This document shows, piece after piece, positions 1 through 37,028 of a stretch of 37,028 nucleotides of DNA. Under the pieces are notes generated by a model. That model was not told where the DNA came from. It saw only the letters and a program-made list of their open reading frames with translations, and made no database searches. Numbering within the stretch: the first letter of the stretch is position 1; the number at the start of each line of letters is the position of its first letter. The stretch covers positions 1 through 37,028 of IMG/VR virus record IMGVR_UViG_3300017527_000054; one strand, 5' to 3'. The translations under genes and the position numbers were made by a program. Source of the DNA: a virus.

Positions 1-99
1 CAACTGCAAGTGGAGTGTCAAAGCATTTCTTTACATTGGCATAAGCCGCTAAGTGGAATATGCGATATGGTTTCACAACTTGTAATACTCTGATTATGG
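1..99. repeat. 99-bp terminal direct repeat (left copy)
   Basis: Bases 1-99 are identical to 36930-37028. The repeat lies inside the dehydratase gene, and joining the two ends restores one continuous reading frame of 326 codons. This is the signature of a circular contig closed by an assembler overlap, giving a genome of about 36,929 bp. It may reflect circular permutation from headful packaging. A genuine 99-bp terminal repeat is less likely because it would split a gene. Confidence 0.95.
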
Positions 100-292
100 A
101 TGATACATCCAAAAGATCACACTCATGGATGTGAATGTTATCTTTAATATGTTCAATGTTATCCAACCTTGATGTGCTGTGCCACCGGCAGATGCCATGC
201 ACACCAATGTCAGGATGGTTTTCTAAGATGTAATCGGCAAGGTAAGAACCACCTGATCCTGTTATACCTGTGATTAAAATATTACTTATCAT
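1..292 (-). CDS. GDP-mannose 4,6-dehydratase-like SDR enzyme, N-terminal part (continues from the right end of the window)
   Basis: This is the N-terminal 97 codons of an extended short-chain dehydrogenase/reductase whose remainder lies at 36244-37028. The ATG at 292-290 opens MISNILITGITGSGGSYLA. Residues 8-15 form the glycine-rich NAD(P)-binding Rossmann loop (TGxxGxxG), and residues 77-79 read HLAA as in this family. Joined across the contig ends the protein is 325 residues, the normal size for GDP-mannose 4,6-dehydratase or related nucleotide-sugar epimerases. The start overlaps the end of the 47-residue membrane peptide gene (282-425), so translation is probably coupled. It probably makes a deoxy-keto sugar nucleotide for the neighbouring glycosyltransferases; the exact substrate is inference. 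Confidence 0.85.
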   Translation of the reverse strand, partial: MISNILITGITGSGGSYLADYILENHPDIGVHGICRWHSTSRLDNIEHIKDNIHIHECDLLDVSSIIRVLQVVKPYRIFHLAAYANVKKCFDTPLAV

Positions 293-425
293 GTATCCAC
301 TCTGCATAAAATACAAAACTGCAATATGATAATAAAAATATTAAATACGAATTACCAAAAACAAAAATCTCAATCAAAGAATATGCAATAAGAAAAACCA
401 TAAAATATTTCACTAAATTCTCCAT
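282..425 (-). CDS. 47-residue hydrophobic membrane peptide
   Basis: A short frame begins with ATG one base after the TGA of the upstream glycosyltransferase and ends 11 bases inside the dehydratase gene. It starts MENLVKYFMVFLIAYSLIEIF and is almost entirely hydrophobic and aromatic up to residue 41, ending EWIHDK. This fits one long or two short transmembrane helices. No family is recognised. The tight spacing on both sides argues for a real coupled gene rather than an intergenic spacer. Sitting between two sugar enzymes, it could anchor or assist a membrane-bound glycosyl transfer step, but that is only positional inference. Confidence 0.6.
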   Translation of the reverse strand: MENLVKYFMVFLIAYSLIEIFVFGNSYLIFLLSYCSFVFYAEWIHDK

Positions 426-426
426 T

Positions 427-1251
427 TCAATCCCACACCCCTTTATGCGACTGTGATTTAGTCAATATATCCTTATCCTCATAAGGTTGGAAATCTTCAA
501 GCATCAGGATTTCCCTGTCTTTCTGATACCCTTTGGCAAAAGGTCTATTTAAGAAATCTTTTTCATTGACAGATTCACTGATCCTGAGTGATTTGCCAAG
601 ATGGTCAATATCTACATAACATTTCTCACCACCAAAAATCACAACATATCCACCCTTCTTCATGGCTCTCACCACAACTTGGTTCTCATATTGTCCACAC
701 ACGAAACGCTTGTCAAACCCACCCAACTCATCTAAGAATTTCCTGCTCATCATACCAAGCGGAGCCATCAAGGGTGTTTCCATTTTGTAAGCATGAAGCC
801 GGTGCTTTGTCATATCAAAGAACTGCCCTTGTGGTAAGTTATACCCTGACTCTTTGGTTTGGATGGATAAAATCAACTTATTATTCTTGGATGCCTTCCA
901 ATATGTGTATGCCTTGCCTATCACATCATTAGGAAACTCACAATCATCGGCAACCCACACAATGGTTTCTCCAACAGCATTTCTTCTTGCGATCTCGTAA
1001 CATTGGGCAGGTTTTATATTCTTTGTCCTGATATACTTCCAATGATTACCAAAATAAATTGTTTCTTTACTATACTCGCAATACACCTCACACTCAATTT
1101 GCTCCTTTAACGCAGGATTCCTTAAATCAATATTACCCACAAACACAACCTCATATTCAACACTTGTGCCTTTTAGAGATTTAAAGAAATCTTCATATAA
1201 TTGGGGTCTTACACTTGATGCTATCAAACTAACCTTAATTTTATCTCTCAT
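427..1251 (-). CDS. family 2-like glycosyltransferase
   Basis: The protein has 274 residues and a GT-A fold layout. The N-terminal strand KVSLIASSVRP is followed by an acidic metal/nucleotide-sugar site ADD at residues 101-103 (WVADDCEFP). A C-terminal LGGFDKRF...ENQVVVRAMKKG segment resembles the acceptor-side region of galactosyltransferase-type GT2 enzymes. It should transfer a sugar from a nucleotide donor; donor and acceptor are not predictable here. It lies 8 bases downstream of the zinc-ribbon gene and is followed after one base by the membrane peptide and then the dehydratase. This makes it part of a glycan cassette that runs across the contig join. Confidence 0.75.
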   Translation of the reverse strand: MRDKIKVSLIASSVRPQLYEDFFKSLKGTSVEYEVVFVGNIDLRNPALKEQIECEVYCEYSKETIYFGNHWKYIRTKNIKPAQCYEIARRNAVGETIVWVADDCEFPNDVIGKAYTYWKASKNNKLILSIQTKESGYNLPQGQFFDMTKHRLHAYKMETPLMAPLGMMSRKFLDELGGFDKRFVCGQYENQVVVRAMKKGGYVVIFGGEKCYVDIDHLGKSLRISESVNEKDFLNRPFAKGYQKDREILMLEDFQPYEDKDILTKSQSHKGVWD

Positions 1252-1259
1252 AGCTGATC

Positions 1260-1454
1260 CTATTGCCCTTCATTTGCATTCTTTGGTGGTTTAGAGCCAG
1301 GAACACCTGTTTCATAACCATCTGCCCTGTTCCGGCTCTCAATCGTGTCTTTATGACCTAAATGTATCTCCCAATGCTCCAAGCAAAAGAACTCTTTCCC
1401 TGACTTGTAATCAGCAGGTTTCCCACAGGTATCACACTTCCAAATCAGCACCAT
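1260..1454 (-). CDS. small zinc-ribbon-like protein
   Basis: The protein has 64 residues. The N-terminus reads WKCDTCGKPADY, and a second Cys with nearby His follows (FFCLEHWEIH). A Cys2-CysHis zinc knuckle is therefore plausible. The C-terminus is polar and probably disordered. The start ATG lies inside the last codons of the upstream glycosyltransferase (23-base overlap), suggesting coupled translation. Function is unknown. Small zinc-ribbon proteins are common phage accessory genes and may bind nucleic acid or a partner enzyme. Confidence 0.65.
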   Translation of the reverse strand: MVLIWKCDTCGKPADYKSGKEFFCLEHWEIHLGHKDTIESRNRADGYETGVPGSKPPKNANEGQ

Positions 1455-2133
1455 ACTTCTTGATCCTTTCTATATCATCATGTGAGTCATTCAATACCCA
1501 ATGCCTGAAAGCCGCATTGTCATTAGAATACATCTCCTTGCTATTGGTTTTCTCAAATATCACATCTTTAGGTGCTTTGTTCACAAGAGGATGCTTATGC
1601 TCTATGATCACATCTTTCAAGTAGTAGATAGATTCCAACCCCTCACCAATGACCTTCCATACCATATCACCACACAAATGAGTGAGAGTAGGCAATTGAA
1701 CCCAACCTAATGCACGAACTACCTCTGCTGAGATGAAGGGTGCTGTTGGCAGATTCCTTCCCATGTATAGATCATTCCCATAAGCCACACCGGAACCATA
1801 ATCCCTTAGCACCTGGATAAACCGCCTATCCCACCCATCTGTGAAATATACAAAATCATCATTGGTTATATGGTAATACTCATAGTGTGGATAACTTAAG
1901 TATTGATGATTAAGCATCTGTGTGTATGTCATGTTTATAGATTTGTTATTTACATAGTAGAGAATTGGATTAGAAAAACACAGGTCAAGATATTCACTAT
2001 ACTGTGGATCATCCTCATCAATCACAAGCACCAAATCAGTATCATGCCTGGTTTCTAAGAATGAACTGCACATAATTCTGCACATTTCAACCCTTTGCCT
2101 TGATGGACATATAGCTAATGCTTTTCTTTTCAT
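1432..2133 (-). CDS. phage glycosyltransferase (GT-A-like)
   Basis: The protein has 233 residues from the ATG at 2133, whose ATGA overlaps the stop of the small basic gene upstream. An upstream in-frame ATG at 2193 exists but lies inside that gene. The N-terminus KALAICPSRQRVEMCRIMCSS resembles phage GTs that open with a CPSRxR signature. LVLVIDEDD (residues 34-42) and the HITNDDF acidic motif (NDD 91-93) fit a metal-dependent GT-A donor site, and GDMVW and EHKHP follow in the C-terminal half. Donor and acceptor are unknown. It is the first glycosyltransferase of the cassette and lies directly behind the replication block. Confidence 0.7.
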   Translation of the reverse strand: MKRKALAICPSRQRVEMCRIMCSSFLETRHDTDLVLVIDEDDPQYSEYLDLCFSNPILYYVNNKSINMTYTQMLNHQYLSYPHYEYYHITNDDFVYFTDGWDRRFIQVLRDYGSGVAYGNDLYMGRNLPTAPFISAEVVRALGWVQLPTLTHLCGDMVWKVIGEGLESIYYLKDVIIEHKHPLVNKAPKDVIFEKTNSKEMYSNDNAAFRHWVLNDSHDDIERIKKYGADLEV

Positions 2134-2282
2134 CTCATCACATTCTGTAGGTAACTTGCTCCTGTGGCACTCCGGCAATATACATAACAGCATCCACTTG
2201 ATTTAGGGATTGGTAATTTTCTCCAGATATGTTTCTTACTCACCTTTCTCCTGCCACCCCTCTTTTTCTTCCATTTAATCAT
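2130..2282 (-). CDS. 50-residue highly basic hypothetical protein
   Basis: A short frame is bounded on both sides by ATGA overlaps. Its ATG (2282) overlaps the TGA of the DUF1064 gene, and its own TGA (2132-2130) overlaps the ATG of the glycosyltransferase. The first 22 residues carry about a dozen Lys/Arg (MIKWKKKRGGRRKVSKKH...), followed by GCCYVYC. The perfect coupling at both ends is the main evidence that it is translated. The composition suggests nucleic-acid binding. No family is recognised. Confidence 0.5.
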   Translation of the reverse strand: MIKWKKKRGGRRKVSKKHIWRKLPIPKSSGCCYVYCRSATGASYLQNVMR

Positions 2283-2620
2283 TTGACTATATAGTATGGT
2301 ATATCTTCATAAATAGCTTTGAACAGCCGGTGCTTTATTCTCCACAAATCAGTTTCCCTGCCTTTTGTTTCATGCACCTCAATAGAACCACTATTTGTAT
2401 GCACCAGGAAATCAACATAATGGTTGCATATATGGATGCTATTGACAGCAAATGCAAATTTCTTTTGGATTTCATAATCTTTGATCTGTTTATTTTTTTT
2501 GAGGTGTAAGAGATGGTCGCAATACCCTGCTTCTAACTTGCTTGGATGATAATGCCCACTCTTGCATTTTGATCTAACAGCATTAAATTTGTTCTTCTTG
2601 AACCTTATGTAATTTGCCAT
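2279..2620 (-). CDS. DUF1064 family endonuclease-like protein
   Basis: The protein has 113 residues and matches the phage DUF1064 pattern: HPSKLEAGYC near residue 30, then YVDF (Asp70) and VHETKG (Glu84, Lys86). These give the E...D...ExK geometry of the PD-(D/E)XK nuclease fold. Family members sit in phage replication modules, where a Holliday-junction or flap-cleaving role has been suggested, so a DNA-processing role after replication or recombination is likely. It overlaps the preceding gene by 16 bases and the following small basic gene by 4, and lies immediately behind the replication initiator genes. Confidence 0.8.
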   Translation of the reverse strand: MANYIRFKKNKFNAVRSKCKSGHYHPSKLEAGYCDHLLHLKKNKQIKDYEIQKKFAFAVNSIHICNHYVDFLVHTNSGSIEVHETKGRETDLWRIKHRLFKAIYEDIPYYIVK

Positions 2621-2973
2621 ATGCCATATTTTCTATAATCAAATATTAATGCCCTATACGGATGATTATACCTGTTAATGAACGACTTAAACTCATCTGC
2701 CTTCTTTCTTATCTTATCTAATTTCTCATGATCCACTTCTTCCTTGTATATTGTGCATAACCAAATCAATGTATCTCTGTTATACAACTCAGCTTTCCAT
2801 TTCTTGTCAAGATATGCTTCTATGAACTGTTGCTGAAAAAACCCTGCATCAATAGCTTTATCCTTTGCATATTGAGTGGAATTGCGATAGCTAACCAACT
2901 CATCAGGTGGCGGCTCAATTGGCTGTGGCTTACGATTTGTCATTACGGAAAAAAGACTTTGTGGCTTCTCCAT
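2605..2973 (-). CDS. hypothetical protein downstream of the replication initiator
   Basis: The protein has about 122 residues from the ATG at 2973, which has an upstream AAGGAAG at good spacing. A second candidate ATG at 2943 overlaps the previous gene less but lacks a ribosome-binding site. The sequence is helical and charged, with a Pro-rich segment (PIEPPPDELV) and later DKIRKKADEF and a C-terminal RALIFDYRKYGIWQIT. No ATPase or nuclease motif is visible. Its place directly after the initiator is where phages often keep helicase loaders or accessory replication proteins, but the sequence itself does not show this. Confidence 0.6.
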   Translation of the reverse strand: MEKPQSLFSVMTNRKPQPIEPPPDELVSYRNSTQYAKDKAIDAGFFQQQFIEAYLDKKWKAELYNRDTLIWLCTIYKEEVDHEKLDKIRKKADEFKSFINRYNHPYRALIFDYRKYGIWQIT

Positions 2974-3616
2974 CCTGTTCTTCCTTTGTTTTAGGTTCTT
3001 GATAGTTAGTATAATCCTGCCAATTATTAAACCAGGTTGATCCATTCTTGATGAACCCCTGAGCAACCTTCTTGGTTTTAAGGTAGTTATCCAATGCCTT
3101 GTTGATATTGGCTAAATCCTGCTTGGTTTTTACTGATGCAAAGAAATGCCTTTCAGCTTCCTTCCTACCAACTCTGTTAGGGTATTTACTCCACACCTCA
3201 GAGAAGTTTGATGCACTTATCTTATATTCTCTTAACTTAACTTCTATTATATTAGGGGGGATAGTTCCCTGAACCTTCCCTGAATCCTCTGTGAATGTTC
3301 TTGGAGCAGGTAATTTTGAGTTGCTTGGATGGTCTATCCTTTGATGCTTCAAGAAGTTAGGTAAATACCCATACCTACTTCCATTAGATTCATACAGCAA
3401 AACCTTGCCATTTATCTCCTGCAACAGCTTCTCAATGCTGATCCTGTCAGAATAAGGGAAAATCTGGCTTTTTAACAACTTCGGATGTGCCTTGAACCGA
3501 CCCTCATCATCAGCAAAATTCCACAATCCAATGTAGAATAACCTTGCTTCAGCACTCCAATTTCCAATTTCCTCATCACTCCAGAACTCAGGATCAATCA
3601 TTCTTTTTCTAGGCAT
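2930..3616 (-). CDS. phage replication initiation protein (winged-helix N-terminus)
   Basis: The protein has 228 residues. It opens with a segment typical of phage replication initiators/replisome organisers: IDPEFWSDEEIGNWSAEARLFYIGLWNFADDEGRF, then L-rich helices and YLPNFLKHQRIDHPSNSKLP. This N-terminal half is usually a DNA-binding winged helix. The C-terminal half (from about residue 140: WSKYPNRVGRKEAERHF and FIKNGSTWFNNWQDY) matches the tail seen in many phage replication proteins. It probably recognises the origin and recruits host replisome parts, consistent with the absence of a phage polymerase. It overlaps the previous gene by 19 bases. Confidence 0.75.
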   Translation of the reverse strand: MPRKRMIDPEFWSDEEIGNWSAEARLFYIGLWNFADDEGRFKAHPKLLKSQIFPYSDRISIEKLLQEINGKVLLYESNGSRYGYLPNFLKHQRIDHPSNSKLPAPRTFTEDSGKVQGTIPPNIIEVKLREYKISASNFSEVWSKYPNRVGRKEAERHFFASVKTKQDLANINKALDNYLKTKKVAQGFIKNGSTWFNNWQDYTNYQEPKTKEEQDGEATKSFFRNDKS

Positions 3617-4089
3617 TTTATAAGTTCCTCAAAATTAATTGCATGACTTGGATGCACAGGAACATAATATTCTTCTACACCCCTTAAATTCCTGCAAATT
3701 GTTTTACTCTCATCCAATCGGTTCATATACACAAATCTAATTAAATCCTTTGCCGTTAAGACATGGGCAACAAAACCAAGCAATCCACTTCTTTTAGCAT
3801 ATATGATTTTGTCAGGTCTTATCCAAATATCATATTCTGGTTTTACCCTCTCCGAATCTGTGCCGGTTACTTCCAATAAAAAATCCTGATTATTATATCT
3901 AATCAGGAAGTCAGATTTACCAGGATCACCAGATGTCATATTTGTGTATTGATCTGATTGTGCCATAAAACCATATTTTTGAATTTTTATTTTATGTCTT
4001 TCAAATAAGTTTCTCACCATTAATTCTCTTTTATTACTTGGCTTCCACTCATCTGCATAAAGTTCTTTGAATACTCTACTCCTATCCAA
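3598..4089 (-). CDS. PD-(D/E)XK-like phage protein
   Basis: The protein has 163 residues. The start is a TTG at 4089-4087 with a GGGGGTGA Shine-Dalgarno four to five bases upstream; no better ATG exists near the frame start. The core GDPGKSDFLI (Asp60) followed by FLLEVTGTD (Glu73, Thr75) has the strand-turn-strand layout of restriction-endonuclease-like folds. The usual Lys of ExK is replaced by Thr, so it may be inactive or a divergent nuclease. It is the first gene after the structured intergenic leader and precedes the replication initiator, so its expression is probably set by that leader. Confidence 0.6.
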   Translation of the reverse strand: MDRSRVFKELYADEWKPSNKRELMVRNLFERHKIKIQKYGFMAQSDQYTNMTSGDPGKSDFLIRYNNQDFLLEVTGTDSERVKPEYDIWIRPDKIIYAKRSGLLGFVAHVLTAKDLIRFVYMNRLDESKTICRNLRGVEEYYVPVHPSHAINFEELIKCLEKE

Positions 4090-4100
4090 TATTCACCCCC

Positions 4101-4157
4101 AAAAAGAAAATGCCTGGCTGACGGTAATCATTTAATTCCTGTGGGGGAAACCAGGCA
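4101..4157 (-). terminator. second hairpin with T-rich tail upstream of the replication genes
   Basis: On the transcribed strand TGCCTGG (complement of 4151-4157) can pair with CCAGGCA (complement of 4111-4117). The loop is 33 bases and TTTTCTTTTT follows (4110-4101). The loop carries TTTCCCCCACAGG, whose C5 run could pair either with the upstream GTGGGGGAA (complement of 4229-4237) or with the GGGGG ribosome-binding site at 4096-4100. It could be a weak terminator or a translational control element; only the complementarity is directly seen. Confidence 0.5.
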
Positions 4158-4158
4158 C

Positions 4159-4183
4159 AAAAAAACCAAGACACTTGTCTTGG
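4159..4183 (-). terminator. rho-independent terminator
   Basis: Perfect stem CCAAGAC / GTCTTGG with a four-base loop (4166-4183), followed on the minus strand by seven T (4165-4159). It lies about 70-85 bases downstream of the promoter at 4253-4280, so transcripts starting there would end as a short RNA of roughly 85-90 nt unless readthrough or antitermination occurs. It would also limit readthrough from the ERF/nuclease operon into the replication genes. Confidence 0.85.
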
Positions 4184-4247
4184 CTATTTCTATTCATTCT
4201 TTTTGTTTTATTTTTACCGACACTTTAGTTCCCCCACTTTTTCATGT
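4159..4247 (-). ncRNA. candidate short RNA or attenuated leader
   Basis: The promoter at 4253-4280 predicts a start near 4246, and the strong terminator at 4159-4183 predicts an end near 4159. The stretch between has no credible gene. It contains GTGGGGGAA (minus strand, 4237-4229) and CGGTAA (4219-4214), both complementary to the loop of the downstream hairpin (4141-4149 and 4122-4127 on the plus strand). A small regulatory RNA or an attenuator leader for the replication genes is therefore plausible. Existence is inferred from signals only. Confidence 0.4.
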
Positions 4248-4252
4248 CTAAT

Positions 4253-4280
4253 ATTTTAACAAATTAAACCATACTGTCAA
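4253..4280 (-). promoter_or_regulatory. sigma70-type promoter
   Basis: The minus strand shows a consensus -35 TTGACA (complement of 4275-4280), a 16-base AT-rich spacer and a -10 TAAAAT (complement of 4253-4258). It lies in the 195-base intergenic stretch 4090-4284, just after the stop of the RecB-like nuclease. The predicted start is near 4246. It is one of three TTGACA-type promoters found, each in one of the few real intergenic gaps. Confidence 0.7.
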
Positions 4281-4284
4281 GCAA

Positions 4285-4929
4285 TTATTTCCACCCTATC
4301 TTCTTTTTCAGTTTATACATCAGTAGACAATGAGCAAACATCCTCTTATATTCTCTCTGGTTGGGTATGCTATGGCAATCAAACCCCTCAGATTCATCCC
4401 TGCCAATCTTGAGTATCTTGCAATCCTCGACCAGAAGTCCATTAGCTGACAGCAAAGGTTTGTATCCCCCGGCTACCTGCAAAAAGTGTTCAGGGAATAT
4501 GCCTTTTGATGTTTTAAAATCAACCAATGTTTTCTTACCATTGAGAATGCAGTATAAATCAACTGTGCCACCATAACCCAATTCCTCATGGATCAACATT
4601 TCCTCACAGAAAATTACTTGCAGGTCTTGATGCTTCTCCCACTCCAAGTATTTCAAGAAAGCGTTTTCTGCCTTGTCAATCTGGTTCGCTGAGTAGTCAG
4701 ATGGATCAGGTTTTGTTTTCTGTAGATGGCATTGAATCATGTAATGAGCAAGTGTGCCTATATCTGCTAACTCACTAACATACTTGGATGAGTCAATGCC
4801 CTGCAACCCAAGATTGTTTGCCCACCTCACGAGAGCAGGTTTGTTGAGGATGCCACAGATGGTGGTAACACCAGGAACAATACTGCCTTTCTTGTCCTTG
4901 TATCTCACATGTGCTTTGGCTTTTTTCAT
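4285..4929 (-). CDS. RecB/Cas4-like PD-(D/E)XK exonuclease
   Basis: The protein has 214 residues from the ATG at 4929, whose ATGA overlaps the ERF stop; an ATG three codons upstream is also possible. The motifs are those of RecB-family phage nucleases: GTLAH (His62), GYGGTVDLY (Asp124), TLVDFKTSK (Asp137, Lys139) and a following QVAGGY helix. It would resect or trim DNA ends. Next to an ERF annealase it forms a two-component recombination pair analogous to exonuclease plus single-strand annealing protein in other phages. The assignment to fold is firm; polarity and substrate are inference. Confidence 0.8.
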   Translation of the reverse strand: MKKAKAHVRYKDKKGSIVPGVTTICGILNKPALVRWANNLGLQGIDSSKYVSELADIGTLAHYMIQCHLQKTKPDPSDYSANQIDKAENAFLKYLEWEKHQDLQVIFCEEMLIHEELGYGGTVDLYCILNGKKTLVDFKTSKGIFPEHFLQVAGGYKPLLSANGLLVEDCKILKIGRDESEGFDCHSIPNQREYKRMFAHCLLMYKLKKKIGWK

Positions 4930-5570
4930 TCTTCCCATCCTTCTGGTGCAGGTGGTTCTGGTTTAGCTTCAAAATGTTTCACCACATCATCATAGATGTC
5001 CATAGGTATATCCCTCAGATGCTCAATCTGATATTTATGCAAGATGTAGTCCTTGATTAACTCCCTTGTAAAACCATTAGCTACAGCAATAGCGATCAAC
5101 CTCTTACCCTGCTTCTCTGTAATAACCTTCTTGCCTGACTTGATTGCAGGTGGTTTAGATGCCGGTGCTTGTTGCTTCTCATGCACTACAGCACCCTCTG
5201 CATCGTCATCTTCAGGGCAGATACCCAAGATAGCCATTAACCCATACCTTCTAGCATAAGTTACTGCTGATCCTATCCCCTGCATATCCACCTTAGTCAG
5301 TTCCAACTTCTGCACACCCATAATGTATTGACCTGATGTGTGGAGCAACATGGTTTCTACATAATGATGCCCATTGTCAAACCCCATTGTTTGGATAACT
5401 GCTAGGTTATTATCACCCAATGGTTTCTTACAGGTTTCCCACACACTCCTGAGATCAGCATAGGATGATTTGAAAAATTGATTCTTTTTGTCCTTCTTTG
5501 CAAGGTTCAACCCTTGCTGTGCCTTGTGCAAGGCCACAGCCAACTCAGTTATGATTTCTGTTTTTTGCAT
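4926..5570 (-). CDS. erf: ERF family single-strand annealing protein
   Basis: The protein has 214 residues. The ERF core is clear: FFKSSYADLRSVWETCKKPLGDNNLAVIQT at residues 32-61, then GIGSAVTYARRYGLMAILGICPEDDDAEG at residues 98-126, the most conserved ERF block. A Pro/Lys linker (PASKPPAIKSGKK) separates a C-terminal helical domain that ends in an acidic, Pro-rich tail (PEPPAPEGWEE), as in annealases that contact host SSB. It has a good AAAGGAG Shine-Dalgarno. It anneals complementary single strands for recombination-dependent replication or genome circularisation, probably with the adjoining nuclease. Confidence 0.9.
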   Translation of the reverse strand: MQKTEIITELAVALHKAQQGLNLAKKDKKNQFFKSSYADLRSVWETCKKPLGDNNLAVIQTMGFDNGHHYVETMLLHTSGQYIMGVQKLELTKVDMQGIGSAVTYARRYGLMAILGICPEDDDAEGAVVHEKQQAPASKPPAIKSGKKVITEKQGKRLIAIAVANGFTRELIKDYILHKYQIEHLRDIPMDIYDDVVKHFEAKPEPPAPEGWEE

Positions 5571-5788
5571 TTCTTTTTCTCCTTTCTGAATATTGCTATG
5601 TTCTTTCTATCGGTTAAAGTTTTTTCCTTGATAAAGTATTTATACTTGTTCCTGATTCCTAATCTCCGGCACTCAAGTTTGCACCACTCCCTATATGTTA
5701 CCATGCCATACTCTGTGAACATGGTTGCTCCAGGCCTCTCCCAAACTGTTACTTGATCTCTGATATCATAAGTTTTAATGGCATACAT
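5549..5788 (-). CDS. small hypothetical protein upstream of ERF
   Basis: The protein has 79 residues. The ATG at 5788 shares one base with the TAA of the preceding gene (TAATG) and a G6 run lies just upstream. The protein begins MYAIKTYDIRDQVTVWERPGA, has WCKLECRRLG in the middle and ends in a very basic tail (RKEKKKCKKQKS). No family is recognised. The tail suggests nucleic-acid or acidic-protein binding. It overlaps the start of the ERF gene by 22 bases, so it belongs to the recombination operon. Confidence 0.6.
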   Translation of the reverse strand: MYAIKTYDIRDQVTVWERPGATMFTEYGMVTYREWCKLECRRLGIRNKYKYFIKEKTLTDRKNIAIFRKEKKKCKKQKS

Positions 5789-5970
5789 TACACCCCCCCA
5801 ATTTTATCTTGATACTCATTCTCTAATTCCTCATCATCCATATCTAACAACACACTGTTATAATGCACGACCAACTCATCAACCTTCTGCTCCTTTGTCG
5901 GCTGTGTTGAGGTATCACCAAGCACCTCATTGACCTGCCGCATAATGAATGTATAGGCATCTTCTGTCAT
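5788..5970 (-). CDS. small acidic hypothetical protein
   Basis: The protein has 60 residues from the ATG at 5970, which shares a base with the stop of the hydrolase gene (TGATG) and has AAAGGGGGAAG upstream. A longer upstream reading exists but would lie inside the hydrolase gene without a better ribosome-binding site. It starts MTEDAYTFIMRQVNEVLGD and ends DMDDEELENEYQDKIGGV. It is acidic and helical, with no recognised family. Confidence 0.6.
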   Translation of the reverse strand: MTEDAYTFIMRQVNEVLGDTSTQPTKEQKVDELVVHYNSVLLDMDDEELENEYQDKIGGV

Positions 5971-6386
5971 CACTTCCCCCTTTCCTTGTAGAACACATGA
6001 TCCTGATACCAATAAACTTTAACCATATTCTTTGCCCACCAAGGTGTGCCGAACTCTTGAATGTTCTCCCAATGAGTGCCATCATGCACTCGGTTAATAT
6101 AAGATTCACGCCATGCCTTTCTTGCCTGACTCCACACCCATTGAGGTTCGCTATCAACAAACTTTGCCTTGCATCCATACACACCCTTTGTTGTGCCACG
6201 ATTCCTCAACCCTGATGCAAGTGCCAACATCCCACGATACCCCTGGTTAGCCGCTTCACCTATGATACATCTCACAGCAGTTTCCTCTTTGATCTCTGCC
6301 TGACATGAAGTAACACAGAACGCTAGAAGCAGTAATAATGATGTTACGGTTGATGCTATGATGTAAAACTTTTCATGCTGATCCAT
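5970..6386 (-). CDS. SleB-like cell-wall hydrolase with lipoprotein-type signal peptide
   Basis: The protein has 138 residues. Residues 7-27 are a hydrophobic export segment ending VTSC, which fits a lipobox with Cys28 as the lipidated residue. The mature part AVRCIIGEAANQGYRGMLALASGLRNRG carries the catalytic-type Glu44 and NR motif of SleB/CwlJ-like hydrolases, followed by WSQARKAW and a C-terminal HWENI...WAKNM...VYWYQDHVFYK segment. It would cleave peptidoglycan on the periplasmic side and could act as a Sec-exported endolysin or spanin-like lipoprotein. It is placed under the early RHH promoter, away from the holin cluster. GGGGGGTG precedes the ATG. Confidence 0.75.
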   Translation of the reverse strand: MDQHEKFYIIASTVTSLLLLLAFCVTSCQAEIKEETAVRCIIGEAANQGYRGMLALASGLRNRGTTKGVYGCKAKFVDSEPQWVWSQARKAWRESYINRVHDGTHWENIQEFGTPWWAKNMVKVYWYQDHVFYKERGK

Positions 6387-6398
6387 GACACCCCCCTT

Positions 6399-6632
6399 TT
6401 AGAATAATGGTTTGATTAATTTAGCGATCTTGACAACACCTTCCAACTTCTTAAACTTACTGCCTGTTTCTTCAATCTTAACATTGGCTTTTGTAGATGA
6501 AAATTTCACATCTAACCCTGCTACAAGATAACAGGCAAGAAGGCATACAAAAACAGTTCCTACAAAGTGCCTGAATATCCTTATGATAACATCAGTTATC
6601 CTCTCTAATATCCCAGGTCTTTGCTTTCTCAT
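6399..6632 (-). CDS. small single-pass membrane protein
   Basis: The protein has 77 residues from the ATG at 6632, which has AAAGGAG at correct spacing and overlaps the stop of the ribbon-helix-helix gene (ATGA). A basic N-terminus (MRKQRPGILERI) precedes one transmembrane helix at about residues 18-42 (IRIFRHFVGTVFVCLLACYLVAGL). A basic soluble C-terminal part (KANVKIEETGSKFKKLEGVVKIAKLIKPLF) follows. No family is recognised. It is next to the exported hydrolase, so a role in lysis or superinfection control at the membrane is possible. Confidence 0.6.
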   Translation of the reverse strand: MRKQRPGILERITDVIIRIFRHFVGTVFVCLLACYLVAGLDVKFSSTKANVKIEETGSKFKKLEGVVKIAKLIKPLF

Positions 6633-6769
6633 TTTATTTCTCCTTTCAATCTTTGCCACAAGAACATCACAAACTTAGAAAGATTTGGAAACCCTAGTTT
6701 CTTCTGTGCTTCCTCTAATTCCTTCTTTTCCTCTGTGCTGATTCTGAATGATACTATCTTTGTTTTCAT
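6629..6769 (-). CDS. ribbon-helix-helix (CopG/Arc-like) transcription regulator, 46 residues
   Basis: The protein begins MKTKIVSFRISTEEKKELEEA, the classic RHH beginning: an alternating beta strand VSFRIS followed by a helix of Glu/Lys. A second helix NLSKFVMFLWQRL follows. It has 46 residues, typical for a minimal Arc/CopG dimer. It is the first gene after the promoter at 6804-6831, and a dyad built of TGTATAC/GTATACA overlaps that promoter, so it very likely represses its own operon. GGGGG lies upstream of the ATG. The following gene overlaps its stop by ATGA. Confidence 0.8.
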   Translation of the reverse strand: MKTKIVSFRISTEEKKELEEAQKKLGFPNLSKFVMFLWQRLKGEIK

Positions 6770-6793
6770 TCCGTTTACCCCCTTTCCTTAACC

Positions 6794-6831
6794 TCTGTAT
6801 ACAAGTATAGCATATCGTATACACTTGTCAA
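6794..6831 (-). promoter_or_regulatory. promoter with overlapping dyad operator for the RHH operon
   Basis: The minus strand has -35 TTGACA (complement of 6826-6831), a 16-base spacer and -10 TATACT (complement of 6804-6809) with an extended TGC just before it. Interleaved with it are TGTATAC at about 6817-6823 and GTATACA at about 6795-6801 (minus strand), plus the inverted pair ACAAGTGTATA / TATACTTGT. Short repeated half-sites of this kind suit an RHH repressor. The predicted transcription start is near 6797. Confidence 0.75.
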
Positions 6832-6842
6832 CAATTATTATC

Positions 6843-6893
6843 AAAAAAGAAGGGCATCAAATATACCTCATTTGAGATACAAATGACACCCTT
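6843..6893 (-). terminator. strong rho-independent terminator of the late operon
   Basis: On the minus strand AAGGGTGTCA (from 6893) pairs with TGATGCCCTT (to 6850), with two G-T wobbles. Inside is a further stem, GTATCTC/GAGGTAT. A C and six T (6848-6843) follow. It lies 18 bases after the stop of the last late gene (6911) and just before the RHH promoter, so it insulates the late unit from the early unit. Confidence 0.85.
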
Positions 6894-6910
6894 ATATAGA
6901 GAAGATGCTC

Positions 6911-7138
6911 CTAATTGTTATAGTGAAAGAACCTTTTTCTGAAGTGGGCAAGTAATTTCTTCTTCCTCTCAGGGGTGATCCCCTCATACTGCCCATCTTC
7001 TGACTTCACTAATATATACTGCTCACCTGCATCAATAGCTTTCCGCATTCTCCTGACTTCAGCAGTATCCAAAACTGCTTTTAAGAGTTTGAACCCTTCA
7101 GTAATTGCATTGGCTATTGATTCTACTGCACCTGGCAT
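6911..7138 (-). CDS. small phage protein associated with the holin
   Basis: The protein has 75 residues: MPGAVESIANAITEGFKLLKAVLDTAEVRRMRKAIDAGEQYILVKSEDGQYEGITPERKKKLLAHFRKRFF. It is an amphipathic helix followed by a charged helical region. Proteins of this look are commonly found right after small phage holins and may belong to the lysis cassette or sit at the membrane. The ATG follows the holin stop by two bases with a weak AGG upstream. It is the last gene before the late terminator. Confidence 0.65.
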   Translation of the reverse strand: MPGAVESIANAITEGFKLLKAVLDTAEVRRMRKAIDAGEQYILVKSEDGQYEGITPERKKKLLAHFRKRFFHYNN

Positions 7139-7140
7139 GA

Positions 7141-7329
7141 TTAACCTGCCGGTGGTGTTGGTTTGTTAATAGCACTTCTAACTGAACCTAACCCAAGTGC
7201 CGCTAATATTCCCCAAACAACATCAGGAATTGCTATCCCATAAAACTCCAGGACTGCTGTTACACCAACAATAATTGCTGTGATGTAGGTTTTCTTTCCT
7301 TGTAACCATTGTCCAATTTTTTCTAACAT
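7141..7329 (-). CDS. putative holin
   Basis: The protein has 62 residues with KKTYITAIIVGVTAVLEFYGIAI, a short PDV turn, and VVWGILAALGLGSVRSAI: two transmembrane helices with a short loop and a polar, Pro-rich C-terminus. This pattern is very common in small phage proteins annotated as holins. It has a clear AAGGAG Shine-Dalgarno. It would form lesions in the inner membrane at lysis time. The identity rests on size, topology and position after the tail fibre genes. Confidence 0.6.
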   Translation of the reverse strand: MLEKIGQWLQGKKTYITAIIVGVTAVLEFYGIAIPDVVWGILAALGLGSVRSAINKPTPPAG

Positions 7330-7346
7330 TTGATTCTCTCCTTATT

Positions 7347-7628
7347 TTACATGGCTGTCCAATGGATCACTAATCCAATAGACATCGCCAAGTAAGTTAT
7401 GCAGATCGCCCAAAAGATAACAGGTTTGTCATCATGCAACCTACCTAAATCCTGTGATATACTTCTGCTTCTTTGCTTGACTGACAGATATTCCAGAACA
7501 CCAAAGCAGGTGTAGAATGTCAGTAGTGTATAAAAGTAATAATACCCATGACCTGCCCTTCCCATTAAGAATGCAGGAATCATTGGGATCAGTAACGATA
7601 TGATAAATAATACTTCACCTTTTTTCAT
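7347..7628 (-). CDS. three-helix membrane protein of the lysis/late cluster
   Basis: The protein has 93 residues. Hydrophobic segments lie at about residues 5-22 (VLFIISLLIPMIPAFLMG), 28-48 (YYYFYTLLTFYTCFGVLEYLS) and 71-92 (IFWAICITYLAMSIGLVIHW), with a basic loop RSRSISQDLGR between the second and third. No family is certain; a holin or antiholin is possible. The ATG overlaps the stop of the previous gene (ATGA) with AAGGTGG upstream. Confidence 0.6.
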   Translation of the reverse strand: MKKGEVLFIISLLIPMIPAFLMGRAGHGYYYFYTLLTFYTCFGVLEYLSVKQRSRSISQDLGRLHDDKPVIFWAICITYLAMSIGLVIHWTAM

Positions 7629-7891
7629 TTAGCCACCTTTTCTAGCCAATAGAACGGTGTAGCAACAGCATGAAGCACACCCTTGACTAAATAATATGCA
7701 GTATGCTTTACACCATCAGCTACAACCTTAACAACCACAACTGCACCATCCCCTGCTTTCTCAACCGCATTCCTTGTTCCCTCAGATGTGCCTTCAATGG
7801 TCATTTCATTCAATGCTTCCTTGAGAGTTTTCGCCTGTGCTACCCCTGCAAACAAGAACACCAACATCAACAACACAACAACTTTTTTCAT
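7625..7891 (-). CDS. secreted small hypothetical protein
   Basis: The protein has 88 residues with a textbook Sec signal peptide: KK, then VVVLLMLVFLFAGVAQA, with AQA|K at residues 18-21 as the likely cleavage site. The mature part is helical and Val/Ala-rich (AVEKAGDGAVVVVKVVADGVKHTAYYLVKGVLHAVATPFYWLEKVAK), suggesting membrane association from the periplasm. It could be a spanin-like or pinholin-associated protein, but no family is recognised. AAAGGGGGAAG precedes the ATG. Confidence 0.65.
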   Translation of the reverse strand: MKKVVVLLMLVFLFAGVAQAKTLKEALNEMTIEGTSEGTRNAVEKAGDGAVVVVKVVADGVKHTAYYLVKGVLHAVATPFYWLEKVAK

Positions 7892-7906
7892 TTCTTCCCC
7901 CTTTGT

Positions 7907-8647
7907 TTAACTTGCGATCAACATTATTGCACCAAGATACGCTTCAATATTAGATGCTGTATGCAACTTAATAGCAATATCATAAAGTGTTGTATCAGTT
8001 AAACCAGAAACATCAATAGTATCTGCTGTTGCCCATGCCGGAGCAGTTTCACCTGTATTAGTAACTGTATTACTCTCCCCACCAATATCAACTGTGCAGG
8101 TTACAGTATTGCCACCTGCTTCCTGCCAAATATTAGCATGGATACTGATAGTATTGATACCTGCAACTTTATAGAACTTACCTGTTAGATAGGTGGTGGC
8201 ACTTGTGGCTTCTGTAATAATAAACATATAATCAGTTGTAATAGCCGCAGGTGTCAAACTTGTTCCTATATATAAGCCGGAATCTGAACCTTGAGCAGTA
8301 TATGAACCATGCCATTCATAAATTACATTCGATAAAGATTGACCTTGACTATCCCATGATGAACCATTGTAAACATAAACAGTATTCTCATCTGTCCTGT
8401 AGAATATCTGCCCATCAACAGGTGTGCCAGGGAATGATGTGCCTTGCTGTAGAGAACCATTATCAGCCATCATCACAGCAAGTCGTGTGGTAACATCTGT
8501 CAAGCTACCGGCAGGATCAGTTCCTAACTCTGCCTCTATTGCCTCAACCTCATCCTGTAAGGAATTGACTACATCTGCATCAGCTAAATCTTCCTTATTA
8601 ACTTCATCTGTATATGTCTTTTTCGCACCTGGATAACTAGCCGCCAT
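7907..8647 (-). CDS. tail fibre / receptor-binding protein
   Basis: The protein has 246 residues. The N-terminal YPGAKKTYTDEVNKEDLADADVVNSLQDEVEAIEAELGTDPAG is a trimer-type helical stalk found in many phage tail or baseplate fibres. It is followed by GQIFYRTDENTVYVYNGSSWDS, a common fibre linker, and a Thr/Gly-rich beta domain to the C-terminus. It lies directly after the tail hub gene, the usual place for a receptor-binding protein, and probably contacts the cell surface glycan. The ATG has GGGGG upstream. Confidence 0.7.
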   Translation of the reverse strand: MAASYPGAKKTYTDEVNKEDLADADVVNSLQDEVEAIEAELGTDPAGSLTDVTTRLAVMMADNGSLQQGTSFPGTPVDGQIFYRTDENTVYVYNGSSWDSQGQSLSNVIYEWHGSYTAQGSDSGLYIGTSLTPAAITTDYMFIITEATSATTYLTGKFYKVAGINTISIHANIWQEAGGNTVTCTVDIGGESNTVTNTGETAPAWATADTIDVSGLTDTTLYDIAIKLHTASNIEAYLGAIMLIAS

Positions 8648-8648
8648 C

Positions 8649-9752
8649 TCAAACCCCCTGTTGTCTTACTTGATCTATTTTATGTTCTAACTGATTTATG
8701 CTCTCTGCTATATTAGGCCTTAACTGCCCTAGCTGTATGCTTATAGTTAAGTTGCTCTGGTTGTCTAGTTTATACTGTATCCTGTTCACCTGGTAGTTAA
8801 TTAAACCACTCCACAGGAAAGTTCCCCATTTCCTCTCACCCCACTTAGTTCCTCTAGGTCGCATCTGGAATAAAGGAATAGGTATAGTGCTTTCAATCCT
8901 TATCTCATCCAGTATATCTATCTTTGCCCTTCTCACAACACTCTTATACTCTGTCAGCAAAGCATTGCCAAACTGATCTGCTACATCATTGGTAACAATA
9001 GCACTATTCTGGATTGTCTTATCTCTCCTACCATATTTAGTTTGAGAAGATGTATCATTAACTATCCGGCTGAATGGTGATCCTGCTACATCACCACCTG
9101 TTACAATAACTCTATTGACCATCTCTTTATAAGAGGAATCAGTTGAAAACCCTAGCACCTTCCTGCCAAATGGATACACAAACCCTACAGTTGATGACCT
9201 TGCCTTAAAGTAGAACTCCCTGTTCTCATCAACACCCCACTCCCTTGTTCCTGCCAAATCACTTAGAGATTGGATTGCACTCATAGCATCTGTATTAACC
9301 TCGTAAGTATCTGCTGTAAATCCTGTGGCTGAGATTGTGCCTTTTGTAATATCAGTATTAGGCACTACATCTGTGTCAATTATATCATCAACAATATACT
9401 CAACCGTCTTACTAGAATAATCTGTATCTACATAAATGTCAGAAAGGACAGATTGGTATCCCATGCCCTTTATGGTGATTTCTTCTTTCTGCCCTTTGAC
9501 ATTTGCAACCTTGTTCTCAATCCTGCCTTGATACCATAGGTCATAATCCCCTGTGGTGAGGTTCTTTCTATATATCTTTACATTAAAGTTTGTGCCGAAC
9601 TCTATCTCCCTGCAAAACCTTTTCTGCACATTAAAGCTGAATGCACCACATCCGCCTATTCTGTTATACTCCCACCTCAAGCTGTTGATCTTATCCTGCA
9701 CCTCTGCAACTGCTGTGAAATCCCTATCTGATATAAGAACCTTATGAATCAT
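8649..9752 (-). CDS. tail hub / tail-associated protein
   Basis: The protein has 367 residues from the ATG at 9752, which overlaps the Dit stop (ATGA). The N-terminal half resembles siphophage tail hub proteins (Tal/gp27-like): WEYNRIGGCGAFSFNV, LWYQGRIENKVANVKGQKEEITIKGMGYQSVLSDIYV. The middle shows VNTDAMSAIQSLSDLAGTREWGVDENREFYF. The C-terminal coil LEHKIDQVRQQGV may contact the fibre encoded next. It would close the tube tip and organise the adsorption apparatus. No endopeptidase motif was noticed. Confidence 0.7.
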   Translation of the reverse strand: MIHKVLISDRDFTAVAEVQDKINSLRWEYNRIGGCGAFSFNVQKRFCREIEFGTNFNVKIYRKNLTTGDYDLWYQGRIENKVANVKGQKEEITIKGMGYQSVLSDIYVDTDYSSKTVEYIVDDIIDTDVVPNTDITKGTISATGFTADTYEVNTDAMSAIQSLSDLAGTREWGVDENREFYFKARSSTVGFVYPFGRKVLGFSTDSSYKEMVNRVIVTGGDVAGSPFSRIVNDTSSQTKYGRRDKTIQNSAIVTNDVADQFGNALLTEYKSVVRRAKIDILDEIRIESTIPIPLFQMRPRGTKWGERKWGTFLWSGLINYQVNRIQYKLDNQSNLTISIQLGQLRPNIAESINQLEHKIDQVRQQGV

Positions 9753-10978
9753 GAATACCACCTGTCGAACCAATCAAACTTAACCACACCGGCAACCAAC
9801 CCTAAGACATAGATTTCATTATCTTCAGGCATTAAGACCATATCCGTATCACCTAAGAAGTTGGATATATCATCTACACCATTATTCTCAACTGTAAGCA
9901 GGTCTGTGTCAATCACCAAATCCTGCCCTGTAACAATGCTCCCTGAGTAAGACCATACCTGATTGCTTGTCCTGTTCTCAATCTTTAAACTTGATATATT
10001 AGAGCCATTGTTGGTAACTGTGATGATAGGTTTCGCCCTAGCTGTTCCATTAACTGTGCTAATCGTGAAAGTAGTGGGGGATGCAGAGATGGTTTCACTA
10101 TGCCTTGTCTTATTAGTATATTGTTCGTAAGGATCTGAAGCTGTAAACCTAAATCTAACATCCCTCACATTTAAAGCCGCCCTATGATCAACCCTAACAT
10201 CATTCACTAGCACCTTATATAGTCTATCTTCAAACAAATACAAATCTTTATTTTCTAAATCCCCATCTGGTTTATCCCTGAGTGAGTTTATCCGCTTGAG
10301 TAAAGCATCCAGGTTATCCCTTGCCGCATTAGCAGTAGAACCAACAACTGTGCCTGAAACCTCTATTGTCTTGCTCTGCATCTGCATCTTAGGCATTCGT
10401 GATCCTTCCCTTCTAGGAACATCAAATGTTTGCCCTTTAAATCTGTTAGCCGGTTTGAACTTAGCTACATCCATATAATCACTCAACTCAGTTAAGGTAT
10501 CATCACCCTCACAAAGAACAGCATTGTCAAAATATACAGCAGTATTGCCTGTCCTGACCTCAAAGCCGATACGCAACTGTGATGCACAAGGATTAATGTC
10601 ATGGGTGATTTCTTCCCAATCCCAATCACTATCACCATCATTAGCAGAAGATGAGGATTTGGCACTCACTCCGTCATCAATGGATATATACCCCCTGCTC
10701 CCTGCTGTTGCATACACCCAAGCACCTAAAGTAACCTTCTTACCCCTATAATCATCATAGTCAGGCACATCATAATATAGGATACAATCTGTTCCTGATC
10801 TAGTTACCTTCGCTGAGTATGTGGATTTCTTTATGATAGTAGCTTCTCTTGCCACACTTGCTGAAGCACCAGAAAGAGTATGCTCTGTCGGTGCGGCACT
10901 AGCACCATCCACCCAATCCTCAAAATTACTCCAAGGTAAAAGATTTTCTGGGCTAATTTTTATATCTAATTCAGCCAT
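9749..10978 (-). CDS. distal tail (Dit)-like protein with N-terminal carbohydrate-binding-like domain
   Basis: The protein has 409 residues from the ATG at 10978 with AAGGACGG upstream. Residues of about 12-160 look like a CBM/galactose-binding jelly roll: NLLPWSNFEDW, STYSAKVTRSG, VTLGAWVYA, RIGFEVRTGNTAVYFDNAVL. From about residue 200 the sequence is Dit-like: KTIEVSGTVVGSTANAARDNLDALLKRINSL, LYKVLVNDVRVDHR, VRFRFTASDPYEQY, then a beta-rich C-terminus. Dit rings link tail tube and hub. The inserted sugar-binding domain suggests contact with surface polysaccharide. Confidence 0.7.
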   Translation of the reverse strand: MAELDIKISPENLLPWSNFEDWVDGASAAPTEHTLSGASASVAREATIIKKSTYSAKVTRSGTDCILYYDVPDYDDYRGKKVTLGAWVYATAGSRGYISIDDGVSAKSSSSANDGDSDWDWEEITHDINPCASQLRIGFEVRTGNTAVYFDNAVLCEGDDTLTELSDYMDVAKFKPANRFKGQTFDVPRREGSRMPKMQMQSKTIEVSGTVVGSTANAARDNLDALLKRINSLRDKPDGDLENKDLYLFEDRLYKVLVNDVRVDHRAALNVRDVRFRFTASDPYEQYTNKTRHSETISASPTTFTISTVNGTARAKPIITVTNNGSNISSLKIENRTSNQVWSYSGSIVTGQDLVIDTDLLTVENNGVDDISNFLGDTDMVLMPEDNEIYVLGLVAGVVKFDWFDRWYS

Positions 10979-11127
10979 ATAAACACCGTCCTTTTTATTG
11001 CTCTTAAATAATGAGTAATAATAACCATAATAATTTGCCACCAACGAAGATTAAAAATTACATAATACTTACCATCAATAAACTTTTCCTCGATTCCGTT
11101 TCTTAAATAAAATGGAAATTTAGCCAT
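10966..11127 (-). CDS. 53-residue small protein between tape measure and Dit
   Basis: The ATG at 11127 directly follows the tape-measure TAA, with AAGGGGG seven bases upstream. The stop lies 13 bases inside the Dit gene. The sequence MAKFPFYLRNGIEEKFIDGKYYVIFNLRWWQIIM... has an aromatic/hydrophobic middle and a basic end. The context and perfect ribosome-binding site make it a likely real small gene, perhaps a tail assembly factor. No family is recognised. Confidence 0.6.
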   Translation of the reverse strand: MAKFPFYLRNGIEEKFIDGKYYVIFNLRWWQIIMVIITHYLRAIKRTVFIWLN

Positions 11128-13305
11128 TTAAAACCCCCTTGCTGTTTTCAATGCTCTCTCAACTTCAAACCCTAATTCCTCTGCAAAATCCTCAACACTA
11201 TCACCGCCACCACCTATTTGTGGCTCAATTATGTTTATAGTAACACCACCACCGCCCTCACCGCCACTTAGAGTTAATCTACCATCTCTAATAGCATCAG
11301 CGAATGTATTGGGTATAACCATCTCACCGGGTGTTAATTGTGCCGGAACACTATCTGTTCCTTTTTGAAACCCTGTTGCCGCTATTGTGGCAACTTGCAT
11401 AGCACCTTCGGCAATCGCCTTTATCTTCCAGGGAATATCTGTCGGCGGCACCCAATGTTTTGAAATAAGAGAAAGTGTGGCTTGAGTATTCATTATAACT
11501 TCAGCAATTCTAATCGCCTTTAATGCTATTGCGAACGCCTTATGTTCATCACTACTTGCAGAAAGAAAAGATTTTGTTGAAGATAGTAAACCATCATTAA
11601 TTTTTTTCTCTAATACTAATTTTTCCTTTGCAATCTTGTCTGTTGTCTTTTGCCTTTTCTTTTCTTCTTCAAGAATAATCTTTGTTTTTTGTTCCTCAGT
11701 AACTTTCTTAGCATTAAATTCTATTTCTAATCGTGTTATCTCTTTAGCTAATGCTTCATCTCCCATTGAGCTAATATTATCTTGAAAAAAACCAATAGAT
11801 TCTAATTTCCGTGCCTGTTCTTCTTCAAGTTTTGTGGTAGCATCATCTTCACCAAATATACCTTCTTCCCCACCTTCCCCAAAACCAATTCCACCTTCAG
11901 GTAAACCAGTTTCTGTTAATGCCTGTTCTTCTCTATGCAACTTAAGCAATGTTTGCATTGCTCTTTTTTTATCTTCCAATAAAACAATAATTCTTTCTTC
12001 TGCCTTTGCCCTTGCACCCGGATTGGCTAGTGCTAATCGTATAGTTTCTTTTTGTTTCTCTATTTCCCAATCATAACTCTTAATCCGTCTTTCTAAATCA
12101 GATTGCAAATCATTACTTTCCATTCCAACCATCATAGTCGCATCAGCTAATCTTTGCATTGCATCAACTACATAATTTGTAGAAATTAAAACATTCTCCA
12201 AAGCAGGAAGTAACCTCTCCCCTAATGCAATAGATAAAACATTGATATTATTCTTCGTTAATTTAATCTGTGATGCAGTTGTTCCCTGTTTTTTTCTAAA
12301 TTCCTCAACTAATGCAGTATTTTCTTTAAAGGCAGTTGAAGACTGATCCAAAGCATCTTCTAATGTTTCTATTTGGGTTATTACTTTCCCAAATTCCCTG
12401 GCTAATCTTTGATCTGCAAGTCCTAATTCCTTTAAAATCGTTGTTGTCGTTCCCCCCTGATCTTCAATTTTCTTCAATCCCTTCAAAAACAACACAATTG
12501 CTTGGGCAGAATCTTTCTCAAATACCTGGACAAATTCATCTCTTGTTGTTCCAGCAATATTTGCGAGTGTAGTTAAATCTTTACTTCCGGTAATTGTGGC
12601 ATCTCGTATTTTGATAGCGACTTTCTGAAATGCGGTTGACGCCGCCTGTGCTTCACCACCAGAACTAATTATAGCAGTTCCAAATGCTAACACCTGATCT
12701 GCCGATAATCCAATACGGACACCAAAAGATGCTAGGTTTTGTGATAGTGCTAATAATTCTGCTTCTTGGGTTTTAAACTCATTACCTAACTGTGCTAAAG
12801 ATGATCCTAACCGATCAACATCATCATCGGCTACACTCATAACTCCCATAAATCTTGACAACTGTAAAGTTCCAGATTCTCCTGCAATATTCGTAGTCGA
12901 ACTTAACATCGCCATTGTTTTTGTAAATTTAGTTAAACTATCCACTCCCCTGATACCTAACTGTCCGGCAACTTCTTGTATCTTTGCTAATTCTTCAACA
13001 GATACAGGAATCTCCTTTGACATATTAAGCAACCCTTTTCTTAATTGTCCAAATTCCTTCTCCGTTGCATCAACAGTCTTTCTCACCCCGGCAAACGCAT
13101 CTTCAAAATTAACTGCCGACATAACAATCCCTTGCATGATCTTTGCAATTCCGGCACTTACCATAATCTGCCCTAACCGCTTGAATGCCGCACCTGCTTT
13201 AGCAGAAGTTCCACTCATTTTCTTCATGGACTTCTCAATATTATCTAATTTCTTGGATGCCCTGTCCTGTGCTTCCAATAAGATTTGAATTTTACTTTGT
13301 GCCAT
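11128..13305 (-). CDS. tail tape measure protein (TP901-type)
   Basis: The protein has 725 residues. It begins with a coiled coil (MAQSKIQILLEAQDRASKKLDNIEKSMKKM). A TP901-type core follows: NFEDAFAGVRKTVDATEKEFGQLRKGLL, VSVEELAKIQEVAGQLGIRGVDSL, STAFQKVAIKIRDA and LKELGLADQRLAREFGKV. A long Lys/Glu coiled coil and a C-terminal hydrophobic/Gly-rich region (SVPAQLTPGEMVIPNTFADAI) follow. It sets tail length, which at about 0.15 nm per residue would be near 110 nm. It overlaps the chaperone frameshift product by 14 bases. No lysozyme-type domain is seen. Confidence 0.9.
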   Translation of the reverse strand: MAQSKIQILLEAQDRASKKLDNIEKSMKKMSGTSAKAGAAFKRLGQIMVSAGIAKIMQGIVMSAVNFEDAFAGVRKTVDATEKEFGQLRKGLLNMSKEIPVSVEELAKIQEVAGQLGIRGVDSLTKFTKTMAMLSSTTNIAGESGTLQLSRFMGVMSVADDDVDRLGSSLAQLGNEFKTQEAELLALSQNLASFGVRIGLSADQVLAFGTAIISSGGEAQAASTAFQKVAIKIRDATITGSKDLTTLANIAGTTRDEFVQVFEKDSAQAIVLFLKGLKKIEDQGGTTTTILKELGLADQRLAREFGKVITQIETLEDALDQSSTAFKENTALVEEFRKKQGTTASQIKLTKNNINVLSIALGERLLPALENVLISTNYVVDAMQRLADATMMVGMESNDLQSDLERRIKSYDWEIEKQKETIRLALANPGARAKAEERIIVLLEDKKRAMQTLLKLHREEQALTETGLPEGGIGFGEGGEEGIFGEDDATTKLEEEQARKLESIGFFQDNISSMGDEALAKEITRLEIEFNAKKVTEEQKTKIILEEEKKRQKTTDKIAKEKLVLEKKINDGLLSSTKSFLSASSDEHKAFAIALKAIRIAEVIMNTQATLSLISKHWVPPTDIPWKIKAIAEGAMQVATIAATGFQKGTDSVPAQLTPGEMVIPNTFADAIRDGRLTLSGGEGGGGVTINIIEPQIGGGGDSVEDFAEELGFEVERALKTARGF

Positions 13306-13917
13306 ATTTCTTCACCTGTTCCTGTTGATGTTCCGCCACAATATTAATCATAAAACTCATCATATCAATAAACCTTTTACTCTGATCCATCCACCCCCCT
13401 GAGTTTGGTAAGATACCCTTGTCAAGATAATTATATGCTTTGATGAACCAGTAATAACCAGTATCCACCTCAGTTAAAGGGCATCTTCTGTAACTAATCC
13501 CATCAATCACCCATCTATTAGGAAGTGGATGGTCTTTGTCCTTGTATTCCTTGCAATCTTCATCGCAAGTGTGGAAAAGAGCAATAGTTATTTTTTTTTG
13601 TCATCATCCGTAACTGTGCCTATATTAAGAACCTCTGCTGATAGTTCCATAAGCACTACAACATCCTGCTTCTCAATAAAGCTAATAATTTCCTCTTTTT
13701 CAGTTAGGTTGGGGTGTTTGATCTCAACAACTGATTTAGACAGAACATCCCTGACATAATCCTCTGTTATCTTTAACCCCCCATTTATGACATATTTGGA
13801 TAAAGTTAAACTTTCAAGTCCAGATAGTGGCTTTAAAACAAAGATAGTTTTTGGTTTTGTCTTGTCCTCTTTTGAAACAAAATCCACCCTCTGGTTCACA
13901 TCTATGCCTTTTAACAA
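13292..13917 (-). CDS. tail assembly chaperone GT-type frameshift fusion
   Basis: This is the product expected if the ribosome slips -1 at nine A (13599-13591). The 109 residues of the upstream chaperone continue as ITIALFHTCDEDCKEYKDKDH... and then the downstream frame GYYWFIKAYNYLDKGILPNSGGWMDQSKRFIDMM, giving 208 residues. The downstream frame has no good own start: the first candidate GTG is at 13510, and the coding-looking sequence extends right up to the A run. This mirrors lambda gpG/gpGT, where the fusion helps load the tape measure during tail assembly. The tape measure gene follows immediately. Confidence 0.8.
13588..13602 (-). promoter_or_regulatory. programmed -1 frameshift slippery site
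   Basis: GAC AAA AAA AAA TAA on the minus strand holds an A AAA AAA slippery heptamer directly before the zero-frame stop. Re-reading one base moves the ribosome into the downstream open frame (ATA ACT ATT GCT...), which remains open for 99 residues. Position and arrangement match tail chaperone frameshift sites of long-tailed phages. No clear downstream stem-loop was identified. Confidence 0.8.
13588..13917 (-). CDS. tail assembly chaperone (G-type)
   Basis: The protein has 109 residues and starts at a TTG (13917) behind GGGGGTG. It lies between the tail tube gene and the tape measure, the invariant place for G-type chaperones. The sequence DFVSKEDKTKPKTIFVLKPLSGLESLTLSKYV...LSAEVLNIGTVTDDDKKK is of the right size. 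The gene stops with AAA AAA AAA TAA, so it ends exactly on the slippery run that produces the longer fusion. It probably coats the tape measure protein during tail assembly. Confidence 0.75.
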   Translation of the reverse strand: MLKGIDVNQRVDFVSKEDKTKPKTIFVLKPLSGLESLTLSKYVINGGLKITEDYVRDVLSKSVVEIKHPNLTEKEEIISFIEKQDVVVLMELSAEVLNIGTVTDDDKKK

Positions 13918-13932
13918 TATTGCACCCCCTTC

Positions 13933-14850
13933 TTATCCTGTATAAAGAAGTGATATTTCATCATCCCCTGTGTTCTGTGCCATCTCACCTGCTATCTTAT
14001 CTCTGAGCATACCATTGTCATCTTCTAACTCTGGCTCAAATGGATTGAACTTAGGCATGGTTATGGTAAGTAAGCCACCAACTGTATAGCTTAACTCTCT
14101 TTGATTTGTTAGAACATCACCCCTGAAATCATAGGATGTTTCAACTTGTGTTTCAGGATTAAATGATGCAACAGGTGCTCTACCTGTAATCTCAAAACCC
14201 TGGATTGCAAGAGCATCACTCAAATCTGCTCTCTTAGCAAGAGTGTTAGCCAAATCCCAATCAAGCATCTTACCAATCAATGTTGTCTTGGAGTTATAAG
14301 ATAGTGTTCCATTTTTACATACTGCTGTTGTGGTATCTAGCGTAGGTGTTGATATAGCGGCAACAGTAGGTGCGGCTGACCTGTAACCTGAGAAGTTGAA
14401 CTCATACATCATAAACTGTCCGGCTTCACAAGTTGCCTTTACTGAACCTCTACATCCTGTTACCTTATGAACTCTACCGCCCTTATACACCCAAAGAGTA
14501 ACAGATTCAATACCTGTTGATCTAGGTGTATATTCAACAGATGTGCCACCTGTGATTGTTTCTTCTAATGCACATCCCTTTAATAAAGCACCAACCCTGG
14601 GTGCTGTTCCTGCCGAACCTGAACCGAACATAATTGCCTTAAAAGATACATCTACTGACCTCTCACCTAAAATAGATGGCAACCTACTCAAGTTACCTAT
14701 CTGTGCCTGTCTTTCTAACGGTGGTGATTGCTCTGTGATAGTGATGTCCTGTGCTTCAATAGCATTTGCACCCACAGTTGGAGTTGGATCAGTTCTGTAA
14801 GTGGTTTCCACCTTTGCCAAAACTAATGCGTTTCTTGTTAATACAACCAT
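13933..14850 (-). CDS. major tail tube protein
   Basis: The protein has 305 residues. It starts MVVLTRNALVLAKVETTYRTDPTPTVGANAIEAQDITI, a typical opening of siphophage tail tube proteins. It continues with ERSVDVSFKAIMFGSGSAGTAPRVGALLKGCAL and a C-terminal QGFEITGRAPVASFNPE domain. The order tail completion, tube, chaperones, tape measure is canonical. It would polymerise into the tail tube. G6 precedes the ATG, fitting a highly expressed gene. Confidence 0.85.
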   Translation of the reverse strand: MVVLTRNALVLAKVETTYRTDPTPTVGANAIEAQDITITEQSPPLERQAQIGNLSRLPSILGERSVDVSFKAIMFGSGSAGTAPRVGALLKGCALEETITGGTSVEYTPRSTGIESVTLWVYKGGRVHKVTGCRGSVKATCEAGQFMMYEFNFSGYRSAAPTVAAISTPTLDTTTAVCKNGTLSYNSKTTLIGKMLDWDLANTLAKRADLSDALAIQGFEITGRAPVASFNPETQVETSYDFRGDVLTNQRELSYTVGGLLTITMPKFNPFEPELEDDNGMLRDKIAGEMAQNTGDDEISLLYTG

Positions 14851-14865
14851 TTTTATTCCCCCCTC

Positions 14866-15297
14866 TTAATAACTTATTTTGTCTAGTATGTTTAAATTTA
14901 TTGATAATAGGAAGTAGTTACCCTGATCTGTTATCTCCCATGCTTGATAACGCTGTGTTACTGCTCCATTGGTAACATCCTGCCAGTTAGTAGGATTATC
15001 CAAATCACTTAAGATATCAGCTATCTTGTCATTCATCACATCCCTCTGTTGTGTTTGATTCTGTGCTGATTTTTCAAAAGCAATTTGTATTTGCCATGTT
15101 TGTGAATCATAAAACCTATTCACAAGATTTTCCCCTTCAAACTCTCCATCCATCGAACCTGAAATTGGATTAAGAATAAAAGTGTTGCCATACTCTTTGT
15201 TTGAAGCATCACCGAAATCAAATGCCTCTTTGCTCTCAGTATAACCAAGAACACCCAACCTTGTGGTTAGTTGATCTTTGATCCCATAGTAACTCAT
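14866..15297 (-). CDS. tail completion / tail terminator-like protein
   Basis: The protein has 143 residues: MSYYGIKDQLTTRLGVLGYTESKEAFDFGDASNKEYGNTFIL..., then YDSQTWQIQIAFEKSAQNQTQQRDVMNDKIADILSDL and QAWEITDQGNYFLLSINLNIL. Size, position just before the tail tube gene and the alternating beta pattern with a helix fit a tail terminator/neck protein. The family assignment rests on context. GGGGGAAG lies upstream of the ATG, which begins one base after the previous stop. Confidence 0.6.
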   Translation of the reverse strand: MSYYGIKDQLTTRLGVLGYTESKEAFDFGDASNKEYGNTFILNPISGSMDGEFEGENLVNRFYDSQTWQIQIAFEKSAQNQTQQRDVMNDKIADILSDLDNPTNWQDVTNGAVTQRYQAWEITDQGNYFLLSINLNILDKISY

Positions 15298-15298
15298 T

Positions 15299-15790
15299 TC
15301 ATTTCTTCCCCCTTATTATTGGTTGAATATCAACTGATTTTGCATCAACTAATACACATTGACAGTTCTGTCTGCAACGAGTTCCACCTGATCTTGGTAA
15401 ACCAAATCTGCTTTGTTCCCAATCTTCCCATTGTTTGACTTTACCGTGTAATCCTAAACAATCTTTACAAGTGCGGACTAAAACAGCAACCCACCGATAC
15501 TGTTCAGTAACCCCAACCTCAGAAAATTCTGCCGAATCCCTAACCCTTCCCATTGATCCCCTAGTTGTTGATTTTATTTCATTCCTAAACTGCCCGAATA
15601 TCCTGCCACCCTGTTCTAAATCATCCAATAAAGTTTCTCTTATTATTGCTAAATCAGTTCCTTGCTCAAGACGTATTTGTATATATTCCTCAATAGTAAC
15701 AGCAGTCCTCTCAGCACTCGCTGATAACATTACTGTTAATGTCCTTAATTCCCTATCTTCAAACTCGTTAAATATTTCTTCTTCTGGCAT
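15299..15790 (-). CDS. minor head protein, Mu F-like / SPP1 gp7-like C-terminal domain
   Basis: The protein has 163 residues. The N-terminal half is helical. The C-terminal half contains WVAVLVRTCKDCLGLHGKV, then SGGTRCRQNCQCVLV. The Cys108, Cys111, His115, Cys139, Cys143, Cys145 pattern is the signature of the phage Mu protein F-like minor head domain. Such proteins attach to the portal region and may travel into the host. They usually sit beside portal/terminase; here the gene is separated from the portal by over 11 kb and lies next to tail completion genes. Confidence 0.75.
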   Translation of the reverse strand: MPEEEIFNEFEDRELRTLTVMLSASAERTAVTIEEYIQIRLEQGTDLAIIRETLLDDLEQGGRIFGQFRNEIKSTTRGSMGRVRDSAEFSEVGVTEQYRWVAVLVRTCKDCLGLHGKVKQWEDWEQSRFGLPRSGGTRCRQNCQCVLVDAKSVDIQPIIRGKK

Positions 15791-16244
15791 TTTTAATTGC
15801 TTCCTCTACCTTCTTTTTCATATAATTAAAAGACCGCTTCTCTGCTTTTCTTGATATACCAAAAAATTCAAACTTTCTTTTACCATACATCTTGCTTTTA
15901 ACACCAATATTTTGTAAAATATCTGCAAGTTCTTGGTTTGAAAGATATGACTTCTTTCTATGTGATTTTAGATAAATTAGAACACCACTTGGAACATACC
16001 GGCTCGTGATAGATTTCCTTAGTTGCCCTGTTGCCTTCAACGGAAGAAACCCCTGTCTTTTCTTATTTCTCTGCTTCAATGTTGAATCAGCTAATTTTCC
16101 ATATCTCTTATTATGCAAATCTATTGCTCTCGCCATTCTAGTATGTATATCAGGTATAATCTCTCTGACTGCCACTTCCTTTAAATCTTTCTTGAGATTG
16201 AATTTCGGAAAGCGTATATAACCTTTGATTCTATGACTAAACAT
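15768..16244 (-). CDS. virion morphogenesis / HK97 gp10-like tail completion protein
   Basis: The protein has 158 residues. Central motif KATGQLRKSITSRYVPSGVLIYLKS is characteristic of the HK97 gp10 / Mu G-like neck-tail completion family, flanked by basic helices (DLHNKRYGKLADSTLKQRNKKRQG) and a basic C-terminus. It would act at the head-tail interface. The ATG overlaps the previous gene by eight bases. The order adaptor, gp10-like, tail terminator and tube is normal apart from the inserted glycosyltransferase upstream and the minor head gene. Confidence 0.7.
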   Translation of the reverse strand: MFSHRIKGYIRFPKFNLKKDLKEVAVREIIPDIHTRMARAIDLHNKRYGKLADSTLKQRNKKRQGFLPLKATGQLRKSITSRYVPSGVLIYLKSHRKKSYLSNQELADILQNIGVKSKMYGKRKFEFFGISRKAEKRSFNYMKKKVEEAIKNARRRNI

Positions 16245-16542
16245 TATTTTTATCTATTAACTCTTTGTTAAGATTAGGATTATTAGATTTCTCAACTTCA
16301 ATACTACCATCTGCCTTGACCTTCTCAGCGAACTCAATACCCTTCTTTGCCGCTTCAGGAAAATACTTATCCTCTAATATATTCTGCACCCTAGTAACAA
16401 ACACACCCAACACTTCCTCTGGCTCTTGCATCAGAACATCAATGTCTAACATTTTGTATAACTTCTCAATATCCTTATCGATGGCTTCCTCGATCTTATC
16501 CATCTCATCTAAGTGCTTGATTATAACTTTATCTAATCCCAT
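16237..16542 (-). CDS. hypothetical helical protein in the neck gene cluster
   Basis: The protein has 101 residues, acidic and helical: MGLDKVIIKHLDEMDKIEEAIDKDIEKLYKMLDIDVLMQEPEEVLGVFVTRVQNILEDKYFPEAAKKGIEFAEKV. No family is recognised. The ATG lies within the last codons of the glycosyltransferase gene without a clear Shine-Dalgarno, implying coupled translation. Position suggests a connector or assembly helper. Confidence 0.6.
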   Translation of the reverse strand: MGLDKVIIKHLDEMDKIEEAIDKDIEKLYKMLDIDVLMQEPEEVLGVFVTRVQNILEDKYFPEAAKKGIEFAEKVKADGSIEVEKSNNPNLNKELIDKNNV

Positions 16543-17276
16543 GATTTGTGAAATGCAATCCCTCTTGCCTTTGATGTTTCCTGATACTTATTCTTTCCCA
16601 TACACCCATAGTTGTTAATAGATGAGTTGATAGCATGGTAATATCTTCCATTGGCTTTGTTCATGTGGGCAACCCATTGGTCTACCCCCATCTCTTTCAT
16701 AGTCAAGTAAAAATCATGATCTTCCCATCCATACCCTACCTCACCAAACACACCATCTTCCCTCAACCTCAACCCCATATCAAACAGCCATCTTCTATAC
16801 ATCCCATAGAACAAACAAGCCGCTTTCTGTGTTCTTGGCTCAAACAATGTGTGGCAGTAATCTTCATGGAACTTACAATGCTCAGTATTCTTTTGGTTCT
16901 GCCACTTGTTAGGTTTGAACCCTATTGTTTGGCACTCATCATGGTGATCCAAGTAATCCATCAGCATAAAGATGCTATTCTTTACAGGTAACACATCAGC
17001 ATCAAGTAAAAGAACATAATCACCAATAGATTTCTCAATACCCTGATTCTTCCCCTTAGAAATTCCAAGATTTTTTCTGTTACTGATGATGTGAAGATTG
17101 TCATTTACCCACACCTTCTGCTTTCCCTTCAAGAACTCTATACTGCCATCCTTTGAGCCATTGTCCACCACAATAACCTCAAAGTCATTGTCAAAGCACT
17201 CGGTTTCTAAAACCTCAAGGGTATCTTTAAGAACATTCTTGCAGTTCCAATTAAGGATATTAACAGATAACCTCAT
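16533..17276 (-). CDS. family 2 glycosyltransferase embedded in the virion gene cluster
   Basis: The protein has 247 residues and is a clear GT2: SVNILNWNCKNVLKDTL, then EVIVVDNGSKDGS (nucleotide-binding, residues 33-45), LLLDADV (DAD at 92-94, metal site) and GYGWEDHDFYLTMKEMG (catalytic ED region, near residue 195). It transfers a sugar from a nucleotide donor. It sits between the head-tail adaptor and neck genes with a 4-base ATGA overlap and a good AGGAAGG site, so it is expressed with virion proteins. Glycosylation of a structural protein, or of the host surface late in infection, is the natural inference. Confidence 0.85.
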   Translation of the reverse strand: MRLSVNILNWNCKNVLKDTLEVLETECFDNDFEVIVVDNGSKDGSIEFLKGKQKVWVNDNLHIISNRKNLGISKGKNQGIEKSIGDYVLLLDADVLPVKNSIFMLMDYLDHHDECQTIGFKPNKWQNQKNTEHCKFHEDYCHTLFEPRTQKAACLFYGMYRRWLFDMGLRLREDGVFGEVGYGWEDHDFYLTMKEMGVDQWVAHMNKANGRYYHAINSSINNYGCMGKNKYQETSKARGIAFHKSWD

Positions 17277-18175
17277 GCCCTTCCTATCCGTATCTGTGCC
17301 GCACCATACCCTTCTTCATCACCCTGTATGAACCCACTCTCATCCTCATCATACTGTAATCTCATCCCATTAAATGCATCATTAAACAGTTCCCAATACC
17401 TATTACCTAGCATATGCCACTTGTCATCAGGTTCATCCATCAAATCAAGACAAATAAAATGCACAGTAAGGTATATCAACGGAACTTTAATCTCGCTACT
17501 CTCCAAGATCAAAGAATGCCTTTTGCCCTTATTGAGTAACATAGTTTCTATCTTCTCAAAACTCTGTGTGATCTGTTTACTCCAAGACCTTATAATCCTA
17601 TACCTGCTTGTATTGTCAGGATTAGTTGCCCAGTTAGGTGTTACTGAAATAACACCTGTTGACTGCACAAAGTCAGTAATATCTCTCATCTGGTTCGGCC
17701 CTGTGCCACCTATAATCTCAATTGTGCCACCATTCCAATAATCATCTGCTTCTTTCCTCTGTGCTGTATCTGTCAATGTTCCTGCCGCACCGGCTGTTGC
17801 TGTTGATGTATCCTGTATCTGAGTTTTCCTCAATGAGTTCAACTCATTGTATAGATCATCATCTGTAATAGGTATTGACAGAATACTCAAGACTACATCA
17901 AACAACTGATCCTCATACCTTGTTTCACCACTAATGGTATATTCCCAAGTGGCTTTGTAATTCAGATCCTTTGTAGCTGTGTGGGTAGCTGTAATTGAAT
18001 AAGTCATCTCTCCTGTTGTAGCATCCCTAGAAGCACTTGCCTGGGCCTGTAATGTAGCACCATCCGGCTTGTAAAGAGTGATTTTTACACTATCAGCAGG
18101 TATTAGAGGTCTATTATTCTCATATGCTGTCAGGCGAATTGTGCCTGTTTTCTCTTTCAGAAATTGCTGTTTCAT
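17273..18175 (-). CDS. head-tail adaptor / neck protein
   Basis: The protein has 300 residues. The N-terminal TGTIRLTAYENNRPLIPADSVKITLYKPDGATLQ is a BppU-like beta sandwich as seen on phage adaptor or baseplate upper proteins. The middle contains STATAGAAGTLTDTAQRKEADDYWNGGTIEIIGGTGPNQMRDITDF, and the C-terminal helical part SLILESSEIKVPLIYLTVHFICLDLMDEPDDKWHMLGNRYWELFNDAF resembles gp6/gp15-type head-tail connectors. It probably forms the ring between portal and tail. GGGGGAG precedes the ATG. Confidence 0.6.
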   Translation of the reverse strand: MKQQFLKEKTGTIRLTAYENNRPLIPADSVKITLYKPDGATLQAQASASRDATTGEMTYSITATHTATKDLNYKATWEYTISGETRYEDQLFDVVLSILSIPITDDDLYNELNSLRKTQIQDTSTATAGAAGTLTDTAQRKEADDYWNGGTIEIIGGTGPNQMRDITDFVQSTGVISVTPNWATNPDNTSRYRIIRSWSKQITQSFEKIETMLLNKGKRHSLILESSEIKVPLIYLTVHFICLDLMDEPDDKWHMLGNRYWELFNDAFNGMRLQYDEDESGFIQGDEEGYGAAQIRIGRA

Positions 18176-18311
18176 TATACTCCCCCTTGATAAGTGCTTC
18201 TAAATTTGTGATCTTATTATCTAATTTCTCAATATGATGCCTTAATACCTGTTGAATTGTCTTGATGTTATTCAATTCATGCTCTGCTACTTGAAGATAT
18301 CGTTTTTGCAA
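18120..18311 (-). CDS. small coiled-coil hypothetical protein
   Basis: The protein has 63 residues. The frame begins with a TTG at 18311 inside the end of the previous gene (GGTGA upstream) and ends 56 bases inside the adaptor gene. HELNNIKTIQQVLRHHIEKLDNKITNLEALI is a heptad-type coiled coil. Without it a 111-base gap would remain in an otherwise gapless operon. The start is uncertain and the long 3-prime overlap lowers confidence. Confidence 0.45.
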   Translation of the reverse strand: MQKRYLQVAEHELNNIKTIQQVLRHHIEKLDNKITNLEALIKGEYNETAISERENRHNSPDSI

Positions 18312-18526
18312 ATCTGTTCACCATTATCCTTTTCAGGAAAATATGTAGCTGACAAATCCAACATCTTGTATACATGCTCTAAATGCTCTAATGACTTATT
18401 GATTATCTTTTCTCTTTCCAATATAACTCTCTTAAATTCTTGGTTGTTCTCTCTGGCATCTTTGGCAATCTGACTTAATTCATATACAGATTTAGAAATC
18501 ATATGTAAGAAGTCAGCTTGTTTCAT
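18287..18526 (-). CDS. small helical hypothetical protein
   Basis: The protein has 79 residues, largely helical and charged: MKQADFLHMISKSVYELSQIAKDARENNQEFKRVILEREKIINKSLEHLEHVYKML. The ATG overlaps the stop of the previous membrane protein (ATGA). It forms a set of three consecutive small coiled-coil genes (18774-18120) between the 346-residue protein and the adaptor. Function is unknown. Confidence 0.6.
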   Translation of the reverse strand: MKQADFLHMISKSVYELSQIAKDARENNQEFKRVILEREKIINKSLEHLEHVYKMLDLSATYFPEKDNGEQICKNDIFK

Positions 18527-18774
18527 AACTTCTGTTCAATTCTTCTTAATGTATCTTTCTGTTCTTTTACATTCTCTATCATCATTTCCTGCCTAGCATC
18601 AATCCTGGTTACTATCTCCTTTGTTACATGATTATCTGCCCTGATTTCAGTATGTTCATCTGTATTTCTTCTATCATTAGTAATAATCTCTTTGCCACCA
18701 AATATAAGGGCAGTAATAATAATTCCAGATGGTATTAACTTAATTGCTTCAGCCATTATTGTTCTTAAAGGCAT
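18523..18774 (-). CDS. small membrane-anchored coiled-coil protein
   Basis: The protein has 83 residues. A short transmembrane-like stretch (IKLIPSGIIITALIFGGKEII, about residues 11-31) precedes a charged coil that ends IENVKEQKDTLRRIEQKL. It has a good AAGGAG site. The topology resembles small phage membrane proteins such as holin-like or spanin-like ones, but it lies within structural genes rather than in the lysis cluster. No family is recognised. Confidence 0.6.
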   Translation of the reverse strand: MPLRTIMAEAIKLIPSGIIITALIFGGKEIITNDRRNTDEHTEIRADNHVTKEIVTRIDARQEMMIENVKEQKDTLRRIEQKL

Positions 18775-18776
18775 AA

Positions 18777-19817
18777 CTACTCCTTAGTTCTTAGTCTATC
18801 TGATGTTGTTGGTTCTTCCAACCTGCAATACCCACTTATATTAGATACATCCACCCCTGTTACAGCCGGTGCTATAAAGAACCCTTGCACATAATTATTG
18901 ACATCTATATGTGATATATAATACTCATACTCACTTGCTGTTATACTTGCTAATACTCTCCTACCTGCATTGTTAGGGAACTTCTTAGTTGCCTCACTCC
19001 CACTAATCTCTCTAACCCAAGCATCCCTGTTTGAAGAATTGGCATTGTCAATATGCATTAATGCTATATCTGCATCAGCACTATCATTCCCTTCCAGGGA
19101 TGTTCCAGTAATGCCTTCCTGATCCCAACTCCCTACAGTTGTTACCACCTCATCGACATCATCTTCCATGTGATTCCATCCACAATCAGATGACATATAA
19201 CCCATCTCATAGATGTAAACCTGCCTAGTAGGTGTCTTGCCTGACCTGTTTTGGTATGTCCAGTAAACATTATTCGTTCCGTCATTCTGAACTTTAACAA
19301 CACCCCAATCATGTGATTGGTTCGGCTGTGCTGTATTAGGATTCACGCTGTTAAGCGATCTGCAACCCCAATTGCCGCCATTATTGAAATGAGTTCTTGT
19401 AATAGCGAACTCACCATCACCACCACCTGACAAGAGGTTCTTTGTCCATGTGTTCGCTGTATAAGAACAGGCCACACCATCAGAGTGTGCTGTTACGCTA
19501 TCACCACCAAACTCTGCATGTAAATAGAACTTCTGTGTTGCCGCTGTCTTATGTATTACAACCTGGTTGCTTCCATTCAAAGAACTAGGTGAAATCATTG
19601 TGCTGTTAGCAATATGATTTCTTGTCTTAAATGCCATTAAAGAGCCAACAGGGTAAACACCCATAACACCTGTTACTGTATTCGTTCCCACAATAACAAC
19701 TATCTTGGGATCGTCATGCTCTAACAAAGAACTTAAATCTATGGTTTGCGCACCTGTGGTTAAGGGAACGGTTATTTCTTTTGAAGCCAGGTCATTGTGG
19801 ATTATTACTGCCGCCAT
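18777..19817 (-). CDS. virion-associated beta-rich hypothetical protein
   Basis: The protein has 346 residues starting MAAVIIHNDLASKEITVPLTTGAQTIDLSSLLEHDDPKIVVIVGTNTVTG. A Gly/Asn/Thr-rich beta pattern follows, with GGGDGEFAITRTHFNNGGNWGCRSLNSVNP, VYWTYQNRSGKTPTRQVYIYEMGYMS and WDQEGITGTSLEGNDSADADIALMHIDNAN. This composition suits a decoration, fibre or head-associated protein. No named family is recognised. It overlaps the ACP-like gene by 26 bases. Confidence 0.6.
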   Translation of the reverse strand: MAAVIIHNDLASKEITVPLTTGAQTIDLSSLLEHDDPKIVVIVGTNTVTGVMGVYPVGSLMAFKTRNHIANSTMISPSSLNGSNQVVIHKTAATQKFYLHAEFGGDSVTAHSDGVACSYTANTWTKNLLSGGGDGEFAITRTHFNNGGNWGCRSLNSVNPNTAQPNQSHDWGVVKVQNDGTNNVYWTYQNRSGKTPTRQVYIYEMGYMSSDCGWNHMEDDVDEVVTTVGSWDQEGITGTSLEGNDSADADIALMHIDNANSSNRDAWVREISGSEATKKFPNNAGRRVLASITASEYEYYISHIDVNNYVQGFFIAPAVTGVDVSNISGYCRLEEPTTSDRLRTKE

Positions 19818-20130
19818 TTGGTAAATATCTCTCTATTAAATCTACTGCATCTCTTACTGTGCCTACACCGGCTATCTTTGAATATAACCTATCTTCTTTC
19901 CCACCACCTGTATACCCATAATCCGTAAAATGAAGTTCTATGGCCATCCATATCGCAAGAGCATCTAATGAATCAACAAAAGGTGTGCTGTTAATCTTTG
20001 TGTCTAATGTTACCTCATCATCAGTAATAACACTTGTAGAGAAATTCTGCCCTTCGTATTTTTTCCTAATACATATAAGTTCTTCTTTAATCACTTTTAT
20101 GCAATGTTGCTCTAAGGTGGCTCTGTCCAT
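19792..20130 (-). CDS. acyl-carrier-protein-like protein
   Basis: The protein has 112 residues from the ATG at 20130; a second ATG four codons upstream is possible. It opens with helix CIKVIKEELICIRKKY like ACP helix I. VDSLDALAIWMAIELHF then lines up with the ACP signature GADSLDTVELVMALEEEF, with Ser54 (codon at 19969-19971) at the phosphopantetheine position. GTVRDAVDLIERYL matches ACP helix IV. An 18-residue insertion (TDYGYTGGGKEDRLYSKI) replaces the usual short loop. If modified by a host phosphopantetheinyl transferase it could carry an acyl or other thioester. No partner synthase is encoded. Likeness is by eye only. Confidence 0.6.
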   Translation of the reverse strand: MDRATLEQHCIKVIKEELICIRKKYEGQNFSTSVITDDEVTLDTKINSTPFVDSLDALAIWMAIELHFTDYGYTGGGKEDRLYSKIAGVGTVRDAVDLIERYLPNGGSNNPQ

Positions 20131-20299
20131 CTTCAATAGCATCCAATGTTTTGAATAAACCCTTATATGACCTTAACATCTCTATTCTTCTCGGATCGTG
20201 TATTCCCTTATCCAGGAAATGGTCAATAGTTTTTAGTGTTGCATATATACACCCAAACGCTTCTTCCTCACTCAATCCAAAGTGTTCCTCAACTGTCAT
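20087..20299 (-). CDS. small helical hypothetical protein upstream of the ACP-like gene
   Basis: The protein has 70 residues: MTVEEHFGLSEEEAFGCIYATLKTIDHFLDKGIHDPRRIEMLRSYKGLFKTLDAIEDG... It is all-helical and small. It starts four bases inside the end of the preceding gene (ATGA-like overlap) and overlaps the ACP-like gene by about 44 bases, so the two are likely co-translated. No family is recognised. A partner role for the ACP-like protein is only suggested by position. Confidence 0.6.
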   Translation of the reverse strand: MTVEEHFGLSEEEAFGCIYATLKTIDHFLDKGIHDPRRIEMLRSYKGLFKTLDAIEDGQSHLRATLHKSD

Positions 20300-20847
20300 G
20301 GCAAATCCTTAGTATACTTCAGCATATCCGCCGCTGAAATACTTATAGTTGGCTTATCATTTGATGCTGATGCATCTTTCTGCCCTTTCAACTCATCACT
20401 ATATATATCAAATCTTGGTTTGCCTACAAAGGCAGGTATATACTGCTTAAAATAATAATCCAACCAACTTAATGTAATCAATGAACCCTCATAATCCATA
20501 GCATAACAATCAGCATCGGTTGTGTGGTTATATGTATCAAACATCTTAGCTTGTTGATAGAAGTATGATGTTCTCTCAACATCTTTGGGCATATCATTAG
20601 CTATCTTGTTATCAAATAGAAACTTCTCAACCTGTTTACCCAAAAGAGCTTCTTCTGTCAGGAACTCTTTAGTTGTTATCTTCCTATGTATCCTCTGCAT
20701 TGCTATGTCTTGAACATCAACAGCTAATTTACTCAATACACTCTTAAATATAGTTGTATCCCCATCCACAAGATATTTCTTTGCAAGATACTCATACCAA
20801 GTGATCTTGCCATCTTTATACTCTTTGACAATCTCAGATAGTTTCAT
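20296..20847 (-). CDS. hypothetical protein of the accessory virion block
   Basis: The protein has 183 residues from the ATG at 20847, whose ATGA overlaps the previous stop. A GTG at 20868 with AGGTGATG upstream is an alternative start. The protein opens MKLSEIVKEYKDGKITWYEYLAKKYLVDGD and is helical with DVERTSYFYQQAKMFDTYNHTTDADCYAMDYEGSLITLSWLDYYFKQYIPAF in the centre. The C-terminus DKPTISISAADMLKYTKDLP is polar. No family is recognised. Confidence 0.55.
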   Translation of the reverse strand: MKLSEIVKEYKDGKITWYEYLAKKYLVDGDTTIFKSVLSKLAVDVQDIAMQRIHRKITTKEFLTEEALLGKQVEKFLFDNKIANDMPKDVERTSYFYQQAKMFDTYNHTTDADCYAMDYEGSLITLSWLDYYFKQYIPAFVGKPRFDIYSDELKGQKDASASNDKPTISISAADMLKYTKDLP

Positions 20848-21593
20848 TTTATTTTGGCTGTCCAACACACATCATCACCTGCATTATCACTACCACAATA
20901 AATAAACTGATCTGCCTTTAAATCAACTGATAAATGTGTAGGTGATTTGTTGCCATAAGTAGCACTTGGCACAGATGTGTTCTTGAATGCCCACCTTATT
21001 GTTCCATCTTCATTTTCTTTAGTTACAACTAGAGTGTAATCACTTTTCGGCACACTACCTGATTGTGGCACTTGATACCAAGTATCTGCACTTGCTAGTG
21101 CAACTGTTCCTGCTGTTCCTGCTCCACCTAGTCCAAACAATTTTAGCACCTGTATCTTTGCATTAACTACTGCCCTTTTAATATTAGATTTTGTTACCCT
21201 GACAGATTGCTGAAACTTGGCAATCCTGTTTGTAGGTGTAACCCTGACAGTAAGAGGTGTTATCACAAACCTGGTAACCTTATACCCCTTACCTGGAACT
21301 GTATATTCTACAATTGCTAGTTGCCCATCTAAGACAACTACTCTATACGCTTTGTTTAGTGTTGGATCAAGAACATATACTATATCATCCCTGGGTGTTG
21401 AAACAGAGATGATGGCTAACTCAGCATCATCAATAAATAACTGATAGTAAGTTCCTGCATTTATATCATCTTCAAATATTGGCTCATCACTTGCAGTATC
21501 AGCAGTTGCTTCAAAATAAAGCTGTTCATCATCAACCTTGAGTGCATAATTCTGTGCTGTGGTTCTATCCGTAACAATATATTGACTAGCCAT
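20844..21593 (-). CDS. beta-rich structural hypothetical protein
   Basis: The protein has 249 residues: MASQYIVTDRTTAQNYALKVDDEQLYFEATADTASDEPIFEDDINAGTYYQLFID. Repeated beta strands (VYVLDPTLNKAYRVVVLDGQLAIVEY), a basic middle (RVTKSNIKRAVVNAKIQVLKLFGLGG) and a C-terminal WYQVPQSGSV...CWTAKIK follow. It looks like a virion surface or fibre component. No family is recognised and it has no signal peptide, unlike its two neighbours upstream. Confidence 0.6.
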   Translation of the reverse strand: MASQYIVTDRTTAQNYALKVDDEQLYFEATADTASDEPIFEDDINAGTYYQLFIDDAELAIISVSTPRDDIVYVLDPTLNKAYRVVVLDGQLAIVEYTVPGKGYKVTRFVITPLTVRVTPTNRIAKFQQSVRVTKSNIKRAVVNAKIQVLKLFGLGGAGTAGTVALASADTWYQVPQSGSVPKSDYTLVVTKENEDGTIRWAFKNTSVPSATYGNKSPTHLSVDLKADQFIYCGSDNAGDDVCWTAKIK

Positions 21594-21594
21594 A

Positions 21595-22146
21595 TTATTT
21601 CCGTTGATATTGCCAAATAGTATGATCTCTGCCCAATGCTACACTCACACATGGGAATGTATAATCACCACCATCTGTGTTAAGGCAAGGCACTTCTTCA
21701 AAATTAGCACTTCCCTGCCATGACTGCCAATCATCTAATGCTTTCTCAAACTCAGGAACATCCATCAACTGCACAGCAAAATAAGCACCACTACCATCAC
21801 CGCTTGACACAGCACTAGCGAATCTATCAGCACTCACCTTGACACCGTTAGAATAATACTGCACAGGTTGGGGTAAACTGCCACTATGATCCTGAATGAA
21901 TGCTCTCCATTCCTCAATGCCATACTGCCCATCTGAGGTAAACCATACCTTGCCACCCTCTACCCAACTTGCAGGGTTGGGGAAGTATTGCAGGGATTTA
22001 GTGAAATTAACCTTAGTGATCGTGCTTTCCTTTACTGCCACATAATCAGTATTGAAATCCAAGTCCTTAGTCATCAGTTCTGGAATACACCCTATACACA
22101 TCACTAAGATAATCCATATTGCCATAAGTAATAGTTTCTTACTCAC
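21595..22146 (-). CDS. putative lipoprotein of the accessory virion block
   Basis: The protein has 183 residues from a GTG with GGGGGTG upstream. The N-terminus KKLLLMAIWIILVMCIGCIPELM is an export signal. CIGC resembles a lipobox with Cys20 (counting the GTG as residue 1) as acceptor, though Cys at -3 is unusual. The mature part has SWVEGGKVWFTSDGQYGIEEWRAFIQDH, VKVSADRFASAVSSGDGSGAYFAVQLMDVPEFEKALDDWQ and two Cys near the end that could form a disulfide (VPCLNTDGGDYTFPCV). Its function is unknown. An exported phage protein made with virion genes may act at the envelope. Confidence 0.6.
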   Translation of the reverse strand: MSKKLLLMAIWIILVMCIGCIPELMTKDLDFNTDYVAVKESTITKVNFTKSLQYFPNPASWVEGGKVWFTSDGQYGIEEWRAFIQDHSGSLPQPVQYYSNGVKVSADRFASAVSSGDGSGAYFAVQLMDVPEFEKALDDWQSWQGSANFEEVPCLNTDGGDYTFPCVSVALGRDHTIWQYQRK

Positions 22147-22160
22147 TATTGCACCCCCTA

Positions 22161-22514
22161 TTAAATACCAAGTTTGATCTTTACTGCATTTGTAATAGTG
22201 GTTTTAATATTACTGCCATTGTTGATAGCAGTTACTAGCTGTGTAAACTCTGTAGATGTTTCATCTTCAGGTGTGTCAGGGTCATCTGCAACATTCATAA
22301 AAATCACCGTAACACTACCCCCAACAGGATCACCATTAGAATCAACCTTGCGGTAAGTAACCTCACAGGTTTTGGTGAACACCAAGAACCTTACTGTATC
22401 AAGTTTCCACACAGCCACATCAGGTTTAACTTCTGCCTTTGTGATGTCGCCATCAGCCGCATAGGCAACTGTGTAAAAAATGCACAATGCTAATGTTAGT
22501 AATAGTTTCTTCAT
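22161..22514 (-). CDS. secreted hypothetical protein
   Basis: The protein has 117 residues with a clear Sec signal peptide: KK, LLLTLALCIFYTVAYA, cleavage at AYA|AD near residue 19. The mature part is beta-rich and polar: VKPDVAVWKLDTVRFLVFTKTCEVTYRKVDSNGDPVGGSVTVIFMNV. A Pro/Asp/Glu stretch (DDPDTPEDETST) and a helical end follow. No family is recognised. It has AAAAGGGGGAGAG before the ATG. Confidence 0.65.
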   Translation of the reverse strand: MKKLLLTLALCIFYTVAYAADGDITKAEVKPDVAVWKLDTVRFLVFTKTCEVTYRKVDSNGDPVGGSVTVIFMNVADDPDTPEDETSTEFTQLVTAINNGSNIKTTITNAVKIKLGI

Positions 22515-22525
22515 CTCTCCCCCTT

Positions 22526-24919
22526 TTAGTTAGCGGCACATACCGCACAGATCGCTATTGAGTTATCCTCACCTATTTCAGTTCCGGCATCACAGGTTCC
22601 GTCATCATCTACTGTGAGAATACAGTTATTGTTTGCTCCGACAAGTGTTATGGCATCAAGAATCTTAACTGTTCCACTCCCGACATCAATCACTCCATCA
22701 GTAACATTGTGAGTTAAAGAAATCCATTCATCATTAGCAGTATTGGGTGGAGTAGCAGATTGAACATAAAGGGTGGGATCTGTTGCCAATGGATGATCGT
22801 AATCTTGGTCTATACCTGCTATATCACCTATGATAAAATGATTTCCGGCATTATCGTGTGGTGTAAATGTTGTCTGGATAAAATCCTTGTCGCTTTTCCA
22901 CCTGACCATTGTTGTTCCTTCATCCATAAGATATATAGCGGCATTACTAACACTAAGTTTCAATTCACTACCTACACCTGTTTGAATAACTGCATTTTGT
23001 TGGTCATGATACATCTCGATGTAGTCATCAGCGTTAGTATCATCAGCAGAGTATATCCTTAACGTAGGATCAGTTGCAGAAGTGTTGGGTATCCTATCAT
23101 CATCTGCTTCATCGCCTACATTCATCAAACTTATATAATTAGTGCCTGACTCTAGAACACCAGTTCCTACATCATCTGCATCTCCATTGTGGGTAAGACC
23201 CATATATTGAATATTGGATGTATCTGGGTCAAGGTCAGAGTGTATATAGAGAGTAGGATTAGTCTGAGTAGCATGGTCGTGGTCTTTACCTGCACCCCAA
23301 TGACTTATAACATACTGATTTCCTGTTTCATCTTTTAACTGCCATATAAACTGATAGAAAGTAGTGTTATCATAGGAGAAATTAACTCCTGCTGTTCCAT
23401 TCCGTAGAAAAGCAACAGAACCCCATCCAGAATCATATATTATCCCTTCTGGAGCATCAAACTGTAAATCTCCTGCTCCTGATACAATCTGTGCATCAGT
23501 CTGGTCATGATACATCTCAATGTAGTCTGTGGATACACCTTCATCGGCAGAATACACTCTTAGATGTGGATCAGTATCACTCACATCAGGAACTCTAGTA
23601 TCTCCTTCTTCTTGCAAAATAAAATCGCCATCATTTCTTAATGCGATTTCATCTTCCATCCAAGTAAGCAATCCGTTGCTAGTAGTGGCATCAAACATTA
23701 AATAAAAATCAGTATTCCCCCCGTAACCTATTCTTGTACTCCGGTCAAAAATAAAAGCATCCTGTCCTGCGTTATAGTATATGTTCCCATCTGTGCCATT
23801 ATCAATATTAAAAACTATAGACGGAAGTGGTGTCGGACTACCCCCAGTTCCACTTCCAAGTGTAAGCCCATGTCTATTAAATTCTCCAATTTCAAGAGGT
23901 GCAATTACATTATCGTAGTAAATAGTAACATCGTCTGGGTGGTTGTTCTGAGCACCAAAATATATTCTGTTTACTCCATAAGTTCCATAAGTATTACCAC
24001 TAAAATTTGTTTTTAAGGTTAATGCGTCTGCCCCTTCTGCAATCCACCATTTAAAGTACCCATCTGTGGGATGACGATAATAACTCATTTTTATATGATA
24101 CCAAGTACCAGTAGTTACATTTGTTTCGTCTTGATTTGTTATTAAGGTATCTGAACCATTTGTATAAGCACCACCGATTTTTAATTGCCCCCCGTCATCT
24201 CTCAGCCGTATGCTTGATAAAACACCAGCACCTATTGTGTTTTGTGCGTTTATTAATCGCATTACTGTTATTGATGTTACATCATCGAGATAAACCATAG
24301 CTTCCATAGTAACAGAATCAATCTCATCTGTAAATTGTCTATGGGCTAATACCTCTGTCAATCCTGCACTATCAGGAACTACATCAGCTTTAACACCGTA
24401 ACTTCCGGCATAAGGTGTTGTTCCAGATATTGCGATTGTAGAACTTTGGTGTGTTTCAGTATGCCATAAATTTAAAGAGTTTTGTTCAAAGTCATCGGTG
24501 GGGTTTATAATAATGCCAAGTGTGTCTACATCTGTTCCAGAATTAATTGTTACCTTATCTGATATTGATTCAAAATCCAATGTTAGATTCTCGTTATTAC
24601 TCCCACTTGTTCCCCCTAATGTTAAAGTACCCGAATCAGCTAATATCGCATTACCTGAAACCGCTTCCCACTCACCTGCTGTATCACACTCACCGGCACT
24701 AGGCACACACTTATAGAACTGATCTAATGTAGTGTCATAACAGAGATGCCTTGCTTTCCCATCTGTCAAAGCATCACAATCGGCACTCTGCCTATATATC
24801 CACAGATATGTTTGGGCATTAGCAACTGCCGCCAACCACATTAGGAATATGAACATTACTATTGATATGAGTATCGGTAATATAGTTTGAACCAGGAAAT
24901 CTCTAGCATTAAATCTCAT
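22526..24919 (-). CDS. large secreted-looking repeat protein with LamG-like domain
   Basis: The protein has 797 residues. Residues 8-35 are a long hydrophobic segment ending AVANA|Q, a Sec signal or anchor. Cys-rich linker CDALTDGKARHLCYD...CVPSAGEC follows. Residues of about 140-345 look like a concanavalin/LamG-type jelly roll (TPYAGSYGVKADV, FTDEIDSVTMEAMVYL, GTWYHIKMSYY, VTIYYDNVI). Two tandem repeats of about 165 residues start near 447 and 616, each with DPxLRxYSAD, DYIEMYHDQ, DPTLYxxS and LTHN. The C-terminus has four more Cys. It is probably a fibre or surface-acting adhesin; the signal peptide is odd for a virion protein. Confidence 0.65.
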   Translation of the reverse strand: MRFNARDFLVQTILPILISIVMFIFLMWLAAVANAQTYLWIYRQSADCDALTDGKARHLCYDTTLDQFYKCVPSAGECDTAGEWEAVSGNAILADSGTLTLGGTSGSNNENLTLDFESISDKVTINSGTDVDTLGIIINPTDDFEQNSLNLWHTETHQSSTIAISGTTPYAGSYGVKADVVPDSAGLTEVLAHRQFTDEIDSVTMEAMVYLDDVTSITVMRLINAQNTIGAGVLSSIRLRDDGGQLKIGGAYTNGSDTLITNQDETNVTTGTWYHIKMSYYRHPTDGYFKWWIAEGADALTLKTNFSGNTYGTYGVNRIYFGAQNNHPDDVTIYYDNVIAPLEIGEFNRHGLTLGSGTGGSPTPLPSIVFNIDNGTDGNIYYNAGQDAFIFDRSTRIGYGGNTDFYLMFDATTSNGLLTWMEDEIALRNDGDFILQEEGDTRVPDVSDTDPHLRVYSADEGVSTDYIEMYHDQTDAQIVSGAGDLQFDAPEGIIYDSGWGSVAFLRNGTAGVNFSYDNTTFYQFIWQLKDETGNQYVISHWGAGKDHDHATQTNPTLYIHSDLDPDTSNIQYMGLTHNGDADDVGTGVLESGTNYISLMNVGDEADDDRIPNTSATDPTLRIYSADDTNADDYIEMYHDQQNAVIQTGVGSELKLSVSNAAIYLMDEGTTMVRWKSDKDFIQTTFTPHDNAGNHFIIGDIAGIDQDYDHPLATDPTLYVQSATPPNTANDEWISLTHNVTDGVIDVGSGTVKILDAITLVGANNNCILTVDDDGTCDAGTEIGEDNSIAICAVCAAN

Positions 24920-25305
24920 TTTAACCTCTTAATTGTATTTGTATTGGCACTAAACCCTAACTCCCTCAAGCATCTACCTCTGCATTGATACTTGCATATA
25001 GGATTCTTGGGATCATAGATATGTTCAATCACATATGCTTTTGAAACTGATGGCTGATAGTAACTGTTGAAGTCCTGCACCTTATTCCCATGCCTGTCCT
25101 TGACACTAAGCCACCTTCTCATCCTTAGATTGAATCTGGCATTGTAGTAGTCAATTTGTTTCTGGTTAAGGTGCTTTGTAAGGGGATTCAGCTTGAGTTT
25201 ATATGGCTGATGCCCTTCTTTCAGCACATAGTTTCTTGGGCATTTGATCTTGCCAAATACAGCAACACCCTTCTGACTCTCATTCCACTCCTTTAGCAGA
25301 ACCAC
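24916..25305 (-). CDS. basic hypothetical protein with C-terminal Cys motif
   Basis: The protein has 129 residues from a GTG at 25305 overlapping the previous gene by 26 bases. It is basic (NQKQIDYYNARFNLRMRRWLSVKDRHGNK) and ends with a Cys cluster, CKYQCRGRCLRELG. No family is recognised. Its place is two genes after the major capsid protein. Possible roles are a capsid-associated or DNA-binding protein. The following gene starts with an ATGA overlap. Confidence 0.55.
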   Translation of the reverse strand: MVLLKEWNESQKGVAVFGKIKCPRNYVLKEGHQPYKLKLNPLTKHLNQKQIDYYNARFNLRMRRWLSVKDRHGNKVQDFNSYYQPSVSKAYVIEHIYDPKNPICKYQCRGRCLRELGFSANTNTIKRLK

Positions 25306-25735
25306 GCTTCCCCCTAGATTTCTTAGTTTTACCTAACTCATCAGCAACAACTTTGCCTGTTGCATCAGCTATGGTTTGTGCCATTTCAATAATATCTTTC
25401 TTTTTGGATTGCTTATGCCTTGCTATTCTCTGATCTTTCCATACCTTGTGTAGTTTCTTGTATTTGTCAGTTTGCTTATATGCATCAATTTGGGCATCTG
25501 TCCTCTTATCAAGATATAACTCAATTCCCTTCTTCATCCACCGCCTCATAGTATTCTCAGCATTCATTACTGTCATAGGGCCAATCTTCTTATTGAGTGA
25601 TGTCCATAGAGTAACTAGTTTATGATCCTGAAACTCCTTCATTGGTATAGTAACACCACCTGCACCATGTTTGCTCTTGAGTGAGTCAATCTTCATTAAC
25701 TCTTGTTCAAAATCTGATCTGTTCTCATTTACCAT
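25280..25735 (-). CDS. basic helical hypothetical protein after the major capsid gene
   Basis: The protein has 151 residues, strongly basic. It has helical N-terminal and central parts (FEQELMKIDSLKSKHGAGGVTIPMKEFQDHKLVTLWTSLNKKIG) and a Lys-rich C-terminus (HKQSKKKDIIEMAQTIADATGKVVADELGKTKKSRGKRGSAKG). The ATG has GGAGAGGG upstream. It is the first gene after the probable terminator behind the capsid gene. DNA or nucleoid binding is suggested by charge only. Confidence 0.6.
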   Translation of the reverse strand: MVNENRSDFEQELMKIDSLKSKHGAGGVTIPMKEFQDHKLVTLWTSLNKKIGPMTVMNAENTMRRWMKKGIELYLDKRTDAQIDAYKQTDKYKKLHKVWKDQRIARHKQSKKKDIIEMAQTIADATGKVVADELGKTKKSRGKRGSAKGVE

Positions 25736-25798
25736 GATTCCCTCTCCTATTCCCCAGGGGGATGCTGTTAAACACCCCCCTAAGTGTGATTTTACATA

Positions 25799-25821
25799 AA
25801 AGAACTTAACATTGGTTAAGT
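25799..25821 (-). terminator. weak hairpin after the major capsid gene
   Basis: On the minus strand ACTTAAC-CAAT-GTTAAGT forms a 7-bp AT-rich stem (25821-25804) that includes the capsid stop codon. TCTTTTATG follows. It may be a partial terminator that raises capsid output relative to downstream genes. The remaining intergenic bases to 25736 hold only G/C runs (CTTAGGGGGGTG, CCCCCTGGGGA) of unknown use; no convincing promoter was found there. Confidence 0.4.
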
Positions 25822-26727
25822 AATTTCATTAAATTGCATCTCATTGGCATGTTTGTTTCTGAGGATTGCTTCACCCCAAAAACCTGTTCCTGTGATTTGA
25901 TCACCAATCTCACCAACAATAACTCTGTCAACTTCCATCTTGATGCCTTGCTTCTCAACATACTTAATTGCATCTCTTGAGAAAGCCGCACCTGATGCAT
26001 TGTTAGATGATACTGCCACATTGTTGTCTATATAAACATCGAAACCAAGTATCCTACCTGTGAAGCCATTTCGGGCAATGTCCTCTTGGACAGAACCTAA
26101 TGCTTCTGATTGAATCTTGCCTGATGTAGTTTCCATCAATGTGATGATACCTACTGTTCCCCAGAACTGTCCTGGTGTAACTACCAAGTTGTAAGGTAAA
26201 GGTGCAATACCTGCCCTTAACTCCTTGTATGCCGCATAAAGATCAGCAACTACAATGTCCTCATTTGCATCACCTTGATTCGGTGTAAAACTAGCAAACA
26301 ATGTTGCAAGATCTAAATCTCGCCTTACTGCTAAACATTGTCCGATTAACTGACCTGCCGCAACTGCTAGATCACTAACAGAACCCATAACAGCTAATGG
26401 CTTGAGCAACACAGTCGCACCATGAGCACCGACTGTTGCTTGGCTAGGTGATGTTTCATCACTACCACTTGTGTCAAGTGCCTGGTTAGCTAAGTTGCTG
26501 TCTGTTTCAGAGGTCAATCTTGTAATGAACGGAGTATCATGCACAATACCAGGGCCAGGGAATGCTACATTCCTAACCAATGGCTTGATAATATCTCCAT
26601 CATCCAATTCAAGTAAACATGCTTCAACAACTGTAGGGATAGCTTCTTCCATAGTTGTTGTAGTAGTTTCATTTGCCATACCCTTATTGCTTTGTAACTT
26701 TTGGATCAATCTTAAAAACCAATTCAT
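25816..26727 (-). CDS. major capsid protein (HK97 fold)
   Basis: The protein has 303 residues. The ATG at 26727 has AGGAGA at good spacing; an internal ATG at residue 17 (MANETTTTTMEEA) is a second possible start. The core shows VGAHGATVLLKPLAVMGSVSDLAV, VADLYAAYKELRAGIAPLPYNLVVTPGQFW, GFTGRILGFDVYIDNNV and EVDRVIVGEIGDQITGTGFWGEAIL, the layout of HK97-fold coat proteins. It lies directly after portal and scaffold. It assembles the icosahedral head. Confidence 0.85.
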   Translation of the reverse strand: MNWFLRLIQKLQSNKGMANETTTTTMEEAIPTVVEACLLELDDGDIIKPLVRNVAFPGPGIVHDTPFITRLTSETDSNLANQALDTSGSDETSPSQATVGAHGATVLLKPLAVMGSVSDLAVAAGQLIGQCLAVRRDLDLATLFASFTPNQGDANEDIVVADLYAAYKELRAGIAPLPYNLVVTPGQFWGTVGIITLMETTSGKIQSEALGSVQEDIARNGFTGRILGFDVYIDNNVAVSSNNASGAAFSRDAIKYVEKQGIKMEVDRVIVGEIGDQITGTGFWGEAILRNKHANEMQFNEIT

Positions 26728-26754
26728 TTGTTTAATTCTCCTTTCTTCAGTATT

Positions 26755-27528
26755 TCAAAGGATAGCATTTATGCCTTTCTCAGCTTGTTTTGCTGAAATT
26801 CTCGCTTTGATTTCAATGACCTTCTGCCTGTTGCCACTTCTCATAGCGGCTTCCAGTTCTCTGGCATCCTTCATAGGATCATCAGAGCCAATCTGCCCAC
26901 CTGTTCCACCTGTGGCAGGTGGTGAGCCACTTCCCCCATGTCCTGTTGATTTGACAAGGTATTGTCTATCTTTCAAAAATGCCTTCACCCCTTCCTCTAC
27001 GGAAAGTAAATCCTCTACTCCACTAGCATTCTTGCCTTTGATCTTGACAATTCCTTTGTCATCTATTTGGGCAAGTGATTTGACTAACTGAACAGCATCT
27101 AAATAACCGTTCTGTTTAGAAATCTCTGCTGTGAGAGAATGAGTAATCTGCATATCCTTGATCGTGGTGTTATGCTTATCAATCAATCCCTTATATTCGT
27201 TCTCTTTAGTTGACCAACCTTCTTTCAACTTATCATACTCTTTTGCTTCCTCTAGCTTGGCTTGTTTCTTGCTTTCTTCATCAACTTGGTATTTCTGCAA
27301 CTGATCTTGAAGTATCTTGACCTGCTCTTGAGTAGCCATTAAATCAGTTTGCATACCCTTCTTGTTCTCAGCCATCATGTGATTCACTTGATCTTGTGTG
27401 AATGATTTAGTTTCTGTGGGTGAGGGTGGCGATGCAGGATCACCACCTGCTTCACCCCTTTCACCTAAATTCAAGATAGCTAACATACCAAGATTGGATA
27501 ATACTGCTAAACAAAATAATCTAAACAT
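26755..27528 (-). CDS. scaffolding protein with hydrophobic N-terminus
   Basis: The protein has 257 residues from the ATG at 27528, with GGGGGG at good spacing and an 8-base overlap with the portal stop. The long central coiled coil (FTQDQVNHMMAENKKGMQTDLMATQEQVKILQDQLQKYQ), acidic/basic alternation and Gly-rich linker (GHGGSGSPPATGGTGG) before a C-terminal helix RQKVIEIKARISAKQAEKG are typical of capsid scaffolds. The N-terminus MFRLFCLAVLSNLGMLAILNLGE is signal-like, which is unusual. It would direct head assembly and then leave the shell. Confidence 0.75.
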   Translation of the reverse strand: MFRLFCLAVLSNLGMLAILNLGERGEAGGDPASPPSPTETKSFTQDQVNHMMAENKKGMQTDLMATQEQVKILQDQLQKYQVDEESKKQAKLEEAKEYDKLKEGWSTKENEYKGLIDKHNTTIKDMQITHSLTAEISKQNGYLDAVQLVKSLAQIDDKGIVKIKGKNASGVEDLLSVEEGVKAFLKDRQYLVKSTGHGGSGSPPATGGTGGQIGSDDPMKDARELEAAMRSGNRQKVIEIKARISAKQAEKGINAIL

Positions 27529-29095
27529 TAAAACCCCCCTTTTTCTCACCCTGTTGGGTAACAGTTTTCTTTCTTAAACCTAATCTATCAAAAAGCCGAT
27601 TGCCACCACCATTACCATTACCGCCACTTAACTTATCTTCACCTGTGGATTCCATGTCGGCTACTAATTCATCAATTTCCTCATCCGGCTTTCTTGGGAA
27701 CTTCTTTTTAATAACTGCCTTCTTAACTTCCTGATTCACCATATTCCCAAGTCCTAGCATAAGCATCTTCTTGGCTTCCTCAAGGTCATCATCTAGCTTC
27801 TGGATACTGAACTCATTAGGATACACCACATGACCTTCAAACTCCTTACCTTCCCACTTAGAGAACATCTGCCACATCTTCATCTCACCATCTTCATAGT
27901 TCTGTGATTTCTTGGATAAGGCAGAGTTGGTTTGGTTGAAATCCCATGCCTTGCTTGTGCCACTCTGATTTACTGCTGTTTGCCCTTTAGATGCCATACT
28001 CCCACTCTCTAGCTTGGCTAACTGAAACATCTTTTCAACTTGCCTCTCAATCTGATCCATAATCACCCTTGCATTGTCAGCAGGTGGAGAAACATACTGA
28101 GGTGCATTGTGTCCTTCAGGATAGATCAACCCTTTATTTGTGCCAACCTCTGTTTCCTGGTAACTAGCTGATTTACCCTGTAATGCCAAGAATGAGAATG
28201 TTTGATTCCTTGTGATTTCCTGTAACTCAGAACATAGATTATACACATCCCTTGCTACAAAGGAAATATCAGCAATAGCACTAACTCCTAAGAAATTCTT
28301 TACCTTCTTACTTGGCTTGTCCTTAACACAAACAATAGGCACTTCTTTGAGTTGATGTGTGCCTTCTGCTATCTGTTCATAATCAGTATTAAACACCATC
28401 CATCCTTCTCTTGTCCACAACCTATAAGTTGTATTCATGGGATTCTCTTTATCATAATTCTCCCAATTCGTATTCCCATCCTGCACATCTTTGAGAAGCA
28501 CCCAATATGGCTTACCAAACTGGTCTAAACTCCAGTTCATTACCATCTGTGGATGATACTGCACAAAGTAAGGGAATTGGTCATTGACTACCCTCTGCTG
28601 TAAATTCAACTCACCCTGGTTCTGTGGCATATCCACCAACACAAATGAATGACCATAGATTTGTGAGAGGTCGGCAGATGACCTTCTGAACTCATCTATG
28701 CTAGAACCCATCCTGTCCACATTCTCCTCACGCTTCTCAACAGTATCCTCAATATTCATAAATTCTTCCATGACCGGCTGTTTAAACAAATGGTCTGTGA
28801 ATATGTCAATTATAGGTGCTGTGAAGTTGTAGTAATAACTCATCCTGATCCTCTCAGCGAAATCTTCGTATCGTTCCTTCTTATGCTTGAATAGATTGGT
28901 ATTCTCTGTCCTTGTGTATTTCTTACCCTCAACAACAAGATCAAACGAACCCACATTCTTAATTCTGTCATAAGGCACATTAGCACCTGTATAAGACAAC
29001 CCCCCTTCATAGGTATCCAATAGGAAATTCCAATAGTTCAAGTTCTCCCTGTAGATTGGATGTGGATTCTCGATCATGTCTTTAATGTTAGCCAT
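27521..29095 (-). CDS. portal protein
   Basis: The protein has 524 residues, the usual portal size, directly downstream of the large terminase. Features include an N-terminal NPHPIYRENLNYWNFLLDTYEGG, IIDIFTDHLF, YGHSFVLVDMP, YHPQMVMNWSLDQFGKPYWVLL and a C-terminal acidic region rich in Lys/Glu. It forms the dodecameric ring through which DNA enters and leaves the head. It ends overlapping the scaffold start. Confidence 0.85.
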   Translation of the reverse strand: MANIKDMIENPHPIYRENLNYWNFLLDTYEGGLSYTGANVPYDRIKNVGSFDLVVEGKKYTRTENTNLFKHKKERYEDFAERIRMSYYYNFTAPIIDIFTDHLFKQPVMEEFMNIEDTVEKREENVDRMGSSIDEFRRSSADLSQIYGHSFVLVDMPQNQGELNLQQRVVNDQFPYFVQYHPQMVMNWSLDQFGKPYWVLLKDVQDGNTNWENYDKENPMNTTYRLWTREGWMVFNTDYEQIAEGTHQLKEVPIVCVKDKPSKKVKNFLGVSAIADISFVARDVYNLCSELQEITRNQTFSFLALQGKSASYQETEVGTNKGLIYPEGHNAPQYVSPPADNARVIMDQIERQVEKMFQLAKLESGSMASKGQTAVNQSGTSKAWDFNQTNSALSKKSQNYEDGEMKMWQMFSKWEGKEFEGHVVYPNEFSIQKLDDDLEEAKKMLMLGLGNMVNQEVKKAVIKKKFPRKPDEEIDELVADMESTGEDKLSGGNGNGGGNRLFDRLGLRKKTVTQQGEKKGGFNV

Positions 29096-29107
29096 CTTAA
29101 AATCTCC

Positions 29108-30403
29108 TTATATTGGGATACCTGTTGTTAATTCCCTATTCAAACTATGCTCTGATTCTATAAAATACCCTAGTGCATCTGATGCGTGAGTGAGTTTTAA
29201 ATTCTTTCCCTTGTCAATATGTGTAGTTCCCTCTTTGTAAGACACCTGCTCAAAATCAGCTATGAGATGCTTACACTTCGGATTAATTAGCACTCTCCTG
29301 TCTTGAGTGCTAGAGCATATCATCCCATTAACTGAGTTAATCCTATCTCTCTCACCAGGATTGGATAAAGATACACGGTTACTAACTCTATATTGCCCTA
29401 ACTCATTCTCAATAATTTGATAGTTAGTTATATTACTATTAGTGTGTCTTGCCTTGCCGGTAGCATCACCATAGAGATTCACACCTGACCTGTGAGTCGG
29501 ATACCTGCTCTTAAACTCATTACAACACTCGATTGTGTTAGAGTTGCGAATGTATATCTCATCAATAACCCTGATCTCTTTTAAGCCATCGCTTGTAAAT
29601 CCATATTGAGTGATTACCCATGCCATAGGATCAACATTGAAATCACAGCATAGGTTGAGTGGTAGGTTAGGATTGTATTGTGATACCTTGAAAGCTAAAT
29701 CACCTGCATTGTATCTTCTATCAAATGCGTAGTAGGTTTGACCGGCGAATACAACAATCTTGCCCATGATTTCCTGCTCCATGAACTTACTGTCGTATTT
29801 CTGTGCTAATGAGTCAATCGCTTCCTTGCTGATGGTGGTGTTCTCATATGTGCTGAACCTGACTGTTCCATAGTCCTTCTGCTTCTTCTCAACAAAGACC
29901 TCATGCAGATCATCAAATGAGTTCGGGGATGATGTAACAAATATCTTTCCATCTGTAGATAACACCCTGCCAAGCAACACATCCCATAACTCCATGAAGT
30001 TCTTACATTCCCTTGCCTCATCAACCCACCCACCCATAAGGGTAACATTCCTGATCTTATCTGGATTCTCTGCTGAGAAGCCAAACACTTCCCTCTTGTT
30101 TTTAAGAGTGATAATTTTCTTACTGTCATTCTCTTTTAAGATTAATGGCCTAGCCGCATTCTTAAACTCTCTCCATGTGGTTCTGTCAAGCATGTGGAAT
30201 GTGGGTGCTACTATACCAAATGGAATGTTAATATCAACCTTACTATTCCATGCCTGTTTAACAGCTTCCCTAGCACCGGCATAAGTCTTGCCACCCCTGA
30301 TGCCACAGAGCATGAGAACAAATCTCCACATATTATCACAAGCATAGTGGAATGCCTGTTGCCCTTCATGTGGTGTGTATTTCTTTAATCTCAATCTACC
30401 CAT
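29108..30403 (-). CDS. terL: terminase large subunit
   Basis: The protein has 431 residues. ATPase part: Walker A GIRGGKT at residues 34-40, Walker B and catalytic Glu in MGGWVDEA near residue 130, coupling motif SSPNS. Nuclease part: CCDFNVDPMAW near residue 245, LYGDATG near 320 and THASDALGY near 415, giving the three acidic residues of the RNase H-like nuclease. It cuts and pumps DNA into the prohead. The ATG has only a weak ribosome site (CTGGGG) and may depend on coupling to the small subunit gene (see that entry). Confidence 0.95.
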   Translation of the reverse strand: MGRLRLKKYTPHEGQQAFHYACDNMWRFVLMLCGIRGGKTYAGAREAVKQAWNSKVDINIPFGIVAPTFHMLDRTTWREFKNAARPLILKENDSKKIITLKNKREVFGFSAENPDKIRNVTLMGGWVDEARECKNFMELWDVLLGRVLSTDGKIFVTSSPNSFDDLHEVFVEKKQKDYGTVRFSTYENTTISKEAIDSLAQKYDSKFMEQEIMGKIVVFAGQTYYAFDRRYNAGDLAFKVSQYNPNLPLNLCCDFNVDPMAWVITQYGFTSDGLKEIRVIDEIYIRNSNTIECCNEFKSRYPTHRSGVNLYGDATGKARHTNSNITNYQIIENELGQYRVSNRVSLSNPGERDRINSVNGMICSSTQDRRVLINPKCKHLIADFEQVSYKEGTTHIDKGKNLKLTHASDALGYFIESEHSLNRELTTGIPI

Positions 30404-30442
30404 CCCCAGTCTGGTATTTCGATTGGCTTATCCTCTGGAACT

Positions 30443-30820
30443 TTAATTGTAGAATCGCCTGTATTTCCCGTTGCCTTGTTTCGGAACAGAAACAAACTCA
30501 AGCTCCTCATTAACCATCTCATCATTATCCACCTCTATCCTATCAGATTGCCCTAAGTATTGTTTGCCTAGCCATATCAATAATGTGGCATTCCTCTCAG
30601 CCAACTTAAACTGCATCCGCCTTAGTGATGCCTTGCCATAATCCTTATACTTCTCACGCAACTCAGCAAACCCCTTGCCATACTCAACCTTGAGCAGTTT
30701 ATTGAGTGTGTCTATACCAATATCCAAGACAGCACATATCTCCAACTGTGTGCATTGGATTTTACACAATTCCTCAAACTGCCGGAAATCAACTACCTTT
30801 GCTTTTCTGCCCTTTTTCAT
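30443..30820 (-). CDS. terS: terminase small subunit (possible frameshifted C-terminus)
   Basis: The protein has 125 residues. The N-terminal DNA-binding helix-turn-helix FEELCKIQCTQLEICAVLDIGIDTLNKLLKVEYGKGF is followed by KASLRRMQFKLAERNATLLIWLGKQYLGQSDR, a well-known small-terminase segment. It binds pac/cos DNA and loads TerL. The annotated frame ends NGKYRRFYN, but shifting +1 near 30482-30484 gives a more natural tail, TGDSTIKVPEDKPIEIPDWGW, that would run to 30391 and overlap the TerL start by 13 bases. This could be a real small frameshift or a sequencing/assembly indel. Confidence 0.85.
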   Translation of the reverse strand: MKKGRKAKVVDFRQFEELCKIQCTQLEICAVLDIGIDTLNKLLKVEYGKGFAELREKYKDYGKASLRRMQFKLAERNATLLIWLGKQYLGQSDRIEVDNDEMVNEELEFVSVPKQGNGKYRRFYN

Positions 30821-31925
30821 TTGTGTAATCTTCCCACCTCTTTATGATAACATCGCAGTATTTAGGATCAATCTCTATGCCATAACAAATGCGATTGGTT
30901 TTCTCACAGGCAATTAGGGTTGAGCCAGAACCGAGGAATAAATCCATCACAATACTTTTATCACGATCTGTCTGTGGATCAATTAACGCATTTAATAATG
31001 CAACTGGTTTCGGACAAGGATGTTTTTTATTAAGTTCCTTTTCACGGTCAGTCCCATATTCAAATAAATCTGTATCATATCGTACTTTAGGTGGCTTACC
31101 TAAAACAAATATTGGTTCAGTACGCCGGGCAAATGCTATTGGACTTGCGGAAAGAGCGAACTTCTTAAACCAAACTAAATGATGAAAGTTTCGGTCAAAT
31201 TCATAAAATATATGTTCATTCCCAAACCCAACTGTTATGACAATAAATTCTGAGTACTGTTTTAATATATTAAACCATAATGCACAAAATTGTTTATGTT
31301 CATCTTTCGTGTTGTTATCATCATATTTATTATATTTAAAATTCACACCATAAGGCGGATCAGTAAACACCATATCCGCTTTCTTCCCCCCCATCAACTT
31401 CTCAACATCTTCTTTCTTCGTGCTATCCCCACACATCAACCGATGCCTACCCAACTGCCATATATCCCCTGTCTTGCAGATAGCCGGAGCATCATCAGGT
31501 ATCTCATCATCCTGGGCATCCGGCTCTAAGGCAAATATCCGATCCAACTCATCACTCTCAAACCCCACATCAGTTAAGATGGCCTCATCAAAGTTCGCCA
31601 GGAGATCGTAATCAAACTCACCTAAATTCTTATTTAATCGCAGGTTAAGTTCTTTTTCACGCTTTAAGTCAGATATTTTGATGTAGGTAACCGGCACATC
31701 CTTATACCCTAAATCCTTTGCCACCCTGCAACGGAAGTGTCCACCTATAATAATATTCTTTCTATCCTTAAATGAATTAACTATGATGGGATCAACCAAC
31801 CCAAACCTCTCGATTGACTTCTTGAGGTCAGCGTATTCCTTCTCAGATGCCTTGCGAGGATTATATTCCGATGCTTTGAGTTTATTGATGGGAATATATT
31901 CTATTTTAAGATTAGTAGTATGCAT
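30789..31925 (-). CDS. ParB-domain/DNA methyltransferase fusion
   Basis: The protein has 378 residues from the ATG at 31925; an in-frame GTG 18 bases upstream is possible but lies in a hairpin. Residues 1-100 form a ParB/sulfiredoxin-like domain (IPINKLKASEYNPRK, IIIGGHFRCRVAKDLGY). The C-terminal part is a beta-class amino-methyltransferase with TDPPYG near residue 190 (motif IV) and DLFLGSGST near 340 (motif I, SAM binding). It methylates adenine N6 or cytosine N4 in DNA, for protection from host restriction or packaging marking. The ParB-like domain probably assists DNA binding, not partition. It heads the late operon. Confidence 0.9.
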   Translation of the reverse strand: MHTTNLKIEYIPINKLKASEYNPRKASEKEYADLKKSIERFGLVDPIIVNSFKDRKNIIIGGHFRCRVAKDLGYKDVPVTYIKISDLKREKELNLRLNKNLGEFDYDLLANFDEAILTDVGFESDELDRIFALEPDAQDDEIPDDAPAICKTGDIWQLGRHRLMCGDSTKKEDVEKLMGGKKADMVFTDPPYGVNFKYNKYDDNNTKDEHKQFCALWFNILKQYSEFIVITVGFGNEHIFYEFDRNFHHLVWFKKFALSASPIAFARRTEPIFVLGKPPKVRYDTDLFEYGTDREKELNKKHPCPKPVALLNALIDPQTDRDKSIVMDLFLGSGSTLIACEKTNRICYGIEIDPKYCDVIIKRWEDYTNEKGQKSKGS

Positions 31926-31954
31926 AAAAAAGACCACCCCCACAGGGAATGATC
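31926..31954 (-). promoter_or_regulatory. 5-prime hairpin in the leader of the late operon
   Basis: Minus-strand bases GATCATTCCC (31954-31945) can pair with GGGGGTGGTC (31941-31932) as ten pairs including three G-T wobbles, with a TGT loop. Six T follow, running directly into ATG 31925. The hairpin begins at the base predicted as transcription start. It resembles a terminator but would cover the ribosome site GGGGGTGG of the methyltransferase. It could stabilise the RNA end, attenuate transcription or hide the ribosome site. Confidence 0.5.
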
Positions 31955-31960
31955 TTATAA

Positions 31961-31990
31961 ATTATAAGCATATATATTAGTTTATGTCAA
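31961..31990 (-). promoter_or_regulatory. sigma70-type promoter of the methyltransferase/late operon
   Basis: The minus strand shows TTGACA (complement of 31985-31990), an 18-base spacer and TATAAT (complement of 31961-31966), both perfect consensus hexamers. It lies in the short gap between the cytosine methyltransferase and the ParB-methyltransferase gene. The predicted start is near 31954. It is the only clear promoter found ahead of the terminase and virion genes. Confidence 0.8.
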
Positions 31991-32003
31991 GTATTTTTTC
32001 ACA

Positions 32004-32624
32004 TCACCTAAATAACTCAGGGTAAACACTCCTTTTTGATTCATTGAGAATATGCAACCCCAGGTGCGGATTTACACAATTTCTTAGAACCTTTCTTTTA
32101 TCAATATTCCCATAACTTGACAAATCAAAACCTTTAGCCATTGACAACTCTCCCATACTTCCATAATGTTCTCTGCACCCCTTTGGGAAACTCCCAATAG
32201 CAAAGTTAGTCCAGAACAAATGATTATCCACCTCTGTTGCAGGTATCAGTAGTTTATAGTATGGGATAACATTTTCAACACAATATTTTGTTTTGCAAAA
32301 CTGCTTTAGAAGTATTACCTGTTGATACAATGCCATATCAGGATATTTATATGGATTCCCACTTGAGTATTTACTATCTACCCCCATAACACCTATGTTG
32401 ATTCTGCTATGTGTAGGACAAGGTGGAGATGACCAAATGAACTCAAACTCCCCAAAATGCTCAAGCAAATACTGGTGTGCATCACCAATCACCATCTTGT
32501 CTTGAGGGAAGAAATCCTGGTATATCCCTGCGATCTTAGGATTGATCTCCACAGCAGTAACCTCAACATCTTCCCATAGCTTTCTATTGCCGCCAATCCC
32601 TGCATATAAGTTCAGCACCTTCAT
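32004..32624 (-). CDS. C5-cytosine DNA methyltransferase, compact
   Basis: The protein has 206 residues. Motif I LNLYAGIGGNR (residues 4-14) binds SAM. Motif IV SSPPCPTHS places the catalytic Cys at 69. Motif VI VENV (Glu117) and a C-terminal RKVLRNCVNPHLGLHIL complete the catalytic core. It lacks the large target-recognition domain of bacterial Dcm enzymes, as in many phage versions, so its target is hard to infer. It starts with an ATGA overlap on the 52-residue gene upstream. It probably shields phage DNA from restriction. Confidence 0.9.
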   Translation of the reverse strand: MKVLNLYAGIGGNRKLWEDVEVTAVEINPKIAGIYQDFFPQDKMVIGDAHQYLLEHFGEFEFIWSSPPCPTHSRINIGVMGVDSKYSSGNPYKYPDMALYQQVILLKQFCKTKYCVENVIPYYKLLIPATEVDNHLFWTNFAIGSFPKGCREHYGSMGELSMAKGFDLSSYGNIDKRKVLRNCVNPHLGLHILNESKRSVYPELFR

Positions 32625-32779
32625 GTATGCCTCTCCACAAACTCATCAAACTCATCAATCAAGGGCAATTCCTCTCTCCTAACCAAATGCCGGTAACATG
32701 CCAGGAGCATCTTGGTTCTTAAAAGCACCATTCTATCATCATGGCTTAGTTTGGGTAGTTCAATCTTGCCTTTTTCCAT
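32621..32779 (-). CDS. 52-residue hypothetical protein
   Basis: A short frame begins at the ATG at 32779 with GAGGAATTAC immediately upstream. It reads MEKGKIELPKLSHDDRMVLLRTKMLLACYRHLVRREELPLIDEFDEFVERHT and ends by an ATGA overlap with the methyltransferase. It is charged and helical and does not resemble a known family. The good ribosome site and exact coupling support translation. Confidence 0.6.
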   Translation of the reverse strand: MEKGKIELPKLSHDDRMVLLRTKMLLACYRHLVRREELPLIDEFDEFVERHT

Positions 32780-33080
32780 GTAATTCCTCAGTTAATGTTG
32801 AAGTGTCTAAATTAATCCTTTTCATGCTTCTTAAATACACTCTTGGAATCTTAGTTTTATTACCTATATCCCCATTCTGCCCTATCTGTGATCCCACAAT
32901 AATATGCTTCTTAGTTCTCCTCACAAGCCACCCAATCTCACGAATCAAACAATCTTCCTCTGCCCACTCATTAACAGCAGATGCAGTATCCCAGGACACA
33001 TCACTCTCAGCATCTACCCACTCAAAGAGGTAGAGTTTGTATTTCTTTCTTGGCTTATCTCTTTCCAACATTGTTCCCAT
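32760..33080 (-). CDS. conserved small phage protein
   Basis: The protein has 106 residues. YKLYLFEWVDAESDVSWD, then EEDCLIREIGWLVRRTKKHIIVGSQIGQNG and IPRVYLRSMKRI follow a pattern I recognise from small uncharacterised phage proteins: a WVDA...W opening, a GWLV centre and an IP...I end. Function is unknown. Its start overlaps the Cys-rich small gene by 67 bases. CAGGGG precedes the first ATG. Confidence 0.65.
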   Translation of the reverse strand: MGTMLERDKPRKKYKLYLFEWVDAESDVSWDTASAVNEWAEEDCLIREIGWLVRRTKKHIIVGSQIGQNGDIGNKTKIPRVYLRSMKRINLDTSTLTEELHGKRQD

Positions 33081-33163
33081 AACCCCTGTTTAACTAACCA
33101 ACATTGAACATCCTTAAATATCTCAAACCAATACTGCAACCTCTTGCACTCATCACAAGCCAC
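33014..33163 (-). CDS. 49-residue Cys/Trp-rich small protein
   Basis: The frame starts at a GTG at 33163 with GAGGGG four bases upstream, 10 bases before the end of the PAPS-reductase-like gene. It reads VACDECKRLQYWFEIFKDVQCWLVKQGLWEQCWKE... and has four Cys and four Trp in 49 residues. The CxxC suggests a zinc or redox knuckle. It overlaps the next gene by 67 bases in another frame, which lowers confidence, but without it a 72-base gap would remain in a gapless operon. Confidence 0.45.
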   Translation of the reverse strand: MACDECKRLQYWFEIFKDVQCWLVKQGLWEQCWKEISQERNTNSTSLSG

Positions 33164-33935
33164 AATACCCCTCACATTCTTCCTGAAACAAATCCATCTG
33201 CCCTTGAGTGAAATCAACATCCTCTAGTGGTTGGCAACTCCTATGTAAATACATTGGTGATTTAATGCCTTTCCTTGAGTTGTGTCTTATCTTAATATCA
33301 AAATCAACAGCATCACTAAACTCTAATGGATAACCTGTCTTTAATGATTGCCAAAACATATCACTATGATATGGGCATCCAACACAAGCAGATTTAGGTG
33401 GTAAGTGAAATCCCATTGTTTGTATATATGTAATGCACTTTGCCCTGCTGATGTTATTCTCAATCAATGGATATATGTTAATGGCATACCCCACCCTGCT
33501 AGGTTTCATCCTAGTGGCTTCATCAATGGAAATCCCTAGCCAAACATTTGCAGGTTCTTTTGTTCTCTGATATGGTTTCAAACCTAACAACTTTCTCACC
33601 ATTTTATACACAGGTATAATCTTATAATCATTTGTGCATTGTCGCATTAACATCCCTGCCTTGTCATTCTCATCCTTTGTGAATAGCGGCATTGTTACCC
33701 ACTTTCTATCTCTATTCAAAGCATCTTTCTTGATGTTTCCATTCTCAACAACCCTGAACCTCATACCCTTATCCTCACAGTAAGGAATAAACCAACTCAG
33801 GTATTTATAGGTATCTTCTAACTCCCACCCAGGATCGGAGAAAACAGAATAATCAGGCATAGGCAAATCCCCATTAATACACATCAATGCCATAGCTACT
33901 GTTTGCACACCACCACCAAATGAAAGAATGTTCAT
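33153..33935 (-). CDS. PAPS-reductase-like ATP pyrophosphatase
   Basis: The protein has 260 residues. N-terminal LSFGGGVQT (residues 4-12) is the PP-loop of N-type ATP pyrophosphatases. VFSDPGWELEDTYKYL follows as in phage PAPS-reductase-family proteins. Cys100, CVGCPYH (Cys184, Cys187) and the terminal ECEGYCGL (Cys254, Cys258) may bind an iron-sulfur cluster or zinc. Real sulfonucleotide reduction is not assured: the family also contains enzymes that adenylate or thiolate nucleic acids. The ATGA start overlap ties it to the phosphoesterase upstream. A role in modified nucleotides is inference. Confidence 0.75.
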   Translation of the reverse strand: MNILSFGGGVQTVAMALMCINGDLPMPDYSVFSDPGWELEDTYKYLSWFIPYCEDKGMRFRVVENGNIKKDALNRDRKWVTMPLFTKDENDKAGMLMRQCTNDYKIIPVYKMVRKLLGLKPYQRTKEPANVWLGISIDEATRMKPSRVGYAINIYPLIENNISRAKCITYIQTMGFHLPPKSACVGCPYHSDMFWQSLKTGYPLEFSDAVDFDIKIRHNSRKGIKSPMYLHRSCQPLEDVDFTQGQMDLFQEECEGYCGL

Positions 33936-34804
33936 ATTGTAATATCCACCTCAATAGTCAGTTCTTCCAACCTTCTTTTGCCTAACATATAAGATGTTCT
34001 CTTGGGAACTATTGTGAGATAGCTGATACCAATAGTTGCAGGAACATAGCACCTGTCCACCCCATAGCTGACCTTGCCTGGTTGCCATGTTTTTAAGAAA
34101 GAACCTGTCCTGACTAAAGCAATCTGCCGGTTCTTAACCTTGAGAGTATCAACATTCCTTGAGTCAGATAAATAAAGGCGATCAACTTTCCCTGCTGTGA
34201 TGTCATGGTTATGGCCCATTAAATAACAATCTGCCTGATGTGATAGTATAAGATTATTGACCGCCCTTATTGATGATGCCTTACTTGCACCTGTCTTTCC
34301 ATGATGTGCGAACATATCATACTTCAATGAGTGTGTTGCATCTCTTTTAATCAACAGCCGGACAAACCCTGCAACCCCTAAGTATTTAGTTTCCAACAAC
34401 CCTGCCAGGTATTGATCTGAGTTTGTGCCATCCATAAAATCTAGGTAATGGTTGCCATTAAGAACAGCTATTGTTCTGCCTTTTAAGAATGGTGCATCCT
34501 TCACAAGTTTCTTGATTGCACTCTTGCACCACTTCTCTTGTGTTGTTAGTGATGAGTAATGCAAGTTCCCACCCCTGATAATGTGCCTTTCAGATGATGA
34601 TGCAAAATCTATATAATCTCCCATGAGAAAATAGAATGACGGTATCTTACAAGCCATCTCAGTTTCACAGAAATGTTGCCATCTGGCATCAGCAAAGTTT
34701 GGTGAGTCATAATGAATATCACCAACCGGCACAACCCTAAAAGGTGTGTTGTATTTACAAGCTATCTCATATCTGTGGACATCAAAATACCCTGATGTTT
34801 TCAC
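33932..34804 (-). CDS. calcineurin-like metallophosphoesterase
   Basis: The protein has 290 residues from a GTG with GTGA overlap on the previous stop. The two-metal site is complete: GDIH (Asp29, His31), GDYID (Asp63), NGNH (Asn118, His119), the AHHG region (His167/His168) and GHNH (197-200). It hydrolyses a phosphate ester or phosphodiester; the substrate is unknown. Position between a glycosyltransferase and the PAPS-reductase-like gene suggests nucleotide or nucleotide-sugar processing. Phage relatives are also found beside recombination genes, so a DNA-processing role is possible. Confidence 0.85.
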   Translation of the reverse strand: MKTSGYFDVHRYEIACKYNTPFRVVPVGDIHYDSPNFADARWQHFCETEMACKIPSFYFLMGDYIDFASSSERHIIRGGNLHYSSLTTQEKWCKSAIKKLVKDAPFLKGRTIAVLNGNHYLDFMDGTNSDQYLAGLLETKYLGVAGFVRLLIKRDATHSLKYDMFAHHGKTGASKASSIRAVNNLILSHQADCYLMGHNHDITAGKVDRLYLSDSRNVDTLKVKNRQIALVRTGSFLKTWQPGKVSYGVDRCYVPATIGISYLTIVPKRTSYMLGKRRLEELTIEVDITI

Positions 34805-35577
34805 TCCCCAAATCTCCTAACCCATCTCTCAGGTGATTGCTCCCAATTATCCCACTCAATAAATATCCTCTCCCTGCTCTCTATCTTGTCATAAATCTCC
34901 TTAAACAAAGGCATATCATGTTCAATCATAGCATCATGGATAGGTGCATGATCCCCTTCATGTCCTGGCAGATGTGTGCATTTATACATAATCTCATCTT
35001 GGATAATAAATCTTACACCATGTCTTTGCAACCTGATAGCAAGGTCATTATATGCCATAGGACAAACCTCAAACTGACAATCCCACCCACCAACTTCCAT
35101 AAGCAGTTTTGTAGGCACTACACCAACATTCAGCATCCATGTGTTGTCAGGCACGAACCAACAATTTGAAGCATTGTGGTTGTTGAGAATATAATAATCC
35201 CCATTCATCATGTGCCCTGTGTTGCCATCACCTTCAGTATATTTACCCATAACCAACTTAGCATCATCACATCCATATTCACAGCGATCAAGATACTCAA
35301 AGGATTTGTCAAGCATACCAGGCAAGTAAACCCCATCATCAGCCGCCCATGTAACATAATCACCCTCTGCCTGTGTTAAACCTCTCTGCTGACATCTCAT
35401 AGGCGAACCCCAATCCTCAATAATCTTGATATTCTGGTTGCCCTTTAATTCATCCGGCAGTTTATAGGGAGATATAATCACCATCTCCCAACTGCCACTA
35501 AATGATTCTATAACTGAATCATAGAGTTTTCTCCAATTCTTGGTTCTGATGCCAGGCACTAGGACAGATAACTTCAT
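34801..35577 (-). CDS. family 2-like glycosyltransferase
   Basis: The protein has 258 residues. MKLSVLVPGIRTKNWRKLYDSVIESFSGSWEMVIIS is a GT-A opening. ADDG at 79-82 (YVTWAADDGVYLPG) is the DxD-like metal site. TKLLMEVGGWDCQFEVCPMAYNDLAIRLQRHGVRF has the GGWD...E/D-acceptor helix of GT2 enzymes. It starts with an ATGA overlap and AAGGAG site behind the GT42-like gene. It probably uses the nucleotide sugar made by the dehydratase two genes upstream, which is inference from operon structure. Confidence 0.75.
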   Translation of the reverse strand: MKLSVLVPGIRTKNWRKLYDSVIESFSGSWEMVIISPYKLPDELKGNQNIKIIEDWGSPMRCQQRGLTQAEGDYVTWAADDGVYLPGMLDKSFEYLDRCEYGCDDAKLVMGKYTEGDGNTGHMMNGDYYILNNHNASNCWFVPDNTWMLNVGVVPTKLLMEVGGWDCQFEVCPMAYNDLAIRLQRHGVRFIIQDEIMYKCTHLPGHEGDHAPIHDAMIEHDMPLFKEIYDKIESRERIFIEWDNWEQSPERWVRRFGE

Positions 35578-36263
35578 TGATAAATCTCCTTGACTTGGTT
35601 GTATTTAATCTTATCAAAACAAGTAACCAAACTTTCAGGATTACAATTATTAATCTCTACATTCTTATATTCTTTAAGATAATAACCACCAATATTATTC
35701 AGTTTCTTTGTATCTGTCCACAGCATATTTAATACATCATAATAATTACTTAAATTAATAGTGATGTTATTAAAAACTACAGGGAATCGTTTTGCTCTAT
35801 AGGATTGTTTATAATGAGTTCTCACTCCATCACCATACCCATCTACACCAAACAAGCAAAGTCGCTTGAACCCTATCTGCATCAGAGTAACCATGAAGTT
35901 CATCAATGTTCCACCATTAACATTAGTATTCCACACAAGCATCTTTGTCTTGTAGGACTCTTTTAATGACGGAAAAATGTTCATAATGTGAACAATATTA
36001 TTGATTATAGCTACCCTATCATCACCACTATTAAAGTAATTTAGGAAATACTCCTTGTTGATCTTATATCCTAGCTGACAGTAAACATATAGGATGTTAG
36101 TATGCAACCCCACCAGATTCAGTATTTCTTCTGTAGTCATAAAATAGTTGAATGATGCCCAGTAAACATCTAAATCCTTATATTGGTCGATCCATGATTC
36201 CAACTCTGTGATAGATGTTCCATGTGCTAAAATAAAAACAGGTTTATTTGTATCTAGTTTCAT
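35574..36263 (-). CDS. GT42/DUF115-like Rossmann-fold protein, putative glycosyltransferase
   Basis: The protein has 229 residues. KPVFILAHGTSITELESWI (residues 7-25) corresponds to the VxIxGNGPSL opening of GT42 sialyltransferases and DUF115/MptE-like proteins. VYWASFNYF then takes the place of the family FRxNxF motif, and NGGTLMNFMVTLMQIGFKRLCLFGVDGYG (116-144) resembles the SGxxMxxxAIALGYKEIYLxGxDFY block. It therefore probably has that fold and may transfer an acidic sugar. Likeness is by eye. An AGGAAGGAG site inside the dehydratase end drives translation. Confidence 0.5.
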   Translation of the reverse strand: MKLDTNKPVFILAHGTSITELESWIDQYKDLDVYWASFNYFMTTEEILNLVGLHTNILYVYCQLGYKINKEYFLNYFNSGDDRVAIINNIVHIMNIFPSLKESYKTKMLVWNTNVNGGTLMNFMVTLMQIGFKRLCLFGVDGYGDGVRTHYKQSYRAKRFPVVFNNITINLSNYYDVLNMLWTDTKKLNNIGGYYLKEYKNVEINNCNPESLVTCFDKIKYNQVKEIYQ

Positions 36264-37028
36264 TGATCTCCTTCCTACAATGCTCTAGTAAAAACTCAAT
36301 GCTTTCATCAAGTGTGTATTTTGGTTTAAACCCTGTGAGTTTATCAAACTTCTCAGTATTGGCTACTTGGTTGGTTACATCAATAGGTCTTAACAAACCC
36401 TTATCTAAAACAGGAATCATATTTGTTGATGCGTGTTCTATCAACTTTGTGAGGAAAGTTCCGACTGATAATACCTCTTTCCCACCAATATTATATGCTT
36501 CACCAGGAACACACCAATCACAAGCTAACCAATATGATCTCATCGCATCCCTCACATCAATCAAGGTTCTTACTGATGAAAGATTACCATGCTTAATAAC
36601 CCTACCACCAAAATAATGTTCCATTCTTGCCACCTGCCTAGCAAATGCTGTGGCAAATAAATCATGCCTTCTTGGGTTGATATAAGCAAACATCCTTGTG
36701 ATGATAACATTCAACCCCCAACTCTGGTGATATGCGTAAGCCAACTTCTCCTGTGCTAACTTGGAAACAGAATACGGATTCACAGGTTGAAGTGGATGAT
36801 CTTCATACATGGGAACAGTTTTAGGATTGCCATAGACCTCAGATGTCGAACATATTTGAACAATCGCATCAGGGCAAGATAAACGGATTGCTTCAAGTAG
36901 GTTCGCTGTTCCCATGATATTGTTATTTACAACTGCAAGTGGAGTGTCAAAGCATTTCTTTACATTGGCATAAGCCGCTAAGTGGAATATGCGATATGGT
37001 TTCACAACTTGTAATACTCTGATTATGG
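36244..37028 (-). CDS. GDP-mannose 4,6-dehydratase-like SDR enzyme, C-terminal part
   Basis: This is the remainder of the enzyme whose start is at 292-290. ICSTSEVYG holds the Thr and Glu, and PYSVSK the Tyr-x3-Lys, of the dehydratase-type catalytic set. NPRRHDLFATAFARQVA and KHGNLSSVRTLIDVRDAMRSYWLA match the substrate-binding and dimer regions of GDP-mannose 4,6-dehydratases and close SDRs. The C-terminus TGFKPKYTLDESIEFLLEHCRKE is family typical. It produces a 4-keto-6-deoxy sugar nucleotide if the family reading is right. The next gene starts within its last codons. Confidence 0.85.
   Translation of the reverse strand, partial: IIRVLQVVKPYRIFHLAAYANVKKCFDTPLAVVNNNIMGTANLLEAIRLSCPDAIVQICSTSEVYGNPKTVPMYEDHPLQPVNPYSVSKLAQEKLAYAYHQSWGLNVIITRMFAYINPRRHDLFATAFARQVARMEHYFGGRVIKHGNLSSVRTLIDVRDAMRSYWLACDWCVPGEAYNIGGKEVLSVGTFLTKLIEHASTNMIPVLDKGLLRPIDVTNQVANTEKFDKLTGFKPKYTLDESIEFLLEHCRKEINETRYK
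36930..37028. repeat. 99-bp terminal direct repeat (right copy)
   Basis: Exact copy of bases 1-99; see the left copy. Base 36929 therefore joins base 1 in the circular map. The repeat length equals a common assembler k-mer size, which favours an assembly overlap over a biological terminal repeat. Confidence 0.95.

Follow-up and report, generated by a model that had tools for sequence, protein, structure and literature searches.

Predicted Sec signals on a fibre-like protein and its two neighbours at a variable late-operon site of a tailed phage

Several phage proteins are exported to the envelope of the infected cell, among them T5 Llp, Cor, SieA and the lambda proteins Lom and Bor. They carry a Sec signal or a lipobox, are encoded in a late or moron position, and as a rule are small lipoproteins or membrane proteins. 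PblA and PblB of Streptococcus phage SM1 are tail-type proteins that end as surface adhesins; they are not known to have signal peptides and come to the surface once cells have lysed.

Here we describe a locus in IMG/VR virus record IMGVR_UViG_3300017527_000054, the whole 37,028-nt stretch of which was analysed and is called the window below. Three consecutive genes in its structural region encode proteins of 797, 117 and 183 aa that begin with predicted Sec-type signals. Unlike Llp, Cor, SieA, Lom and Bor, this set comprises a long, apparently fibre-like protein and a probable partner, translationally coupled to late structural genes. The likeness to PblA and PblB would lie in phage tail-type proteins serving as surface adhesins, but the window's proteins differ in bearing predicted signals. 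The 183-aa protein, compared here with superinfection-exclusion lipoproteins of the Llp/Cor type (small lipoproteins that block the phage receptor), is lipoprotein-like by sequence, and no homologue of it was found. We tentatively propose, with somewhat less than even confidence, that an accessory receptor-binding module occupies a variable site of the late operon, that these three genes encode its exported part, and that the fibres join particles.

Three late genes with predicted signals

The original prediction of three open reading frames with Sec-type signals is borne out: all are present at the coordinates given for them, on the minus strand, and are read the same way as the structural genes (Table 1). 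Each product opens with a basic n-region, followed by a long hydrophobic core and a cleavage site of small residues. Our own simple heuristic, which considers charge, a hydrophobic 9-mer and an AxA-type or lipobox site, flags all three products. The 797-aa protein begins MRFNARDFLVQTILPILISIVMFIFLMWLAAVANA/QTYLW (the slash marks predicted cleavage), with AVA/N and ANA/Q fitting alike, and the 117-aa protein begins MKKLLLTLALCIFYTVAYA/ADGD. Both have the Sec/SPase I layout of a charged n-region, an uncharged core and small residues at -3 and -1, as judged by a heuristic with a background of about 3%. The 183-aa protein begins MSKKLLLMAIWIILVMCIG/CIPE; its C-I-G-C site is termed lipobox-like because the -3 residue is C, atypical of the SPase II lipobox L-[AS]-[GA]-C. 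Strong ribosome sites, attributed earlier to all three genes, precede the 117-aa (AGGGGGAGAG-ATG) and 183-aa (AGGGGGTGCAATA-GTG) products, while the site of the 797-aa product is moderate (AAGAGGTTAAA-ATG).

Upstream of the three genes are terminase, portal, scaffold and major capsid protein (MCP), and downstream are a minor tail protein, the tape measure and a tail protein; PHROG assignments thus confirm the claimed position among structural genes. By inspection, two signal-free proteins of the tail module (7907-8647 and 9749-11044) are also fibre-like. The ATG of the 797-aa gene overlaps the stop codon of the upstream gene by 4 nt, and successive genes of the block are spaced by -4, 11, 14 and 1 nt. 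Sites resembling promoters or terminators show no excess over shuffled sequence. With such an overlap, such short gaps and such a site frequency, the genes most simply belong to the late operon, which supports their being real and probably co-expressed there. The same overlap, the gaps of 1-14 nt to late genes and the shuffled-level site frequency ruled out a moron with its own promoter and terminator. The block does share with morons that it is accessory and absent from close relatives at the site.

Table 1. Coordinates of the block, its predicted parts and its flanks in the window
Feature	Position	Strand	Basis or remarks
Large terminase	29108-30403		PHROG
Portal	27521-29095		PHROG
Scaffold	26755-27549		PHROG
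Major capsid protein (major head protein)	25816-26727	-	phrog_267, 1.1e-07
Conserved left flank gene of island	24916-25305	-	28-54% identical homologues, same place in clade
Variable island between the two conserved flank genes	18176-24915	-	Gene order in relatives
Putative 797-aa exported fibre-like protein	22526-24919	-	Parts: signal peptide, Cys4 cap, repeats, C-terminal Cys4
Predicted signal peptide of 797-aa protein, residues 1-35	24815-24919	-	Cleavage AVA/N or ANA/Q; heuristic
Four-cysteine N-terminal cap domain (C48, C60, C71, C78), first after signal	24662-24802	-	L116 match
Pair of 56-nt direct repeats (22971-23026, 23472-23527)	22971-23527	-	Encode ...YIEMYHDQ... unit
C-terminal cysteine cluster (C766, C776, C791, C794)	22529-22624	-	Sequence
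Putative 117-aa exported partner of fibre	22161-22514	-	Predicted signal; family of 5
Predicted signal peptide of 117-aa protein, cleavage AYA/A	22458-22514	-	Signal-free homologue L092:7998-8294 starts at cleavage point
Putative 183-aa lipoprotein or exported protein, lipobox-like CIG/C	21595-22146	-	Predicted signal
Conserved right flank gene, putative head-tail connector region	17273-18175	-	53-68% identical homologues in relatives
Minor tail protein	13933-14850		PHROG
Tape measure	11128-13305		PHROG

All eight cysteines of the 797-aa protein fall in its two terminal clusters, an arrangement that would suit an oxidising compartment. The N-terminal cap is 52% identical over 54 aa (E 3e-10) to part of a signal-bearing, fibre-like protein of 439 aa (L116), in which all four cap cysteines align and likewise stand directly behind the signal. 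Repeated units occupy the C-terminal half and are shared with partial, signal-bearing homologues in L082 (35-36% identical over about 200 aa) and L083 (43-44% over 77-98 aa). The sequence supports a fibre-like product. Cysteine content was also considered as a marker of export and dropped, as cysteine density did not clearly differ between fibres with and without a signal.

No significant Pfam or PHROG match was found for any of the three proteins, and no INPHARED tblastn match for the 797- and 117-aa proteins. Against curated fibre families the 797-aa protein gave no Pfam or PHROG match below 0.1, and the 183-aa protein yielded no relative in Pfam, PHROG or a separate search. The suggestion that the block is without counterpart therefore stands as regards annotated counterparts, in Pfam and PHROG for all three proteins and in INPHARED for the 797- and 117-aa proteins. 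It fails in that relatives have islands of an analogous, though not homologous, kind in this position; a search for the gene set in related phages, as had been advised, recovered homologues of the 797- and 117-aa proteins in other phage lineages and none of the 183-aa protein.

The family of the 117-aa protein has five members, the other four being 50-59% identical to that of the window, and the signal is present in four of the five. The signal-free member (L092:7998-8294), which has its own ribosome site, starts M-ADGDIT, the predicted mature start of the window's protein, and the 295-aa gene just before it also lacks a signal. That a homologue starts at the cleavage point lends indirect support to cleavage and translocation of the 797- and 117-aa proteins. 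Homologues of the pair in two records (G013 and G014) bear signals throughout; in a third (G020) the 117-aa homologue sits at the start of the contig and a signal-bearing fibre close to its end, which makes their adjacency possible. A second scan for the family gave mostly loci already known. So did one for the signal-bearing fibres of two clade loci (L013 and L014), which added one signal-free fibre, a 536-aa protein (L101) that matches their mature N-terminus. Such pairs support the view that the Sec signal is a module, grafted onto phage proteins that exist signal-free too, and the 117-aa product is probably a partner of the fibre-like 797-aa product. An AlphaFold model of the 117-aa protein was unusable (pLDDT 49), and a 154-aa island protein (L084) was excluded from the family alignment at an identity of only 25-26%.

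A variable site in the late operon

The clade of the window comprises 33 IMG/VR loci with terminases 59-71% identical, all of its close relatives being uncultured. The gene order runs TerL, portal, scaffold, MCP, a homologue of 25280-25735, a homologue of the left flank gene and then the island site. At this site six loci (L009, L010, L022, L026, L030 and L033) have a single gene of about 100-140 aa (about 0.3-0.4 kb), followed by a homologue of the right flank gene. The site spans about 7.5 kb in record G005 (L012/L084) and about 6.6 kb in G009 (L025/L085), with a shorter island in G011 (L087). What had been described as a 7-kb block of the structural region is about 6.7 kb long; it represents an insertion where the clade is variable and does not belong to the conserved head module.

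The contents of the site are as variable as its length. One island (L084) encodes signal-bearing proteins of 1003, 154 and 662 aa, the first of which matches PHROG tail fibre phrog_5668 (4.7e-40), and another (L002) encodes proteins of 643, 156 and 422 aa, all with signals. The islands of L013, L014 and L020 also start with signal-bearing proteins, and the range of sizes across these five loci is 154 to 1003 aa. In L085 a signal-free fibre-like protein of 660 aa accompanies three signal-bearing proteins, and the fibre-like proteins at the site in L019 and L087 are likewise signal-free. Given such varied contents, the site looks like a fibre-type cassette, members of which would be exported often but not always. 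The PHROG tail fibre families phrog_5668, phrog_863 and phrog_6202 are matched by signal-bearing proteins encoded either at this site (L084/L012) or in related modules (L088); by contrast, the annotated tail-fibre relative whose N-terminus was inspected (L109, MW202484) has no signal. A host search by TerL in 84,980 genomes returned a single contig of 5.7 kb from a Clostridia MAG bin, which is too little for naming a host.

Our rule flagged signals in 17 of 60 island genes against 8 of 232 clade core genes (Fisher p = 8e-8, a value that overstates independence because the rows are related sequences). The eight flagged core genes are exclusively MCP, scaffold and one TerS. When the first 45 residues of the island proteins were shuffled, 3.4% were flagged, and in an unrelated group (L034-L080, TerL about 33% identical) the rule flagged a single ORF among 416 of at least 100 aa. 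Among the 24 island proteins that reach 150 aa or more, 13 had a predicted site and one other had a strong core with no recognised site.

Signals on virion families in other phages

Record G013, in which no homologue of the window's right flank protein was detectable, encodes a signal-bearing protein of 617 aa (L088) that matches phrog_3287, "virion structural protein" (1.9e-33), and a signal-bearing protein of 394 aa that matches tail fibre phrog_863 (2.6e-20). In G014, a signal-bearing protein of 795 aa matches head-closure family phrog_578 (3.6e-10). The 617-aa protein has a GC-rich relative in another phage that is 39% identical and keeps a clear signal (L106), and another, 52% identical, with a hydrophobic, signal-like N-terminus and an uncertain start codon (L105).

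Against PDB, a profile of these three proteins hits chain Y of 9nwi, an entry with six copies of that chain, with E 1.9e-06 over about 100 residues only, and nozzle gp16 of 8zkk weakly (E 0.06). Their core is thus homologous to the podovirus tail nozzle or phage stabilization protein, represented by Pseudomonas phage Clew-1 (9nwi chain Y), and their place after an adaptor-like gene likewise follows podovirus tail nozzle gene order. In the cultured nozzle homologues of BroderSalsa, LAh_6, Clew-1 and PJNS034 the protein begins with the domain itself and no signal precedes it, whereas two of the environmental members have a predicted signal before the domain and the third a signal-like segment. 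As a further control ctDrO704 gave a partial match, which makes its N-terminus weak evidence. Two podovirus records encode a nozzle homologue with a predicted signal. Only one copy of the nozzle homologue was found in each of records G013 and G022, and its AlphaFold model was unusable (pLDDT 31). The window itself has no nozzle.

A further run of signal-bearing, fibre-like proteins (133, 768, 241 and 524 aa) follows the tail protein of Caudoviricetes sp. vir555 (BK063671), which is T7-like by PHROGs. A stretch of the 768-aa protein is 60% identical over 60 aa to the fibre of L014. This phage differs from the window in type and in the position of the genes, and its proteins are annotated only as hypothetical.

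Possible sites of action of the exported proteins

In the model that we tentatively favour, SecYEG would export the 797-, 117- and 183-aa proteins in late infection. The fibre would fold outside the cytoplasm, where its cysteine clusters could oxidise, and the 117-aa partner would assist or join it there, while the 183-aa protein may have a tethering or assisting role at the membrane. Once holin and endolysin open the envelope, exported fibres would attach to the outcoming particles. Among the roles originally suggested, addition to virions after export is the best supported, because in other phages Sec-type signals are found on members of genuine virion families, namely tail fibres and a tail nozzle. 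Remodelling of the envelope and secreted adhesins are plausible for this phage, the block being dispensable in relatives. It is possible, though we regard it as doubtful, that a number of unrelated tailed phages finish building their adsorption apparatus beyond the cytoplasm: fibres, partners and some podovirus nozzles would pass through Sec, fold in oxidising surroundings and be added to DNA-filled particles only once the envelope opens.

The window considered alone fits equally well with proteins that are exported, never join virions and act on the envelope of the infected cell, because the block is dispensable in relatives and other fibre-like genes are present. Fibres are dispensable in the clade and the tail module has signal-free fibre-like proteins, so the 797- and 117-aa proteins need not be virion parts. 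They might bind and mask the phage's own receptor, in the periplasm or at the surface, giving superinfection exclusion or preventing adsorption of progeny to debris, or they might remodel the surface; we consider these envelope roles a strong rival, though less probable than attachment to particles. In their favour, the island is highly variable between relatives and includes a possible lipoprotein. The signal-bearing fibre of L014 shares its N-terminal domain with the signal-free 536-aa protein of L101, which has a 17-aa N-terminal segment in place of the signal, and the exported form may thus have lost a virion anchor. Llp, Cor, Bor and Lom all sit in the envelope. Lom is mentioned in PMC12309495. 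Attachment to virions is further opposed by loci L019, L085 and L087, in which a similar fibre-like protein at the island site has no signal, and the efficient meeting of particles and exported fibres is a difficulty. What speaks for a virion role is above all the nozzle: a signal on a single-copy nozzle homologue is hard to explain in an envelope modifier. In addition, the signal-free form of the partner stands beside a signal-free gene, and the window's genes are coupled with those of the capsid and do not stand apart as a moron would.

The signals themselves can be read in two other ways. Hydrophobic N-termini might be kept as membrane-binding or membrane-penetrating segments, for membrane-linked assembly or DNA entry, and the hydrophobic or amphipathic N-termini of MCP and scaffold in the clade would suggest membrane-associated assembly. 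Flagged island proteins, however, mostly have n-, h- and c-regions with an AxA-type site, unlike the N-termini of MCP and scaffold, and the signal-free homologue of the 117-aa protein has its start precisely where cleavage is predicted, which leaves retention improbable. We give still less credence to artefacts of wrong start codons or a lenient predictor. A heuristic was used in place of SignalP and the start is in doubt at some related loci (L105, L082:5069), but in the window, as in most of the relatives, ribosome sites precede the starts that carry a signal, only about 3% of shuffled sequences and of core genes and 1 of 416 ORFs in the unrelated group are flagged, and the signal persists in the GC-rich relative at 39% protein identity. 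It is thus very improbable that the signals are spurious.

A limited search of the open-access literature turned up no description of tail fibres or nozzles with Sec signals. Fibres, nozzles and signal peptides are each of a known kind; it is their combination that is new. The 117-aa protein, which occurs both with and without a signal, offers a natural matched pair. Tailed phages are taught to assemble wholly in the cytoplasm. If real, repeated Sec signals before fibre and nozzle domains that are elsewhere signal-free would mean either a second assembly compartment or the widespread use of fibres as exported envelope proteins.

N-termini of capsid, scaffold and lysis-region proteins

Hydrophobic or amphipathic N-termini occur on the major capsid protein (MCP) and scaffold protein of the window and on those of related loci in its clade (L012, L021, L024, L087 and L094). 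These segments perhaps serve scaffold-capsid contact or membrane-associated assembly. Near the lysis region, hydrophobic, signal-like N-termini are also found on a hydrolase that is SleB-like by inspection and on an 88-aa protein.

Features discussed in the text
Feature	Locus	Coordinates	N-terminus
MCP	window	25816-26727	
Scaffold, read from the ATG after the AAAAAGGGGGG site	window	26755-27528	MFRLFCLAVLSNLGMLAILNLG
MCP	L024		MFKKLFNYFAMLLMLGVDTTTTTLTE
SleB-like hydrolase	window	5970-6386	
88-aa protein	window	7625-7891	
Glycosyltransferase-like gene	window	16533-17276	
Acyl-carrier-protein-like gene	window	19792-20142	
First island gene	L019	6634-9138	

Host labels of two records

L094 (JAQVTZ010000117.1), a 5.7-kb contig from the same clade with a large terminase (TerL) match of 63%, was binned in a Clostridia MAG and may be a misbinned phage contig. 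The public genome L110 (BK063671, Caudoviricetes sp. vir555) carries Methanomicrobiales as its recorded host, a label that may be worth checking given that its annotated genes are T7-like in look and include an endolysin.

Non-fibre genes in the late operon

By inspection, a glycosyltransferase-like gene lies among the head-tail genes of the window, and several relatives keep it at the same position (46-48%). Within the island, the variable insertion that carries the signal-bearing fibre-like genes, one product has a weak acyl-carrier-protein-like match (phrog_5934, E 0.01) and contains a DSL motif. The island of the relative L019 opens with an 834-aa protein whose start is glycosyltransferase-like by inspection; the site therefore accepts non-fibre genes too.
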